Below, piece after piece: positions 1 through 64,000 of a DNA stretch of 64,000 bases. The stretch's first letter is position 1. Each line of letters starts with the position of its first letter. Under the pieces are notes generated by a model. The model did not search any database and was not told the origin of the DNA. It saw nothing but the letters and a program-made list of their open reading frames with translations. The translations under genes and the position numbers were made by a program. Source of the stretch: Chondrosia reniformis (lineage: Eukaryota > Porifera > Demospongiae > Chondrillida > Chondrillidae); NCBI GenBank assembly GCA_947172415.1, contig OX359202.1:5628899-5692898 (forward strand), written 5' to 3'.

Positions 1-156
1 TATATGGATAATTTCGTGTATATTTTATGTGTTTCCCTATAAGCCTTATAAATTATTCATTTCATATACTGTAACAATGTAAATTACAGTATCATGATAA
101 TAAAGTATAATAATATATGTATGTCCATATATTGCGTGTTCCTTCTTTCTTGTCAG

Positions 157-1864
157 TATATGTTACTACAGCTGCTAACCCCTATGAGTCCTCCTATGCC
201 TGTTACTATGACGGCAAGGCTGGTGAAGTGTACCTGGGAGATGTGTACAGCATCAAATGGATGGAAGACATAGATCAGGTGAAATTAGCTGTGCATCTTG
301 CACACAGTGATGTCTATATATATATAATGAGTTGCTGCTATAGTATAGGTATATAATGTGTAAATATGTATGTATTAAAATTATTTATATGTGATCATTT
401 TATTGAGTTTAAAATTTGTATTTTTAAATGAAATTAACATTTCACAATTCATATTATATGTAGATTCTCATGAATATATAATTCTGATCACATGAAATTA
501 TACATATATACTGGTACAATATATTCATCCTATAACGTATGTGTATATACATATTGTATATAGAATGGAACTAATAGTCAATCTTTGGATAAGCAATATG
601 ACATTGTGAAAGCTCTCACAACAACTAGCCATGTTATGCAATATGGACAGATGGTACATACGTATATTATGTATATATATAATATATGTAATGTATATAT
701 GCACAGTATAATGTCAGAATTATAAATGCATAGTTGTATACAATACGTTTAGTTGCTGGAGAAAACTTGAGGGTTAAAACATGCAGATTTCTGTTTTGAA
801 TTGTATAAGTGTTGCATTGATGCTCAAATACATTCCCCCATACGCACATGGATAAACAACAACATGTATATCTTGTGTGTATGTATTATAGACATTTAAA
901 GATGAATTTTTAAAGGTCTTCATGGGAAGTGGAAAGTTCACCCCTCAGGCCCCAGGGAAAGGTTGCCCCGACAGCAACTCTGTTCCCTCCTACGATGTTC
1001 CTATTGCATCTCTGTCAAGACAGATAGTCAGTGCTGAAAATGAAAAAGAGAAAAAGTTATTTGAAATCAGACTTCAGCAAGAATTGATGGTATGTACGTA
1101 TTTATGTACATATGTACATTTTTTATTTAATATTGAATACATGCATGTAATTTATATGTGTACGTACTGCATATGTTTTATATATGCTACATAATAAAAT
1201 TGTGTTTATCTCTTGTATATATTTGACTTTACATTTGTATACGTAAATATATATCTTTAAGCATAAAAACATATATATAGTTGTAATATGTATGACTTGT
1301 ATACATTTGGATTGGATTGGATTACGTATATACAGTAGTTCATATACATGTACAGATAAGTAACTAATGATTGTTGAATTTGCTACGCAAGTCAAAATAC
1401 GTTCTTTACCGTGAGTAGTATCGCAAGGAAGCCAGAAGTGCAGTGGAGAGGATAGCAATTTCTCTAGTAGGTAATCAACTTGGAGGAGTTGAGAAAGCCT
1501 TCGCTAAACCAACAAGGATCACTCAATATGATTGTCATAAAACTGCTTCAAGTCACTTCTTGAGGACCTGTCCAAGGACTGACTATGCCATCAATATGAC
1601 TTACGTATTGGCCAATTTGTGTGAAATGGGCTTTTACCCTGACAAGTAAGCTATATCTGATGGGAGTGTTGTGGTGTTGAGTATATATTAAGTTGATCTT
1701 CAATTGCAAATTTTAATATTCATGAATCCCTATAAATTTTACATTATTAGTGTATATTAATCCATGTACGTTTGTGCAATAAAAATCATATAATTTGGTT
1801 GTTTAAATAATGTATTGTATATATTTATAGGATTGTGGCAGCCATTGATATAGCTTGCAAGTAG
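157..1864 (+). CDS. LGMN: Legumain (asparaginyl endopeptidase, family C13), C-terminal part
   Basis: Lysosomal cysteine protease that cleaves after Asn. The window begins inside an intron, so the catalytic His and Cys exons lie to the left and the gene is 5'-partial. Exons I can join in phase: 157-278, 564-653, 892-1089, 1419-1645, 1831-1864 (TAG stop at 1862-1864). The first exon reads TTAANPYESSYACYYD and YLGDVYSIKWMED, the hallmark segment just after the legumain active site. The next ends TTTSHVMQYG, also family-typical. The last two exons form the C-terminal prodomain (for example YAINMTYVLANLCEMGFYPDK) ending IVAAIDIACK. All junctions keep phase with AG/GT borders. A possible AATAAA lies at 2433-2438, about 570 bp after the stop. 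It converges with the START gene on the other strand. Confidence 0.93.
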
Positions 1865-2501
1865 CGAACTGGATGTGCAAGAAATCTGATTATTTTTAAG
1901 CGGCCCACAGTACAATTAAGGAACAGACTTCCTTTTATATACTTTATCCATTATGTTATTTTATTCATATTATTCAGGTGTTACTATATATAGAGTATAT
2001 AGATTGTATACATATATATGTATATGTATACGATCTAGATCTATATACTCAATCAAAAACACTTATACAGTGTTTATTTAGTATAGCTAGCTATATATAT
2101 ACAGGTTTATTCTGCATAATCTTTAAGGGTGATGTTATATATGATTATGCAACTAGTGACACCTCCCAACTCTAAATTATACCTCTATCTGATAACTTGT
2201 GTCGCTGAACCAGTATCATGGAGCGAGAAGATTACTTGTGGGCACCATTATATGTATACTATATATATATTATACCATTATATGTATATAGTAGTGGTAG
2301 ATACACCTACAGACACAGCATAGGTTAACATTTGACATATTACAGTGTACGTATATAATAACTCTCAGTGCATGCAATAATATATAAGTTCCTATATATA
2401 ATATTAGTTGCATGTAAATATTAACAAATATAATAAAAACTGTATATATATATTCACTAGAATCTTATGATATGCACATTTTGAGATGTTAACATTAAGT
2501 T
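1865..2501. other. Intergenic region between two convergent genes
   Basis: AT-rich and rich in TATATA/TACGTA stretches. It should hold the 3' UTRs of legumain (+) and the START gene (-). One AATAAA on the + strand (2433-2438). No coding exon or RNA gene is visible. Confidence 0.6.
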
Positions 2502-5235
2502 TCAAAGAGATCTTGAAATGTACGAAATAAGATGTTTAACAACCAGGGGTTGCTCCCTCACTACTTGAGGAATGAACAGAGAAGGTACTCCAGTTAGGTT
2601 AATCTACAGAAATTGGAACAAATATTTATATGCAAGGTATACATAGATAGTATACGTGTACATACATGTACATATGCATGACATTACATGCTTGGGAAAA
2701 TGAAGTGATAATGAAATCACAAGTAATCACAGAAAAATATTATGAAGAGGGAAAAAGCATGAAAGACGTAATTGTTGGGAATTGAACCCAGGACAACTGG
2801 TTATGACCACCAGTGCTCTGCCACTGAGCTAATAAATAAGTAATTAGTCTGATTAGTGGAGATTGTATACATCAGTCAAGCTGACAAACTTGCCGTTTAC
2901 ATCTAGCATACTTACATGAGCAATCTGCATGATGATACATTTTTGGGGATCTGACTTATACTCCTCCACCAACCACCCAGTTCCAGGTAACATCTAAAGA
3001 ATCAATCAAATATAAACAATTAGTCTATATACAGCCATGTGTATTGTTTTCAAAACTAGCTAGGTTGGTAGAGAAATGTGATTTATTTTAATTAGACAAT
3101 TATAGGTATTTCAAAGTGTATGCATTGTGAGTCAAATAAACAATAATTACTTAGCGTATGCTATAATCTGACTGTATGTATCCCTCTACTGTATGAATAA
3201 ATAAAGGAAGGTATTGAATTAAAGATTATCAAAATTTGGGATTCCTTTCCAGTGTATATGGAGTACCTATAGTAGATGTATACATTGTAAGTCAGGGAAG
3301 GTTTTATGTCTACTACAAGATGGATTATTCCAGATCTTCAGACTCCCAATATACATGTGTATGTGAAGATGAAAGAAGGGAAAAGAAGGAAGAAAAGACT
3401 CCTGTATCTTCATCCAAAACTCTCTTCAGGTTTAGTTCCCCTATAGGCTCTTTTACAGATTAGGCATAGCATGTAGGAAAATGGTATCTTAGATTTTTCA
3501 TGTATGTAAAATTACAACCTTAACGCTAACAAACCTTCCCTCGTGGCCTGGAACCATATGCGTATGGAGGACAAGCAGGATGATCGATGGAGAATGCAAT
3601 ACAAATAAACTTGTTATTCTAAAAGAACAAAAAGATAAATATCACCCAAATTAAACAACCAACAACCCTAAATACAGAATAAAATTATGAATGTCTAAAA
3701 AACTAATACAATGAATACGTAACTAACAATAATTCAACAGCTACGTACTTATTATAATATTAGTCAATCTATATATGCTAATGTTTGGTAAAGTGTGCAG
3801 CCAGTCACAAGTGCTTAGTATGTATCCAAGTGCTTACTATGTATCCAAGTGCTTAGTATGTATCCAAGTGCTTACTATGTATCCAAGTGCTTACTATGTA
3901 TCCAAGTGCTAACTATGTATCCAAGTGCTTACTATGTATCCAAGTGCTTAGTATGTATCCAAGTGCTTAGTATGTATCCAAGTGCTTACTATGTATCCAA
4001 GTGCTTACTATGTATCCAGATTTATAATAGAAACAGAAATCCATTTCTGCCGTTTTGAAACATCGAGTTGTTGAGAAGGAGGCATAAACTGGCAAAGGAT
4101 ACATTTAGCATTATTATTATATCATTACATATGAATGTTGTCTTCCTCTCAAAATCTCTGACGCTGTATAGTAACTCACAAATTTTTTCAGTCTTGGACA
4201 AAACTTCAATGCTTTCAACTTTCTACAATTACATACGTACAGTTTTTACATATATATACTGCAAATGTTTGTATATGCATCCATATGTATATACCTTTAA
4301 CATCTCATCATACTTTACTCTCTGTTCAAAATCATCCAAAACAGCACCAACCTCTTCCAGACTTGCTTGCACTAATCCTCTTCCCATACAACTGTATTAT
4401 ATTAGGGAAATCTATAACTTGCTATGGATACATGAATAATCTAACACATGCTATATGGATGGAATCAATATGATAAAGGAAAAATAATTGAATGGAACGT
4501 TTCACTAGAAAGACCCATTTGGAAGCCAAATTATATATAGCTTTGAATCACAGCATAAGAGTATGCAAGAGGGTTCAGGTTCTGCTAGGTATGTATCTCT
4601 TTTGTTATATTTCTTTTATGTCCATGTAAGTAGACCATTAGATAAAGTTTACATTCTCTGTGCAAAACAATGGGTTCAGATGATACTTACTAGCAAATGG
4701 AGCCCTTTTCTGGCTTGTTCAATATCGATATACCACTTCTATTTGTGACATATCTGCATGAGAAGGTAGCCAGGTAGTTCTATTCCAAGCCAGGTAATAG
4801 AGATGGCATTTATATCAAATACTTACTTCCAAGAATTTACATCAATATCTTCATATTTTGACGGATTTCCGTACAATGGATCCACATATGACGCATATAT
4901 GCACTAAAATGTATTTTATAATTGACTCAAAGATATTATACTTACAATATAGTCTTACTTCCTCCTCCATTCTTGCAAACAGAATGTTACCAAGAGTTTT
5001 AAAGTCTATTCTACCTTCGGGATCTAGGACAAAAAGTAATTTCTCCCTACAAGGGATTCTGATTGGTTAGCATACTCCAACATGTTGTTAGAATTATTGT
5101 ATCCTAATCGCGTTGCAGAAATAGCGACTTACCTTTAGGAATATTCACATCCATGCCATACGCAGATTTACTGAATGTCAGTAGAGAAGTTTGTGAGACT
5201 TGCTCAAACGACTCAGTTTTGGAATCGTCCGTCAT
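2502..5235 (-). CDS. START-domain lipid-transfer protein (STARD4/5/6- or PCTP-like), 263 aa
   Basis: Predicted cytosolic carrier of a sterol, phospholipid or other lipid. Ten exons join in phase: 5235-5133, 5023-4959, 4903-4827, 4753-4691, 4391-4295, 4222-4180, 4088-4009, 3618-3535, 2993-2916, 2603-2502. START landmarks in order: NSWKYVTNRSGISI (helix 1 and first strand), GRGLVQASLEEVGAVLDDF and VKYDEMLK (the 'KWD' region), ESIEVLSKTEKI, the core SIDHPACPP...RPRGK, then GTGWLVEEY and the C-terminal helix ending ISYISRSL. The first ~80 residues precede the START fold. A TATAAAG (minus strand, 5249-5255) lies only about 14 bp before the first ATG. If that box is used, translation would begin at Met28 (about 5154) instead. 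The donor of the 4088-4009 exon is part of a 19-bp tandem array. The START fold is clear; the subfamily is not. Confidence 0.83.
2765..2833 (-). repeat. tRNA-like sequence (tRNA pseudogene or SINE head)
   Basis: Read on the minus strand it has an A-box-like TAGCTCAGTGGCAGAGC, a 5-bp anticodon-type stem CTGGT/ACCAG and a B-box-like GGTTCAATTCC. The loop GGTCATA lacks the invariant T33 in register, the T-stem has a mismatch, and the two acceptor-stem positions do not pair. I therefore read it as degenerate, not as a working tRNA. It lies in the last intron of the START gene. Confidence 0.5.
3378..3470 (+). repeat. Dispersed repeat family A, partial copy
   Basis: Carries the family A right part: AAAAGACTCCTGTATCTTC, then a 'tccaaa.ctct' core, GTTTAGTTCC and CTATAGGC. 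Related copies are at 6205-6490, 10085-10180 (reverse), 19365-19500 and 31040-31175. It lies in an intron of the START gene. Confidence 0.6.
3807..4018. repeat. 19-bp minisatellite (11 units) built from a 5' splice site
   Basis: Unit on the minus (gene) strand: GGATACATAGTAAGCACTT. It begins inside the coding exon (the last nine bases, GGATACATA, are part of the first unit) and runs into the intron. By my reading, 6 of 11 units keep ATA|GTAAGC, one has GTTAGC and four have CTAAGC, where the donor G is lost. The array is therefore a row of intact and broken donor sites downstream of the 4088-4009 exon. Confidence 0.9.
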
Positions 5236-5284
5236 AACCGACAACGCCCTTTATAGGCTGGTCCAGCAGGTCACATGAAATAAA
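5236..5284. promoter_or_regulatory. Compact divergent promoter, START gene / TTC9C-like gene
   Basis: Only 49 bp separate the two start codons, so both 5' UTRs and the core promoter must overlap or extend into coding sequence. It contains TATAAAG on the minus strand (5249-5255). AAAATGGCCG spans the TTC9C ATG (5282-5291) and matches a YY1-type core found again at 27310-27319 and 35770-35779. Confidence 0.6.
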
Positions 5285-7858
5285 ATGGCCGAACCCCTGC
5301 CATGCTCCGAAAAAGATCAAGAATGCATTCAAATGGCAATATCGAATAAAGAAATAGGGAACGCTCTATTTAGAGAAGGACATATCCGAAAAGCAATGAG
5401 GAAGTATCACGACGCTCTCTTGTATCTCAAAGGCTTCGAAGATAATCCGTTAACTGCTTTTGGTTCCTCTACTGCTTATCCAACCAGCATCTCTAAACTG
5501 AATACCGAAACTAGGAAAGTCATACAAGATTTAAATATTTCTCTATCAAACAATTTGGCAGGTTCGTGATATAGCGCCTTCTACGGGTCCATTGTTCACA
5601 GTGCAAGCATAGTCGCCTTGAAAACCTACGAAGCATAGAAGGGGAAGTTTGTAGCCGTTAAAAATCAGCTGATAACATCTGTTCTATTCTGTGTCGTACT
5701 GTTCTGTATTATTTATATTATATTATAATTATAATATAATATATAATAATATAATATATTATATATTATATCTATATTATTTCTAAGATATACAGTATGT
5801 AAATACGTGCCTGCACTATGTATTTATTTATATTTACATTTAACAGCATTTAGTGCATTGAGTGTATAGTACAGCAATCATTATCACAACCAAACAGTTT
5901 ATTAGGTTGCTAGGTTTTGTGAGATATATTTCGATGACCACAGTTCCACTGTAGTGGTTTGATTGTTCTCATGTTGGCATGTGTAACAGTTAACCACTGC
6001 CTAACCACGATTAGGGTAATATGTTCAACTTAGTACCTGGAGGTCAATCAGTTGCTGGGATCTGAAGCACTTGTGGTTGAATGTAATAGGCAGTGATGTC
6101 ATCTTTTATTTTGTAGCTGTACAATATGGTAACAAGCTTATCTTCATGATTATCTTCATACAATTTTCTTTTACATACATGTGGTTTATAGGGTAGCCAA
6201 ACTTTACATAAAAGTGCAATCTATAAAGCTTTGAATGAGGATCAAATAATAATTCTTTTTCTTCTTCATTGGGCCAGATGGCTGTTTCTGGGGATGCTAC
6301 CTTTTAGTGAATGAGTCCTATAAGGACTTGTATACAAAGGACAAAGAAGACAAAGATTCCAAGGGTCACTAATAAAGGTGGAATTTCCAGAAACAGCTGT
6401 CTAGCCCAATTGAAAAGTGGAAAAAGACTAACTCTATAGCCTCATCCAAAGCTCTATAGATTTGCCCTAAGTCTCATATAAGTCTTTATGCATTTTTATA
6501 TTCTTTATGTTTCCTCAGTATTGCATAATCATGTACAAATATGGTAATTTAGATCATTCATGACTTAGGGGTTCTGCATAGTCTTTGCATGTCTGTAGCA
6601 CTCATGTATAAAGTAAGATATGCAGTTCATTTATCAAATTTCAATTTACTGTGTATTGTTTTTTTTACAATATGTGACAGCTTGTACCTTGAAAGTGGAG
6701 AAATGGGAGAGTGTCCTAAGACATACTGAACAGGTAGGTAGGTCCTAATTACAGTGTTTGTAATCATTCTGTAGACCCATGCTTATAGTACAGTAGACTT
6801 TCATTATATTAAAGCTATAGGGGAGTTTGCTGTATTTAATTATGATGATAAAACTGATTGGAATTTGGATGAAAATGAGATTCTACTGTACATGCATACG
6901 TATTTGACTCTGGATTTGCCTTAAAATGGAAGTCAGACTGTAGAAAAGTACACTTTGACCCCTCCATGTGGCAGATATGCCCACTAGGGACAGTATAGGT
7001 TACATGATACTCACGCAGTCTTACACTATAGAACAAAGCATCTTTTGAAAGGATCATGTTTCGACTTTTGAAGCATCTAAAGACACAGTTTTGTTGTTTC
7101 TTCTTGGCTGTCAGACGTTTCAACCCTGAGGGTCTTCTTCAGTGACAAAGCATAGTGTTAACCTACCTTATATGGCAGTACACAGCTTCTGTAGACAATT
7201 CTCTGCATGCTAGTGAGGGTGTTGGTGCCTCAGTTTAGTCTACAGATGTAGACATCCAAGAATAATTGATTTAAAAGTATAAAAGATGCATCTAATTCTC
7301 ACAGACCCTGAGACTATGTAGATCCTTAATACAAGAATTTAATTCTCACAGGTCCTGAAACTAGATCCTGAAAATGCTAAAGCCCTTTTCAGGAGAGGGT
7401 CAGCAATGGTGCAGCTGAATAATTTTGAGGAGGGATTGAAGATGTTGCAACAGGCTGCTACCTTAAACCCAAAAGGTAAAACCCTTTAATTACTTAGACC
7501 CAAAAGGTAAACCCTTTAATTACTAGTTTCCGTATAGAAAGACACTTGATAGTTTTGTGAACATTTAATAGTTGTTCAATTAACACAGTATATATAACAT
7601 TAGACCTTTGATCTATTTCATTTCAAGTACATTTGATGATATTTGTCCACTATAGTATTCTTTTTCCCATTTTAGTAAAAGATGTATAAGTTAGCAATAG
7701 TTAACTCTTTGTTAAAGCAACTTTGGCCCTTATTCTTATTAGAATTTCCTTCTATCACAGATGTGGCCATTAAAAAACAGCTTCAGGTGGCTAATGTAAA
7801 ATTAAAAGATTACAGAGAAAAGGAAAAGAAATTGTTCAAAGGAGCTTTCAGTGAATGA
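5285..7858 (+). CDS. TTC9C: TTC9C-like tetratricopeptide repeat protein, 183 aa
   Basis: Small TPR protein resembling the TPR module of FKBP/PPID immunophilins; the family is thought to bind chaperone or cytoskeletal partners. Exons: 5285-5561, 6681-6733, 7352-7475, 7761-7858, all in phase. TPR 1 spans about residues 20-55 (KEIGNALFREGHIRKAMRKY, then HDALLYLKG). Exon 2 carries LAACTLKVEKWESVL. Exon 3 carries LDPENAKALFRRGSAM and a third TPR helix pair. The tail KDYREKEKKLFKGAFSE matches the conserved C-terminal end of TTC9C. Human TTC9C is of similar length, from memory about 170 aa. The donor of exon 3 is duplicated in the following intron. Confidence 0.86.
5715..5775. repeat. AT-rich palindromic tract
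   Basis: Almost pure A/T run of TATTATA-type units that can fold on itself; intron 1 of the TTC9C-like gene. Confidence 0.6.
6205..6490. repeat. Foldback MITE-like element, family A (most complete copy)
   Basis: The left arm reads TTGGGCCAGATGGCTGTTTC. The right arm carries the inverse, GAAACAGCTGTCTAGCCCAA. The outer arms (AAAGCTTTGAATGAGG / CCTCATCCAAAGCTCT) are also inverted. The centre is about 40 bp. No coding capacity, consistent with a non-autonomous element. It lies in intron 1 of the TTC9C-like gene. Confidence 0.65.
7043..7145. repeat. Dispersed repeat family B, partial copy
   Basis: Contains CATCTAAAGACACAGTTT, then CAGACGTTTCAACCCTGAGG and TCTTCTTCAGTGAC. The same modules occur at 13066-13230, 17803-17935, 29985-30075 and 43280-43445. 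Confidence 0.6.
7467..7526 (+). repeat. Tandem duplication of a 5' splice site in the TTC9C-like gene
   Basis: Two adjacent copies of ~29-31 bp (7467-7497 and 7498-7526), each containing CCCAAAAG|GTAAA. The first is the exon 3 end. Reading through to the second donor would meet an in-frame TAA, so only the first gives the full protein. Confidence 0.85.
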
Positions 7859-8321
7859 CTATAAACAAATGTAATGCATGTCATTTATCCAACTTGTGTA
7901 TTTAACCAATTCTATAATGAACTGCCCCACGTGCTGCCATCACTTTTAAAGAAGATAAGAAGATGGGGCCATATGTATACAGCCAAGAGTCAGACTGTTG
8001 TTTTTGGAAATGTCTTTCATGCACCCTTAATCAGTGAACCTTGAAATTGCGATAACTTCTGAGTTATTATAGCACAAGTTTACAAATGCATTCATATTTT
8101 ACTCGCAATGCGTATAGGTCTAACTGTGCGAGACTTGCTTTAAGGGCGTGGTCCTTCGGCGATCGTGAGGGTGCGGTTGAAGTTGGCGATTGCTTCCGAT
8201 ATACTAACTGAGAAAGTCCACGGCTATATAAACTTGTGTAAAGGCATGCATTAGCAGAAAACCGTCAAAACTTTGCAGCTTTCATATAAAAGTGAAAGAA
8301 CTCTGCCTATAGACTTACAGA
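7859..8321. promoter_or_regulatory. Intergenic region with TATA box upstream of the IGFBP-like gene
   Basis: Holds the 3' end of the TTC9C-like gene and the promoter of the next. A good TATA box (TATATAA, 8225-8231, in GGCTATATAAAC) lies about 90 bp before the ATG at 8322. No other gene seen. Confidence 0.6.
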
Positions 8322-9400
8322 ATGCTATATAACTGCAATCACCTGATCGTCGGCTTCATTCTGACAGTTTTACTCATCGAATCGTCCCAATCCCTGTCCT
8401 GCCCAAAATGCTCTCAAAACCGATGCCCAATCCTAAGAAACAAATTATGTAGGGCTGGAGTAACGAGGGACCCCTGTCTGTGTTGCATGGTCTGTGCAAA
8501 GGGATTAGGAGAGGTTTGCGGAGGAGAAAGTAGTCGGTATGGTACATGCGGAGCTGGTCTTACCTGTTATCCTAAGATGCTTAATCGCAGAGGAGTGTGC
8601 ATTAGACAGGGAACCGGGCCGACGATCCCCCGTTTAGCCACAACAGTCCCCACCCAGACAAGACAGACAGCTAGTACTACGCACGCATCTCGCGCCACTA
8701 CTATTGGATCCACAACTTCTCCTACAACGATCATTACTATCTCAACCGCAACTACAACTCCTACTACTGCAAACCCTTCAAAATCATGCCCATTATCCTG
8801 CAGTCAACTTGAGTATTGCACCGAAAATCCGAATAACTTTTGCTCCGTAAACACGTAAGTTGTAGCTGCTGCATCTACATGTGACCATTTTTTGCCATTT
8901 CTATATCCTCACATTTTATTTTTAATATCATAAGTTAATTAAATGTATATTATTTATAATATTTAACAGAACTGATGTTTTGGGTGACGACGCTGTACGT
9001 TTAGCTGAAAGCAAGGAATCCTGCATAGTGACAAGTTGCCAAGCATGTATGTTTGTTGAAGACTTCAACCCTCCTTGCATCAGTTGCTCAACTGATGATC
9101 CAATCTGTATGCGAATATATGGCCTTTGCATGAAGCGATATGTTAGAAAAGTTAGAGTCAAGGTTAGTTAGAAGCACATATTTTAAATACTGTAATGTTA
9201 CATATTTTCGCCTTTATAATATACCTTTACAAGTGACTTCTCTTATATACAAGAATATGTTTATATGATCAAAAATATTTCTTGTAACAATATAGTCATT
9301 TGAAAATCTTTATATGCAACTGGAACCATCTATCAAGGGGAAGGTGATCTGCAAAGTGCCACACCCAATTACATCCGCAGATGACTTGCCACTCAAATGA
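8322..9400 (+). CDS. Secreted cysteine-rich protein with IGFBP-like N-terminal domain, 276 aa
   Basis: Three exons in phase: 8322-8854, 8970-9162, 9296-9400. Residues 1-24 form a signal peptide with a hydrophobic LIVGFILTVLLIE core. Residues 25-95 hold about 14 Cys in the pattern CPKC...CP...C.AGVTRDPCLCCMVCAK, then GEVCGG and GTCGAGLTC. That is the IGFBP N-terminal (IB) signature, including the CC.VC.K core. Residues 96-150 are a Thr/Ser/Pro-rich, mucin-like stretch. A second cysteine cluster follows (SCPLSCSQLEYC, then SCQACMF and CISCSTDDPICMR), which I cannot assign. No thyroglobulin domain, unlike vertebrate IGFBPs, so it is closer to single IGFBP-domain proteins. Whether it binds an insulin-like ligand is unknown. 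Confidence 0.7.
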
Positions 9401-9717
9401 TGTTTTACACGGACTATATAGGGTTTTGCGTTACTCTTCTTGCTTTTTGCAATTGGCCACTGCTCAATTTTGTGACCTCTTTTATCTTAGTATCTGTGTA
9501 TATACAATTTTGTCTTGAACGTTTTTATGTATGTATGTATACATATGTATGCATGGGACTATATATAATGTATAAATCAGTTCATTTATATAAAACATCA
9601 AATTACATTAAAATTTGCATGAATAATTAATTGTCTAGATCAGTAATGTATGTAAAAGAGATATCATATTGTGTATACGTATATATATACACATCAACAA
9701 CAGACTCGAATGTTCAA
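9401..9717. other. Intergenic region, convergent 3' ends
   Basis: AT-rich gap between the IGFBP-like stop (+) and the CPSF2 stop (-). ATTAAA on the + strand near 9604 could be a poly(A) signal. No AATAAA on the CPSF2 strand close to its stop. No gene seen. Confidence 0.5.
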
Positions 9718-12700
9718 TTATAAAATTGCAAATTGTTTGTAAAGAAGTTCTCTAACGCGATAGTAATCTTCAGAGATGGCTCCTTCAATACATATTCTTC
9801 CTCCTTCAGGCTGTATTAAGATGAGCAAATAGGTATTTGAAATATACATCTGTTGGTAGTAATACAGATAGTATATCCATACTATGAGAACAATATGTTG
9901 ATATATGATCTACAAAAAGGAATTTGAGCTTCAATTGTGAGCTCTTTGAACTGCTACATGTGTTCATAAGCACTTAATGGCCTACACTCTACACCTTGGT
10001 AATAAATAGAATTTTATTGACCATTCTGCAAATCAATGAATAATTTTACACAGCATTTTTCTTACATGTTCCATCTACTTTTAAGAATAAAGGCCTACAG
10101 GGAATTAAACCTAGTGAGAGCTTTGGATGAGGATACAAGAGTTTTCTCCTTCTCTTCTTCTTTACTGGGCCAGTAAAGTAGCAGTGGTATACAGATAAAC
10201 AACGCATACCCAGGTAAAACAGTGGGTATAGCGTGGGAGAGTTATTTTGAAAGAATGGTGTGTTAGCTTTAGTACTAGTTCAAGTCATTGCCAAAGGACT
10301 GCCCTTAAGTTTAGACACTCCTTCAAAAGGTACACTGATGTTAGAGAGTTGACCTAATAGTGACTATCACGCCATGTGCTATGTAAATATTTAGAAACTT
10401 ACACGAGTGATTGCTACCTTATGGTTGCATATAAGAGCACCTCCTGAAAACTCGGCCTAAATGGAATAAGTACAGAATGACATCATGTGAATAGGCAGAT
10501 GTACACCAAAAGAACTGTGGTTAACTTTCTATCTACATTAAGACTATTTCTTTCTCATGCTCTGTAGGTATTACAATGGAGCCAAGAATGAAAGAGAAAA
10601 GTCTATAGCAGAGTGATTGAATCAAATTAGGAAGTGCATGACAGCCATTAATATGAAGACTAACAGAGCATGGGATAGCTAACAGTAGTTTTCATATTTA
10701 AACTACAATTTTTATAAATGGGTATTCAAGCATAGGAGGCTAGGAATGTTTTGTAAATTTGCCTATCACATTTCATAATCCCATATCAAATAAAATTTAC
10801 TAGGAATCGAGGTAATGACAAAGGAGATAGTTCTTGTTATCAAATGTTAGATGAGGGGGCACACAAATCAAATCTGAATATGTGAAATACGTACTTATAT
10901 TCATGTAGGGAAACATTTGATAGCTTTGTGAAAACCTCTTCTGTTATTAAAATGACACAGATAGCTAGCGTAGGAACGTTTAATTTAAAGTTTTAATCCA
11001 CTATCTTGTATGTTGTATTTTGTTAAAGTTTGTCAAATAATCTGGGAATGACTTAGGTATAATCTTTCCTCTGATGTTTATGGTGGCTTAAGATGGAGAA
11101 TGAAGAAAGTTATTAAGCTACTGCAGCTCTGATTTGTGAGAAACTCATGTGAATCAATTTTAAATGCTGATCATTATTCATATACTGAGGCTACACAATA
11201 AACAGTAGCTGTGTAACGATTATCACAGAGTGAAACGGAATATAAACAAACCTTAAATGCTTCAAACACAACCTGTGTACATTAGCAAAAAGGAATTACA
11301 TCAAATAACACCCACGCTACCACTATACACAGGATGCTATATTTATTCTCTTGGTGATACATTACAGGCAGTGCAACTCATACTAGTGTCATCTAACTCT
11401 CCTATGCTTCATATTCTATTATTCAATGACAGGTCAATAGAAAGACACAAAATGAAGTAATACAATAATCTTATGCCTGAAATCTACACTAAGGATATCT
11501 CATTGATAGCCTCTTATAAAATATTACATCATAGGCTATTATAGACAGTTAACAATAAGAGGAAAGATGACCTGCTATGTGCATGTTAAGGTGACTACCG
11601 CAAGTTCATTCAAAGAGACATGCAAAAATGTTGGCATTCAAGTGGGGGCAATCGTACAGAATTTCAAAGCTCATACATAAGCCTTCCTCTATACTAGCTT
11701 CCTTTCTCTCCTTTGAACTACAACTTTTAAACAAATGGTTTTCAATATATTGTACTTGATTATTATCAACTGTAAGCTAATTGTGGCATTTCTTTATCAT
11801 TTTACAAAGAATTGACAAAACAGCAGTAACCACCAATCTATTCCTTAACAACTATTTACAGTTAATGCTACCATATTGGTATAAAAATAAACATTATAAA
11901 ATCATTTCAGTCATATGCGTTTACTACATTGGTAGTGAAATGGTTTGCCTATAATTCTGTTTATACATGATCTGTTCCATTTGCTTAAGCACAATTGTCT
12001 CCGTGGGAACAACATTTATGTTTACAACTCTGTGGGCATCAATATTAACACCATCACCAAGAGGACACTCCCTCACAAGTACTGTTGTCAAGAAATTGTA
12101 TCAATTTGCAATTAAGCAGATCACTTATTACTTACTATTACTATAGTACCATCATATTGTTTCTTTGGTATAACATTATAGTGAAGATGATTAATGGTTA
12201 CTTTCTCATATAATACGTGAATTGAAATTGAATAATGCAGCCGATGTACGTAAACAGAAAGAGACTATGTATGAGGGTATATTGTACATTTAGATCTACT
12301 AATGAGGCTGACAACTGTTTACTCACACTCATTCACATGTCTTATTTCAAACACTAGCTCCAAAGAGGTCATTAAAAAACAGAGGACAAGAGATAAAATG
12401 CAAGTTGGGTGATAATTGATCAAGAATTACAAACAAACGTCACATTGAGATACCATTTGTTATCATATTATTCAATGCATCTTGCCTACATTAGCCTATT
12501 AGGGTTAATTGGAGGAGGAGATTTCACAAGTCAGCTGCAATGGACTGTCTTGGGTGGCTGGTAAAATTAATTGTACAGCCTTTAGAAAGTGGCATCTAAT
12601 CAAAACTGCAACTGTTCACAAATGGAACAGTCACTCATTAACTAATGTGACAGTTCTACGTAAAGAAACAAACTTCCTTTACATTGCTATAGCAACATTG

Positions 12701-15700
12701 CATTGTTTGTTTTAGAGCAAATAGCAAAAGAAAAGGTTGTTTAAACAAAATAGATAAGGAGGCAAGGAAAACAAATTGAACAAATGTGTCACAAGCAAAC
12801 TGGAAAATCAACCAAGTATGTACAATAATGTATTCATGTCACATTTGATTCAATGCAACCTCAATATGCACAACAAAAAAAGGCGGCCATTTTTAGGTCA
12901 TTTTCAGGTTCAGGTACTTTGAAAACACACACAGCTAGTATGCCAGAATACAGAATTACTATACAGATATGTAGCTGTAGGTTATTAGTACTAAATATCT
13001 GAGCTATCACACTTAATGACTGACTTAGAGGCAAGTTAGATGTTAGGGATTTCTTCTAACTGTGTCAACTAATCTTTGAGATGGTTCATCTTTAGTCCTT
13101 TGAATGTCTAGTGTCTCAGTCGCTGAAGAAGACCCCCAGGTTGAAATGTCCAATTCCAAAAGTACAAACTGCATCTCTAGACCCTTAAAAGACTAAAGAT
13201 GAACCATCTCAAAGATAAGAGACAAGTATCAGACTTGTGAAAATTTGACAATTCAAAGGAGCCAAACCAATTTACCAAAAACGTATCAATACGTACTGTA
13301 TATCATGCACCTTACATGCAGTTTTATGCAGATATTCAAATAGATGGTATTAGTCACATCAAATATAACCCTTTTGATCAATACACAATATGAAGTGAAT
13401 GTGTTTTGTATATTCTGGAAGCAACATAGCAAAAAACCTAGTCAGTTCGTAGCTTGGTATATTAAATGGCTTTTATCAAAGACTCAATTTTCTTTCCCTT
13501 CTCAAAGCCATAGAATCCTTTTCCTTTCAAAAAGTCAGATACTTCAAAAGCCATACTGCTTTCCCCTAAAGTTAATCCCTTCTGGTAAACCCCTTGAAGA
13601 CTTATGAAAATTACAAGTACGGTGTAATTATAAGTCAACCAGAATCATCATTGTGTTCAGTGAGGAAGTTCTATACAGTAACTATTTGGGAATACAGAAT
13701 AATAAGCCATTAGGACAATGTATATAGGAGATAGGACTAAACAGCTGTCTATGGCTCAACCATCTTTTTGAGTGGTTAGGGGGAGACTCTGGTTCCCATC
13801 AAGTGAACTTCGGTTCCACTCCCAGAGACATGAGTGGGCAGGGGTAATATCCAGAGTTCAATGATAATGATATGGAGATTATGTGTTATAAATTTTGTAA
13901 ATTTCAAAGTTTATATAAATTTTGTATTCTAGTCCATTGTATGACTGTTACTGGTGCCCTAGAGTTGGCAGTGTGTCCATGTTGACCTGTCTAGCCTCTC
14001 ATACAGTGATCCATTAACAGTTTGTATTTGTTATTTTTGATGCACACTGTTTACCACAGAATCAGATTACATCAAGATGTACTTAGATCTTTTCAACAAA
14101 AACAATCAAAATTTCCAGTGAATTTGATGGCACGTTGTTGAGATGGTTGACCATCAACTAACCTCATAACCAGCTTTGTTGAGGATATGCTTAAAATCTG
14201 ACAATCGAGGTGGATTGATGAAGATGGTGGAATGTTCTGGAGTCTAAATAAGAACAAAAATACTAAGGTTAAGTCATTCCAAGAACAAGGTGACAATATT
14301 GAGAGGGTAGTCTAAAGATTGTCATATACTTGATAAAATCTTGATAACTAAACTGTATTATTCATACGTATATAAATCATAATATGTAAGTATAGGTACG
14401 TATGTCAAAGCTGAATAACTAAAGCATGTCTTCACAAAATGACAATTCCCTAAATGTATGTATATATTATACATACTATGTATCTATACATTGAATATGG
14501 ACAAAACATATCATAATAGTATTAGGCTCTCTAGGAGATTCTTCTTTCAGTTATATTTTAAGTTTAATCACAAACAAGGCATGCACAAAGTGTTTTAATC
14601 TCAACATTATAAAATCAAAATAGATGAATTTTCTTAAAATGGATCATAGAATCTGCCCACTTTTGTTGGTGGCAGAGCATCCAGTATTGGCAACGCCTCT
14701 TCCTTGTCTCCGCCCTCCCCCTTGTCAAGTGGCTCCTCGTAGTTGATTTGGCAGTCCACCCACGCCAGATCCATTTCTTTGGCGGGTGCAAAGGAGACGT
14801 GGCACATGAGAGAATCACGTAACTTGACCTTTGTGTGCAACAAAGGAACAACAGATTGAAAGATAAGTGGTTCCCATTCAAATTATAATAAATATGCCCT
14901 CAGATATTTGTGAATAGAAATCAAATTCATAAATCTGTTACAAGCCTAGCCACAAGCATGACCAGTATTTCACACTCCACATGACACAATAATACTGCAA
15001 CTATACCATGACCACTGACTTCACAGTGCATCAGATATCAAGCCAGGGTTTAAAATTTTACAACACTTAAACAAGACAATCTGGTGCCTTATGTAATTTC
15101 ATCCAAACATAACACACAACCTAGAAAGACAGGCAAACACATTGAGACGACTGACTAGTGGCCATGGTAATAGAAACCATCCTAGCATGTCTGCACTACA
15201 TACGTACATAAATAGACTAGAAATTGAGATTAATGACACAACTGGAGGGACGGGGTAGTCACTAGAGAGATGGAGGGTGTACTAGAGGGATGGAGTGTGT
15301 ACTAGAGGGATGGAGGGTGTACTAGAGGGATGGAGGGTGTACTAGAGGGATGGAGTGTGTACTAGAGGGATGTGGGTATACTAGAGGGATGGAGGGTGTA
15401 CTAGAGGGATGGAGGGTGTACTAGAGGGATGTGGGTGTACTAGAGGGATGGAGGGTGTACTAGAGGGATGGAATGTGTACTAGAGGGATGTGGGTGTACT
15501 AGAGGGATGGAGGGTGTACTAGAGGGATGGGGTGTGTACTAGAAGGAAGAGGTGTGTATTAAAAGGAGTGGAGAGGTACCTGTCTGACTCGTATGTCTGA
15601 TGTGATTTTAACACATTCTCCTAGTTTAGGAACAAACACTTTCTCCTCAGGGAGATCCAAAGTCTTCAGACAAAATTCTTTTAAATGGAGACTGGCCTCC

Positions 15701-18700
15701 TCTGTGCCATGAACCAGAATCTACAGGAGAGAATGGAGTGGTCCTTATTTCTACTCCAAATCTTAACAATCCTCCTGGCTATATCTTTTTGATGCAGAAA
15801 TGTGAAATTAATTCCAAGACCATGCAGTTTAAAATGGCAGCATACATACTATTTGTCTTGGTTTAACTACAGTTAGTATTCTCTTGATAGATTCTCCATC
15901 AGACCTCCCTTCATAGTCAACATAAGAGAAGGAACACCTATAGAGCGGGTGCAAGGAGTAAAACATTTTGAATCCACTCATTGAATTAGGTAATGTCTCT
16001 CTATTGGTTGAAACCTATTGTACTTGTTATACACCTGAATCCTATCTACAACCATCGAAATGTATCTATGACAACTGAATTCCAAGGGCACTGGGTTCAT
16101 CAGTCTGCGCTTTGATCTCATCAATATAATATTTTGATGAAGCTTAATCAATAATATAATTTATAGTGTGTCTTACTTGATGTCCACCAATTCCTTGGTA
16201 ACGATACATTTTGATGGCAGTTCCTGCTCCTCTGAGTACACAAACAGGGAACACATGGTACCATACATAATAGTTATACATAGGTTGCTTAGCAACTAGA
16301 GTTGTACCTTCTGGTTGAGGTTCGATTGGTTCTTCAAAAGGATCCTTTGAAAAGTACAGAATAATAGACATCAATGAGTATATCACTTATAGAAGGGCAA
16401 TTTTGACACTTTCTAGTCTTTCAGTAATTACATTCCAATTACAATGCAAAAGTGACCCCCTTAAGTATATAACCTTGTAAAGTGTCTACTTTAGCTCTCC
16501 CATAACACAAGACACAGACGATTGAGTCTATAAGATGGCAGAGTAGATATCTAATGCATCTCTGCATATATATAGGAGTGTATGTGAGACAGTTGCATGT
16601 GACAGCAACAAACAAGTGACAGCTGCATGTGACAGCAACAAACAAGTGACAGCTGCATGTGACAGCAACAAACAAGTGCAGCTGCTGTATGTGACAGCAA
16701 CAAACAAGTGACAGCTGCATGTGACAGCAACAAACAAGTGACAGCTGCATGTGACAGCAACAAACAAGTGACAGCTGCATGTGACAGCAACAAACAAGTG
16801 ACAGCTGCTGCATGTGACAGCAACAAACAAGTGACAGCTGCTGCATGTGACAGCAACAAACAAGTGACAGCTGCTGCATGTGACAACAACAAACAAGTGA
16901 CAGCTGCTGCATGTGACAGCAACAAACAAGTGACAGCTGCTGCATGTGACAACAACAAACAAGTGACAGCTGCTGCATGTGACAGCAACAAACAAGTGAC
17001 AGCTGCTGCATGTGACAGCAACAAACAAGTGACAGCTGGTGCATGTGACAGCAACAAACAAGTGACAGCTGCTGCATGTGACAACAACAAACAAGTGACA
17101 GCTGCTGCATGTGACAACAACAAACAAGTGACAACTGCTGTATTGAAATGTATATGGCAATAGCATGTTAATTGACCATATATCAAAGCACAACTGTTTC
17201 TTTAAGTAAAGCAGCATGGAAGCCTGTTTAGCAGCTAGACTTGTTAACAGATAAGTCAATCTGTGGCAATCATATCACACAATTACCATTAACCTGAACA
17301 CAAACTGAACAAGTACCCAATAACCAATAATTTGTCCCAAAGAAAGCAAACTACCTGTTTCTCTTCTTTTGGTTGATCAGTTGTGACATAGTCTTCGTAT
17401 CTAGGAAACAACAAATTGAAACACGCTATATAGGTGCACGTACGTATGTAGATACGTAATTTTAGATACATGTATACAGAGAACAGCTCAGTATCTAGCA
17501 CTGGCCAATTTAAGCACAGAGGAGATGGCACTTCAGCAATAAGGAAATATGTAAATACAAAGTCCTTTGCATATTCATTCATCTGTCATGCTTTTCTGTC
17601 TATTTGTTACACTTTCTGTAAAGTTTAAGGAGTATACACTATATGTTTACCCTGCCTACTCATGACATTGAGTTAGGTGGAACTGCAGCCCATTTTAAGG
17701 GAGACAAAGCATTCTCTTGCCACACAAATGATATACTACTTTTGTTGATAGTGAATGTACTGGTATACATTATCAGGGAGACTACTTAAACAAAACATGT
17801 GGATGGTTCATGTTTAATCTTTTGAGCATCTAAAGACAATTTAGTTACTGAAGAGATCCCGTCTGATTCTCAAGAAACAACTGCGTTTTTAGACACTTGA
17901 AAGACTAAACCATCTCAAAGATACGTAGGTTTGGCACAGTTAGAAGAAATCCCTATCATCTAACACATATGGAGGCAGTTTCTATATAAATACACACAGT
18001 ATATATAAACACTTTGCAGTACATGTAATATACGTATGTACACATATAATATACACACTCATGTATTCAGATATACTCATACATAACTCAGATATACAAA
18101 ATACTCAGATTGTCAATAAAGATCACATTCAAACTAAATGAGCTGAAAATTTGATATGGGAATATTAGTCTTTTTGGTAGGTTACAAATATGTACTTGTA
18201 CTGCTGCCTACATATAAGTACATTACAGATAATTGATATGCCATTTCGTTTATGTAGGTACAAACGTTAAGTAGGTGTATCATTTGATACTTAACCCTTT
18301 TAATACAGTTTAAAGACCATGGTAATAATATAAATGTTATGGGATGTCGTTGACTTAACGTGTAGGCAGTGTAAGAAGAGAAGGTTAATTACATAAGTAG
18401 ACATTCAACGAGTACACCTAAAAATGCAGCTGCAACTGTACATTAACCCGGCCTTCCCACGGTTTCTGTTACAAACATGCATACATAAACACCTACATCA
18501 TGTATTACCTTATCTGTTCACCATAGTCATCATATACAATCCTCTCTTCATTGCATGGATACATGAGATGGTAAATGGCTGCCGACTTGAAAAATTGATG
18601 TTTATTCTTTTTCTATTGATTAGAGAAGACCAATTTAATATTAACTTAGGCAACATCATGAGGTACGTAAAATTGAGTGAAGTATTAGGTTATTAGGAAT

Positions 18701-21700
18701 GTAGCAATGGAGCTCTACTCTACTGTTGGTTGTCAAAGGTAAGTCTATATGTACAGTTTTCTTTGACATTAAAGAGGTACCACCTTTGATTGGTTAGTTC
18801 CTAATAGACATTCTATCCACTGGATGGTGGGTGTGGCTTGGTGCTTATGGGGTGTGGCTTGGTGCTTATGGGTGTGGCTTGGTGCTTATGGGGTGTGGCT
18901 TAGTGCTTATGGGGTATGGCTTAGTGTTTATGGGTGTGGCTTAGTGCTTATGGGGTGTGGCTTAGTGCTTATGGGTGTGGTTTAGTGCCTCATCTATCCG
19001 GATGAAATCATGCTTGAATCCTTTCTTTGAATGAAACTGGTCAGTCTCCATTCCTTCATCCTCACTGTCAGAGGAGGACACTTCCTCTTGTCTGCAGAGG
19101 AAGGAGCTTTGATTTTGCAATCATTTACACTTACAAACATACACACATGAACTGCACATATATAATACATAACTGCACATACGTACATAATGTCAAATCT
19201 CAACTAACCAACTGAATCAACATAAACAATCAAGTATAGTGTTATAAAATATCAGTTGCTCCCACAAATGTACTCTGACATAGCCTAAAAATCTGTTCCT
19301 TAGACCTTGACTTATTAACACTTCGGAATCTAGAGGCCAATTGAGGAGCTTCCAGAATAACTTCCAGGGTCACTGATGAAGCCAGAAACAGCTGTCTGGC
19401 CCAGTGGAGCTTAAGAATAAAGAGAAGACTCTTACATCCTCATCCAAAGCTCTCACTAAGGTTAGATCCCTATAGGCCTTTTACTGTAGAATAGATGCAT
19501 TACGTAAGAAAATGCTTTAGATGATTTCTAAATTATGTTTAAGCAAGAATATTACATTAGGCACGGCAAGCCTTGTAGGTAAAAATTAACTAAACAACTG
19601 AAGAGTAACCAAAACAACGTACATGTACGTACATACATATTTAGGTAGGTGGAGTAACACATGAAAATGTATAGAGGTATGGTAAAAATGACTGTCAATA
19701 TTTCGACATCAATACACAGTACACTTTGTTCTGTACATTATGACTTAAGATTCGTTAAGACACACATTAATCAACTTCCAGCTACTGAAAAGGATTGTTT
19801 GTTTATCAGAAAATATTCTCAGATTCCTGTCTCCAAGAAATCAACAACCAGAACCAACCTGAATTGTGTCTATATACACTCTTTTATTTGTAATTAACAT
19901 CAATAGGTAGCAAAGATAACAAAAAGTTTATAGAATAGGGAGTAACACTTTGTTCTTGGCAAAGCAAGGCAGTTCAAGGAGCTACCTCCCACCTAAATTG
20001 TTACCTCATAATGCTCTTGAACAAACAACAAACAGAGCACAATTAAAAAAGCCATTGGCAAGAGGAAAACCCCACAATTAAACGCTATAGTAAAGTAGTA
20101 CATACATACATAATAGCAAGAGGAAAACCCAACAATTAAAGGCTATAGTAAAGTAGTACATACATAATAGTAAGAGGAAAACCCCACAATTAAAGGATAT
20201 AGTAAAGTAGTACATACATAATAGCAAGAGGAAAACCCCATAATTAAAGGCCATAGTAAAGCAATTATATTTTTTATTGCAAATATGTAAGACAGTACAG
20301 GAAAATAAAAGTTAAGGCCTCGAACACAAGCTAACACGAGTAACATGGGCTTGGAAAGGCAAGGGTCACAGATACACAATACGAGAATGACATACGTAAG
20401 TCATGATATAAGAAATGTGTGGATGTACTGAAATGAAACTTTAAAGGAACTAATCTTAGAATGCTATAGTTACTCATATTACAGCAGGCAAGGTAATAAT
20501 GGATACACAAGCTGGATCAACTGTGCAGGCTACACAACTCAACTCACAATCTCGCAACCTCCTTGTCTTCCTCTTTCTTCTGTAAAAACTCCTCTAATTC
20601 CTTCCCTGATAACAAAACTCTTCTCTTCATCTATCATAACATTTATAATTATATATGTTAAACATATACTGTTGTATCTGTGTGTATATACTGCATAAAC
20701 TATCCCTACTACTGTACATTATATAGATAAGTGTGCTGATCAGCTACAGAGAGTCATGTATCAGCAAAATGGCAAAGCTAGTCCAATTAAAGGCTAAGAT
20801 GACTAGTTAAAAGAGTAGCTTACATATCCTTACTGCAACTAAGTAACCCAAGTGGCAACTAATTAAAAATGTCATCAATTTGGATTATACAATGACCTCT
20901 CTACCATGGATAAGTGGAGGAGGAGGAGTAAAAATAGAGATTTGTATCCTCATCTAAAGCTCCATGGCTGGTGTGTATGTTCTAGTCATGTAGGAATAGG
21001 CAAGTGTTGTTTCTGATATTCCAGAGGAGCATTATATAGATAGAGGTACGTATATCTCTCCTAGTAAACCTCATTCCACATTTGTGTGTACACAGGTAGA
21101 ATTAGCAATACAGAACTAACAGATACCAGGCACCTTCAAAGATATATGTACATTTGGGTGGATTGGATATTTAAACATGAATTTAAAAACCAAGGCAATA
21201 TCTGAAAGATTTTAAAGTGTTCTGATATCTTCCTCAACACCACAAATCCTCTTGTAGCTGAGGTCACCTAGGATACCACTACGTCTAACCACAGACCACA
21301 CAGAGTGATAAACCACAAAGGGGTGATGACATCAGAATAAGGAGAGGCCAATTATCATACACTAGCCAGATATGGCAACACTCCAAGTTGCAGATTGTCT
21401 TCTTTAAAGAGATTCATTACTTCTAAACATAATAATGACTTTACAGGTACATCACCAACATACCTCCAGCTCCATGCTACTAGGTGGGCTATTCATGCAA
21501 GACCTGGCCAGTGTACCCAGAGAACTTTGAGATGTAAATATGACAGAGTTCTGAGTAGCACTGGACCACGAGGCAAAGAGTTCACGAGCAAAACCAGTTT
21601 CCAAATCGGGAAAACTGGCCAACACCACCTGAAGTGATGGACATGAAAAGTGTCCTGCAGATGTCGTGTGAAGAGGATACTAATAGTATTATAGAGATGT

Positions 21701-24700
21701 TCATTGCTGCATAGATTAGTATTAAGCTAATGAGCATAATCACAGCTAATGGAATAAAAGAACATTTTGTTCCAAAGAACTTGTTCAATTGATGCAATGG
21801 CTTAATAGTGACTTCCCAGATAGTAATACTTTACACATACTGCAGGCTATACCTTTGGACTGTTCAACTGGTTCACTTCAGAGAGGCTATGGCACAGCTT
21901 TATATGTCTACATGGACAGGAGGGGGATAGGGGAATTCCCTATAATTCAATAATAGGACTCTTAGAGCCAGTTATACAAGTGGCTAACTTGAATTGAAAA
22001 GGGTTTGTCCGGTTGTCTTCAAACATCTTCATCATATGTTCGCTCATCCATTCCACCTGACATACGTAATAAGTAGATTAGTAGATGGTACACAAACTGG
22101 TCCGGCATGTAACCATAACAATACACATATTGCTGGTGGGCACATAATTAGTAGAACATGATAAGATCATTACACAATAGTAGTTTTCAATTACATTTAC
22201 AAATTGATTTCAGTATAACATAAAAATGAATGTCCAAGTTCTAATTATTAGTCTCAGTGCCAGTCTGTAATTACTGGATCAGCTGACCTGAGCCTTGGCA
22301 AAGTCCATCACATTGCAGCTGACATTGTTGAGTAGAGCAATGGTGTATGCATGCAGTCCCTTATCAGCATTCCTCCATTGACTTTCCTACAAAGAAGAAA
22401 CAAGAAGGGCTTAACAATAAATAGATGGAATTTCCTTTTGAAAGAGATGCTACCTACAATACATCAAAAGAGGAAGAATTAAAGATGAAAACTGCTAAAA
22501 TGTTGAAGGAACTGAACTACGTACAATCTTCAGAGGATGTGTTTAACAATGCAGTCTCTTATTCCATAGGCCATTGTGTTTATTTGCATGAAGCCATACC
22601 ACATACCAGCAGCTGCGCCAGTTCCAGTACTCTACCAGCTGTGTCCACTGGTAACAGGACATTTCCATTGTTTCTCAAGGTGCTCTGAATGGTACCTGTA
22701 TACAGTATTAAATGAATAGAGTACCAAAGAGATACATATGTACGTACAAACATACAATATTGAGGGAATGTATTATAATATTAAAGTTTGTCATTTCTCT
22801 ATAAAATTTCATAATGTAAGAACTGATTGCAAAACTCTCCATTTACATAACCTACTTTCATTGTGGCTAGAGCTGGTAATAAATAACAATAACAATAACA
22901 TTATAGTACATCCATCATCATCCTTTTCCATAATAATAATAATAATAGTAATAAATTCAACAATAACAATCGTAGACATTTTCTAGGTTGCTTGTATAAT
23001 AATAATTACTATTATTATTATCATTATATTATTTATACCATCTTAGAACAATAACAATAATAAAAGTAATAATACCAACAATAATAACCGTATAATAAAG
23101 TATTAAGGGAATGCTATCCATTGTGCAATAATGTAGTTCATAACAGTTAATGCACTGACTGATCAATTTCTGGTCTCTCTCTTTCCTCCTTTCTTGAGCA
23201 GTTAGGGTATTTTGAGCATCAATGATCAGAAGATGAGGACGAGAGAGACTTTCAAACATTGCTCCATCCAAGTGCCTAAATTGAAATATGCAAGTACACA
23301 TACGTACTAGTAGAATGAGGATTTATACATGTACATATACCTATGTTTGTATATAAATGTATCCTAATTGTACATTTTCCTAACTTGGTAAATCAGTATG
23401 TTAAGGAGAACCTGGTAGTATACAGTATATATAATTAATAAGCATTTCCTACTGTACGTACTTATCATGATTTGGAAATGGTTCAAAGACAAGCTAATCC
23501 ATAAGGACTCAACCTATTACATGTAGCCGGGCTATTAAAAGGTAACAACGGCCCAACAGTCGCCAGGGACTAACATGAGGCTAAGTAAATATACGTACGT
23601 ACGACTAATCTAATGAACCATTCTCCTACATATTCACTTTATTGGTATTGCTATTACTTCACTGTCTTTGTAATTAGGTAAATTAGGTAATTGTTCATCA
23701 TTTAACTGAAGTCAGTCAATTGTAGCCAAAGAAGTTAATTAACTCCCCAAAGAAGTTAATTAACTCACTAAATCACATCCCTCTCATACAGATACTGTAA
23801 AGTAACAATACATACTGTAATGAATAACTCTCCTCATGTACTGTGTACATTAGCACATACGTAGGAAGGGCTCCAGTAAGACTTCACCAGTGGATTGCCT
23901 ATACTGTCTCATCAGTGAACTCTGGATTTACTCCATCCACTCACATCTCCTTCGGAGCACAATGCATTAATGGATGGAACCACTCAAGAGACATGAGTGC
24001 GTGGGGGTAGTAGAGTGCGTGGGGGTAGTAGAGTGGGCGGGGTAAAAATCCAGAGTCAAATGAAGATGATATCAAAGCTTTTTAAGATATAGGTGTACGA
24101 TCTTAAAGTCCCTTTTTTCAATGTGTTTTAGAAAGATGTCTTTACCTTATAAACACAATTACAGTATCTGTCCTTTCACAAACAAGCGATGCATGTGTAG
24201 GAACAAATAGCAATGATGGTCCAAGTGATTTATAACTGATAACCCTTCTCTTAGCAACAAATTGGTTACATTACTATGAGCACCAACAAGGAGAACAATA
24301 AAGATGGTAAGCCCAAGGATTACAATACATAAAGTATGTTTGTTTTCCATGTAATTTTCTCACTTTATAAGTGTTACATTGGCCTATTGTGATTGGAAAC
24401 ATAAATAGTAGATAAAGAATGTTCCACAATGCATTACAGAGGAGGGACACTGTAATCATCCTGTTTCATAAAATATACCCTACAATCACAGATTGTAGGA
24501 AATTCTCAAGAGGACAATGAAACTGATACTCACTAATTGGTTTTAAAGTATTTAGTTCATGGTATAGCTTTAAGAATAAGTGTGACTAATTGCACTAAAC
24601 AATCAGCATCCAGTGTCACCTTCAGATCATCACAATGCTATCAGGTGAAATCTTAATAATACACACTTTAGTTAATTGAGCCATTGTGAATAAATTGTTA

Positions 24701-27264
24701 TCCCAGTGAATCTGATACATTATGGCTCAATGAAATTAATTAATGATCAATTACTATTCTATCAGTGACTTCAAAAGTCCTCCCAACTTTATGAACACCC
24801 ACCAATAAATCATTTAATTACCAAAAATAATTCACCAATAAATCATTTAATTACCAAAAATAATTCACCAATAAATCATTTAATTACCAAATTTAATTAT
24901 CAAAAATAATTCACTTTTCTGAAACTATTTCACAAAGCATTTAAGAGATATATAAAACCAACGCACTAAATTTACATGGACTTCACTTATGAACTTATGA
25001 AATGGAAGTTAACCTATAAACATTTAATTCTATACATTAGTGTAGAACTGTATGGATGATTTAGGACTACTGATGACAGCAGCAGAGCAGTCAAAACATG
25101 TAGGCACGTTTGCAATTTTGTGGGTGAAATTGAATTGTGACTTAGGTTGGAGAAATGAGTGGTTTACCTAAAGAAATGGACACTGACCTCTCCTTCCTGT
25201 GGTTGAAGTCAACAGCATAGACTATCTCCTCTTCATCATCTTTAACAATCTTCCAAATGGTTCCTCCTACCATGTGTCCAGCGGGCAGCGGTGTTATGGC
25301 AAGACCCTGACCTTTACCTGTACATTACAGAGGTCAAAATTACAGAGGTCAACATTACACAGCTGATGGAGATAAAGACAGTTGAACAGAAGGTTAAATT
25401 CTACAAAATTTCCCTTTTGTCAATGATTCATAATCTTGTATGCAATTACTTTTAAGTCATATTTATTATGTAAAGTATGTAAATCATATTTATATTCTTC
25501 ATAGCTCATAAAACATAAATACTCCATTCAAAATTTTACATTTGAAACACATATTGATTCTAAGCTTTGCACGAGTTACGTATTTCTCCATGCCAACCCC
25601 ATTCAATAGACAACCACAGACAATGTACTGTACATGAGACTATGTGAGGTCTAGCAGCTCCATTCAATAGATGAATAGTGGTCTACACACATTCACAGCT
25701 CCACCTCAGCTTATATAGACACAATACACTATTATTAATATTATTATAAACAGCATTTCTGCAAAATGTCTAAATTTGACCCTGTCTGGCCAGTTTCTTA
25801 AATTACAAATTATTAAAACAAATTCCTGGTAGGGTTACACAGTGCAGGTATGTAACACTTCCGGCAAGTAAAAATGAATTGTAAATCATTCCTTTGTACA
25901 CCACCTATATATTCATTGCTTAATTATGAATCATTATAACAACTGTTATAAATTGTTAAATACTATACAAATTTCCTATATCCACTGACAGTAGGTGATT
26001 GAAGTGCGATGTGGTTAGATAACAGTACAATCTAATTGAAACAACCACTCAGAAAATATATTCAAGTTAAGTGTTAAAGGAGAATAAATAACAAAAAGTT
26101 AACCAGAATTGTAGCCTAAGGATAATCAGACCTAACCTATAGCACCACATTGTACGTAAACAGACACAATTTCACTTTAATTTGATACCCAACAACCATA
26201 AACTAGCTAGGTATATATTGTGATATCAGTTTAAATTCAATTTGATTTAAAAATAATATTTATGATACACTATTTCCCTTTTGAAAAAAAAAGAAATATG
26301 TAGACATACCTTGTAGTCTAAAGGTTTGAGAGTATTTCAACTTGGTCATGTGATCAAAGACACCATCAACATCGTCCAAATTGAAGAGCGTAAAGTCTTC
26401 ACTGTTATAACGGGACTAGGAGATTCATAATAAAACATAAAAGTACACAGTACAGTAAAAGTACATAGAAGTCTGTGGTATGTAACTTTTGACTGAAATG
26501 AAAATGGCAGTACCATGAGTGCCTGAAGCTTCTCACATTTTAAGGATGTGACCTCAATAAGCACATCTCAAGCTAAAGGTCGTAGACATTGGACAATTCT
26601 TCCACTATAGAGTATCTGAACTGAGATTCGTGGTTATAGCTTTGTAACAATAATATTATTTTTTGCATCGATTGTGCTGTTTTTTTAAGTCACTGGGCTC
26701 TATGTAAAGTACCACATTGAGCTAAGTGGCGTTCCAGTATAATAATGATACTTGATATCTTTAAACGTTACCATGGAAACAAAATAAAATTTCCACTAGA
26801 CCAACCTGATAGAGGTCGTAGAGGAACATCTGCCCCATTCTGTATACTGGTACTGTTACGAAGATGGGGCAGGTCAGTCCGAGCTTTCCGTAGGCATAAG
26901 GCAAGGCGCCCAAGTGGTATATGTCTGGATGAGAAATGAGAACAGCATCGATTTGATGGACTTGTCTACAGAATCAAATGAAAACGAGGAAAAGTCTAAA
27001 ATCAGCAGCAGCAGATAATTAGCTAAAGGATTTAATTATGTTTATATGTAATCCGTGATAAAATTTTAAAACTACTATATACACGCGGTATAATATATTG
27101 TACTTTTTGAGATTGGACAATTTTTCTACATCGTAATGCTCATCCCATCCACAGTCGAGTAGGAACCGAAACTGATCTACTTGCAGCAGATAGCTGGGAG
27201 GAGAATCGTCATATGCTCCAGAGAGCGCGGTAACTTTTACAATTGATGAACTGATGGATGACAT
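9718..27264 (-). CDS. CPSF2: CPSF2 / CPSF100, 100-kDa subunit of the pre-mRNA cleavage and polyadenylation factor, 724 aa
   Basis: Non-catalytic partner of the CPSF73 endonuclease in mRNA 3'-end and histone pre-mRNA processing; nuclear. 22 exons in phase: 27264-27104, 26965-26806, 26415-26310, 25317-25188, 23275-23160, 22695-22607, 22386-22288, 22056-21989, 21907-21853, 21628-21464, 20630-20548, 19091-18989, 18585-18509, 17400-17355, 16344-16308, 16231-16177, 15937-15850, 15720-15580, 14828-14661, 14243-14163, 10456-10403, 9810-9718. It starts with [19 protein letters not shown]. The metallo-beta-lactamase region shows the degenerate [13 protein letters not shown] expected of CPSF100, then [19 protein letters not shown] and YAVDFNH. 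The beta-CASP part has [14 protein letters not shown]. The C-terminal part has [15 protein letters not shown] and [13 protein letters not shown]. Human CPSF2 is slightly longer, from memory about 780 aa. Least certain: the 18989 donor (GAG|GCACTA, probable GC type) and the 14661 donor (GTGGGC). Confidence 0.95.
10085..10180 (-). repeat. Dispersed repeat family A, partial copy in reverse orientation
   Basis: Reverse complement carries CTGGCCCAGTAAAGAAG, then CTTGTATCCTCATCCAAAGC and GGTTTAATTCCC. In CPSF2 intron 21. Confidence 0.55.
13066..13230. repeat. Foldback MITE-like element, family B (complete copy)
   Basis: Ends are inverted repeats: ATCTTTGAGATGGTTCATCT at the left and AGATGAACCATCTCAAAGAT at the right, continuing inward through AATGTCTAG / CTAGACCC. 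The centre contains GAAGAAGACCCCCAGGTTGA. Non-coding. Confidence 0.75.
13775..13870 (+). repeat. Dispersed repeat family C, partial copy
   Basis: Shares TTCCCATCAAGTGAACTT, AGACATGAGTGGGCAGGGGT and AATATCCAGAGTTCA with 31178-31325 and, more divergently, 23910-24115. Confidence 0.6.
15261..15545. repeat. 20-bp minisatellite (~14-15 units) in a CPSF2 intron
   Basis: Unit TAGAGGGATGGAGGGTGTAC with a few point variants. Purine-rich on +, so pyrimidine-rich in the CPSF2 transcript. Lies about 35 bp inside the intron from the donor of the 15720-15580 exon. Confidence 0.9.
16594..17140. repeat. 30/33-bp minisatellite (~17 units) in a CPSF2 intron
   Basis: Unit GCATGTGACAGCAACAAACA plus AGTGACAGCT(GCT). 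The left third is mainly the 30-bp form; the right two thirds is the 33-bp form with GCTGCT. Because both lengths are multiples of three, long open frames arise on both strands by chance (for example [10 protein letters not shown] on +). It is flanked by CPSF2 exons and is intronic. Confidence 0.9.
17803..17935. repeat. Foldback element, family B
   Basis: Left CATGTTTAATCTTTTGAGCA and right CACTTGAAAGACTAAACCATCTC are inverted relatives of the 13066-13230 element ends. In a CPSF2 intron. Confidence 0.6.
18826..18988. repeat. 20-21-bp minisatellite (~8 units) touching a CPSF2 exon
   Basis: Unit GTGTGGCTTAGTGCTTATGGG (variants TTGGTGC, TTAGTGT). It runs up to the 3' end of the 19091-18989 exon. 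In the gene orientation there is no GT inside the array, so the donor must be the GC at its edge (GATGAG|GCACTA) or lie elsewhere. Confidence 0.85.
19365..19500 (+). repeat. Dispersed repeat family A
   Basis: Contains CAGAAACAGCTGTCTGGCCC, TCCTCATCCAAAGCTCTCAC and CCCTATAGGCCTTTTACTG. In a CPSF2 intron. Confidence 0.65.
20052..20275. repeat. ~53-bp tandem repeat (4 units) in a CPSF2 intron
   Basis: Unit begins GCAAGAGGAAAACCCCACAA and ends TAAAGTAGTACATACATAAT. First unit has an extra CATA; the last is diverged. Confidence 0.85.
22890..23060. repeat. AAC/AAT microsatellite cluster
   Basis: Runs of AATAAC, AATAAT and ATTATT between the 23275-23160 and 22695-22607 exons of CPSF2. Confidence 0.7.
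23910..24115. repeat. Foldback element, family C
   Basis: Left arm CATCAGTGAACTCTGGATTT is the inverse of the family's right part AATCCAGAGT(TC)A. The centre carries GAGACATGAGTGCGTGGGGG and a duplicated GTGCGTGGGGGTAGTAGA. Flanked by AT-rich intron of CPSF2. Confidence 0.6.
24806..24905. repeat. 33-bp tandem repeat (3 units)
   Basis: Unit AATAAATCATTTAATTACCA plus AAAATAATTCACC. Intron of CPSF2. Confidence 0.85.
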
Positions 27265-27394
27265 TACTGATTACGAACGAACAATTGCAAACAGCTTATA
27301 GCTAGGCATCCGCCATTTTACTAAGGCTACGAAGATTGCGCAACAATAGTTCAATAAAATTACATAATGAAATCAGAGCACAGTACAAAGTCTC
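27265..27394 (-). promoter_or_regulatory. CPSF2 promoter / MUS81 3' end (130 bp)
   Basis: Both neighbours are on the minus strand, so this short gap must hold MUS81 3'-end signals and the CPSF2 promoter. A YY1-like AAAATGGCGG (minus strand, 27310-27319) sits about 50 bp before the CPSF2 ATG. No AATAAA on the minus strand and no TATA box. Confidence 0.6.
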
Positions 27395-30300
27395 TTAAGA
27401 ACCAAACAACTGGTACACCTTTTTACTGATGACTGGACCAATAAACCTGCAGCAAAGTATATTCAAAATGCATAAAATTAAAGGCTGCAATCTCTGAAGG
27501 GTTAACATACCTTTTTGTATTTGTTGTCCCCCATTTTATTGTACTTAACAATAATTCTTTTTCTTTAGCGTCTTTACATTTAGAATAGGCATTGAAAAGA
27601 CTACAGCGTGGATGAGATAAAGTGTATATATAGCAGGTAGGCTGTTGGTAGGTGCTGCAGGCTGATTTATGCATTCTATGAATAATCTAAAACACTATTT
27701 TCCAAAAACTACAGTAGCTAACCATTCCTATGAAGCTAAGGAAAGACAAAGAGAATAGACTGACACACAATTTTCTTAGACTAATGACTTAGGGTCTGGT
27801 CTGGGGTGCTTTTCATGCACAGAAGGTCAGTGGTCACTAAATCATACTGTCTCACTCTTTCCTAGTTGAAGAGGATAAAAGGCCATCACAGCTGTCAACC
27901 AACCTGATTGGTGTGCTGTATGCCTCAATAATGGCAGCTGCCTTCTCCATCCCAACTCCAGATATTTGCATCAGTTGCCGGGCAAACATTTCAGTGATAC
28001 TTAGAGCCTGAATACCCATAATACATACATAGAGGTGGGTATGAATAAAATGTACAAAGTGGTTAGTTATCTTAAATTTTAACATTACATTGAACAAGTA
28101 ATAATAACTTTTTAACATTACTATGGTAACAAAGATGATATATAGCCTCTGCTCAATATATACCTTGCTCTTGACAGCAGCATCATTAAACTCCTTGAAT
28201 CTTGGCAGTTGAATGGTTCTTGTCTGAGGAACAAACACACCGCTCTTCCCATTATGATGAGTGGAAAAGTAATCCAAAGAATGTGCCTCCAGGATCTTAT
28301 CCTACAGAGGGGAGTGGGGAGGAGTGGGGAGTGGTGAGTGGTGAGTGGGGAGTGATGAGTGGGGAGTGGGGAGTGGGGGGTGGGGAGTGGAGAGTGGGGA
28401 GTGGGGAGTGGTGAGTGGTGAGTGGAGAGTGGGGAGTGGGGAGTGGTGAGTGGAGAGTGGGGAGTGGGGAGTGGTGAGTGGGGAGTGGGGGGTGGGGAGT
28501 GGGGAGTGGTGAGTGGTGAGTGGTGAGTGGGGAGTGGGGAGTGGGGAGGAGTGGGGAGGAGTGGGGAGGAGTGGGGAGGAGTGGGGAGGAGTGGGGAGTG
28601 GGGAGGAGTGGGGAGTGGGGAGGAGTGGGGAGTGGGGAGTGAGGAGTGGGGAGTGGGGAGTGATGAGTGGGGAGTGGGGAGTGGGGAGTGGGGAGTGGGG
28701 AGTGGGGAGTGGTGAGTGGAGAGTGGGGAGTGGGGAGTGGTGAGTGGAGAGTGGGGAGTGGGGAGTGGTGAGTGGGGAGTGGGGGGTGGGGAGTGGGGAG
28801 TGGGGAGTGGTGAGTGGTGAGTGGTGAGTGGGGAGTGGGGAGTGGGGAGGAGTGGGGAGTGGGGAGTGGGGAGGAGTGGGGAGGAGTGGGGAGGAGTGGG
28901 GAGTGGGGAGGAGTGGGGAGTGGGGAGGAGTGGGGAGTGGGGAGTGAGGAGTGGGGAGTGGGGAGTGATGAGTGGGGAGTGGGGAGTGGGGAGTGGGGAG
29001 TGGGGGGTGGGGAGTGGGGAGTGGGGAGTGGGGAGTGGTGAGTGGGGAGTGGGGAGTGGGGAGTGGGGAGTGGGGAGTGGGGAGTGGGGAGTGGAGAGTG
29101 GGGAGTGGGGAGTGGGGAGTGGGGAGTGGGGAGTGGGGAGGAGTGGGGAGTGGGGAATGATGAGTGGGGAGTGGGGAGTGGGGAGTGGGGAGTGGGGAGT
29201 GGGGAGTGGGGAGTGGGGAGGAGTGGGGAGTGGGGAGGAGTGGGGAGTGGGGAGGAGTGGGGGGTGGGGAGTGGGGAGTGGGGAGTGGGGAGTGGGGAGT
29301 GGGGAGTGGGGGGTGGGGAGTGGGGAGTGGGGAGTGGGGAGTGGGGAGTGGGGAGGAGTGGGGAGTGGGGAGTGGGGAGTGGTGAGTGGGGAGGAGTGGG
29401 GAGTGGGGAGGAGTGGGGAGTGGGGAGTGGGGAGTGAGGAGTGGTGAGTGATGAGTGGGGAGTGAAGATATGCACTCACAGAATAGTAACTTTGTAAGTA
29501 TCTTGTCATCAGAGTGAGGTAGGCCACAGATTCTAGAATGTTCTCTGTCAACATTATGTGGAAGCCATCAATTATCTGCACCAGATGCATATTAGAAGGA
29601 ATCCATTGGAAAGCAACTTTAAAATACTCCGCAAAAGTATTTAGTTCTGTAGCTCTAATGTTACTGTAATTCAAATAAATCAATACCTGAGTGTTAGCGA
29701 TGGCTTGATTTAGTGATTTCTCTGGAATTGCGAAATGTTTGCCATCTCCAAACTGCTCAACCAAATATATTGGCTTTGGGAGGCTACAGTTGTTCATACG
29801 GAACTGCATAAAAGTACATATTGTTTATATACTGTACAGTACTTTACACACATACAGTACGTATATGTATGTGCATACGTATATATACACATTACCATGA
29901 ACAATACCAAACTATTATATACAAGTACGCACATAGAAAACTATGAATCATTAACATTTGGTCAACCCATTTCGATCAATTACGTAAGTCTAAGGATTTA
30001 TTTTAACAGTGTCAAGTTTATCCTTAGTTGCATGGGTCACCTTTCAACACCTTTTGAGCGTCTAGGGAAGCAGTTTGGTAAATTTTTGTGGTATATAATA
30101 AAAGATGAGAAGAAGAAGAAGAAGATCAAGTTGGACGTCTGAGGGACCTGCCTTCTGTTCACTGAATCTCTTGTCCAATATGCTCTTGGAGAGGTCATCC
30201 ATCCGCTTCCTCTCAATTATATACTCCAAAACAATCTCAGAAGCTTCAGGAAGTGACAATCGACCTACCAAAGTATGCAGAGGAAGAAGATCCGAATCAG

Positions 30301-33300
30301 AATTTACACTATATACAGTATATAGAGTTAAGAGAGTTAATTCTGAAGTCACTGGTAAAGAAGCACTATCTGAAACTGGATCAGGTCCAGTAGGAGAAGC
30401 TGAAAGACATTGAGAACAAATCTATTAATCTACATTTTGATTCATCATGATAATAGGTCAGTGTGACCTACCACTGGAAGATATTACATCAACCAGCCAA
30501 TTATTCACTTTTTCATCATCATAGCCTTTGCAGAGGCTTACTACACCCAACTCCCTAAACTGTACTTCTTATATATGTACGTACTATACATACTTAGGTA
30601 CTAGTTTGAAAGGGCTAATGTCAGGTGTTTCTAACCTGGCTGATAACAAGGGATGTCCTCCTGAGCTACCCAAAGAAAATCACCGACCTGTAACTTACGA
30701 ACCTGAAATCTCACACCTGCCAACAAGTGAGAGGAGATGACTAACATATTAAAGAAAAGTGTAAAAGAGCCAGGAAGCCATTTTGGTTGACCTGACAACT
30801 CTGTGTCTGACACTCATATACAGTGAGCAGTGGGTACGTATGTAGGAATATAAACATACCATATTTACTGAGTTCTTTTAATAGCACTCCACGAAACATG
30901 CTCTTTGTAGTAGTCTCCTGATTATCAATTATTAGGAGTATCTGGAACTTACCTACGTATGTTAACATAAAGCAAATATTCTTAGACTTACATACATAAG
31001 GATTCACAAAGATTAAGATCAAGAAAAAGACAAAGACTACGAGGGTCACTGATGAAGGGTGGAATTCCCAGAAACAGCTGTCTGGCCCAGTGGAGCAGAA
31101 GAACAAAGAAAAGACTCCTGTATCTTCGTCCAAAGCTCTCTCCAGGTTTAGTTCCCTATAGGCTTTCTTACAGAATAGTCTCCGCTTCCCATCAAGTGAA
31201 CTTTGGCTATGCCCATTAGCTCATTGCGATCCTCGGGAGACATGAGTTGGCAGGGGTAATATCCAGAGTTCACTGATGATGATATCAATGCTTTTAGATC
31301 AGCTTTAGATCTTAAAGTTCCCCTAGGACAACTTGCAGTTGAACATAGTTTAGTAGTAAAATACTAGTCAATTGTACAGTATCTACGTACATGCCTACCT
31401 GGATAAAGGGTGAACAAGGATCTGTCTGATGGTACTGGAGTCACTGGATGGTCTTGTGAGGAGCCCGTCTCACTGACACCACTTCCCCTCACCCCCTCTG
31501 AGGGGTCACTGACACCACTTCCCCTCACCCCCTCTGAGGGGCCACTGACACCACTTCCCCTCACCCCCTCTGAGGGGCCACTGACACCACTTCCCCTCAC
31601 CCCCTCTGAGGGGCCACTGACACCACTTCCCCTCACCCCCTCTGAGGGGTCACTGACACCACTTCCCCTCACTCCCTCTGAGGGGCCACTGACACCACTT
31701 CCCCTCACCCCATCTGAGGGGTCACTGACACCACTTCCCCTCACCCCATCTGAGGGGTCACTGACACCACTTCCCCTCACCCCATCTGAGGGGTCACTGA
31801 CACCACTTCCCCTCACCCCCTCTGAGGGGCCACTGACACCACTTCCCCTCACCCCCTCTGAGGGGTCACTGACACCACTTCCCCTCACCCCATCTGAGGG
31901 GTCACTGACACCACTTCCCCTCACCCCCTCTGAGGGGCCACTGACACCACTTCCCCTCACCCCCTCTGAGGGGCCACTGACACCACTTCCCCTCACCCCC
32001 TCTGAGGGGCCAATGGAGTAAGCCTTCTTCTTTCCCTTGGTACCAGCAGGTGGTACTGCCTTGCTCTTCTCTAAACCTTCCTTCATGTGGCTGCTCTTAT
32101 CTTCTTCCGGATACCGTTCTGAATCCTGGATGACCATTTTACGTTGTCTAGATGCAGCAGTAAGCCTTTCTACTAATGGCAGCGTACATAAATCCTCATC
32201 ACTGTCGCTCAGAACTACAGTTGTCTCCTCTCCCCTCTGCCATTCAGCGGTTGGCAGATCTAAATCCACTGCTCCCTTTCCAAGCAGTCCTTCTTGGGGA
32301 ACAGTTCCACCACTCTCTTCAGTATCCACACTTGTGAACTTGTCTGGCAGACCACTACACAGATCTACAGCATACTCATCTTGTATGTAAGCAAAGATGT
32401 ATTCATTGTGAGACTTCCTACAAATTTCAGGATAGGCAAGCAGTTACTAACTTTCCTTGGCATAGAATTACTTTAGAGTGACATACCTTGTTGAATCTAT
32501 TTTGTATCTAATTCCTGAAGATAACAAATCCTTCTGGAAGCATTTAGTAAGGTAATACACCTTTGCAGCTGTCACAGATAATATACATATTTTCAAATTG
32601 AATTTAAATATGTGAAAAAGAAACAATAAATGGATTTTTCACTCAAATCCAATCTTTACTAACTTACAGTCAAATGTGACAGCTGCTTTATCCTTCTTTA
32701 ACACACATTTTCCATCAGGATCAATGTACCAGTACTTTAAGGAGGAAGATGTCTGGGAATAAAGAGAGTGGACATCACCGGTGGCACATTCTACAGAGAG
32801 ATGGTCATCAACAACGGATTGGCTACATGTGGGAAGTGAGGAGCTGCTTGCTCTGCCATAATCTGTACAACTCTCAAGTCCTGAACTTGATGGTTGAGCA
32901 GCAGAAACTGTTTTCTGTGAAAAATGAGAAAATCTCGGAGAAGAATATGAATCTTCATCAGAGGAGCTATCTAGATCCACTATCAAGTCTTGTCTGCATG
33001 TTACTGTTTGATGGCTGGTTGACATTGAGCGAGAAGGCTCGGGTGATGAAATGGGTGATGAAGAAGAAGACGACTGTGCTTCTTCAGCTGAAATGTTGGA
33101 AGCCAACAGCCTCTTGGCCAGATCAACTCCTTTGTCACTGAGGGAATACCTACGTACAGGTACCACAGAATGGTTTGTGTAAAGATACATAATAGGTGCT
33201 GCTTATCTGCTTGTTATTATAAATATAATCACCACCAACAAAGACTAATTACTACTAAGGGGAAGGGAAACATGAATGGAGCATTGCTATGGCAACTATA

Positions 33301-34961
33301 GCTCAGCGGAAGTACGCTAGTGCTCATAACCACACTTCATCTAAAAATCAGATTACTTGATCTAATCATTAAGACATGATGCAGGAAATACGTATTCATA
33401 TGTACATTTGTACATACAGCAATATATATGTATAAGCATCCAGTCAATCACACACATAGCAAAACTCATAAGTTAATTGTAACATACAGTCTTATAACTC
33501 AACAAAGCACTACCCACAGTACCTGGCCGGGCTACCCTTCTTAATCAGGAGGCCATTGTTCCTTAATGTGGTCGCACTGGCCCAAGCGGTATAGTGCATG
33601 TTTGCATCAGAAGGCTATGTACGTAAGAGGACACACATTGCTGAAACCATTGGGTATACCCAGGAAAACATAACAACATGATATGTGGCGACTGGGGTAA
33701 TCAAGAAGACCTTTTATACATATAAAATGATTACTGCAATTGTGTTGTATATACATACGTATGTATAAGGTGATCACAAATAATTTAATACACCATTTTT
33801 GTACATGCTATATCTACTTAGGGTAAAAGGCCTACAGGGTATTAAGCATACAAGAGGCTTCTCCTACATCTCTTCCATGACAGATCATACACTTTATCAT
33901 CACCCCTCCCCCTCCCCCAGGAGTACTGACTATTGTGAAAGATGAATCACAGAGCTCTTGAGCAGCATCTATCAACTCCTTCTTGGTCAAATAACCTTTA
34001 AAACTAGTCAACTGTGAAAAATGGGAAAGTGAAACATACACTGCAACTTGGAATGTATGCAATACTATATTATTATATTTCGATGGCCCTTATCAAAATA
34101 TTACATGTATAAACCATTTCTAATAAACTTGATTATTGCAGAACATTTAAAAAGAACACTCCATTATGTTGCTATGATGGTTGGTAGGGCCGAGTTAATT
34201 GCCTCACTTCCTCTGCCTTGAACAGAGCCACCAGTATTGCGTAACCACCAGACCTGTAGGTCGGAACATACTCCTTTGTGGATCTTTTTCGCTTCTGCAA
34301 ACGCACATTTTGTAAGAGAAGTCATTGCATCAGATATGCACACAGACAATTATAACCAGTCATTATAATATATTTCTTTTTACTAAAAGGCATGTATTTT
34401 CCTACATTGTATTTTGCCCTAACAAAACCCTCACATGTATGTTGGCTTAATATAATGCATAAAGAGATATGTATTCATATCAGACTGTCAAGTCAATTCT
34501 CAGTGAGCTAGATAGGAGAATTACACATTACACAATCAATTGGGGGGGTGTCAACATGGCTGACCGCTTTGGAAGCATTGCTTTGATGTGGTTCTTCAGC
34601 AGTGCCAGGTGAGGAGGAGGATCCTTTGGATTTCCCTTTCTTGGTCTGTCTGTAGCTGTTGTCATCTGCAGCTGGGAGCTGCTTGTGAGGAACAGGGGGA
34701 TGACCCTGCTCATTAGCCATGGAATAACTACCAAGCACACCTGAAGAAAAGATGCAGCAAGTTTAGCTAATAAACACACACACTGTATCTTGTAGCTACA
34801 ATCCCCCTACTTCCGGCTGACTTGCAGTCTGCAAATTTCTTGGTTAGCAGTTTTACAATCTTGTCTCCGACACCATCAAGTATCCTTGCTTCTTCTCCAC
34901 TTGTGATAGGTAGGGGATATGCTTTGACTGACTTTATTGCCTGGAGTATACAACAAGGATA

Positions 34962-35036
<75 letters not shown>

Positions 35037-35667
35037 CATTATTATTAAAGTGCCCATGCATGTACATACATTAAGGTGTAGATAAGTGCCAACCAGTTCT
35101 GGCTAAGGGGCACAGGGCTATACCTGGACACGTATAAACCATCGCCACTTAAGGCTACCAGGCCGCACTTCCCAAACAGTCACATACACAAGCACCGAGC
35201 TCGGAGGTGGTGCATTATTTAGTTCAAGTGAATAAAAGGGTGAAGGGTGATTTACAGAGTGGGATGATGTGGGTAATGTAGATAATGTAGGTGTGTGTAT
35301 ACACCAAAGTAATAAGAAAGTAATAAAATATAAGTAAAAAATACAAAGGATATACACAACAGCTAAGATAAAAATTGTTAAATATAACCATCTACGCATA
35401 CAGTGCCTAATAACAGTATATGGTGGTGTCGCCATCCAGTCATATGGTAGCGGACAAGAATGCTGCTGTCAAATTTACAGATTAAAGACCTATATGTTAA
35501 AAATCCAGGAAATCTTGGTAACCAACCTTATTGTAGGAATATACCGCACTGGATCCGTTCTCTCTCGCCTGGTCCCTCCACTCCTCGAGCCATTTAACAA
35601 CCATTTCGTTACGACAGGTTTTCTCTTTGGGTCTTCTCTTTCTTCTGTAGACGGTAGGATCGGTCAT
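27395..35667 (-). CDS. MUS81: MUS81 structure-specific endonuclease subunit, 1057 aa with translated minisatellite
   Basis: Catalytic subunit of the MUS81-EME heterodimer, cutting branched DNA (3' flaps, stalled forks, nicked Holliday junctions) in the nucleus. 18 exons in phase: 35667-35527, 34940-34811, 34740-34565, 34294-34208, 34011-33931, 33614-33523, 33149-32668, 32568-32487, 32417-31399, 30952-30860, 30716-30636, 30264-30152, 29803-29687, 29575-29480, 28301-28164, 28007-27904, 27600-27511, 27446-27395. N-terminal helix-hairpin-helix ([18 protein letters not shown]). Winged helix ([40 protein letters not shown]). ERCC4 nuclease: [19 protein letters not shown] and the catalytic ERKRMDD at about residue 840. 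C-terminal HhH2 ([20 protein letters not shown]), ending LLLSTIKWG and VYQLFGS. About twice the length of human MUS81 (about 550 aa, from memory), because the linker before the nuclease is expanded, including 15 x 12-residue repeats. The 30152 donor is GC type. The 34565 donor is the least certain. Confidence 0.95.
28306..29472. repeat. GAGTGGG minisatellite filling a MUS81 intron; no C for 1167 bp
   Basis: 7-bp core GAGTGGG with GAGTGGT, GAGTGAT, GAGAGTG and GAGGAGTGGG variants, giving local higher-order blocks. The intron runs 28302-29479, so nearly all of it is array. The + strand contains no C from 28306 to 29472. In the MUS81 transcript the intron is therefore a G-free pyrimidine/A tract whose end forms the polypyrimidine stretch before the acceptor CTGTAG|G at 28301. 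The + (template) strand has many GGGG runs with quadruplex potential. Confidence 0.93.
29985..30075. repeat. Dispersed repeat family B, partial copy
   Basis: AAGGATTTATTTTAACAGTG, then CACCTTTCAACACC and TTTTGAGCGTCTAGGGAAGC. MUS81 intron. Confidence 0.55.
31040..31175 (+). repeat. Dispersed repeat family A, well preserved
   Basis: GAGGGTCACTGATGAAGGG, CAGAAACAGCTGTCTGGCCC, AAAAGACTCCTGTATCTTCG, GTTTAGTTCCCTATAGGC. In the MUS81 intron between the 32417-31399 and 30952-30860 exons, directly followed by a family C copy. Confidence 0.7.
31178..31325 (+). repeat. Dispersed repeat family C, well preserved
   Basis: CTTCCCATCAAGTGAACTTT, GGGAGACATGAGTTGGCAGG, TAATATCCAGAGTTCACTGA. Shares modules with 13775-13870 and 23910-24115. 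Confidence 0.65.
31467..32015 (-). repeat. Translated 36-bp minisatellite in MUS81 (15 units)
   Basis: Encodes 15 copies of [GD]PS[ED]GVRGSGVS within the exon 32417-31399. Variation is almost only G/D at position 1 and E/D at position 4; GVRGSGVS is invariant in my reading. Each unit DNA carries the palindrome CCCCTCTGAGGGG. The 36-bp length keeps frame at any copy number. It lies in the linker between the winged helix and the nuclease. Confidence 0.93.
34964..35046. repeat. (ATT)n microsatellite
   Basis: About 27 ATT units with two interruptions, in the first MUS81 intron. Confidence 0.95.
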
Positions 35668-35873
35668 GGTCTAGCGCTCCGGACCAGCAGCCAGCTATAG
35701 CTAGCAGCTGAGTCTATCTATGGTCTCGAGCAGAAAGTGTTATTATTGCGCAAGATTAGCATCTTCGTTAAAATGGCCGCTTATCCGCTCTCCCTGTAGA
35801 ATTCACAGATGGTGGAGTCGATATAATCAGTTGCTGCTGTCCTTCCGATCTCATACAAGAAATAATAAATAAG
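35668..35873. promoter_or_regulatory. Divergent promoter, MUS81 (-) / PAF1 (+)
   Basis: 206 bp between start codons. No TATA box. A YY1-like AAAATGGCCG (35770-35779) lies mid-region, the same core as in the TTC9C and CPSF2 promoters. Confidence 0.65.
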
Positions 35874-38800
35874 ATGCCAGTCAGTTCAGGTAGTTCTCAG
35901 GAAGTCAAAAAATCGTGAGTTCTGATCTAATGCTAAGATCCATGCAGTGTTCGACTTGGTGTCCCTGTGTATTAGCGGTACTAAGAGGCCGGCAGCGTCG
36001 CAAGGAGGATTGAGCAAGCGGTAGGAACGATTACTTGTACTTGTGTAGTATGTTATTCTGTAAGCTGACTAGACATTTTCTGTTGTCTCTGTCAGGAATG
36101 ATTTGTTTTTGAAAGTAAAGTACCACAACGACCTTCCCGACGTACCGTTTGACCCCAAGTATCTGATGTATCCATTTGAAAGTAGCAGGTTAGAGACAAG
36201 AGAGTCTTTCAATGTGTATACCTTAGTAGTATGTTAAGTGTGCATCAGTCTCACATAGCCAGACTGCACTATCACTTCCATTTTGCTTTGAGAGGTAATC
36301 AGTTATTGTACAATAGTGCAAGCTATGCATATTGATGTATATTGTGTAGATATGAGCAGTATGTTCCAACCTCATTGGAGAGGAATTATAAACACGAATA
36401 CCTGACAGAGGCAGACTTGGGCGTCCTCATTGACCTCATTGTACCAGAGACTTATGCATTACCTGAAGGATCTGCTAGTAAGGCAGCGTAGTGTACTCCT
36501 CGACCATCCCCTGCCACTCTCCTCATCCCCTGCCGCTCTCCCCATCCCCTGCCGCTCTCCCCATCCCCTGCCACTCTCCCCATCCCCTGCCGCTCTCCCC
36601 ATCCCCTGCCACTCCCCCCATCCCCTGCCACTCTCCCCATCCCCTGCCACTCTCCCCATCCCCTGCCACTCTCCCCATCCCCTGCCACTCTCCCCATCCC
36701 CTGCCACTCTCCCCATCCCCTGCCACTCTCCCCATCCCCTGCCACTCTCCCCATCCCCTGCCACTCTCCCCATCCCCTGCCACTCTCCCCATCCCCTGCC
36801 ACTCTCCCCATCCCCTGCCACTCTCCCCATCCCCTGCCACTCTCCCCATCCCCTGCCACTCTCCCCATCCCCTGCCACTCTCCCCATCCCCTGCCACTCT
36901 CCCCATCCCCTGCCACTCTCCCCATCCCCTGCCACTCTCCCCATCCCCTGCCGCTCTCCCCATCCCCTGCCACTCTCCCCATCCCCTGCCACTCTCCCCA
37001 TCCCCTGCCACTCTCCCCATCCCCTGCCACTCTCCTCATCCCCTGCCGCTCTCCCCATCCCCTGCCACTCTCCCCATCCCCTGCCACTCTCCCCATCCCC
37101 TGCCACTCTCCCCATCCCCTGCCACTCTCCCCAGTCCATGCCACTCTCAGTCAATGTGCACTTTTCTGTAGATTATTTTCTAATATTTTGTACATTATGA
37201 ATATCACAGAAAATAATACTATATGTTGCATACATACATACGTATGTCCTTGTAAAGGTCAAATGCATCCACTGGACGAAGCTCTGCTGGAGGAAGAGGT
37301 GGCAGAACAACCCAGGTCTAAGAGGTATGTACTTTTTGTGCAGGTTCGGGTCTATGTGACCCTGAGATGATACTATTCTATATCAGTAGTGCTACTCTAT
37401 GGAGGTGTTTCTCTTCCATTGCATTGTTATTCTTGCCTCTCCAGGGCTATCCAGCATGCAAAGAAGGTTTCCTGGCTGAGGAAGACTGAGTACATTGCAT
37501 CTGAGTATAATCGCAGTCATGCAAGCAGTGACATGGCAGAGACAACGTAAGTGAGGAGTATAACAATACTGCACATTGCACTTACAGTTGAGAGCTCTCG
37601 TCCATCTAGCTGTATTTACTGTGAGACTGTATTAACTATAATGTGTGTTTGTTGTATTTTTATTAAATTCATTGCTTAAAAATATTTTCGATTTCATCTT
37701 GTAATTGGTCAATCTTTCCTCCTCGCAAGTTACTATAAATTACTCCTTTTCACTATTTTACATGATTACAGTAAGTCTCTCTTGGGCTTCTTACAGCCAA
37801 AGACTCATCATAATTGTGTTCTGTGTTTCCTACAGTGTCGGCTACAGCGTGAAGAAGAAGCTTCAGGATCAAGACGCATACAAGGTACGAATAGGAAACC
37901 TTTGACCTTTGACCCTGATAGTAATATGGTGCAGATGTACATACGTATGTCTATACTGTGCTTACCTGCAGGACAGAGCTAGTCAGATAGCTGCCATTAC
38001 TGAATCCTTTGATCAGGCAAAGACACCAGTATGTTTGGTATTTGTATGGTAACTTTCAGTTTTATGTAAAACAGTTGTGGTTTTGCTATCTTTTGAATAT
38101 ACGTATTTAGTGGTCTCATTTCCAATTTATTATAGATTACTAAACACTACAGTAAGCCGGGAGTAGTTGCTGAAGAAATACTGCCACTCTTTCCTGATTT
38201 TGATGTGAGTATATGCTCCAATCCAATGTACGTATAAGATACACCCACTCTATTAAGGGGTTCAATTAAACATTAAATTAATTATGAACTTCAATAACAA
38301 AACTAAATAAAAGTATTTACACACAAATTATGGCAAAAAATAAACTGTCACTCAATTGACTGTAAATATGTAATAATATGGCAACTATAACAATAACACA
38401 ACATGCGAGGGGGTTATGAATTCTTTTATCATTTGGTATTTTATGTAACAGTGACACCATTCAGCAGTTGCCGTAGTGTTACCATGGTTACTGCAGTGAA
38501 ATTGTGGGTGTTGTAATCAGTGGTTCTCTTAATTGGTTTGCTCTTTTGAACAGATCCTCTTCACTATCACTGCCTGTATCTTCTGATCTGACTTCATTCT
38601 CAGTTTCGGACTCACAACTGCTTTCTTCTGCTCTGTTCAGTTCCAGATACACAGTGTTAACTCTACCAGTTGGACTACTGTCTCCTTCATCTTCATTACT
38701 TCTCTTAACTGACTTGACTTTTAGTAATCGCTTGATCCTTGAAACCAGAATAGTTACTTTTCTGATGAGCTTTCCACCAAGGGATGTGTATTCTAAAAAG

Positions 38801-41800
38801 TGATACAACACAATCATCAGAAATTCTCCAACTGCTACCACCCTGGACAGTATGATGACGATTTTGGCAATTTCTTTCTTTTCTTGTGCAAGGAATGAGT
38901 ACAGTAGGATAACATTAAGAAGAAATGACATATCCAATAGGTTGGCAATCTTTTTGCTAAGTTTCTTTGTCATTTTTCTCTTCAAGCTTTGAGGAAGACA
39001 TCTGTCAAACTGAATGTCACGAAATGGATTTGTAACAACCTGAAAACACAATATTATGATGAAAACAATCACGATAGCCAAGTCAACCTGTTGTTGTTCT
39101 AATCCAGTAAATACAGTTTTTAACAATACAATTATGTTGGGAATCATTAGCCTTATGCCAACCCAGAACCCATATCCCTGTCTGTAGGAGGCATGAAATG
39201 CATCCAAGAAATTCAAATAAAACTTTTTATTTATACACCTCCTTAGCAAATCACCAAATATGGCAATGAGTGCTATTGGAAGGAGTATGAAGATTAACAT
39301 TAGCAAAGCAATGGCTCCCACCAGTATGTGTTTCCAACATCCAAAGTATTCCAATTCTCCATCATAGATCCACACCTTGCGACAGGTTTCAGTGACAGTA
39401 TTGCACAGGTCTGTAGGATGGAGACTGCTTATGACAGCTACACTTGTGTGACTACAGGAGAGCCAGGTTATAGTAGCCAAAACGGGTATTACCCTTGGTC
39501 CAACCGCCTTATGAAGCCTCTGGGAATTAAGGCACTTGGACTTAGGCAGCAATATGGCTGAAGCTACAATAAGTAATAAATAAAGTGGAAACAGAAGGTC
39601 AAAAAGGGCAGCTGCAAATTGATCTGATCCATTGTAGAGGCACAATCCGTAACCAAGATCCAAGCTAAGAATAGAGAAAATGGTTGACTCCTCTGCTATC
39701 TGTGATCTTCTCACATCAACACTAATATTGACTAGGCATATGTAGAGTAGAAAGCCATTCAACGTTCTGGTTGCTATGGTCAAGTTGAAATAGCACATGG
39801 TGATCACCATAAGGGGACCCAGGAGAAGGAAGGCCAAGACTGTCAACAGTACACGATGGATGAAGCATGGCTTGCATTCATTGGACCCATATACTGCACT
39901 CATTCCTTTAGGACATTTACTGCAAAGTATCCCCCTTCGACCAAACATGCACTGCTCATCAGGATTGGATGAGAGATCTACACTTTTATTTGACTTCCTG
40001 CAAAAGCCAGGATGGCAGGATTTACTGAAATAGACATCAGATGAGTTGTGTGGCATTCGACCAATCCAATAGAGTCCTGGAATTGTCAATTTGGTATTAG
40101 ACAATTTGCAAGCCATTTTGTGCTTAATTAAATAAGGGTTACATTCACACCTGTTGTCTGTTTCATTAATTATAAAACCTGGAGGACAGGTGGGGAAGAT
40201 GCTTATGTTTACCAGCTTGTAGAGGAAAAGATTTTGTGGTACTATTGTATTTGGTGCCAAGCTAAAGATGGGAGTGTTTATTTGTAGATTTGTAAACTCA
40301 ATAGTGAAATTTATGTGCTTCTTCAGATAGGACCAAGGGATTATGACTTTGTTACATTTGTCATCCAATTTCAAATTGTACACCAAAGGTAGTGATATTC
40401 TGATTGTAGTCTGATTCACAAATTGCTTTTGTTCCCGATTAAAGAATACCACAGCCTCAATTGGCAAATCTAAATCAGCCAGTACCATCAAGTCCATTGT
40501 CACATTCTGTCCTTTATATATGTTAATCTGGCTTAGTTCGTCGTTTTCTGAATCATTACAATTGGCAATCCTTCTAGGTAGAGAAGACATGTAGAAACTG
40601 CTATTCATGTCACCATGTGGAGCATGAAAGAGATGGTGAAACAGTTGTGTTCTGTTCTTATCTATCTCAGTTTCTAACTTGCACTTGTCAATGTTTGTGT
40701 TAAAGAGATTTGCCACTCTTTCATCGGCCCTGTTGTCTTTAAAATTTATTGTCACATTTAAATATTTTAGTGTAATATTTTCGATAAGGGAGCCATTTTC
40801 ATGTATAAACTGAAAGAAGCAATAACATTCATTTAAAGGTTTCAAATCGAACGTACAGTTGTCCATAATGTACATTCCTCCTCCTATTTGAAGTGCCCAG
40901 TTATTTGCTATAGACAAATTTGTATTATTGTGAAAAAGCATCAATGACTTACCCTTCAGTAGTATACCTGCTCCATATGAAGCTATATTGTAATTTACTC
41001 TATTGGTTCCCAGCACTTGAATAACACTGTTTACAAGGGAAATTCCCTTGCCTCCATTAAAGTAAATATTAATGTTACTTAATTTTGCTCTATGCCTTTG
41101 AAAGCCTTCTAGATGTACTGCCCCCAGCCAAGGAAAAGCATTTGGACAAGATAACTTAACACTTTGGTAACTTTCCTGATAAAAGTAGCCAATTTTTCTT
41201 ATTCCAAGAATGCATGCCCCAATTCTTTGTGTTCTGGGATTTCTTTCAATATTCAATTTATCCAGAATCAATGTTACAGGATGCAAAAAATTTAATACTT
41301 CTTTCCCAAAATTCTCTGACTGATTGGCATATATGACATTTGCATGCTCCAAACCCGGATTTATCTTAAACATGCACTTACTCACAATCACTTCTACTTC
41401 AATTTCGGTATCATTATTATAATGATCTACTTCATACAACAAACCAGATCCTTTTACACTCAAATAATTTGAAAATATACCATCACTTATCGCTATTTTA
41501 GACTTGGGAGGATCCCTAATGTGACATCCCTCAGAATGTAACTCTCTTTCAATGTACACTCGAATTGCTGACCCAATAAACCTTTCACCAACATACTTAG
41601 TAATGTTCCTATATGCACTCCAACCACCCCTTCCAGTGATATTGGTAAGATTGACAAGTAATCCTTTACAGTTGTCAATATTTAACTGAATAATGGATTG
41701 ATTGTCAGCCAAAATATTCTCCATTTCAATAGAAGAATTGATGAAAAATATTCTACTATTATTCATTGTTCTGTATTTCTGCTTTACAATGTGAATGGCA

Positions 41801-44800
41801 GTTGAATGGAAGCTAACCTGGTTTATAGTGGCTCTCTTCTCGATCTGTATGTAACTTGGAGCAATAAAAGTTATGTTTGAGACTTTGCAAGTGAAACTCA
41901 CATTTCTCAATTTGGAAAGAAGAATAAACACAATTATATTATCTGACTCATTCTTTCCTGCGATATTGACAAATCCATGAGAGTAGGTCAGAGTGGAAAA
42001 AGTAACATTATGAATTTGGTAAGATCCGATTGGTCCAATTATCATCCAATTGCCATCAGGTCCAATAAATTGTACATTTGTGACTGTAACATTTTTTGTA
42101 TCTGAAAAGACCCAGCTCTTAAAGTGTTCACAGTGCTTGTAGTATTTGTAATTCTCTTGATTGCTCTCTCTTGATTTATAACATGTTCCAGGGGTAGTTT
42201 CTGCTGACTTGATGGTAGTATTTCTATTTGGATAAACAAATGTCAAGTTATGAATGTTAATGTTTTCAGACTGTTTGAAGAGAATCCTACACAGTTGGTT
42301 AGTAGAGTTGCAATGAATGACAGTGCTACCATCAGGACTGCCTTTTAGTGTGAAGTTGTTGGTGAATTGAAAGCTGTGCAGTCCTCCTTCCATCACATGG
42401 TGACCAGCTGCAAGTGTGTAGACAATGTTGTTTAGAGAGGCGTTGCCTGACAACAAATTAGCCAATTGGGTCCACTTCAGGTACTCCTGACACCTTTCTC
42501 TGTTACCATGACAACAGGCACTTAAAACAAGGGCTATCAAGTGGAGTACTGATACTAAATTAGTCTTCTTCATTCCTTTAAGGTGTCACCCGGGTCAGCT
42601 CATGTATATACTGACTTAGAGAATATCTATTTAAAGTATCTTCCTGAATACTGGAATTGAAAGGAAAATAGAAAATATGCAAAATAAGATTATTGTTGCA
42701 CTGAATACATTTTTGAACAATTCAACTTATTCGTAAAGTGACTCATGGAGGCTAGTGGTATGTTTACTTGACTTGGATCAGCTCATTTTAGATCCGTATC
42801 AATGCTGGTTGAAAGGTAATTTTAATGTAGTGTAATAAAACCATTGTAAAATTGAATGAACTGAATGGACAGACTAAGAGGTTACAGAGTTTTCTTCGTC
42901 TTCTCTTCTTCTCCACTATGTACGTACGTAGTATACACCTCTTGGTACATATGTCATACAGACTAGAAAGTGATCTCTTTTTATGATGATAGTTTTGGAC
43001 TAATCACCATTTTGTAGAGTCCTCAGTTATGGGATGTCAATCAATTCAGTCTGTCTTTTTAAGTTTTGGTGTCATTTTGACCAAATGCCAATGTCTCTAG
43101 GTATACAGATATACGTATGTACGTACATATACTGTAGAGTAAAGTTATAGGGCTTATTTGTTGTGATCATGATGAGATAAAAAAGTTTATTGAGTAACAG
43201 CAACATTAAATCTTGACGTTCTATTCCAAAGATTTAATGTTGCTGTTGCTCAATAAACTTCATATCTCACTGTACGTAGAGTAAGGATTTATTCTAATTG
43301 TATAGTTATATCTTTTAGGTGGGTCATCTCTTGACTTTTTGAGTGTCTAGAGATGCAGTTTAATAAGTAATTTGTGGTCAGACATTTTAACCCTGTGGAT
43401 CATATTTAGTGACTTTAGCAGCCACAAAATACTTACCGATACTTCATTTCTTGACACTCAAATTCAACGGAAATCCATCTTATATAAGAAATATGTATAC
43501 ATACATACATACATACATACATACATACATACAATAGTTTATTGAGTGTATTTAGGTATCCCATTCAACAGTAGTACTTCAATTGGGATAAAAAAGTTAA
43601 TTGCTCCTATCCTTTCCTCGATCAGATGTGGCGGTATCCCTTTGCTCAAGTTCTCTTTGATTCAGACCCCTTGGGTGCTGATAAGCCTGATGCTGCTGTT
43701 ACCAAGGAGATGTCTCAGGCAATGATTCGGTAAGAAAGAAGATTAGCTTAGGTTGAAAACTTACGTGAGCTCTGTTTTCTGGTGCTACGTAGCTTACTGT
43801 AAGGTATACATTACATGGTATATGTAGTTAGCTAATATGGGGATCAAAGTGTCTTGTGAAGCCAGACCCTATATAAGTATATGCATGCTGTATGATAACT
43901 TCATTAAAGAAGCTAAGAATAATTGTGTATGCTTCTTAATGTATATACAGTATGTCATATGAACAATATAAAGCACCGTGTTCCAAAGTTATGATTATCA
44001 TGCCTATGAAGCTCTTAAAAACACAATTTTCTTAAATTAGATTTAAAAACACAAGTTCTTTTCTTCTAATGTATGTCCCATGTTACGTATGTCATGTTCA
44101 TGTTGTGTTGTGTGTATGAAGAGGTATGGTGGATGAGAATGGAGAGCAGTTTGTAGCTTATTTCCTTCCAACCAAGGAGACACTTCAAAAGAGAGAGGAA
44201 GACAAGAAGCTTGGCATTCCATACAGACAGGAAGAAGAGTTAGTTCAAACAGCTCTATTTGCAAATAGAAGAGATGTAATGTCCTCTAAAGGACATTAAG
44301 AATTGCCTTGATCTTAAATCTGGTAGCCATTTTCTTACCATATCAGAAATATGTAAGTTGGGATGGCCAATAAACATGGCCGCCCTATTCAGTGTATACG
44401 TACGTATATTATCAATGAATGTACTACATACGTACGTACATTTGGCAATTTATATTTCTTTGTCACTCAATGAATGTGCAGGTATGATTACATAATGACA
44501 AAGGACTACAACTGGAATGTTAAGAGCAAGGCCAGCAAAGGATATGAGGTTGTGGCAATTGTGTAATACCTGTTTGCATTGGACATAATAGATAATACGT
44601 ATATACAGTATGTACTGCAGCTTATATTACTTATGTATACTAGTCTAATGTAGCCCAGACCTCCTTTCAGCCATTTTACATTGCATAATGGCATGCGCAA
44701 GATAGGGGTCTGGCTAAGTGAGACTACTTGTGTTCATGTATGTACATGTACGTATGGGTTGATCCCTTTTCAGTTGTTTAATGTATTCTTCAAGTAGTAG

Positions 44801-46168
44801 TGGCACTAGCTAATTAAGGCAGTCTCTTAATCTTAGGAAACCTATTTCATTGCCATTAAGCCGGGCCAGGTAGCATACTACAATGAACTGGAGACAAGGT
44901 ACGTACATATGCAAACACGGCATACTCTTCACTGTCATCTTAAGGATCTTGATATACAGGACCTTTATGTGTGTTGTCATTTTTATTACACTTTTAATCA
45001 TTATTACTATACTGGAGATCCACGGGGTAAACCTTCACATGGTCTTTTTATTTAACATGCATGGTTAATTTCACAGGGTCTTTTATTTAACATGGTTAAT
45101 TTCACAGGGTCTTTTATTTAACATGGTTAATTTCACAAGGTCTTTTATTTAACATGGTTAATTTCACAGGGTCTTTTATTTAACATGGTTAATTTCACGG
45201 GGTCTTTTATTTAACATGGTTAATTTTACGGGGTCTTTTATTTAACATGGTTAATTTCACGGGGTCTTTTATTTAACATGGTTAATTTCACGGGGTCTTT
45301 TATTTAACATGGTTAATTTCACTGGGGTCTTTTATTTAACATGGTTAATTTCACAGGGTCTTTTATTTAAAAGGTAGTTAGCATTTAAAATGGTTCTGCA
45401 TTGTGAAGTATTTCGCATTATCATTAATACTTGCATACCCACGTTATATATAGGATTCGGTTGAACAAGAGGCGTTCCAAAGCTAAAGCCATCATGAACA
45501 CTAAATTGATGGTTACCCACAGAGATTACACTGATGATGAAATATTAGCTCAGGTCTGTTCACTAATCACATTTCATTGCCCCATATATAGTGCTATCCC
45601 ATAGTGGTTATGAATATCATCTGTAACTGTGAAAGGTGTTACAAACCAGCTGTTAAAAATTTAACCAGTTGTGATAGCTGCAATAGCTATATAGCAACAA
45701 TATTATTTGAAATATGGTCTTTAAATATCAATTTCATGGCAGATTGGTCACGGATAGCCTTCACCCATGTAGTATGACTTATTATATACAACTTTTTGCA
45801 GATAATTTATTGGATATATTGCATGTATTGCAATGTTGCATGCATGAAAAGCATTCTATATATGCACTTGTGATTAATGTGCTGCCATCTTTATGTACGT
45901 ACAGGAAACTAGAACCAATCAGCTAGAGAATGCATTGGTCGACGAAGACTTTGAAGAGAATTTGGGAGCAGACTTTGACAATGCTGAAGAGGAATTGGAT
46001 GTGGAAGGAGGAGACTTGGGTGACAGAGGAGGTGTAAGTACGCAGGATATAGACTTTGAGACTGCATTTGGTGGTGATGAAGATGAAGAAGAGGGAGACA
46101 ATCAAGAAGATGAAGCAGAGGGAGAAGAAGAAAGCGAAGATGACAGTGGCGATGATAGTGATGACTGA
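35874..46168 (+). CDS. PAF1: PAF1, RNA polymerase II-associated factor 1, 439 aa
   Basis: Scaffold subunit of the PAF complex that travels with RNA polymerase II in elongation and supports histone modification and 3'-end formation. 14 exons in phase: 35874-35914, 36096-36188, 36350-36477, 37258-37324, 37445-37546, 37836-37884, 37972-38028, 38136-38204, 43626-43729, 44122-44238, 44482-44548, 44837-44898, 45454-45553, 45905-46168. Family motifs in order: [130 protein letters not shown]. It ends in an acidic tail rich in E, D and S, shorter than in human PAF1 (about 530 aa, from memory). AATAAA at 46321-46326 is a likely poly(A) signal. Intron 8 hosts an antisense gene. Confidence 0.96.
36507..37143. 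repeat. 18-bp minisatellite (~35 units) in PAF1 intron 3
   Basis: Unit CATCCCCTGCCACTCTCC with a GCCGCTC variant, beginning about 30 bp after the donor of the 36350-36477 exon. Because the unit is a multiple of three, several frames are open on both strands, but it is intronic. Pyrimidine-rich in the PAF1 sense strand. Confidence 0.92.
38488..42573 (-). CDS. Large beta-helix ectodomain + multi-pass membrane protein, 1361 aa, intronless
   Basis: One uninterrupted frame. Residues 1-22 are a signal peptide ([17 protein letters not shown]). The following ~770 residues are Asn-glycosylation-rich (many NxS/T), with repeated short strands such as [31 protein letters not shown] and [16 protein letters not shown], resembling a right-handed parallel beta-helix. 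A Cys-rich stalk starts near residue 790 ([18 protein letters not shown], then LYWIGRMP and [12 protein letters not shown]). From about residue 910 there are 8-9 hydrophobic segments, with [15 protein letters not shown] between segments 2 and 3. The acidic, Ser-rich cytosolic tail ends TTPTISLQ. This architecture is one I recall as an expanded sponge family of unknown function. It is nested antisense in PAF1 intron 8. A TATA-like TTTAAATAG lies about 60 bp upstream of the ATG (minus strand, near 42630-42638). Receptor or adhesion roles would be guesses. Confidence 0.85.
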   Translation of the reverse strand: MKKTNLVSVLHLIALVLSACCHGNRERCQEYLKWTQLANLLSGNASLNNIVYTLAAGHHVMEGGLHSFQFTNNFTLKGSPDGSTVIHCNSTNQLCRILFKQSENINIHNLTFVYPNRNTTIKSAETTPGTCYKSRESNQENYKYYKHCEHFKSWVFSDTKNVTVTNVQFIGPDGNWMIIGPIGSYQIHNVTFSTLTYSHGFVNIAGKNESDNIIVFILLSKLRNVSFTCKVSNITFIAPSYIQIEKRATINQVSFHSTAIHIVKQKYRTMNNSRIFFINSSIEMENILADNQSIIQLNIDNCKGLLVNLTNITGRGGWSAYRNITKYVGERFIGSAIRVYIERELHSEGCHIRDPPKSKIAISDGIFSNYLSVKGSGLLYEVDHYNNDTEIEVEVIVSKCMFKINPGLEHANVIYANQSENFGKEVLNFLHPVTLILDKLNIERNPRTQRIGACILGIRKIGYFYQESYQSVKLSCPNAFPWLGAVHLEGFQRHRAKLSNINIYFNGGKGISLVNSVIQVLGTNRVNYNIASYGAGILLKGKSLMLFHNNTNLSIANNWALQIGGGMYIMDNCTFDLKPLNECYCFFQFIHENGSLIENITLKYLNVTINFKDNRADERVANLFNTNIDKCKLETEIDKNRTQLFHHLFHAPHGDMNSSFYMSSLPRRIANCNDSENDELSQINIYKGQNVTMDLMVLADLDLPIEAVVFFNREQKQFVNQTTIRISLPLVYNLKLDDKCNKVIIPWSYLKKHINFTIEFTNLQINTPIFSLAPNTIVPQNLFLYKLVNISIFPTCPPGFIINETDNRCECNPYLIKHKMACKLSNTKLTIPGLYWIGRMPHNSSDVYFSKSCHPGFCRKSNKSVDLSSNPDEQCMFGRRGILCSKCPKGMSAVYGSNECKPCFIHRVLLTVLAFLLLGPLMVITMCYFNLTIATRTLNGFLLYICLVNISVDVRRSQIAEESTIFSILSLDLGYGLCLYNGSDQFAAALFDLLFPLYLLLIVASAILLPKSKCLNSQRLHKAVGPRVIPVLATITWLSCSHTSVAVISSLHPTDLCNTVTETCRKVWIYDGELEYFGCWKHILVGAIALLMLIFILLPIALIAIFGDLLRRCINKKFYLNFLDAFHASYRQGYGFWVGIRLMIPNIIVLLKTVFTGLEQQQVDLAIVIVFIIILCFQVVTNPFRDIQFDRCLPQSLKRKMTKKLSKKIANLLDMSFLLNVILLYSFLAQEKKEIAKIVIILSRVVAVGEFLMIVLYHFLEYTSLGGKLIRKVTILVSRIKRLLKVKSVKRSNEDEGDSSPTGRVNTVYLELNRAEESSCESETENEVRSEDTGSDSEEDLFKRANQLREPLITTPTISLQ
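43173..43270. repeat. Long hairpin (inverted repeat)
   Basis: Arm AAGTTTATTGAGTAACAGCA... (continuing CATTAAATCTT) and its near-perfect reverse complement ...TGCTGTTGCTCAATAAACTT, about 32 bp per arm with one mismatch. The loop is about 15 bp, and partial outer pairing extends through GAGATA/TATCTC. Possibly a MITE remnant. PAF1 intron 8. Confidence 0.85.
43280..43445. repeat. Dispersed repeat family B, partial copy
   Basis: AAGGATTTATTCTAATTGTA, then TTTTTGAGTGTCTAGAGATG, GTGGTCAGACATTTTAACCC and AGTGACTTTAGCAG. Immediately right of the hairpin. Confidence 0.6.
43495..43532. repeat. (CATA)n microsatellite
   Basis: About nine CATA units in PAF1 intron 8. Confidence 0.9.
45050..45375. repeat. 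31-bp minisatellite (~10 units) in a PAF1 intron
   Basis: Unit TTTCACAGGGTCTTTTATTT plus AACATGGTTAA, with ACAGG/ACGGG variants. It lies between the 44837-44898 and 45454-45553 exons. Confidence 0.92.
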
Positions 46169-46384
46169 CCTACTGACTAATATAGCCTATATAGCTACAT
46201 GCTCAAATAACTAGGTGTTTTAAATCACATACGTTTTTCAAAGAAAATGTTAATTTTGCAATTGCAACTAACCCCATGATGAACCAAATAATTACTATCA
46301 AAATACAGGAAGCATGTCCTAATAAAGACGAAACAGCTGTTTATGTGTTGACCATGATCAATCAGTGGCCAAGGGAAACTGGTT

Positions 46385-46690
46385 GCAAGGTTTGAAGCCA
46401 GTACTTAATGTCAGCATTCGCAGACATGCATATGTTTGAAACATTTCCAAAGAGTTTTAGAAGTTTCAATATAAATTTTCATTCATATTTGCCCTATCTC
46501 TTACCATACATTAACTTTGTATGATAGATTTTAATGTACATTAAGGGTCGTAACTCCGGTCCATCAGACAGCAAGATGTGAAGCCAATACTTGATGTCAA
46601 CATTCACAGACATGCATATGTTTGAAACATTTCCAAAGAGTTTTAGAAGTTTCAATATTAAATTTTATAGGTACATCACTCTCTCAATTC
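46385..46690. repeat. Diverged satellite monomers at the array edge
   Basis: Two degenerate units recognisable by AGCATTCGCAGACATGCATA, ATTTCCAAAGAGTTTTAGAAG and CATACATTAACTTTGTATG. They are less like each other and the main array than array units are, as expected at a satellite border. They begin about 215 bp after the PAF1 stop and 60 bp after its poly(A) signal. Confidence 0.8.
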
Positions 46691-46717
46691 TAAAATTTAA
46701 GTTAGGAATTGATCAGC

Positions 46718-47760
46718 CGGCCTAATTGTAATATCGATCATAGACATTAATATCGTACAGGCGATAAATATCAGTCCTCGCAATATATCTAATTTTCGGC
46801 ATCAAGAAAAGTCGCTTTCCTCCCTCCATTAAGATACATACTGGCTTTTATCCATTTGCCACAGTTTTGAGATGTATTGGAAATATTGCGTATGTGTGTA
46901 AAATTGCTTGGAACGATTCACTGGTCTGGAATTAAAGTGGAATAAATTGACGATTTCTCGAAAATAATTGGGATCAGAAAAGTCGTTCTCCTCGGCCCAT
47001 CAAGACACTTACAGGATTTTTTTCGCTTTTCCCAGTTTTCAGGTGAACCACTAATACTGCCTATGTCTTTAAACTTGCTTGAAACAATTCACTGATCTGG
47101 AAATAACGAGAAATATATTAAAAAAGGTCCCAACCACAACCGTTTTCTTTGGACAAAACTTCATATAAATAGAAGCGAAAAACCTTATATAGTAGGCCTA
47201 CCTGGACACATCTCTATGGTGGTTGCGGTTCCCATAGAGGTTGGTAGCGCTTAGACTCTGAAGCTGTCTCCTAATCGGTTGGTGCCATAGAGACGTGCTC
47301 ACCAATAATCCGGATTTCGGGGGGGTTCCACGTAATGTGGGATTGGCATCTGATATCTAAGGATTCATATGAGTCGGCCATATCGAGAAGAACTGGTTCT
47401 TCTCACGCAAGTGACACCCAAAGCTCAACTCGGCAGAGCGTTACCACCGATCCCGGCCTATGAGCGTCGTGGATGGTAGCGTTCGGTATGGTCCAACTTT
47501 TTTTCTTTGGAGTTTCGTTGGCTGTCGATTGACGAAATTTCTCTTTTACGAGATCCATATAAAATATATGGATAGATAGTACTTCAATAACAATCAAGTA
47601 CTACACAGTGCATATCCATATGTATAAAAATTGGAAAGTATTCTAGATTTTCAGATATAGTATGGAATTTCTGTCTTTATTATTATACCTTCTAACGGTC
47701 GGCCATATACAGTATTACGCAATTTTCTTTAACAAAAGAGTACACTAACTGTATAGTTCT
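46718..47760. repeat. Non-monomeric spacer of the satellite macro-repeat, copy 1
   Basis: About 1.05 kb unlike the 169-bp monomer. Left half: two diverged tandem copies of a ~172-bp unit (about 46800-46970 and 46973-47120), sharing AAAAGTCG, AGTTTT, TGCTTG and ATTCACTG(G/A)TCTGGA. Right half: a less AT-rich block with several hairpins, among them GAGAAGAAC-TG-GTTCTTCTC (47385-47404), CTCTATGG/CCATAGAG (47212-47239) and ATCCATATA-AAA-TATATGGAT near 47549-47570. It also holds a TATA-like CATATAAATAG (47162-47172) and an oligo-T run near 47499. Confidence 0.85.
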
Positions 47761-50700
47761 GTAACTCTATCAAATGGAGAGATATGAAGCTAAAACTTTT
47801 TGTAAGCATTCACAGATATCTATAGAACATGGACCATAGGGTTTTTGAAATTTTGAAGAAACTTAAAATTTGTCCAATCTCTCACCATACATTAACTTTG
47901 TATAGCAGATTTTAATGTACATTAATTATAAGGGTTGTAACTCCAACAAAAAGCAAGATGTGAAGCCAATACTTGAAGTCAGCATTCACAGACATGTATG
48001 AAACATTTCCAAAGAATTTTAGAAGTTTCAATTTTTGTTCATATTTGCCCTATCTCTCACCATACGCACATTAACTTTGTATGGCAGATTTTAATGTACA
48101 TTAAGGGTCGTAACTCCAACAAACACTTTGATATGAAGCTAATACTTGATATCAGCATTCACAGACATGTATGAAACATTTCCAAAGACTTTTAGAAGTT
48201 TCAATTTTTGTTCATATTTGCCCTATCCCTATACATACATTAACTTTGTATACCAAACTTTTATGTTCATTGAGGGCTGTCACTCTATCAAATAGAGAGA
48301 TATGAAGCTAACCCTTTGTGTCAGCATTCACAGACATCTATAGAGCATATCCAATGAGTTTTTGAAATTTTGATGAAACTTAAAATTTGACCTATCTCTC
48401 ACCATACATTAACTTCGTATACCAAACTTTAATGTTCATTCAGGGCTGTCACTTCATCAAATGGAGAGATATGAAGCTAAATCTTTGTGTAAGCATTCAC
48501 AGATATCTATAGAGCATATCCAATGAGTTTTTGAAATTTTGATGAAACTTAAAATTTGACCTATCTCTCACCATACATTAACTTTGTATAGCAGAATTTA
48601 ATGTTCATTGAGGGCTGTCACCCCATCAAATGGAGAAATATGAAGCTAATTCTTTGTGTAAGCATTCACAGACATCTATAGAGCATGTCCAATGGGTTTT
48701 TGGAATTTTGATGAAACTTAAAATTTGACCTATCTCTCACCATACATTAACTTTGTATAGCAGAATTTAATGTTCATTGAGGGCTGTCACTCCATCAAAT
48801 GGAGAGATATGAAGCTAATTCTTTGTGTCAGCATTCACAGACATCTATAGAGCATATCCAATGAGTTTTTGAAATTTTAATGAAACTTAAAATTTGCCCT
48901 ATCCCTATACATACATTACCTTTGTATACCAAACTTTTATGTTCATTGAGGGCTGTCACTCTATCAAATAGAGAGACATGAAGCTAACCCTTTGTGTAAG
49001 CATTCACAGACATCTATAGAGCATATCCAATGAGTTTTTGAAATTTTGATGAAACTTAAAATTTGACCTATCTCTCACCATACATTAACTTTGTATGCCA
49101 AAATTTAATGTTCATTGAGGGCTGTCACTCCATCAAATAGAGAGATATGAAGCTAATTCTTTGTGTAAGCATTCACAGACATCTATAGAGCATGTCCAAT
49201 GGGTTTTTGGAATTTTGATGAAACTTAAAATTTGACCTATATATCTCTCACCATACATTAACTTTGTATAGCAGAATTTAATGTACATTGAGGGCTGTTA
49301 CTCCATCAAATGGAGAGATATGAAGCTAAATCTTTGTGTAAGCATTCACAGACATCTATAGAGCATATCCAATGAGTTTTTGAAATTTTGATGAAACTTA
49401 AAATTTGACCTATCTCTCACCATACATTAACTTTGTATGCCAGAATTTAATGTTCATTGAGGGCTGTCACTCCATCAAATGGAGAGATATGAAGCTAATT
49501 CTTTGTGTCAGCATTCACAGCCATCTATAGAGCATATCCAATGAGTTTTTGAAATTTTAATGAAACTTAAAATTTGCCTTATCCCTATACATACATTAAC
49601 TTTGTATACCAAACTTTTATGTTCATTGAGGGCTGCCACTCTATCAAATAGAGAGATATGAAGCTAACCCTTTGTGTCAGCATTCACAGACATCTATAGA
49701 GCATATCCAATGAGTTTTTGAAATTTTGATGAAACTTAAAATTTGACCTATCTCTCACCATACATTAACTTTGTATAGCAGATTTTAATGTACATTAATT
49801 ATAAGGGTTGTAACTCCAACAAAAAGCAAGATGTGAAGCCAATACTTGAAGTCAGCATTCACAGACATGTATGAAACATTTCCAAAGAGTCTTAGAAGTT
49901 TCAATTTTTGTTCATATTTGCCCTATCCCTATACATACATTAACTTTGTATACCAAACTTTTATGTTCATTGAGGGCTGTCACTCTATCAAATAGAGAGA
50001 TATGAAGCTAACCCTTTGTGTCAGCATTCACAGACATCTATAGAGCATATCCAATGAGTTTTTGAAATTTTGATGAAACTTAAAATTTGACCTATCTCTC
50101 ACCATACATTAACTTTGTATAGCAGAATTTAATGTTCATTGAGGGTTGTCACCCCATCAAATGGAGAAATATGAAGCTAATTCTTTGTGTCAGCATTCAC
50201 AGACATCTATAGAGCATGTCCAATGGGTTTTTGGAATTTTGATGAAACTTAAAATTTGACCTATCTCTCACCATACATTAACTTTGTATAGCAGAATTTA
50301 ATGTTCATTGAGGGCTGTCACTCCATCAAATGGAGAGATATGAAGCTAATTCTTTGTGTCAGCATTCACAGACATCTATAGAGCATATCCAATGAGGTTT
50401 TGAAATTTTAATGAAACTTAAAATTTGCCCTATCCCTATACATACATTACCTTTGTATACCAAACTTTTATGTTCATTGAGGGCTGTCACTCTATCAAAT
50501 AGAGAGACATGAAGCTAACCCTTTGTGTAAGCATTCACAGACATCTATAGAGCATATCCAATGAGTTTTTGAAATTTTGATGAAACTTAAAATTTGACCT
50601 ATCTCTCACCATACATTAACTTTGTATGCCAGAATTTAATGTTCATTGAGGGCTGTCACTCCATCAAATAGAGAGATATGAAGCTAAATCTTTGTGTAAG

Positions 50701-53700
50701 CATTCACAGACATCTATAGAGCATGTCCAATGGGTTTTTGGAATTTTGATGAAACTTAAAATTTGACCTATATATCTCTCACCATACATTAACTTTGTAT
50801 AGCAGAATTTAATGTTCATTAAGGGTTGTCACTCCATCAAATGGAGAGATATGAAGCTAATTCTTTGTGTCAGCATTCACAGACATCTATAGAGCATGTC
50901 CAATGGGTTTTTGGAATTTTGATGAAACTTAAAATTTGACCTATCACTCACCATACATTAACTTTGTATAGCAGAATTTAATGTACATTGAGGGCTGTTA
51001 CTCCATCAAATGGAGAGATATGAAGCTAAATCTTTGTGTAAGCATTCACAGACATCTATAGAGCATATCCAATGAGTTTTTGAAATTTTGATGAAACTTA
51101 AAATTTGACCTATCTCTCACCATACATTAACTTTGTATGCCAGAATTTAATGTTCATTGAGGGCTGTCACTCCATCAAATGGAGAGATATGAAGCTAATT
51201 CTTTGTGTCAGCATTCACAGCCATCTATAGAGCATATCCAATGAGTTTTTGAAATTTTAATGAAACTTAAAATTTGCCTTATCCCTATACATACATTAAC
51301 TTTGTATACCAAACTTTTATGTTCATTGAGGGCTGCCACTCTATCAAATAGAGAGATATGAAGCTAACCCTTTGTGTCAGCATTCACAGACATCTATAGA
51401 GCATATCCAATGAGTTTTTGAAATTTTGATGAAACTTAAAATTTGACCTATCTCTCACCATACATTAACTTTGTATAGCAGATTTTAATGTACATTAATT
51501 ATAAGGGTTGTAACTCCAACAAAAAGCAAGATGTGAAGCCAATACTTGAAGTCAGCATTCACAGACATGTATGAAACATTTCCAAAGAATTTTAGAAGTT
51601 TCAATTTTTGTTCATATTTGCCCTATCTCTCACCATACGCACATTAACTTTGTATGGCAGATTTTAATGTACATTAAGGGTCGTAACTCCAACAAACACT
51701 TTGATATGAAGCTAATACTTGATATCAGCATTCACAGACATGTATGAAACATTTCCAAAGACTTTTAGAAGTTTCAATTTTTGTTCATATTTGCCCTATC
51801 CCTATACATACATTAACTTTGTATACCAAACTTTTATGTTCATTGAGGGCTGTCACTCTATCAAATAGAGAGATATGAAGCTAACCCTTTGTGTCAGCAT
51901 TCACAGACATCTATAGAGCATATCCAATGAGTTTTTGAAATTTTGATGAAACTTAAAATTTGACCTATCTCTCACCATACATTAACTTCGTATACCAAAC
52001 TTTAATGTTCATTCAGGGCTGTCACTTCATCAAATGGAGAGATATGAAGCTAAATCTTTGTGTAAGCATTCACAGATATCTATAGAGCATATCCAATGAG
52101 TTTTTGAAATTTTGATGAAACTTAAAATTTGACCTATCTCTCACCATACATTAACTTTGTATAGCAGAATTTAATGTTCATTGAGGGCTGTCACCCCATC
52201 AAATGGAGAAATATGAAGCTAATTCTTTGTGTCAGCATTCACAGACATCTATAGAGCATGTCCAATGGGTTTTTGGAATTTTGATGAAACTTAAAATTTG
52301 ACCTATCTCTCACCATACATTAACTTTGTATAGCAGAATTTAATGTTCATTGAGGGCTGTCACTCCATCAAATGGAGAGATATGAAGCTAATTCTTTGTG
52401 TCAGCATTCACAGACATCTATAGAGCATATCCAATGAGTTTTTGAAATTTTAATGAAACTTAAAATTTGCCCTATCCCTATACATACATTACCTTTGTAT
52501 AGCAGAATTTAATGTACATTGAGGGCTGTTACTCCATCAAATGGAGGGATATGAAGCTAAATCTTTGTGTAAGCATTCACAGATATCTATAGAGCATATC
52601 CAATGAGTTTTTGAAATTTTGATGAAACTTAAAATTTGACCTATCTCTCACTATACATTAACTTTGTATAGCAGAATTTAATGTTCATTGAGGGCTGTCA
52701 CTCCATCAAATGGAGAGATATGAAGCTAATTCTTTGTGTCAGCATTCACAGACATCTATAGAGCATATCCAATGAGTTTTTGAAATTTTAATGAAACTTA
52801 AACTTGGCCTATCCCTATACATACATTAACTTTGTATACCAAACTTTTATGTTCATTGAGGGCTGTCACTCTATCAAATAGAGAGACATGAAGCTAACCC
52901 TTTGTGTAAGCATTCACAGACATCTATAGAGCATATCCAATGAGTTTTTGAAATTTTGATGAAACTTAAAATTTGACCTATCTCTCACCATACATTAACT
53001 TTGTATGCCAGAATTTAATGTTCATTGAGGGCTGTCACTCTATCAAATAGAGAGATATGAAGCTAAATCTTTGTGTAAGCATTCACAGACATCTATAGAG
53101 CATGTCCAATGGGTTTTTGGAATTTTGATGAAACTTAAAATTTGACCTATATATCTCTCACCATACATTAACTTTGTATAGCAGAATTTAATGTTCATTG
53201 AGGGTTGTCACTCCATCAAATGGAGAGATATGAAGCTAATTCTTTGTGTCAGCATTCACAGACATCTATAGAGCATGTCCAATGGGTTTTTGGAATTTTG
53301 ATGAAACTTAAAATTTGACCTATCTCTCACCATACATTAACTTTGTATAGCAGAATTTAATGTACATTGAGGGCTGTTACTCCATCAAATGGAGAGATAT
53401 GAAGCTAAATCTTTGTGTAAGCATTCACAGACATCTATAGAGCATATCCAATGAGTTTTTGAAATTTTGATGAAACTTAAAATTTGACCTATCTCTCACC
53501 ATACATTAACTTTGTATAGCAGAATTTAATGTTCATTGAGGGCTGTCACTCCATCAAATGGAGAGATATGAAGCTAATTCTTTGTGTCAGCATTCACAGC
53601 CATCTATAGAGCATATCCAATGAGTTTTTGAAATTTTGATGAAACTTAAAATTTGCCTTATCCCTATACATACATTAACTTTGTATACCAAACTTTTATG

Positions 53701-55970
53701 TTCATTGAGGGCTGTCACTCTATCAAATAGAGAGATATGAAGCTAACCCTTTGTGTCAGCATTCACAGACATCTATAGAGCATATCCAATGAGTTTTTGA
53801 AATTTTGATGAAACTTAAAATTTGACCTATCTCTCACCATACATTAACTTTGTATAGCAGAATTTAATGTTCATTGAGGGCTGTCACTCCATCAAATGGA
53901 GAGATATGAAGCTAATTCTTTGTGTAAGCATTCACAGATATCTATAGAGCATGTCCAATGGGTTTTTGGAATTTTGATGAAACTTTAAATTTGACCTATC
54001 TCTCACCATACATTAACTTTGTATACCAGAATTTAATGTTCATTGAGGGCTGTTACTCTATCAAATGGAGAGATATGAAGCTAAATCTTTGTGTAAGCAT
54101 TCACAGACATCTATAGAGCATATCCAATGAGTTTTTGAAATTTTGATGAAACTTAAAATTTGACCAATCTCTCACCATACATTAACTTTGTATAGCAGAA
54201 TTTAATGTTCATTGAGGGCTGTCACTCCATCAAATGGAGAGATATGAAGCTAATTCTTTGTGTCAGCATTCACAGACATCTATAGAGCATATCCAATGAG
54301 TTTTTGAAATTTTAATGAAACTTAAAATTTGCCCTATCCCTATACATACATTAACTTTGTATACAAAACTTTTATGTTCATTGAGGGCTGTCACTCTATC
54401 AAATAGAGAGACATGAAGCTAACCCTTTGTGTAAGCATTCACAGACATCTATAGAGCATATCCAATGAGTTTTTGAAATTTTGATGAAACTTAAAATTTG
54501 CCCTATCCCTATACATACATTAACTTTGTATACCAAACTTTTATGTTCATTGAGGGCTGTCACTCTATCAAATAGAGAGATATGAAGCTAACCCTTTGTG
54601 TCAGCATTCACAGACATTTATAGAGCATATCCAATGAGTTTTTGAAATTTTGATGAAACTTAAAATTTGACCTATCTCTCACCATACATTAACTTTGTAT
54701 AGCAGAATTTAATGTTCATTGAGGGCTGTCACTCCATCAAATGGAGAAATATGAAGCTAATTCTTTGTGTCAGCATTCACAGACATCTATAGAGCATGTC
54801 CAATGGGTTTTTGGAATTTTGATGAAACTTAAAATTTGACCTATCTCTCACCATACATTAACTTTGTATACCAGAATTTAATGTTCATTGAGGGCTGTTA
54901 CTCTATCAAATGGAGAGATATGAAGCTAAATCTTTGTGTAAGCATTCACAGACATCTATAGAGCATATCCAATGAGTTTTTGAAATTTTGATGAAACTTA
55001 AAATTTGACCAATCTCTCACCATACATTAACTTTGTATAGCAGAATTTAATGTTCATTGAGGGCTGTCACTCCATCAAATGGAGAGATATGAAGCTAATT
55101 CTTTGTGTCAGCATTCACAGACATCTATAGAGCATATCCAATGAGTTTTTGAAATTTTAATGAAACTTAAAATTTGCCCTATCCCTATACATACATTAAC
55201 TTTGTATACAAAACTTTTATGTTCATTGAGGGCTGTCACTCTATCAAATAGAGAGACATGAAGCTAACCCTTTGTGTAAGCATTCACAGACATCTATAGA
55301 GCATATCCAATGAGTTTTTGAAATTTTGATGAAACTTAAAATTTGCCCTATCCCTATACATACATTAACTTTGTATACCAAACTTTTATGTTCATTGAGG
55401 GCTGTCACTCTATCAAATAGAGAGATATGAAGCTAACCCTTTGTGTCAGCATTCACAGACATTTATAGAGCATATCCAATGAGTTTTTGAAATTTTGATG
55501 AAACTTAAAATTTGACCTATCTCTCACCATACATTAACTTTGTATAGCAGAATTTTATGTTCATTGAGGGCTGTCACTCCATCAAATGGAGAGATAAGAA
55601 GCTAATTCTTTGTGTAAGCATTCACAGATATCTATAGAGCATATCCAATGAGTTTTTGAAATTTTGATGAAACTTAAAATTTGACCAATCTCTCACCATA
55701 CATTAACTTTGTATAGCAGAATTTAATGTTCATTGAGGGCTGTCACTCCATCAAATGGAGAGATATGAAGCTAATTCTTTGTGTCAGCATTCACAGACAT
55801 CTATAGAGCATGTCCAATGGGTTTTTGGAATTTTGATGAAACTTAAAATTTGACCTATCTCTCACCATACATTAACTTTGTATAGCAGAATTTAATGTAC
55901 ATTGAGGGCTGTTACTCTATCAAATGGAGAGATATGAAGCTAAATCTTTGTGTCAGCATTCACAGATATC
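47761..55970. repeat. Satellite array 1, ~169-bp monomer
   Basis: About 48 head-to-tail monomers; one monomer carries AGCATTCACAGACATCTATA, CCAATGAGTTTTTGAAATTT, CTCTCACCATACATTAACTT and GTTCATTGAGGGCTGTCACT. At least three monomer types alternate: a 'CTCCATCAAATGGAG' type, a 'CTCTATCAAATAGAG...AACCCTTTGTG' type, and a divergent 'TGTATGAAACATTTCCAAAG' type. Ordered blocks recur: AAGGGTTGTAACTCCAAC at 47930, 49803 and 51503. No open frame of note on either strand. Confidence 0.95.
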
Positions 55971-55979
55971 TAATAAAAC

Positions 55980-57021
55980 GGCCTAGTTGAAATATCGATC
56001 ATAGACATTAATATCGTACAGGCGATAAATATCGGACCTCTCACTATCTCTAGTTTTCTGTATCATGAAAAGTCGCTCTCCTCCCTCCACCAAGACACAT
56101 ACAGGCTTTTATCCATTTGCCACAGTTTTGAGATGTATTGGAAATATTGCGTATGTGTGTAAAATTGCTTGGAACGATTCACTGGTCTGGAATTAAAGTG
56201 GAATAAATTGACGATTTCTCGAAAATAATTGGGATCAGAAAAGTCGTTCTCCTCGGCCCATCAAGACACTTACAGGATTTTTTTCGCTTTTCCCAGTTTT
56301 CAGGTGAACCACTAATACTGCCTATGTCTTTAAACTTGCTTGAAACAATTCACTGATCTGGAAATAACGAGAAATATATTAAAAAAGGTCCCAACCACAA
56401 CCGTTTTCTTTGGACAAAACTTCATATAAATAGAAGCGAAAAACCTTATATAGTAGGCCTACCTGGACACATCTCTATGGTGGTTGCGGTTCCCATAGAG
56501 GTTGGTAGCGCTTAGACTCTGAAGCTGTCTCCTAATCGGTTGGTGCCATAGAGACGTGCTCACCAATAATCCGGATTTCGGGGGGGTTCCACGTAATGTG
56601 GGATTGGCATCTGATATCTAAGGATTCATATGAGTCGGCCATATCGAGAAGAACTGGTTCTTCTCACGCAAGTGACACCCAAAGCTCAACTCGGCAGAGC
56701 GTTACCACCGATCCCGGCCTATGAGCGTCGTGGATGGTAGCGTTCGGTATGGTCCAACTTTTTTTCTTTGGAGTTTCGTTGGCTGTCGATTGACGAAATT
56801 TCTCTTTTACGAGATCCATATAAAATATATGGATAGATAGTACTTCAATAACAATCAAGTACTACACAGTGCATATCCATATGTATAAAAATTGGAAAGT
56901 ATTCTAGATTTTCAGATATAGTATGGAATTTCTGTCTTTATTATTATACCTTCTAACGGTCGGCCATATACAGTATTACGCAATTTTCTTTAACAAAAGA
57001 GTACACTAACTGTATAGTTCT
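55980..57021. repeat. Non-monomeric spacer, copy 2
   Basis: Same element as 46718-47760, displaced by 9261 bp. From 56104 rightwards I find no difference from copy 1 in the stretches compared; the first ~125 bp are clearly diverged from copy 1. Confidence 0.92.
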
Positions 57022-60000
57022 GTAACTCTATCAAATGGAGAGATATGAAGCTAAAACTTTTTGTAAGCATTCACAGATATCTATAGAACATGGACCATAG
57101 GGTTTTTGAAATTTTGAAGAAACTTAAAATTTGTCCAATCTCTCACCATACATTAACTTTGTATAGCAGATTTTAATGTACATTAATTATAAGGGTTGTA
57201 ACTCCAACAAAAAGCAAGATGTGAAGCCAATACTTGAAGTCAGCATTCACAGACATGTATGAAACATTTCCAAAGAATTTTAGAAGTTTCAATTTTTGTT
57301 CATATTTGCCCTATCTCTCACCATACGCACATTAACTTTGTATGGCAGATTTTAATGTACATTAAGGGTCGTAACTCCAACAAACACTTTGATATGAAGC
57401 TAATACTTGATATCAGCATTCACAGACATGTATGAAACATTTCCAAAGACTTTTAGAAGTTTCAATTTTTGTTCATATTTGCCCTATCCCTATACATACA
57501 TTAACTTTGTATACCAAACTTTTATGTTCATTGAGGGCTGTCACTCTATCAAATAGAGAGATATGAAGCTAACCCTTTGTGTCAGCATTCACAGACATCT
57601 ATAGAGCATATCCAATGAGTTTTTGAAATTTTGATGAAACTTAAAATTTGACCTATCTCTCACCATACATTAACTTCGTATACCAAACTTTAATGTTCAT
57701 TCAGGGCTGTCACTTCATCAAATGGAGAGATATGAAGCTAAATCTTTGTGTAAGCATTCACAGATATCTATAGAGCATATCCAATGAGTTTTTGAAATTT
57801 TGATGAAACTTAAAATTTGACCTATCTCTCACCATACATTAACTTTGTATAGCAGAATTTAATGTTCATTGAGGGCTGTCACCCCATCAAATGGAGAAAT
57901 ATGAAGCTAATTCTTTGTGTAAGCATTCACAGACATCTATAGAGCATGTCCAATGGGTTTTTGGAATTTTGATGAAACTTAAAATTTGACCTATCTCTCA
58001 CCATACATTAACTTTGTATAGCAGAATTTAATGTTCATTGAGGGCTGTCACTCCATCAAATGGAGAGATATGAAGCTAATTCTTTGTGTCAGCATTCACA
58101 GACATCTATAGAGCATATCCAATGAGTTTTTGAAATTTTAATGAAACTTAAAATTTGCCCTATCCCTATACATACATTACCTTTGTATACCAAACTTTTA
58201 TGTTCATTGAGGGCTGTCACTCTATCAAATAGAGAGACATGAAGCTAACCCTTTGTGTAAGCATTCACAGACATCTATAGAGCATATCCAATGAGTTTTT
58301 GAAATTTTGATGAAACTTAAAATTTGACCTATCTCTCACCATACATTAACTTTGTATGCCAAAATTTAATGTTCATTGAGGGCTGTCACTCCATCAAATA
58401 GAGAGATATGAAGCTAATTCTTTGTGTAAGCATTCACAGACATCTATAGAGCATGTCCAATGGGTTTTTGGAATTTTGATGAAACTTAAAATTTGACCTA
58501 TATATCTCTCACCATACATTAACTTTGTATAGCAGAATTTAATGTACATTGAGGGCTGTTACTCCATCAAATGGAGAGATATGAAGCTAAATCTTTGTGT
58601 AAGCATTCACAGACATCTATAGAGCATATCCAATGAGTTTTTGAAATTTTGATGAAACTTAAAATTTGACCTATCTCTCACCATACATTAACTTTGTATG
58701 CCAGAATTTAATGTTCATTGAGGGCTGTCACTCCATCAAATGGAGAGATATGAAGCTAATTCTTTGTGTCAGCATTCACAGCCATCTATAGAGCATATCC
58801 AATGAGTTTTTGAAATTTTAATGAAACTTAAAATTTGCCTTATCCCTATACATACATTAACTTTGTATACCAAACTTTTATGTTCATTGAGGGCTGCCAC
58901 TCTATCAAATAGAGAGATATGAAGCTAACCCTTTGTGTCAGCATTCACAGACATCTATAGAGCATATCCAATGAGTTTTTGAAATTTTGATGAAACTTAA
59001 AATTTGACCTATCTCTCACCATACATTAACTTTGTATAGCAGATTTTAATGTACATTAATTATAAGGGTTGTAACTCCAACAAAAAGCAAGATGTGAAGC
59101 CAATACTTGAAGTCAGCATTCACAGACATGTATGAAACATTTCCAAAGAGTCTTAGAAGTTTCAATTTTTGTTCATATTTGCCCTATCCCTATACATACA
59201 TTAACTTTGTATACCAAACTTTTATGTTCATTGAGGGCTGTCACTCTATCAAATAGAGAGATATGAAGCTAACCCTTTGTGTCAGCATTCACAGACATCT
59301 ATAGAGCATATCCAATGAGTTTTTGAAATTTTGATGAAACTTAAAATTTGACCTATCTCTCACCATACATTAACTTTGTATAGCAGAATTTAATGTTCAT
59401 TGAGGGTTGTCACCCCATCAAATGGAGAAATATGAAGCTAATTCTTTGTGTCAGCATTCACAGACATCTATAGAGCATGTCCAATGGGTTTTTGGAATTT
59501 TGATGAAACTTAAAATTTGACCTATCTCTCACCATACATTAACTTTGTATAGCAGAATTTAATGTTCATTGAGGGCTGTCACTCCATCAAATGGAGAGAT
59601 ATGAAGCTAATTCTTTGTGTCAGCATTCACAGACATCTATAGAGCATATCCAATGAGGTTTTGAAATTTTAATGAAACTTAAAATTTGCCCTATCCCTAT
59701 ACATACATTACCTTTGTATACCAAACTTTTATGTTCATTGAGGGCTGTCACTCTATCAAATAGAGAGACATGAAGCTAACCCTTTGTGTAAGCATTCACA
59801 GACATCTATAGAGCATATCCAATGAGTTTTTGAAATTTTGATGAAACTTAAAATTTGACCTATCTCTCACCATACATTAACTTTGTATGCCAGAATTTAA
59901 TGTTCATTGAGGGCTGTCACTCCATCAAATAGAGAGATATGAAGCTAAATCTTTGTGTAAGCATTCACAGACATCTATAGAGCATGTCCAATGGGTTTTT

Positions 60001-63000
60001 GGAATTTTGATGAAACTTAAAATTTGACCTATATATCTCTCACCATACATTAACTTTGTATAGCAGAATTTAATGTTCATTAAGGGTTGTCACTCCATCA
60101 AATGGAGAGATATGAAGCTAATTCTTTGTGTCAGCATTCACAGACATCTATAGAGCATGTCCAATGGGTTTTTGGAATTTTGATGAAACTTAAAATTTGA
60201 CCTATCACTCACCATACATTAACTTTGTATAGCAGAATTTAATGTACATTGAGGGCTGTTACTCCATCAAATGGAGAGATATGAAGCTAAATCTTTGTGT
60301 AAGCATTCACAGACATCTATAGAGCATATCCAATGAGTTTTTGAAATTTTGATGAAACTTAAAATTTGACCTATCTCTCACCATACATTAACTTTGTATG
60401 CCAGAATTTAATGTTCATTGAGGGCTGTCACTCCATCAAATGGAGAGATATGAAGCTAATTCTTTGTGTCAGCATTCACAGCCATCTATAGAGCATATCC
60501 AATGAGTTTTTGAAATTTTAATGAAACTTAAAATTTGCCTTATCCCTATACATACATTAACTTTGTATACCAAACTTTTATGTTCATTGAGGGCTGCCAC
60601 TCTATCAAATAGAGAGATATGAAGCTAACCCTTTGTGTCAGCATTCACAGACATCTATAGAGCATATCCAATGAGTTTTTGAAATTTTGATGAAACTTAA
60701 AATTTGACCTATCTCTCACCATACATTAACTTTGTATAGCAGATTTTAATGTACATTAATTATAAGGGTTGTAACTCCAACAAAAAGCAAGATGTGAAGC
60801 CAATACTTGAAGTCAGCATTCACAGACATGTATGAAACATTTCCAAAGAATTTTAGAAGTTTCAATTTTTGTTCATATTTGCCCTATCTCTCACCATACG
60901 CACATTAACTTTGTATGGCAGATTTTAATGTACATTAAGGGTCGTAACTCCAACAAACACTTTGATATGAAGCTAATACTTGATATCAGCATTCACAGAC
61001 ATGTATGAAACATTTCCAAAGACTTTTAGAAGTTTCAATTTTTGTTCATATTTGCCCTATCCCTATACATACATTAACTTTGTATACCAAACTTTTATGT
61101 TCATTGAGGGCTGTCACTCTATCAAATAGAGAGATATGAAGCTAACCCTTTGTGTCAGCATTCACAGACATCTATAGAGCATATCCAATGAGTTTTTGAA
61201 ATTTTGATGAAACTTAAAATTTGACCTATCTCTCACCATACATTAACTTCGTATACCAAACTTTAATGTTCATTCAGGGCTGTCACTTCATCAAATGGAG
61301 AGATATGAAGCTAAATCTTTGTGTAAGCATTCACAGATATCTATAGAGCATATCCAATGAGTTTTTGAAATTTTGATGAAACTTAAAATTTGACCTATCT
61401 CTCACCATACATTAACTTTGTATAGCAGAATTTAATGTTCATTGAGGGTTGTCACCCCATCAAATGGAGAAATATGAAGCTAATTCTTTGTGTCAGCATT
61501 CACAGACATCTATAGAGCATGTCCAATGGGTTTTTGGAATTTTGATGAAACTTAAAATTTGACCTATCTCTCACCATACATTAACTTTGTATAGCAGAAT
61601 TTAATGTTCATTGAGGGCTGTCACTCCATCAAATGGAGAGATATGAAGCTAATTCTTTGTGTCAGCATTCACAGACATCTATAGAGCATATCCAATGAGG
61701 TTTTGAAATTTTAATGAAACTTAAAATTTGCCCTATCCCTATACATACATTACCTTTGTATACCAAACTTTTATGTTCATTGAGGGCTGTCACTCTATCA
61801 AATAGAGAGACATGAAGCTAACCCTTTGTGTAAGCATTCACAGACATCTATAGAGCATATCCAATGAGTTTTTGAAATTTTGATGAAACTTAAAATTTGA
61901 CCTATCTCTCACCATACATTAACTTTGTATGCCAGAATTTAATGTTCATTGAGGGCTGTCACTCCATCAAATAGAGAGATATGAAGCTAAATCTTTGTGT
62001 AAGCATTCACAGACATCTATAGAGCATGTCCAATGGGTTTTTGGAATTTTGATGAAACTTAAAATTTGACCTATATATCTCTCACCATACATTAACTTTG
62101 TATAGCAGAATTTAATGTTCATTAAGGGTTGTCACTCCATCAAATGGAGAGATATGAAGCTAATTCTTTGTGTCAGCATTCACAGACATCTATAGAGCAT
62201 GTCCAATGGGTTTTTGGAATTTTGATGAAACTTAAAATTTGACCTATCACTCACCATACATTAACTTTGTATAGCAGAATTTAATGTACATTGAGGGCTG
62301 TTACTCCATCAAATGGAGAGATATGAAGCTAAATCTTTGTGTAAGCATTCACAGACATCTATAGAGCATATCCAATGAGTTTTTGAAATTTTGATGAAAC
62401 TTAAAATTTGACCTATCTCTCACCATACATTAACTTTGTATGCCAGAATTTAATGTTCATTGAGGGCTGTCACTCCATCAAATGGAGAGATATGAAGCTA
62501 ATTCTTTGTGTCAGCATTCACAGCCATCTATAGAGCATATCCAATGAGTTTTTGAAATTTTAATGAAACTTAAAATTTGCCTTATCCCTATACATACATT
62601 AACTTTGTATACCAAACTTTTATGTTCATTGAGGGCTGCCACTCTATCAAATAGAGAGATATGAAGCTAACCCTTTGTGTCAGCATTCACAGACATCTAT
62701 AGAGCATATCCAATGAGTTTTTGAAATTTTGATGAAACTTAAAATTTGACCTATCTCTCACCATACATTAACTTTGTATAGCAGATTTTAATGTACATTA
62801 ATTATAAGGGTTGTAACTCCAACAAAAAGCAAGATGTGAAGCCAATACTTGAAGTCAGCATTCACAGACATGTATGAAACATTTCCAAAGAATTTTAGAA
62901 GTTTCAATTTTTGTTCATATTTGCCCTATCTCTCACCATACGCACATTAACTTTGTATGGCAGATTTTAATGTACATTAAGGGTCGTAACTCCAACAAAC

Positions 63001-64000
63001 ACTTTGATATGAAGCTAATACTTGATATCAGCATTCACAGACATGTATGAAACATTTCCAAAGACTTTTAGAAGTTTCAATTTTTGTTCATATTTGCCCT
63101 ATCCCTATACATACATTAACTTTGTATACCAAACTTTTATGTTCATTGAGGGCTGTCACTCTATCAAATAGAGAGATATGAAGCTAACCCTTTGTGTCAG
63201 CATTCACAGACATCTATAGAGCATATCCAATGAGTTTTTGAAATTTTGATGAAACTTAAAATTTGACCTATCTCTCACCATACATTAACTTCGTATACCA
63301 AACTTTAATGTTCATTCAGGGCTGTCACTTCATCAAATGGAGAGATATGAAGCTAAATCTTTGTGTAAGCATTCACAGATATCTATAGAGCATATCCAAT
63401 GAGTTTTTGAAATTTTGATGAAACTTAAAATTTGACCTATCTCTCACCATACATTAACTTTGTATAGCAGAATTTAATGTTCATTGAGGGCTGTCACCCC
63501 ATCAAATGGAGAAATATGAAGCTAATTCTTTGTGTCAGCATTCACAGACATCTATAGAGCATGTCCAATGGGTTTTTGGAATTTTGATGAAACTTAAAAT
63601 TTGACCTATCTCTCACCATACATTAACTTTGTATAGCAGAATTTAATGTTCATTGAGGGCTGTCACTCCATCAAATGGAGAGATATGAAGCTAATTCTTT
63701 GTGTCAGCATTCACAGACATCTATAGAGCATATCCAATGAGTTTTTGAAATTTTAATGAAACTTAAAATTTGCCCTATCCCTATACATACATTACCTTTG
63801 TATAGCAGAATTTAATGTACATTGAGGGCTGTTACTCCATCAAATGGAGGGATATGAAGCTAAATCTTTGTGTAAGCATTCACAGATATCTATAGAGCAT
63901 ATCCAATGAGTTTTTGAAATTTTGATGAAACTTAAAATTTGACCTATCTCTCACTATACATTAACTTTGTATAGCAGAATTTAATGTTCATTGAGGGCTG
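57022..64000. repeat. Satellite array 2, continues past the window
   Basis: Repeats array 1 in the same monomer order at +9261 up to about 60.9 kb. Then an extra block of about 2042 bp is present, after which the order matches array 1 at +11303 to the right edge (the marker AAGGGTTGTAACTCCAAC falls at 57191, 59064, 60764 and 62806). The array is open-ended on the right. Confidence 0.95.

What the first reader, a model, noticed from the sequence alone, without database searches (positions are those of the whole stretch)
46843..64000. Satellite with three nested levels: ~169-bp monomer, ~1.7-2.0-kb blocks, 9.26-kb macro-repeat
The whole segment 46843-56103 (spacer plus array) is repeated from 56104 with an exact 9261-bp offset and no difference in the stretches I compared. 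The monomers inside one copy differ clearly from one another. That is the signature of higher-order repeats: copying in large blocks, recently. The nucleosome-scale monomer, ordered monomer types and a diverged edge resemble centromeric or pericentromeric satellites, which I am not aware of having been characterised in sponges.
Basis: partly seen in the sequence, partly recalled or inferred. Interest (0 to 1): 0.75.

Follow-up and report, generated by a model that had tools for sequence, protein, structure and literature searches.

The report
Sponge RNA gene family with satellite spacers
The repeat found in this sponge chromosome is not a centromere-like satellite on its own but the spacer DNA between copies of an unidentified, about 305-letter RNA gene that is present roughly 750 times, nearly identical, across the sponge's genome.

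Summary
The repeat is real: 169-bp monomers and exact large-block copies. The 9261-bp offset is exact only over 46843-52187. The second copy carries an extra 2042-bp block, and a third unit lies 11303 bp further on, outside the window. The centromere reading is not supported. The "spacer" holds the key feature: a ~305-nt block (47193-47497) that is almost invariant while its flanks diverge. One pair of clusters differs at 0 of 304 core sites and 163 of 449 flank sites. The genome, matching Chondrosia reniformis, has 751 copies of a core 34-mer and 739 of a 166-mer, each at up to 3 mismatches. Upstream sits ACCACAANNNTTT, the element seen at -55/-56 in the 7 U1 and 6 U2 loci found, then a TATA-like box. 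The block ends in T7, like U6, SRP and 5S here and unlike U1/U2. No Rfam family reaches threshold. Best reading: a large dispersed family of a new RNA polymerase III, snRNA-type non-coding RNA gene, with the satellite as intergenic spacer. Expression and function are not shown.

The parts
46385..46718 (+). left edge of the cluster: diverged satellite monomers
   Evidence: matches of about 72-85% to inner monomers begin at 46385; the 1 kb to the left shares nothing with the other flanks compared
46719..47758 (+). gene unit 1 (1040 bp); further units at 55980 and, outside the window, 67283
46798..47119 (+). diverged direct duplication of about 150 bp upstream of the promoter (46798-46948 and 46970-47119)
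   Evidence: 74% identity, E 4e-14
47133..47139 (+). PSE-like element ACCACAA (followed by NNNTTT)
   Evidence: 60 nt before the first invariant base in 17 of 17 distinct upstream sequences; same word at -55/-56 in 7 of 7 U1 and 6 of 6 U2 loci found
47164..47172 (+). TATA box TATAAATAG, 29 nt before the first invariant base
   Evidence: 364 genome places with exact ATAAATAG-N20-TAGGCCT
47193..47497 (+). near-invariant core, predicted 305-nt non-coding RNA (copy 1)
   Evidence: no Rfam match
47498..47504 (+). T7 run, predicted Pol III terminator
   Evidence: compared with U6, SRP, 5S, U1, U2
47759..55979 (+). satellite array 1 (169-bp monomers), intergenic spacer
55980..57019 (+). gene unit 2 (98.5% identical to unit 1)
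56454..56758 (+). predicted RNA, copy 2 (same sequence, offset 9261)
   Evidence: inside the 5345-bp exact repeat
57020..64000 (+). satellite array 2, runs on outside the window to the third gene unit; holds an extra 2042-bp block (61339-63490 copies 59297-61448)

Best explanation
The locus is one of many clusters of an unidentified, multi-copy small RNA gene. Each unit has an snRNA-type promoter (an element shared with the sponge's U1 and U2 genes, then a TATA-like box), a ~305-nt transcript and a T-run terminator, so it is most likely made by RNA polymerase III. The 169-bp satellite is the intergenic spacer, amplified and reshuffled by unequal exchange; this also duplicates whole gene-plus-array units, giving the exact multi-kilobase copies. 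The transcribed part stays nearly identical because the RNA is needed and defective copies are removed, helped by gene conversion. Shown: structure, copy number, conservation contrast, promoter and terminator likeness. Inferred: transcription, polymerase, RNA function, cause of the homogeneity, and how clusters spread.
For: Core invariance with sharp edges: in 39 distinct aligned units, 10 of 14 20-base bins of 47201-47480 have 0 variable columns (at most 3), against 13 or more in every bin from 46701 to 47160; bins after 47480 have 5-30. Clusters L043 and L044: core 0/304 substitutions, flanks 80/148 + 24/70 + 59/231. Copy number: 751 (34-mer) and 739 (166-mer) at up to 3 mismatches, reversed-pattern controls 0; 50 of the 67 C1 copies listed carry the exact 166-mer. 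Promoter: ACCACAA at -60 in 17/17 distinct upstream sequences of three divergent types; same word at -55/-56 in 7/7 U1 and 6/6 U2 loci; background 9 in 92,000 strand-positions of window 1-46000. Terminator: run of 5 or more T at the 3' end in 4/4 Pol III loci examined (U6, SRP, two 5S) and here, in 0/13 U1/U2 loci; no internal TTTT. Folding of 47193-47501: z -2.56, 0 of 100 shuffles as stable. The first 100 of 2958 places of a monomer 20-mer lie in three gene clusters.
Against: No expression data. The element lies 60 nt before the first invariant base, against -55/-56 in U1/U2. The U6 loci (L039, L040) and the SRP locus lack it even at one mismatch, so the one classical PSE-driven Pol III gene tested does not share it. 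The 13 U1/U2 upstreams are not all independent (L048 and L053 show the same sequence; L049/L052 and L056/L059 are near-identical). The box is TTTAAATAG or TTAAAATAG in 6 of 17 distinct upstreams, and 4 of 7 U1 and 2 of 6 U2 loci also have TATAA, so TATA does not separate the polymerases. Folding is not decisive: 47200-47499 gives z -1.66 (9 of 200 shuffles as stable) and its minus strand z -1.65 (15 of 200). Too little variation for a covariation test. Most aligned units were fetched for likeness to the window, and some are the same place fetched twice.
Confidence: 0.8

Rival explanations
1. Centromeric or pericentromeric higher-order-repeat satellite; the core would be an embedded passenger.
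For: 169-bp monomer, exact large-block copies.
Against: 20 clusters among the 67 copies listed for one chromosome, spread from end to end, both orientations; monomers reversed relative to the gene in L041 and L043; no regular monomer periodicity; the core is far more conserved than satellite and flanks.
Confidence: 0.04
2. A selfish mobile element: a non-autonomous transposon with internal tandem repeats, whose core is its replicating part.
For: Dispersed on many chromosomes, both strands, clusters and singletons.
Against: Of nine flank stretches compared, five (both ends of the window cluster, L041 on both sides, L042 left) share nothing with any other; matches among the other four fall in satellite or unit sequence. 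Between the divergent types the promoter region and downstream flank are co-inherited but 19-55% different while the core is not, so recent spread of the core alone does not fit; no A box found. Target duplications of a few bases were not excluded.
Confidence: 0.07
3. The core is kept identical not by selection but by transcript- or cDNA-templated gene conversion, so the RNA may have no cellular function.
For: Homogeneity edges coincide with the predicted transcript ends.
Against: Needs a mechanism that I do not know to be shown at this scale in animals; the ACCACAA element and its spacing are also kept, which conversion of the transcript would not explain.
Confidence: 0.08
4. A spliced-leader RNA of the sponge, multi-copy as such genes often are.
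For: Promoter element shared with U1/U2 and high copy number; a trans-spliced leader of about 37 bp is reported for a glass sponge (PMC10282587, passages seen).
Against: No Sm site in the 305-nt core and a T-run end; much longer than the spliced-leader RNAs I recall.
Confidence: 0.04

Closest known systems
Type-3 (PSE + TATA) RNA polymerase III genes: U6, 7SK, RNase P/MRP RNA
   Same: PSE-like element, TATA-like box near -29, T-run end, size like 7SK or RNase P RNA (class and sizes recalled; U6 TATA and T-run seen)
   Different: no Rfam match; hundreds of copies, against 2 U6 and 1 SRP match among scored candidates here; this sponge's U6 lacks the shared element
Tandem 5S rRNA genes
   Same: Pol III-type end, tandem copies, uniform gene with variable spacer (the last recalled)
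   Different: 5S exists separately here in ~224-bp units on C14 (47 scored of 2317 candidates, a lower bound); the new gene is longer, dispersed in many clusters, with a satellite array as spacer
rDNA intergenic spacers with subrepeats
   Same: short repeats amplified between conserved genes (recalled)
   Different: about 1-kb unit with a small RNA; spacing within C1 clusters 1454-25956 bp, 9261 and 11303 bp here
Centromeric higher-order-repeat satellites
   Same: monomer length, recent block duplication
   Different: many small clusters per chromosome, a gene-like unit inside the arrays

Membership tests
snRNA-type RNA polymerase III gene | PSE shared with the organism's snRNA genes at about -55 to -60 | tested here: met
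   17/17 distinct upstreams; 13/13 U1/U2 loci found. The U6 and SRP loci lack it even at 1 mismatch
snRNA-type RNA polymerase III gene | TATA box near -30 | tested here: met
   of 17 distinct upstreams 11 have TATAAATAG, 5 TTTAAATAG, 1 TTAAAATAG at the same place; not discriminating, since 4 of 7 U1 and 2 of 6 U2 loci also have TATAA
snRNA-type RNA polymerase III gene | oligo-T terminator at the RNA end, none inside | tested here: met
   T7 at 47498-47504; no TTTT in the 305 nt
snRNA-type RNA polymerase III gene | actual transcription by Pol III | not testable with these tools
   no RNA or ChIP data at hand
Known RNA families of Rfam (among them 5S, SRP, U6, U1, U2, RNase P, MRP, 7SK) | match to the Rfam covariance model | tested here: not met
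   0 matches at E up to 10 on 47160-47520 and 0 at gathering in the window. One search lists three chance-level matches near by (E 2.0-2.7, all far below gathering), none inside 47193-47497. U1, U2, U6, 5S and SRP models detect their loci here (those loci were fetched with the same models)
7SK RNA | 5' hairpin with paired GAUC motifs (recalled) | tested here: not met
   one GATC in the core, at position 257
Spliced-leader RNA | Sm-binding site | tested here: not met
   no RAU3-6GR in the core
Spliced-leader RNA | leader found on mRNA 5' ends | not testable with these tools
   no cDNA at hand
Centromeric satellite | one main location per chromosome | tested here: not met
   20 clusters among 67 listed copies on C1
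Centromeric satellite | CENP-A occupancy | not testable with these tools
   needs ChIP
SINE or other retroposon | internal A/B-box promoter, copies without upstream homology | tested here: not met
   no A box; five B-box-like stretches only at up to 2 mismatches; upstream element and box shared by the three types read
DNA transposon or Helitron with internal repeats | common termini and target duplications | tested here: inconclusive
   no shared outer sequence beyond satellite or unit among nine flank stretches; short target duplications and empty sites not tested

The most novel reading that the evidence does not exclude
A previously undescribed abundant RNA of sponges: a ~305-nt Pol III transcript from a promoter with the U1/U2-type element and a TATA box, encoded by about 750 nearly identical genes, and therefore probably the core of a high-demand ribonucleoprotein without a known counterpart.
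Probability: 0.55. Interest if true: 0.8.

Novelty: new variant of a known kind. Interest (0 to 1): 0.62.

Why it matters
If it is transcribed, this is a new small-RNA family with very high gene dosage in an early-branching animal, and the comparison yields a candidate PSE for sponge snRNA genes. It shows how satellite DNA can arise as gene spacer rather than centromere DNA, and it is a clean case for studying how hundreds of dispersed gene copies stay nearly identical while their flanks drift.

Tried and rejected
Rfam gave nothing for the core: 0 at gathering over the window, 0 up to E 10 on 47160-47520. One search (46300-48100, E up to 5) listed SNORD27, mir-981 and snR63 at E 2.0-2.7, far below gathering and outside the core; I take them as chance. 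Exact 25-26-mers of the core were absent from the GTDB genome contigs and one of them from the IMG/VR viral contigs, so no relative from another sponge could be compared. A 201-nt exact pattern with the window's own letters hit only 15 places. The reason is a base at core index 166 that most other fetched units do not share; a 166-mer that stops before it gave 739 at up to 3 mismatches. Protein coding was considered and dropped: the longest stop-free stretch is 80 codons, on the minus strand, and variants with a 2-nt insertion or 5-nt deletion would break a frame. Assembly duplication was not tested against reads; the 2042-bp difference and the genome-wide recurrence speak against a pure artefact. 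Literature searches: (two returned no paper). Nothing on this repeat or RNA was seen in those listings, and PMC12181767 has no 'satellite' or 'centromer' in its main text (find only).

Full report
Observation. The array is real. Tandem Repeats Finder gives a 169-bp monomer from 47759 to the window end, and the commonest repeat offsets include 9261, 2042, 1700 and 169 bp and combinations. Exact identity at 9261 bp holds for 46843-52187 (5345 bp) and then stops. From 50036 the identity runs on at offset 11303 for 6767 bp, because copy 2 contains an extra 2042-bp duplication. With the adjoining 9.5 kb (L054) the cluster is seen to end at 68832 in window coordinates, with three units of about 1040 bp at 46719, 55980 and 67283. 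Of 98 full monomers 35 are distinct; apart from lags 43 and 53, which fit the macro-copies, there is no monomer-level periodicity up to lag 59. So there is recent block duplication, but no fixed 9.26-kb higher-order repeat.

Host. The genome holds 117,379,552 bases in 15 contigs. I name the species on that match only.

The spacer is the key. The 915 bp at 46843-47757 recur at 97-100% in 40 of the 41 matches scored, on eight contigs; the count is a lower bound. I found 52 units in the loci then held, some being the same place fetched twice, and aligned the 39 distinct complete ones, most of them fetched for likeness to the window. Of the 14 bins of 20 columns between 47201 and 47480, 10 have no variable column and the rest 1-3. 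From 46701 to 47160 every bin has 13 or more, and bins after 47480 have 5-30. In more distant clusters (L041, L043, L044, L055) the flanks diverge strongly, and in L041 and L043 the monomers run opposite to the gene. Between L043 and L044 the core has 0 of 304 substitutions while flanks have 80/148 (with 64 gap columns, so the outermost stretch is barely alignable), 24/70 and 59/231. Between the window and L043 the core has 2/304 and flanks 34/143, 19/70 and 43/226. Close relatives such as L042, L037 and L023 differ from the window by 0-6% in the flanks and 1-2 of 304 in the core, so they show less contrast. Of 53 units examined for exact core form, 3 could not be parsed. The other 50, again with repeats of the same place, show 11 forms, differing by a few substitutions, T-run length, a 2-nt insertion (10 units) or a 5-nt deletion (3 units).

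Copy number and layout. A 34-mer of the core occurs 751 times and a 166-mer 739 times, each at up to 3 mismatches; the reversed-pattern controls are 0. The tool lists only the first 100 places of each. On C1 it lists 67 exact 34-mers in 20 clusters (gap under 30 kb), median spacing 3195 bp, 3 clusters of mixed strand, 48 of 67 within 2 Mb of an end; 50 of the 67 also have the exact 166-mer. A monomer 20-mer occurs 2958 times, and the first 100 places fall in three of these clusters; where the other 2858 lie was not seen. The 20-mer is expected in about 40% of monomers (product of column frequencies), which suggests very roughly 7,000 monomers.

Promoter and terminator. Every distinct upstream sequence read (17 of 17) has ACCACAA 60 nt before the first invariant base, followed by NNNTTT. 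A box at 29 nt before it is TATAAATAG in 11, TTTAAATAG in 5 and TTAAAATAG in 1. In the same genome 7 of 7 U1 and 6 of 6 U2 loci found have ACCACAANNNTTT with the word at -55/-56; a few of these upstreams are duplicates or near-duplicates of one another. In window 1-46000 the word occurs 9 times on both strands together. One U1 locus (L062) shares CAACCACAACCGTTT with the new gene. Against this, the two U6 loci and the SRP locus lack the word even at one mismatch, and TATAA is also present in 4 of 7 U1 and 2 of 6 U2 loci, so the box does not tell the polymerase. The 3' end does. A run of 5 or more T at the end is present in U6, SRP and two 5S loci (4 of 4), absent in 13 of 13 U1/U2 loci, and present here as T7. 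No TTTT lies inside the 305 nt.

Identity. No Rfam family reaches its threshold in the window and none scores even at E 10 on the core; three chance-level matches near by are outside it. The same library recognises U1, U2, U6, 5S and SRP loci of this genome, which were fetched with those models. Genome searches gave 1 SRP, 2 U6, 6 U2, 7 U1 and 47 5S matches. These are counts of scored candidates and so lower bounds, above all for 5S, where 47 of 2317 were scored. RNase P, MRP and 7SK genes were not searched for genome-wide. No Sm site, telomere template or box C was found in the core. Folding gives limited support: z -2.56 for 47193-47501, but -1.66 for 47200-47499 and -1.65 for the opposite strand of the latter.

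Mechanism. Most likely each unit makes a Pol III snRNA-type RNA; demand for the RNA and gene conversion keep hundreds of copies alike; unequal exchange in the satellite spacer drives tandem growth and the exact copies here. The first step is supported by sequence layout only; the second and third are inferred. A transposon origin is less likely because promoter region and flanks are co-inherited and diverged between types, and outer flanks share nothing beyond satellite or unit sequence.

Limits. One genome, no expression data, no relatives from other sponges, biased sampling of units, and position listings restricted to the first 100 places.

Noticed in passing
L056-L062, L048-L053 (upstream of U1 and U2): All 13 U1/U2 loci found carry ACCACAANNNTTT with the word at -55/-56, a candidate proximal sequence element for this sponge's snRNA genes; the U6 loci L039 and L040 lack it.
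   Followed up: partly
G000:C14:1745529-1752807 and 1836227-1840148: Two clusters of 5S rRNA genes with about 224-bp spacing.
   Followed up: no
window 28321-29464, 36504-37148, 31471-32012, 16594-17140: Several long minisatellites, among them a G-rich 7-bp repeat of about 158 copies.
   Followed up: no
window 2768-2838, minus strand: ARAGORN calls a tRNA-Sec(tca); Rfam at gathering threshold does not support it.
   Followed up: no
window 46798-47119: A diverged direct duplication of about 150 bp (74%) just upstream of the promoter in the gene unit.
   Followed up: partly
L054, about 5207-5727 (just right of the cluster, outside the window): A short-period tandem array (about 27-bp steps) beyond the cluster end.
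   Followed up: no
C1, listed copies: 48 of 67 listed copies lie within 2 Mb of a chromosome end, which hints at an outer-chromosome bias; not tested on other chromosomes.
   Followed up: no
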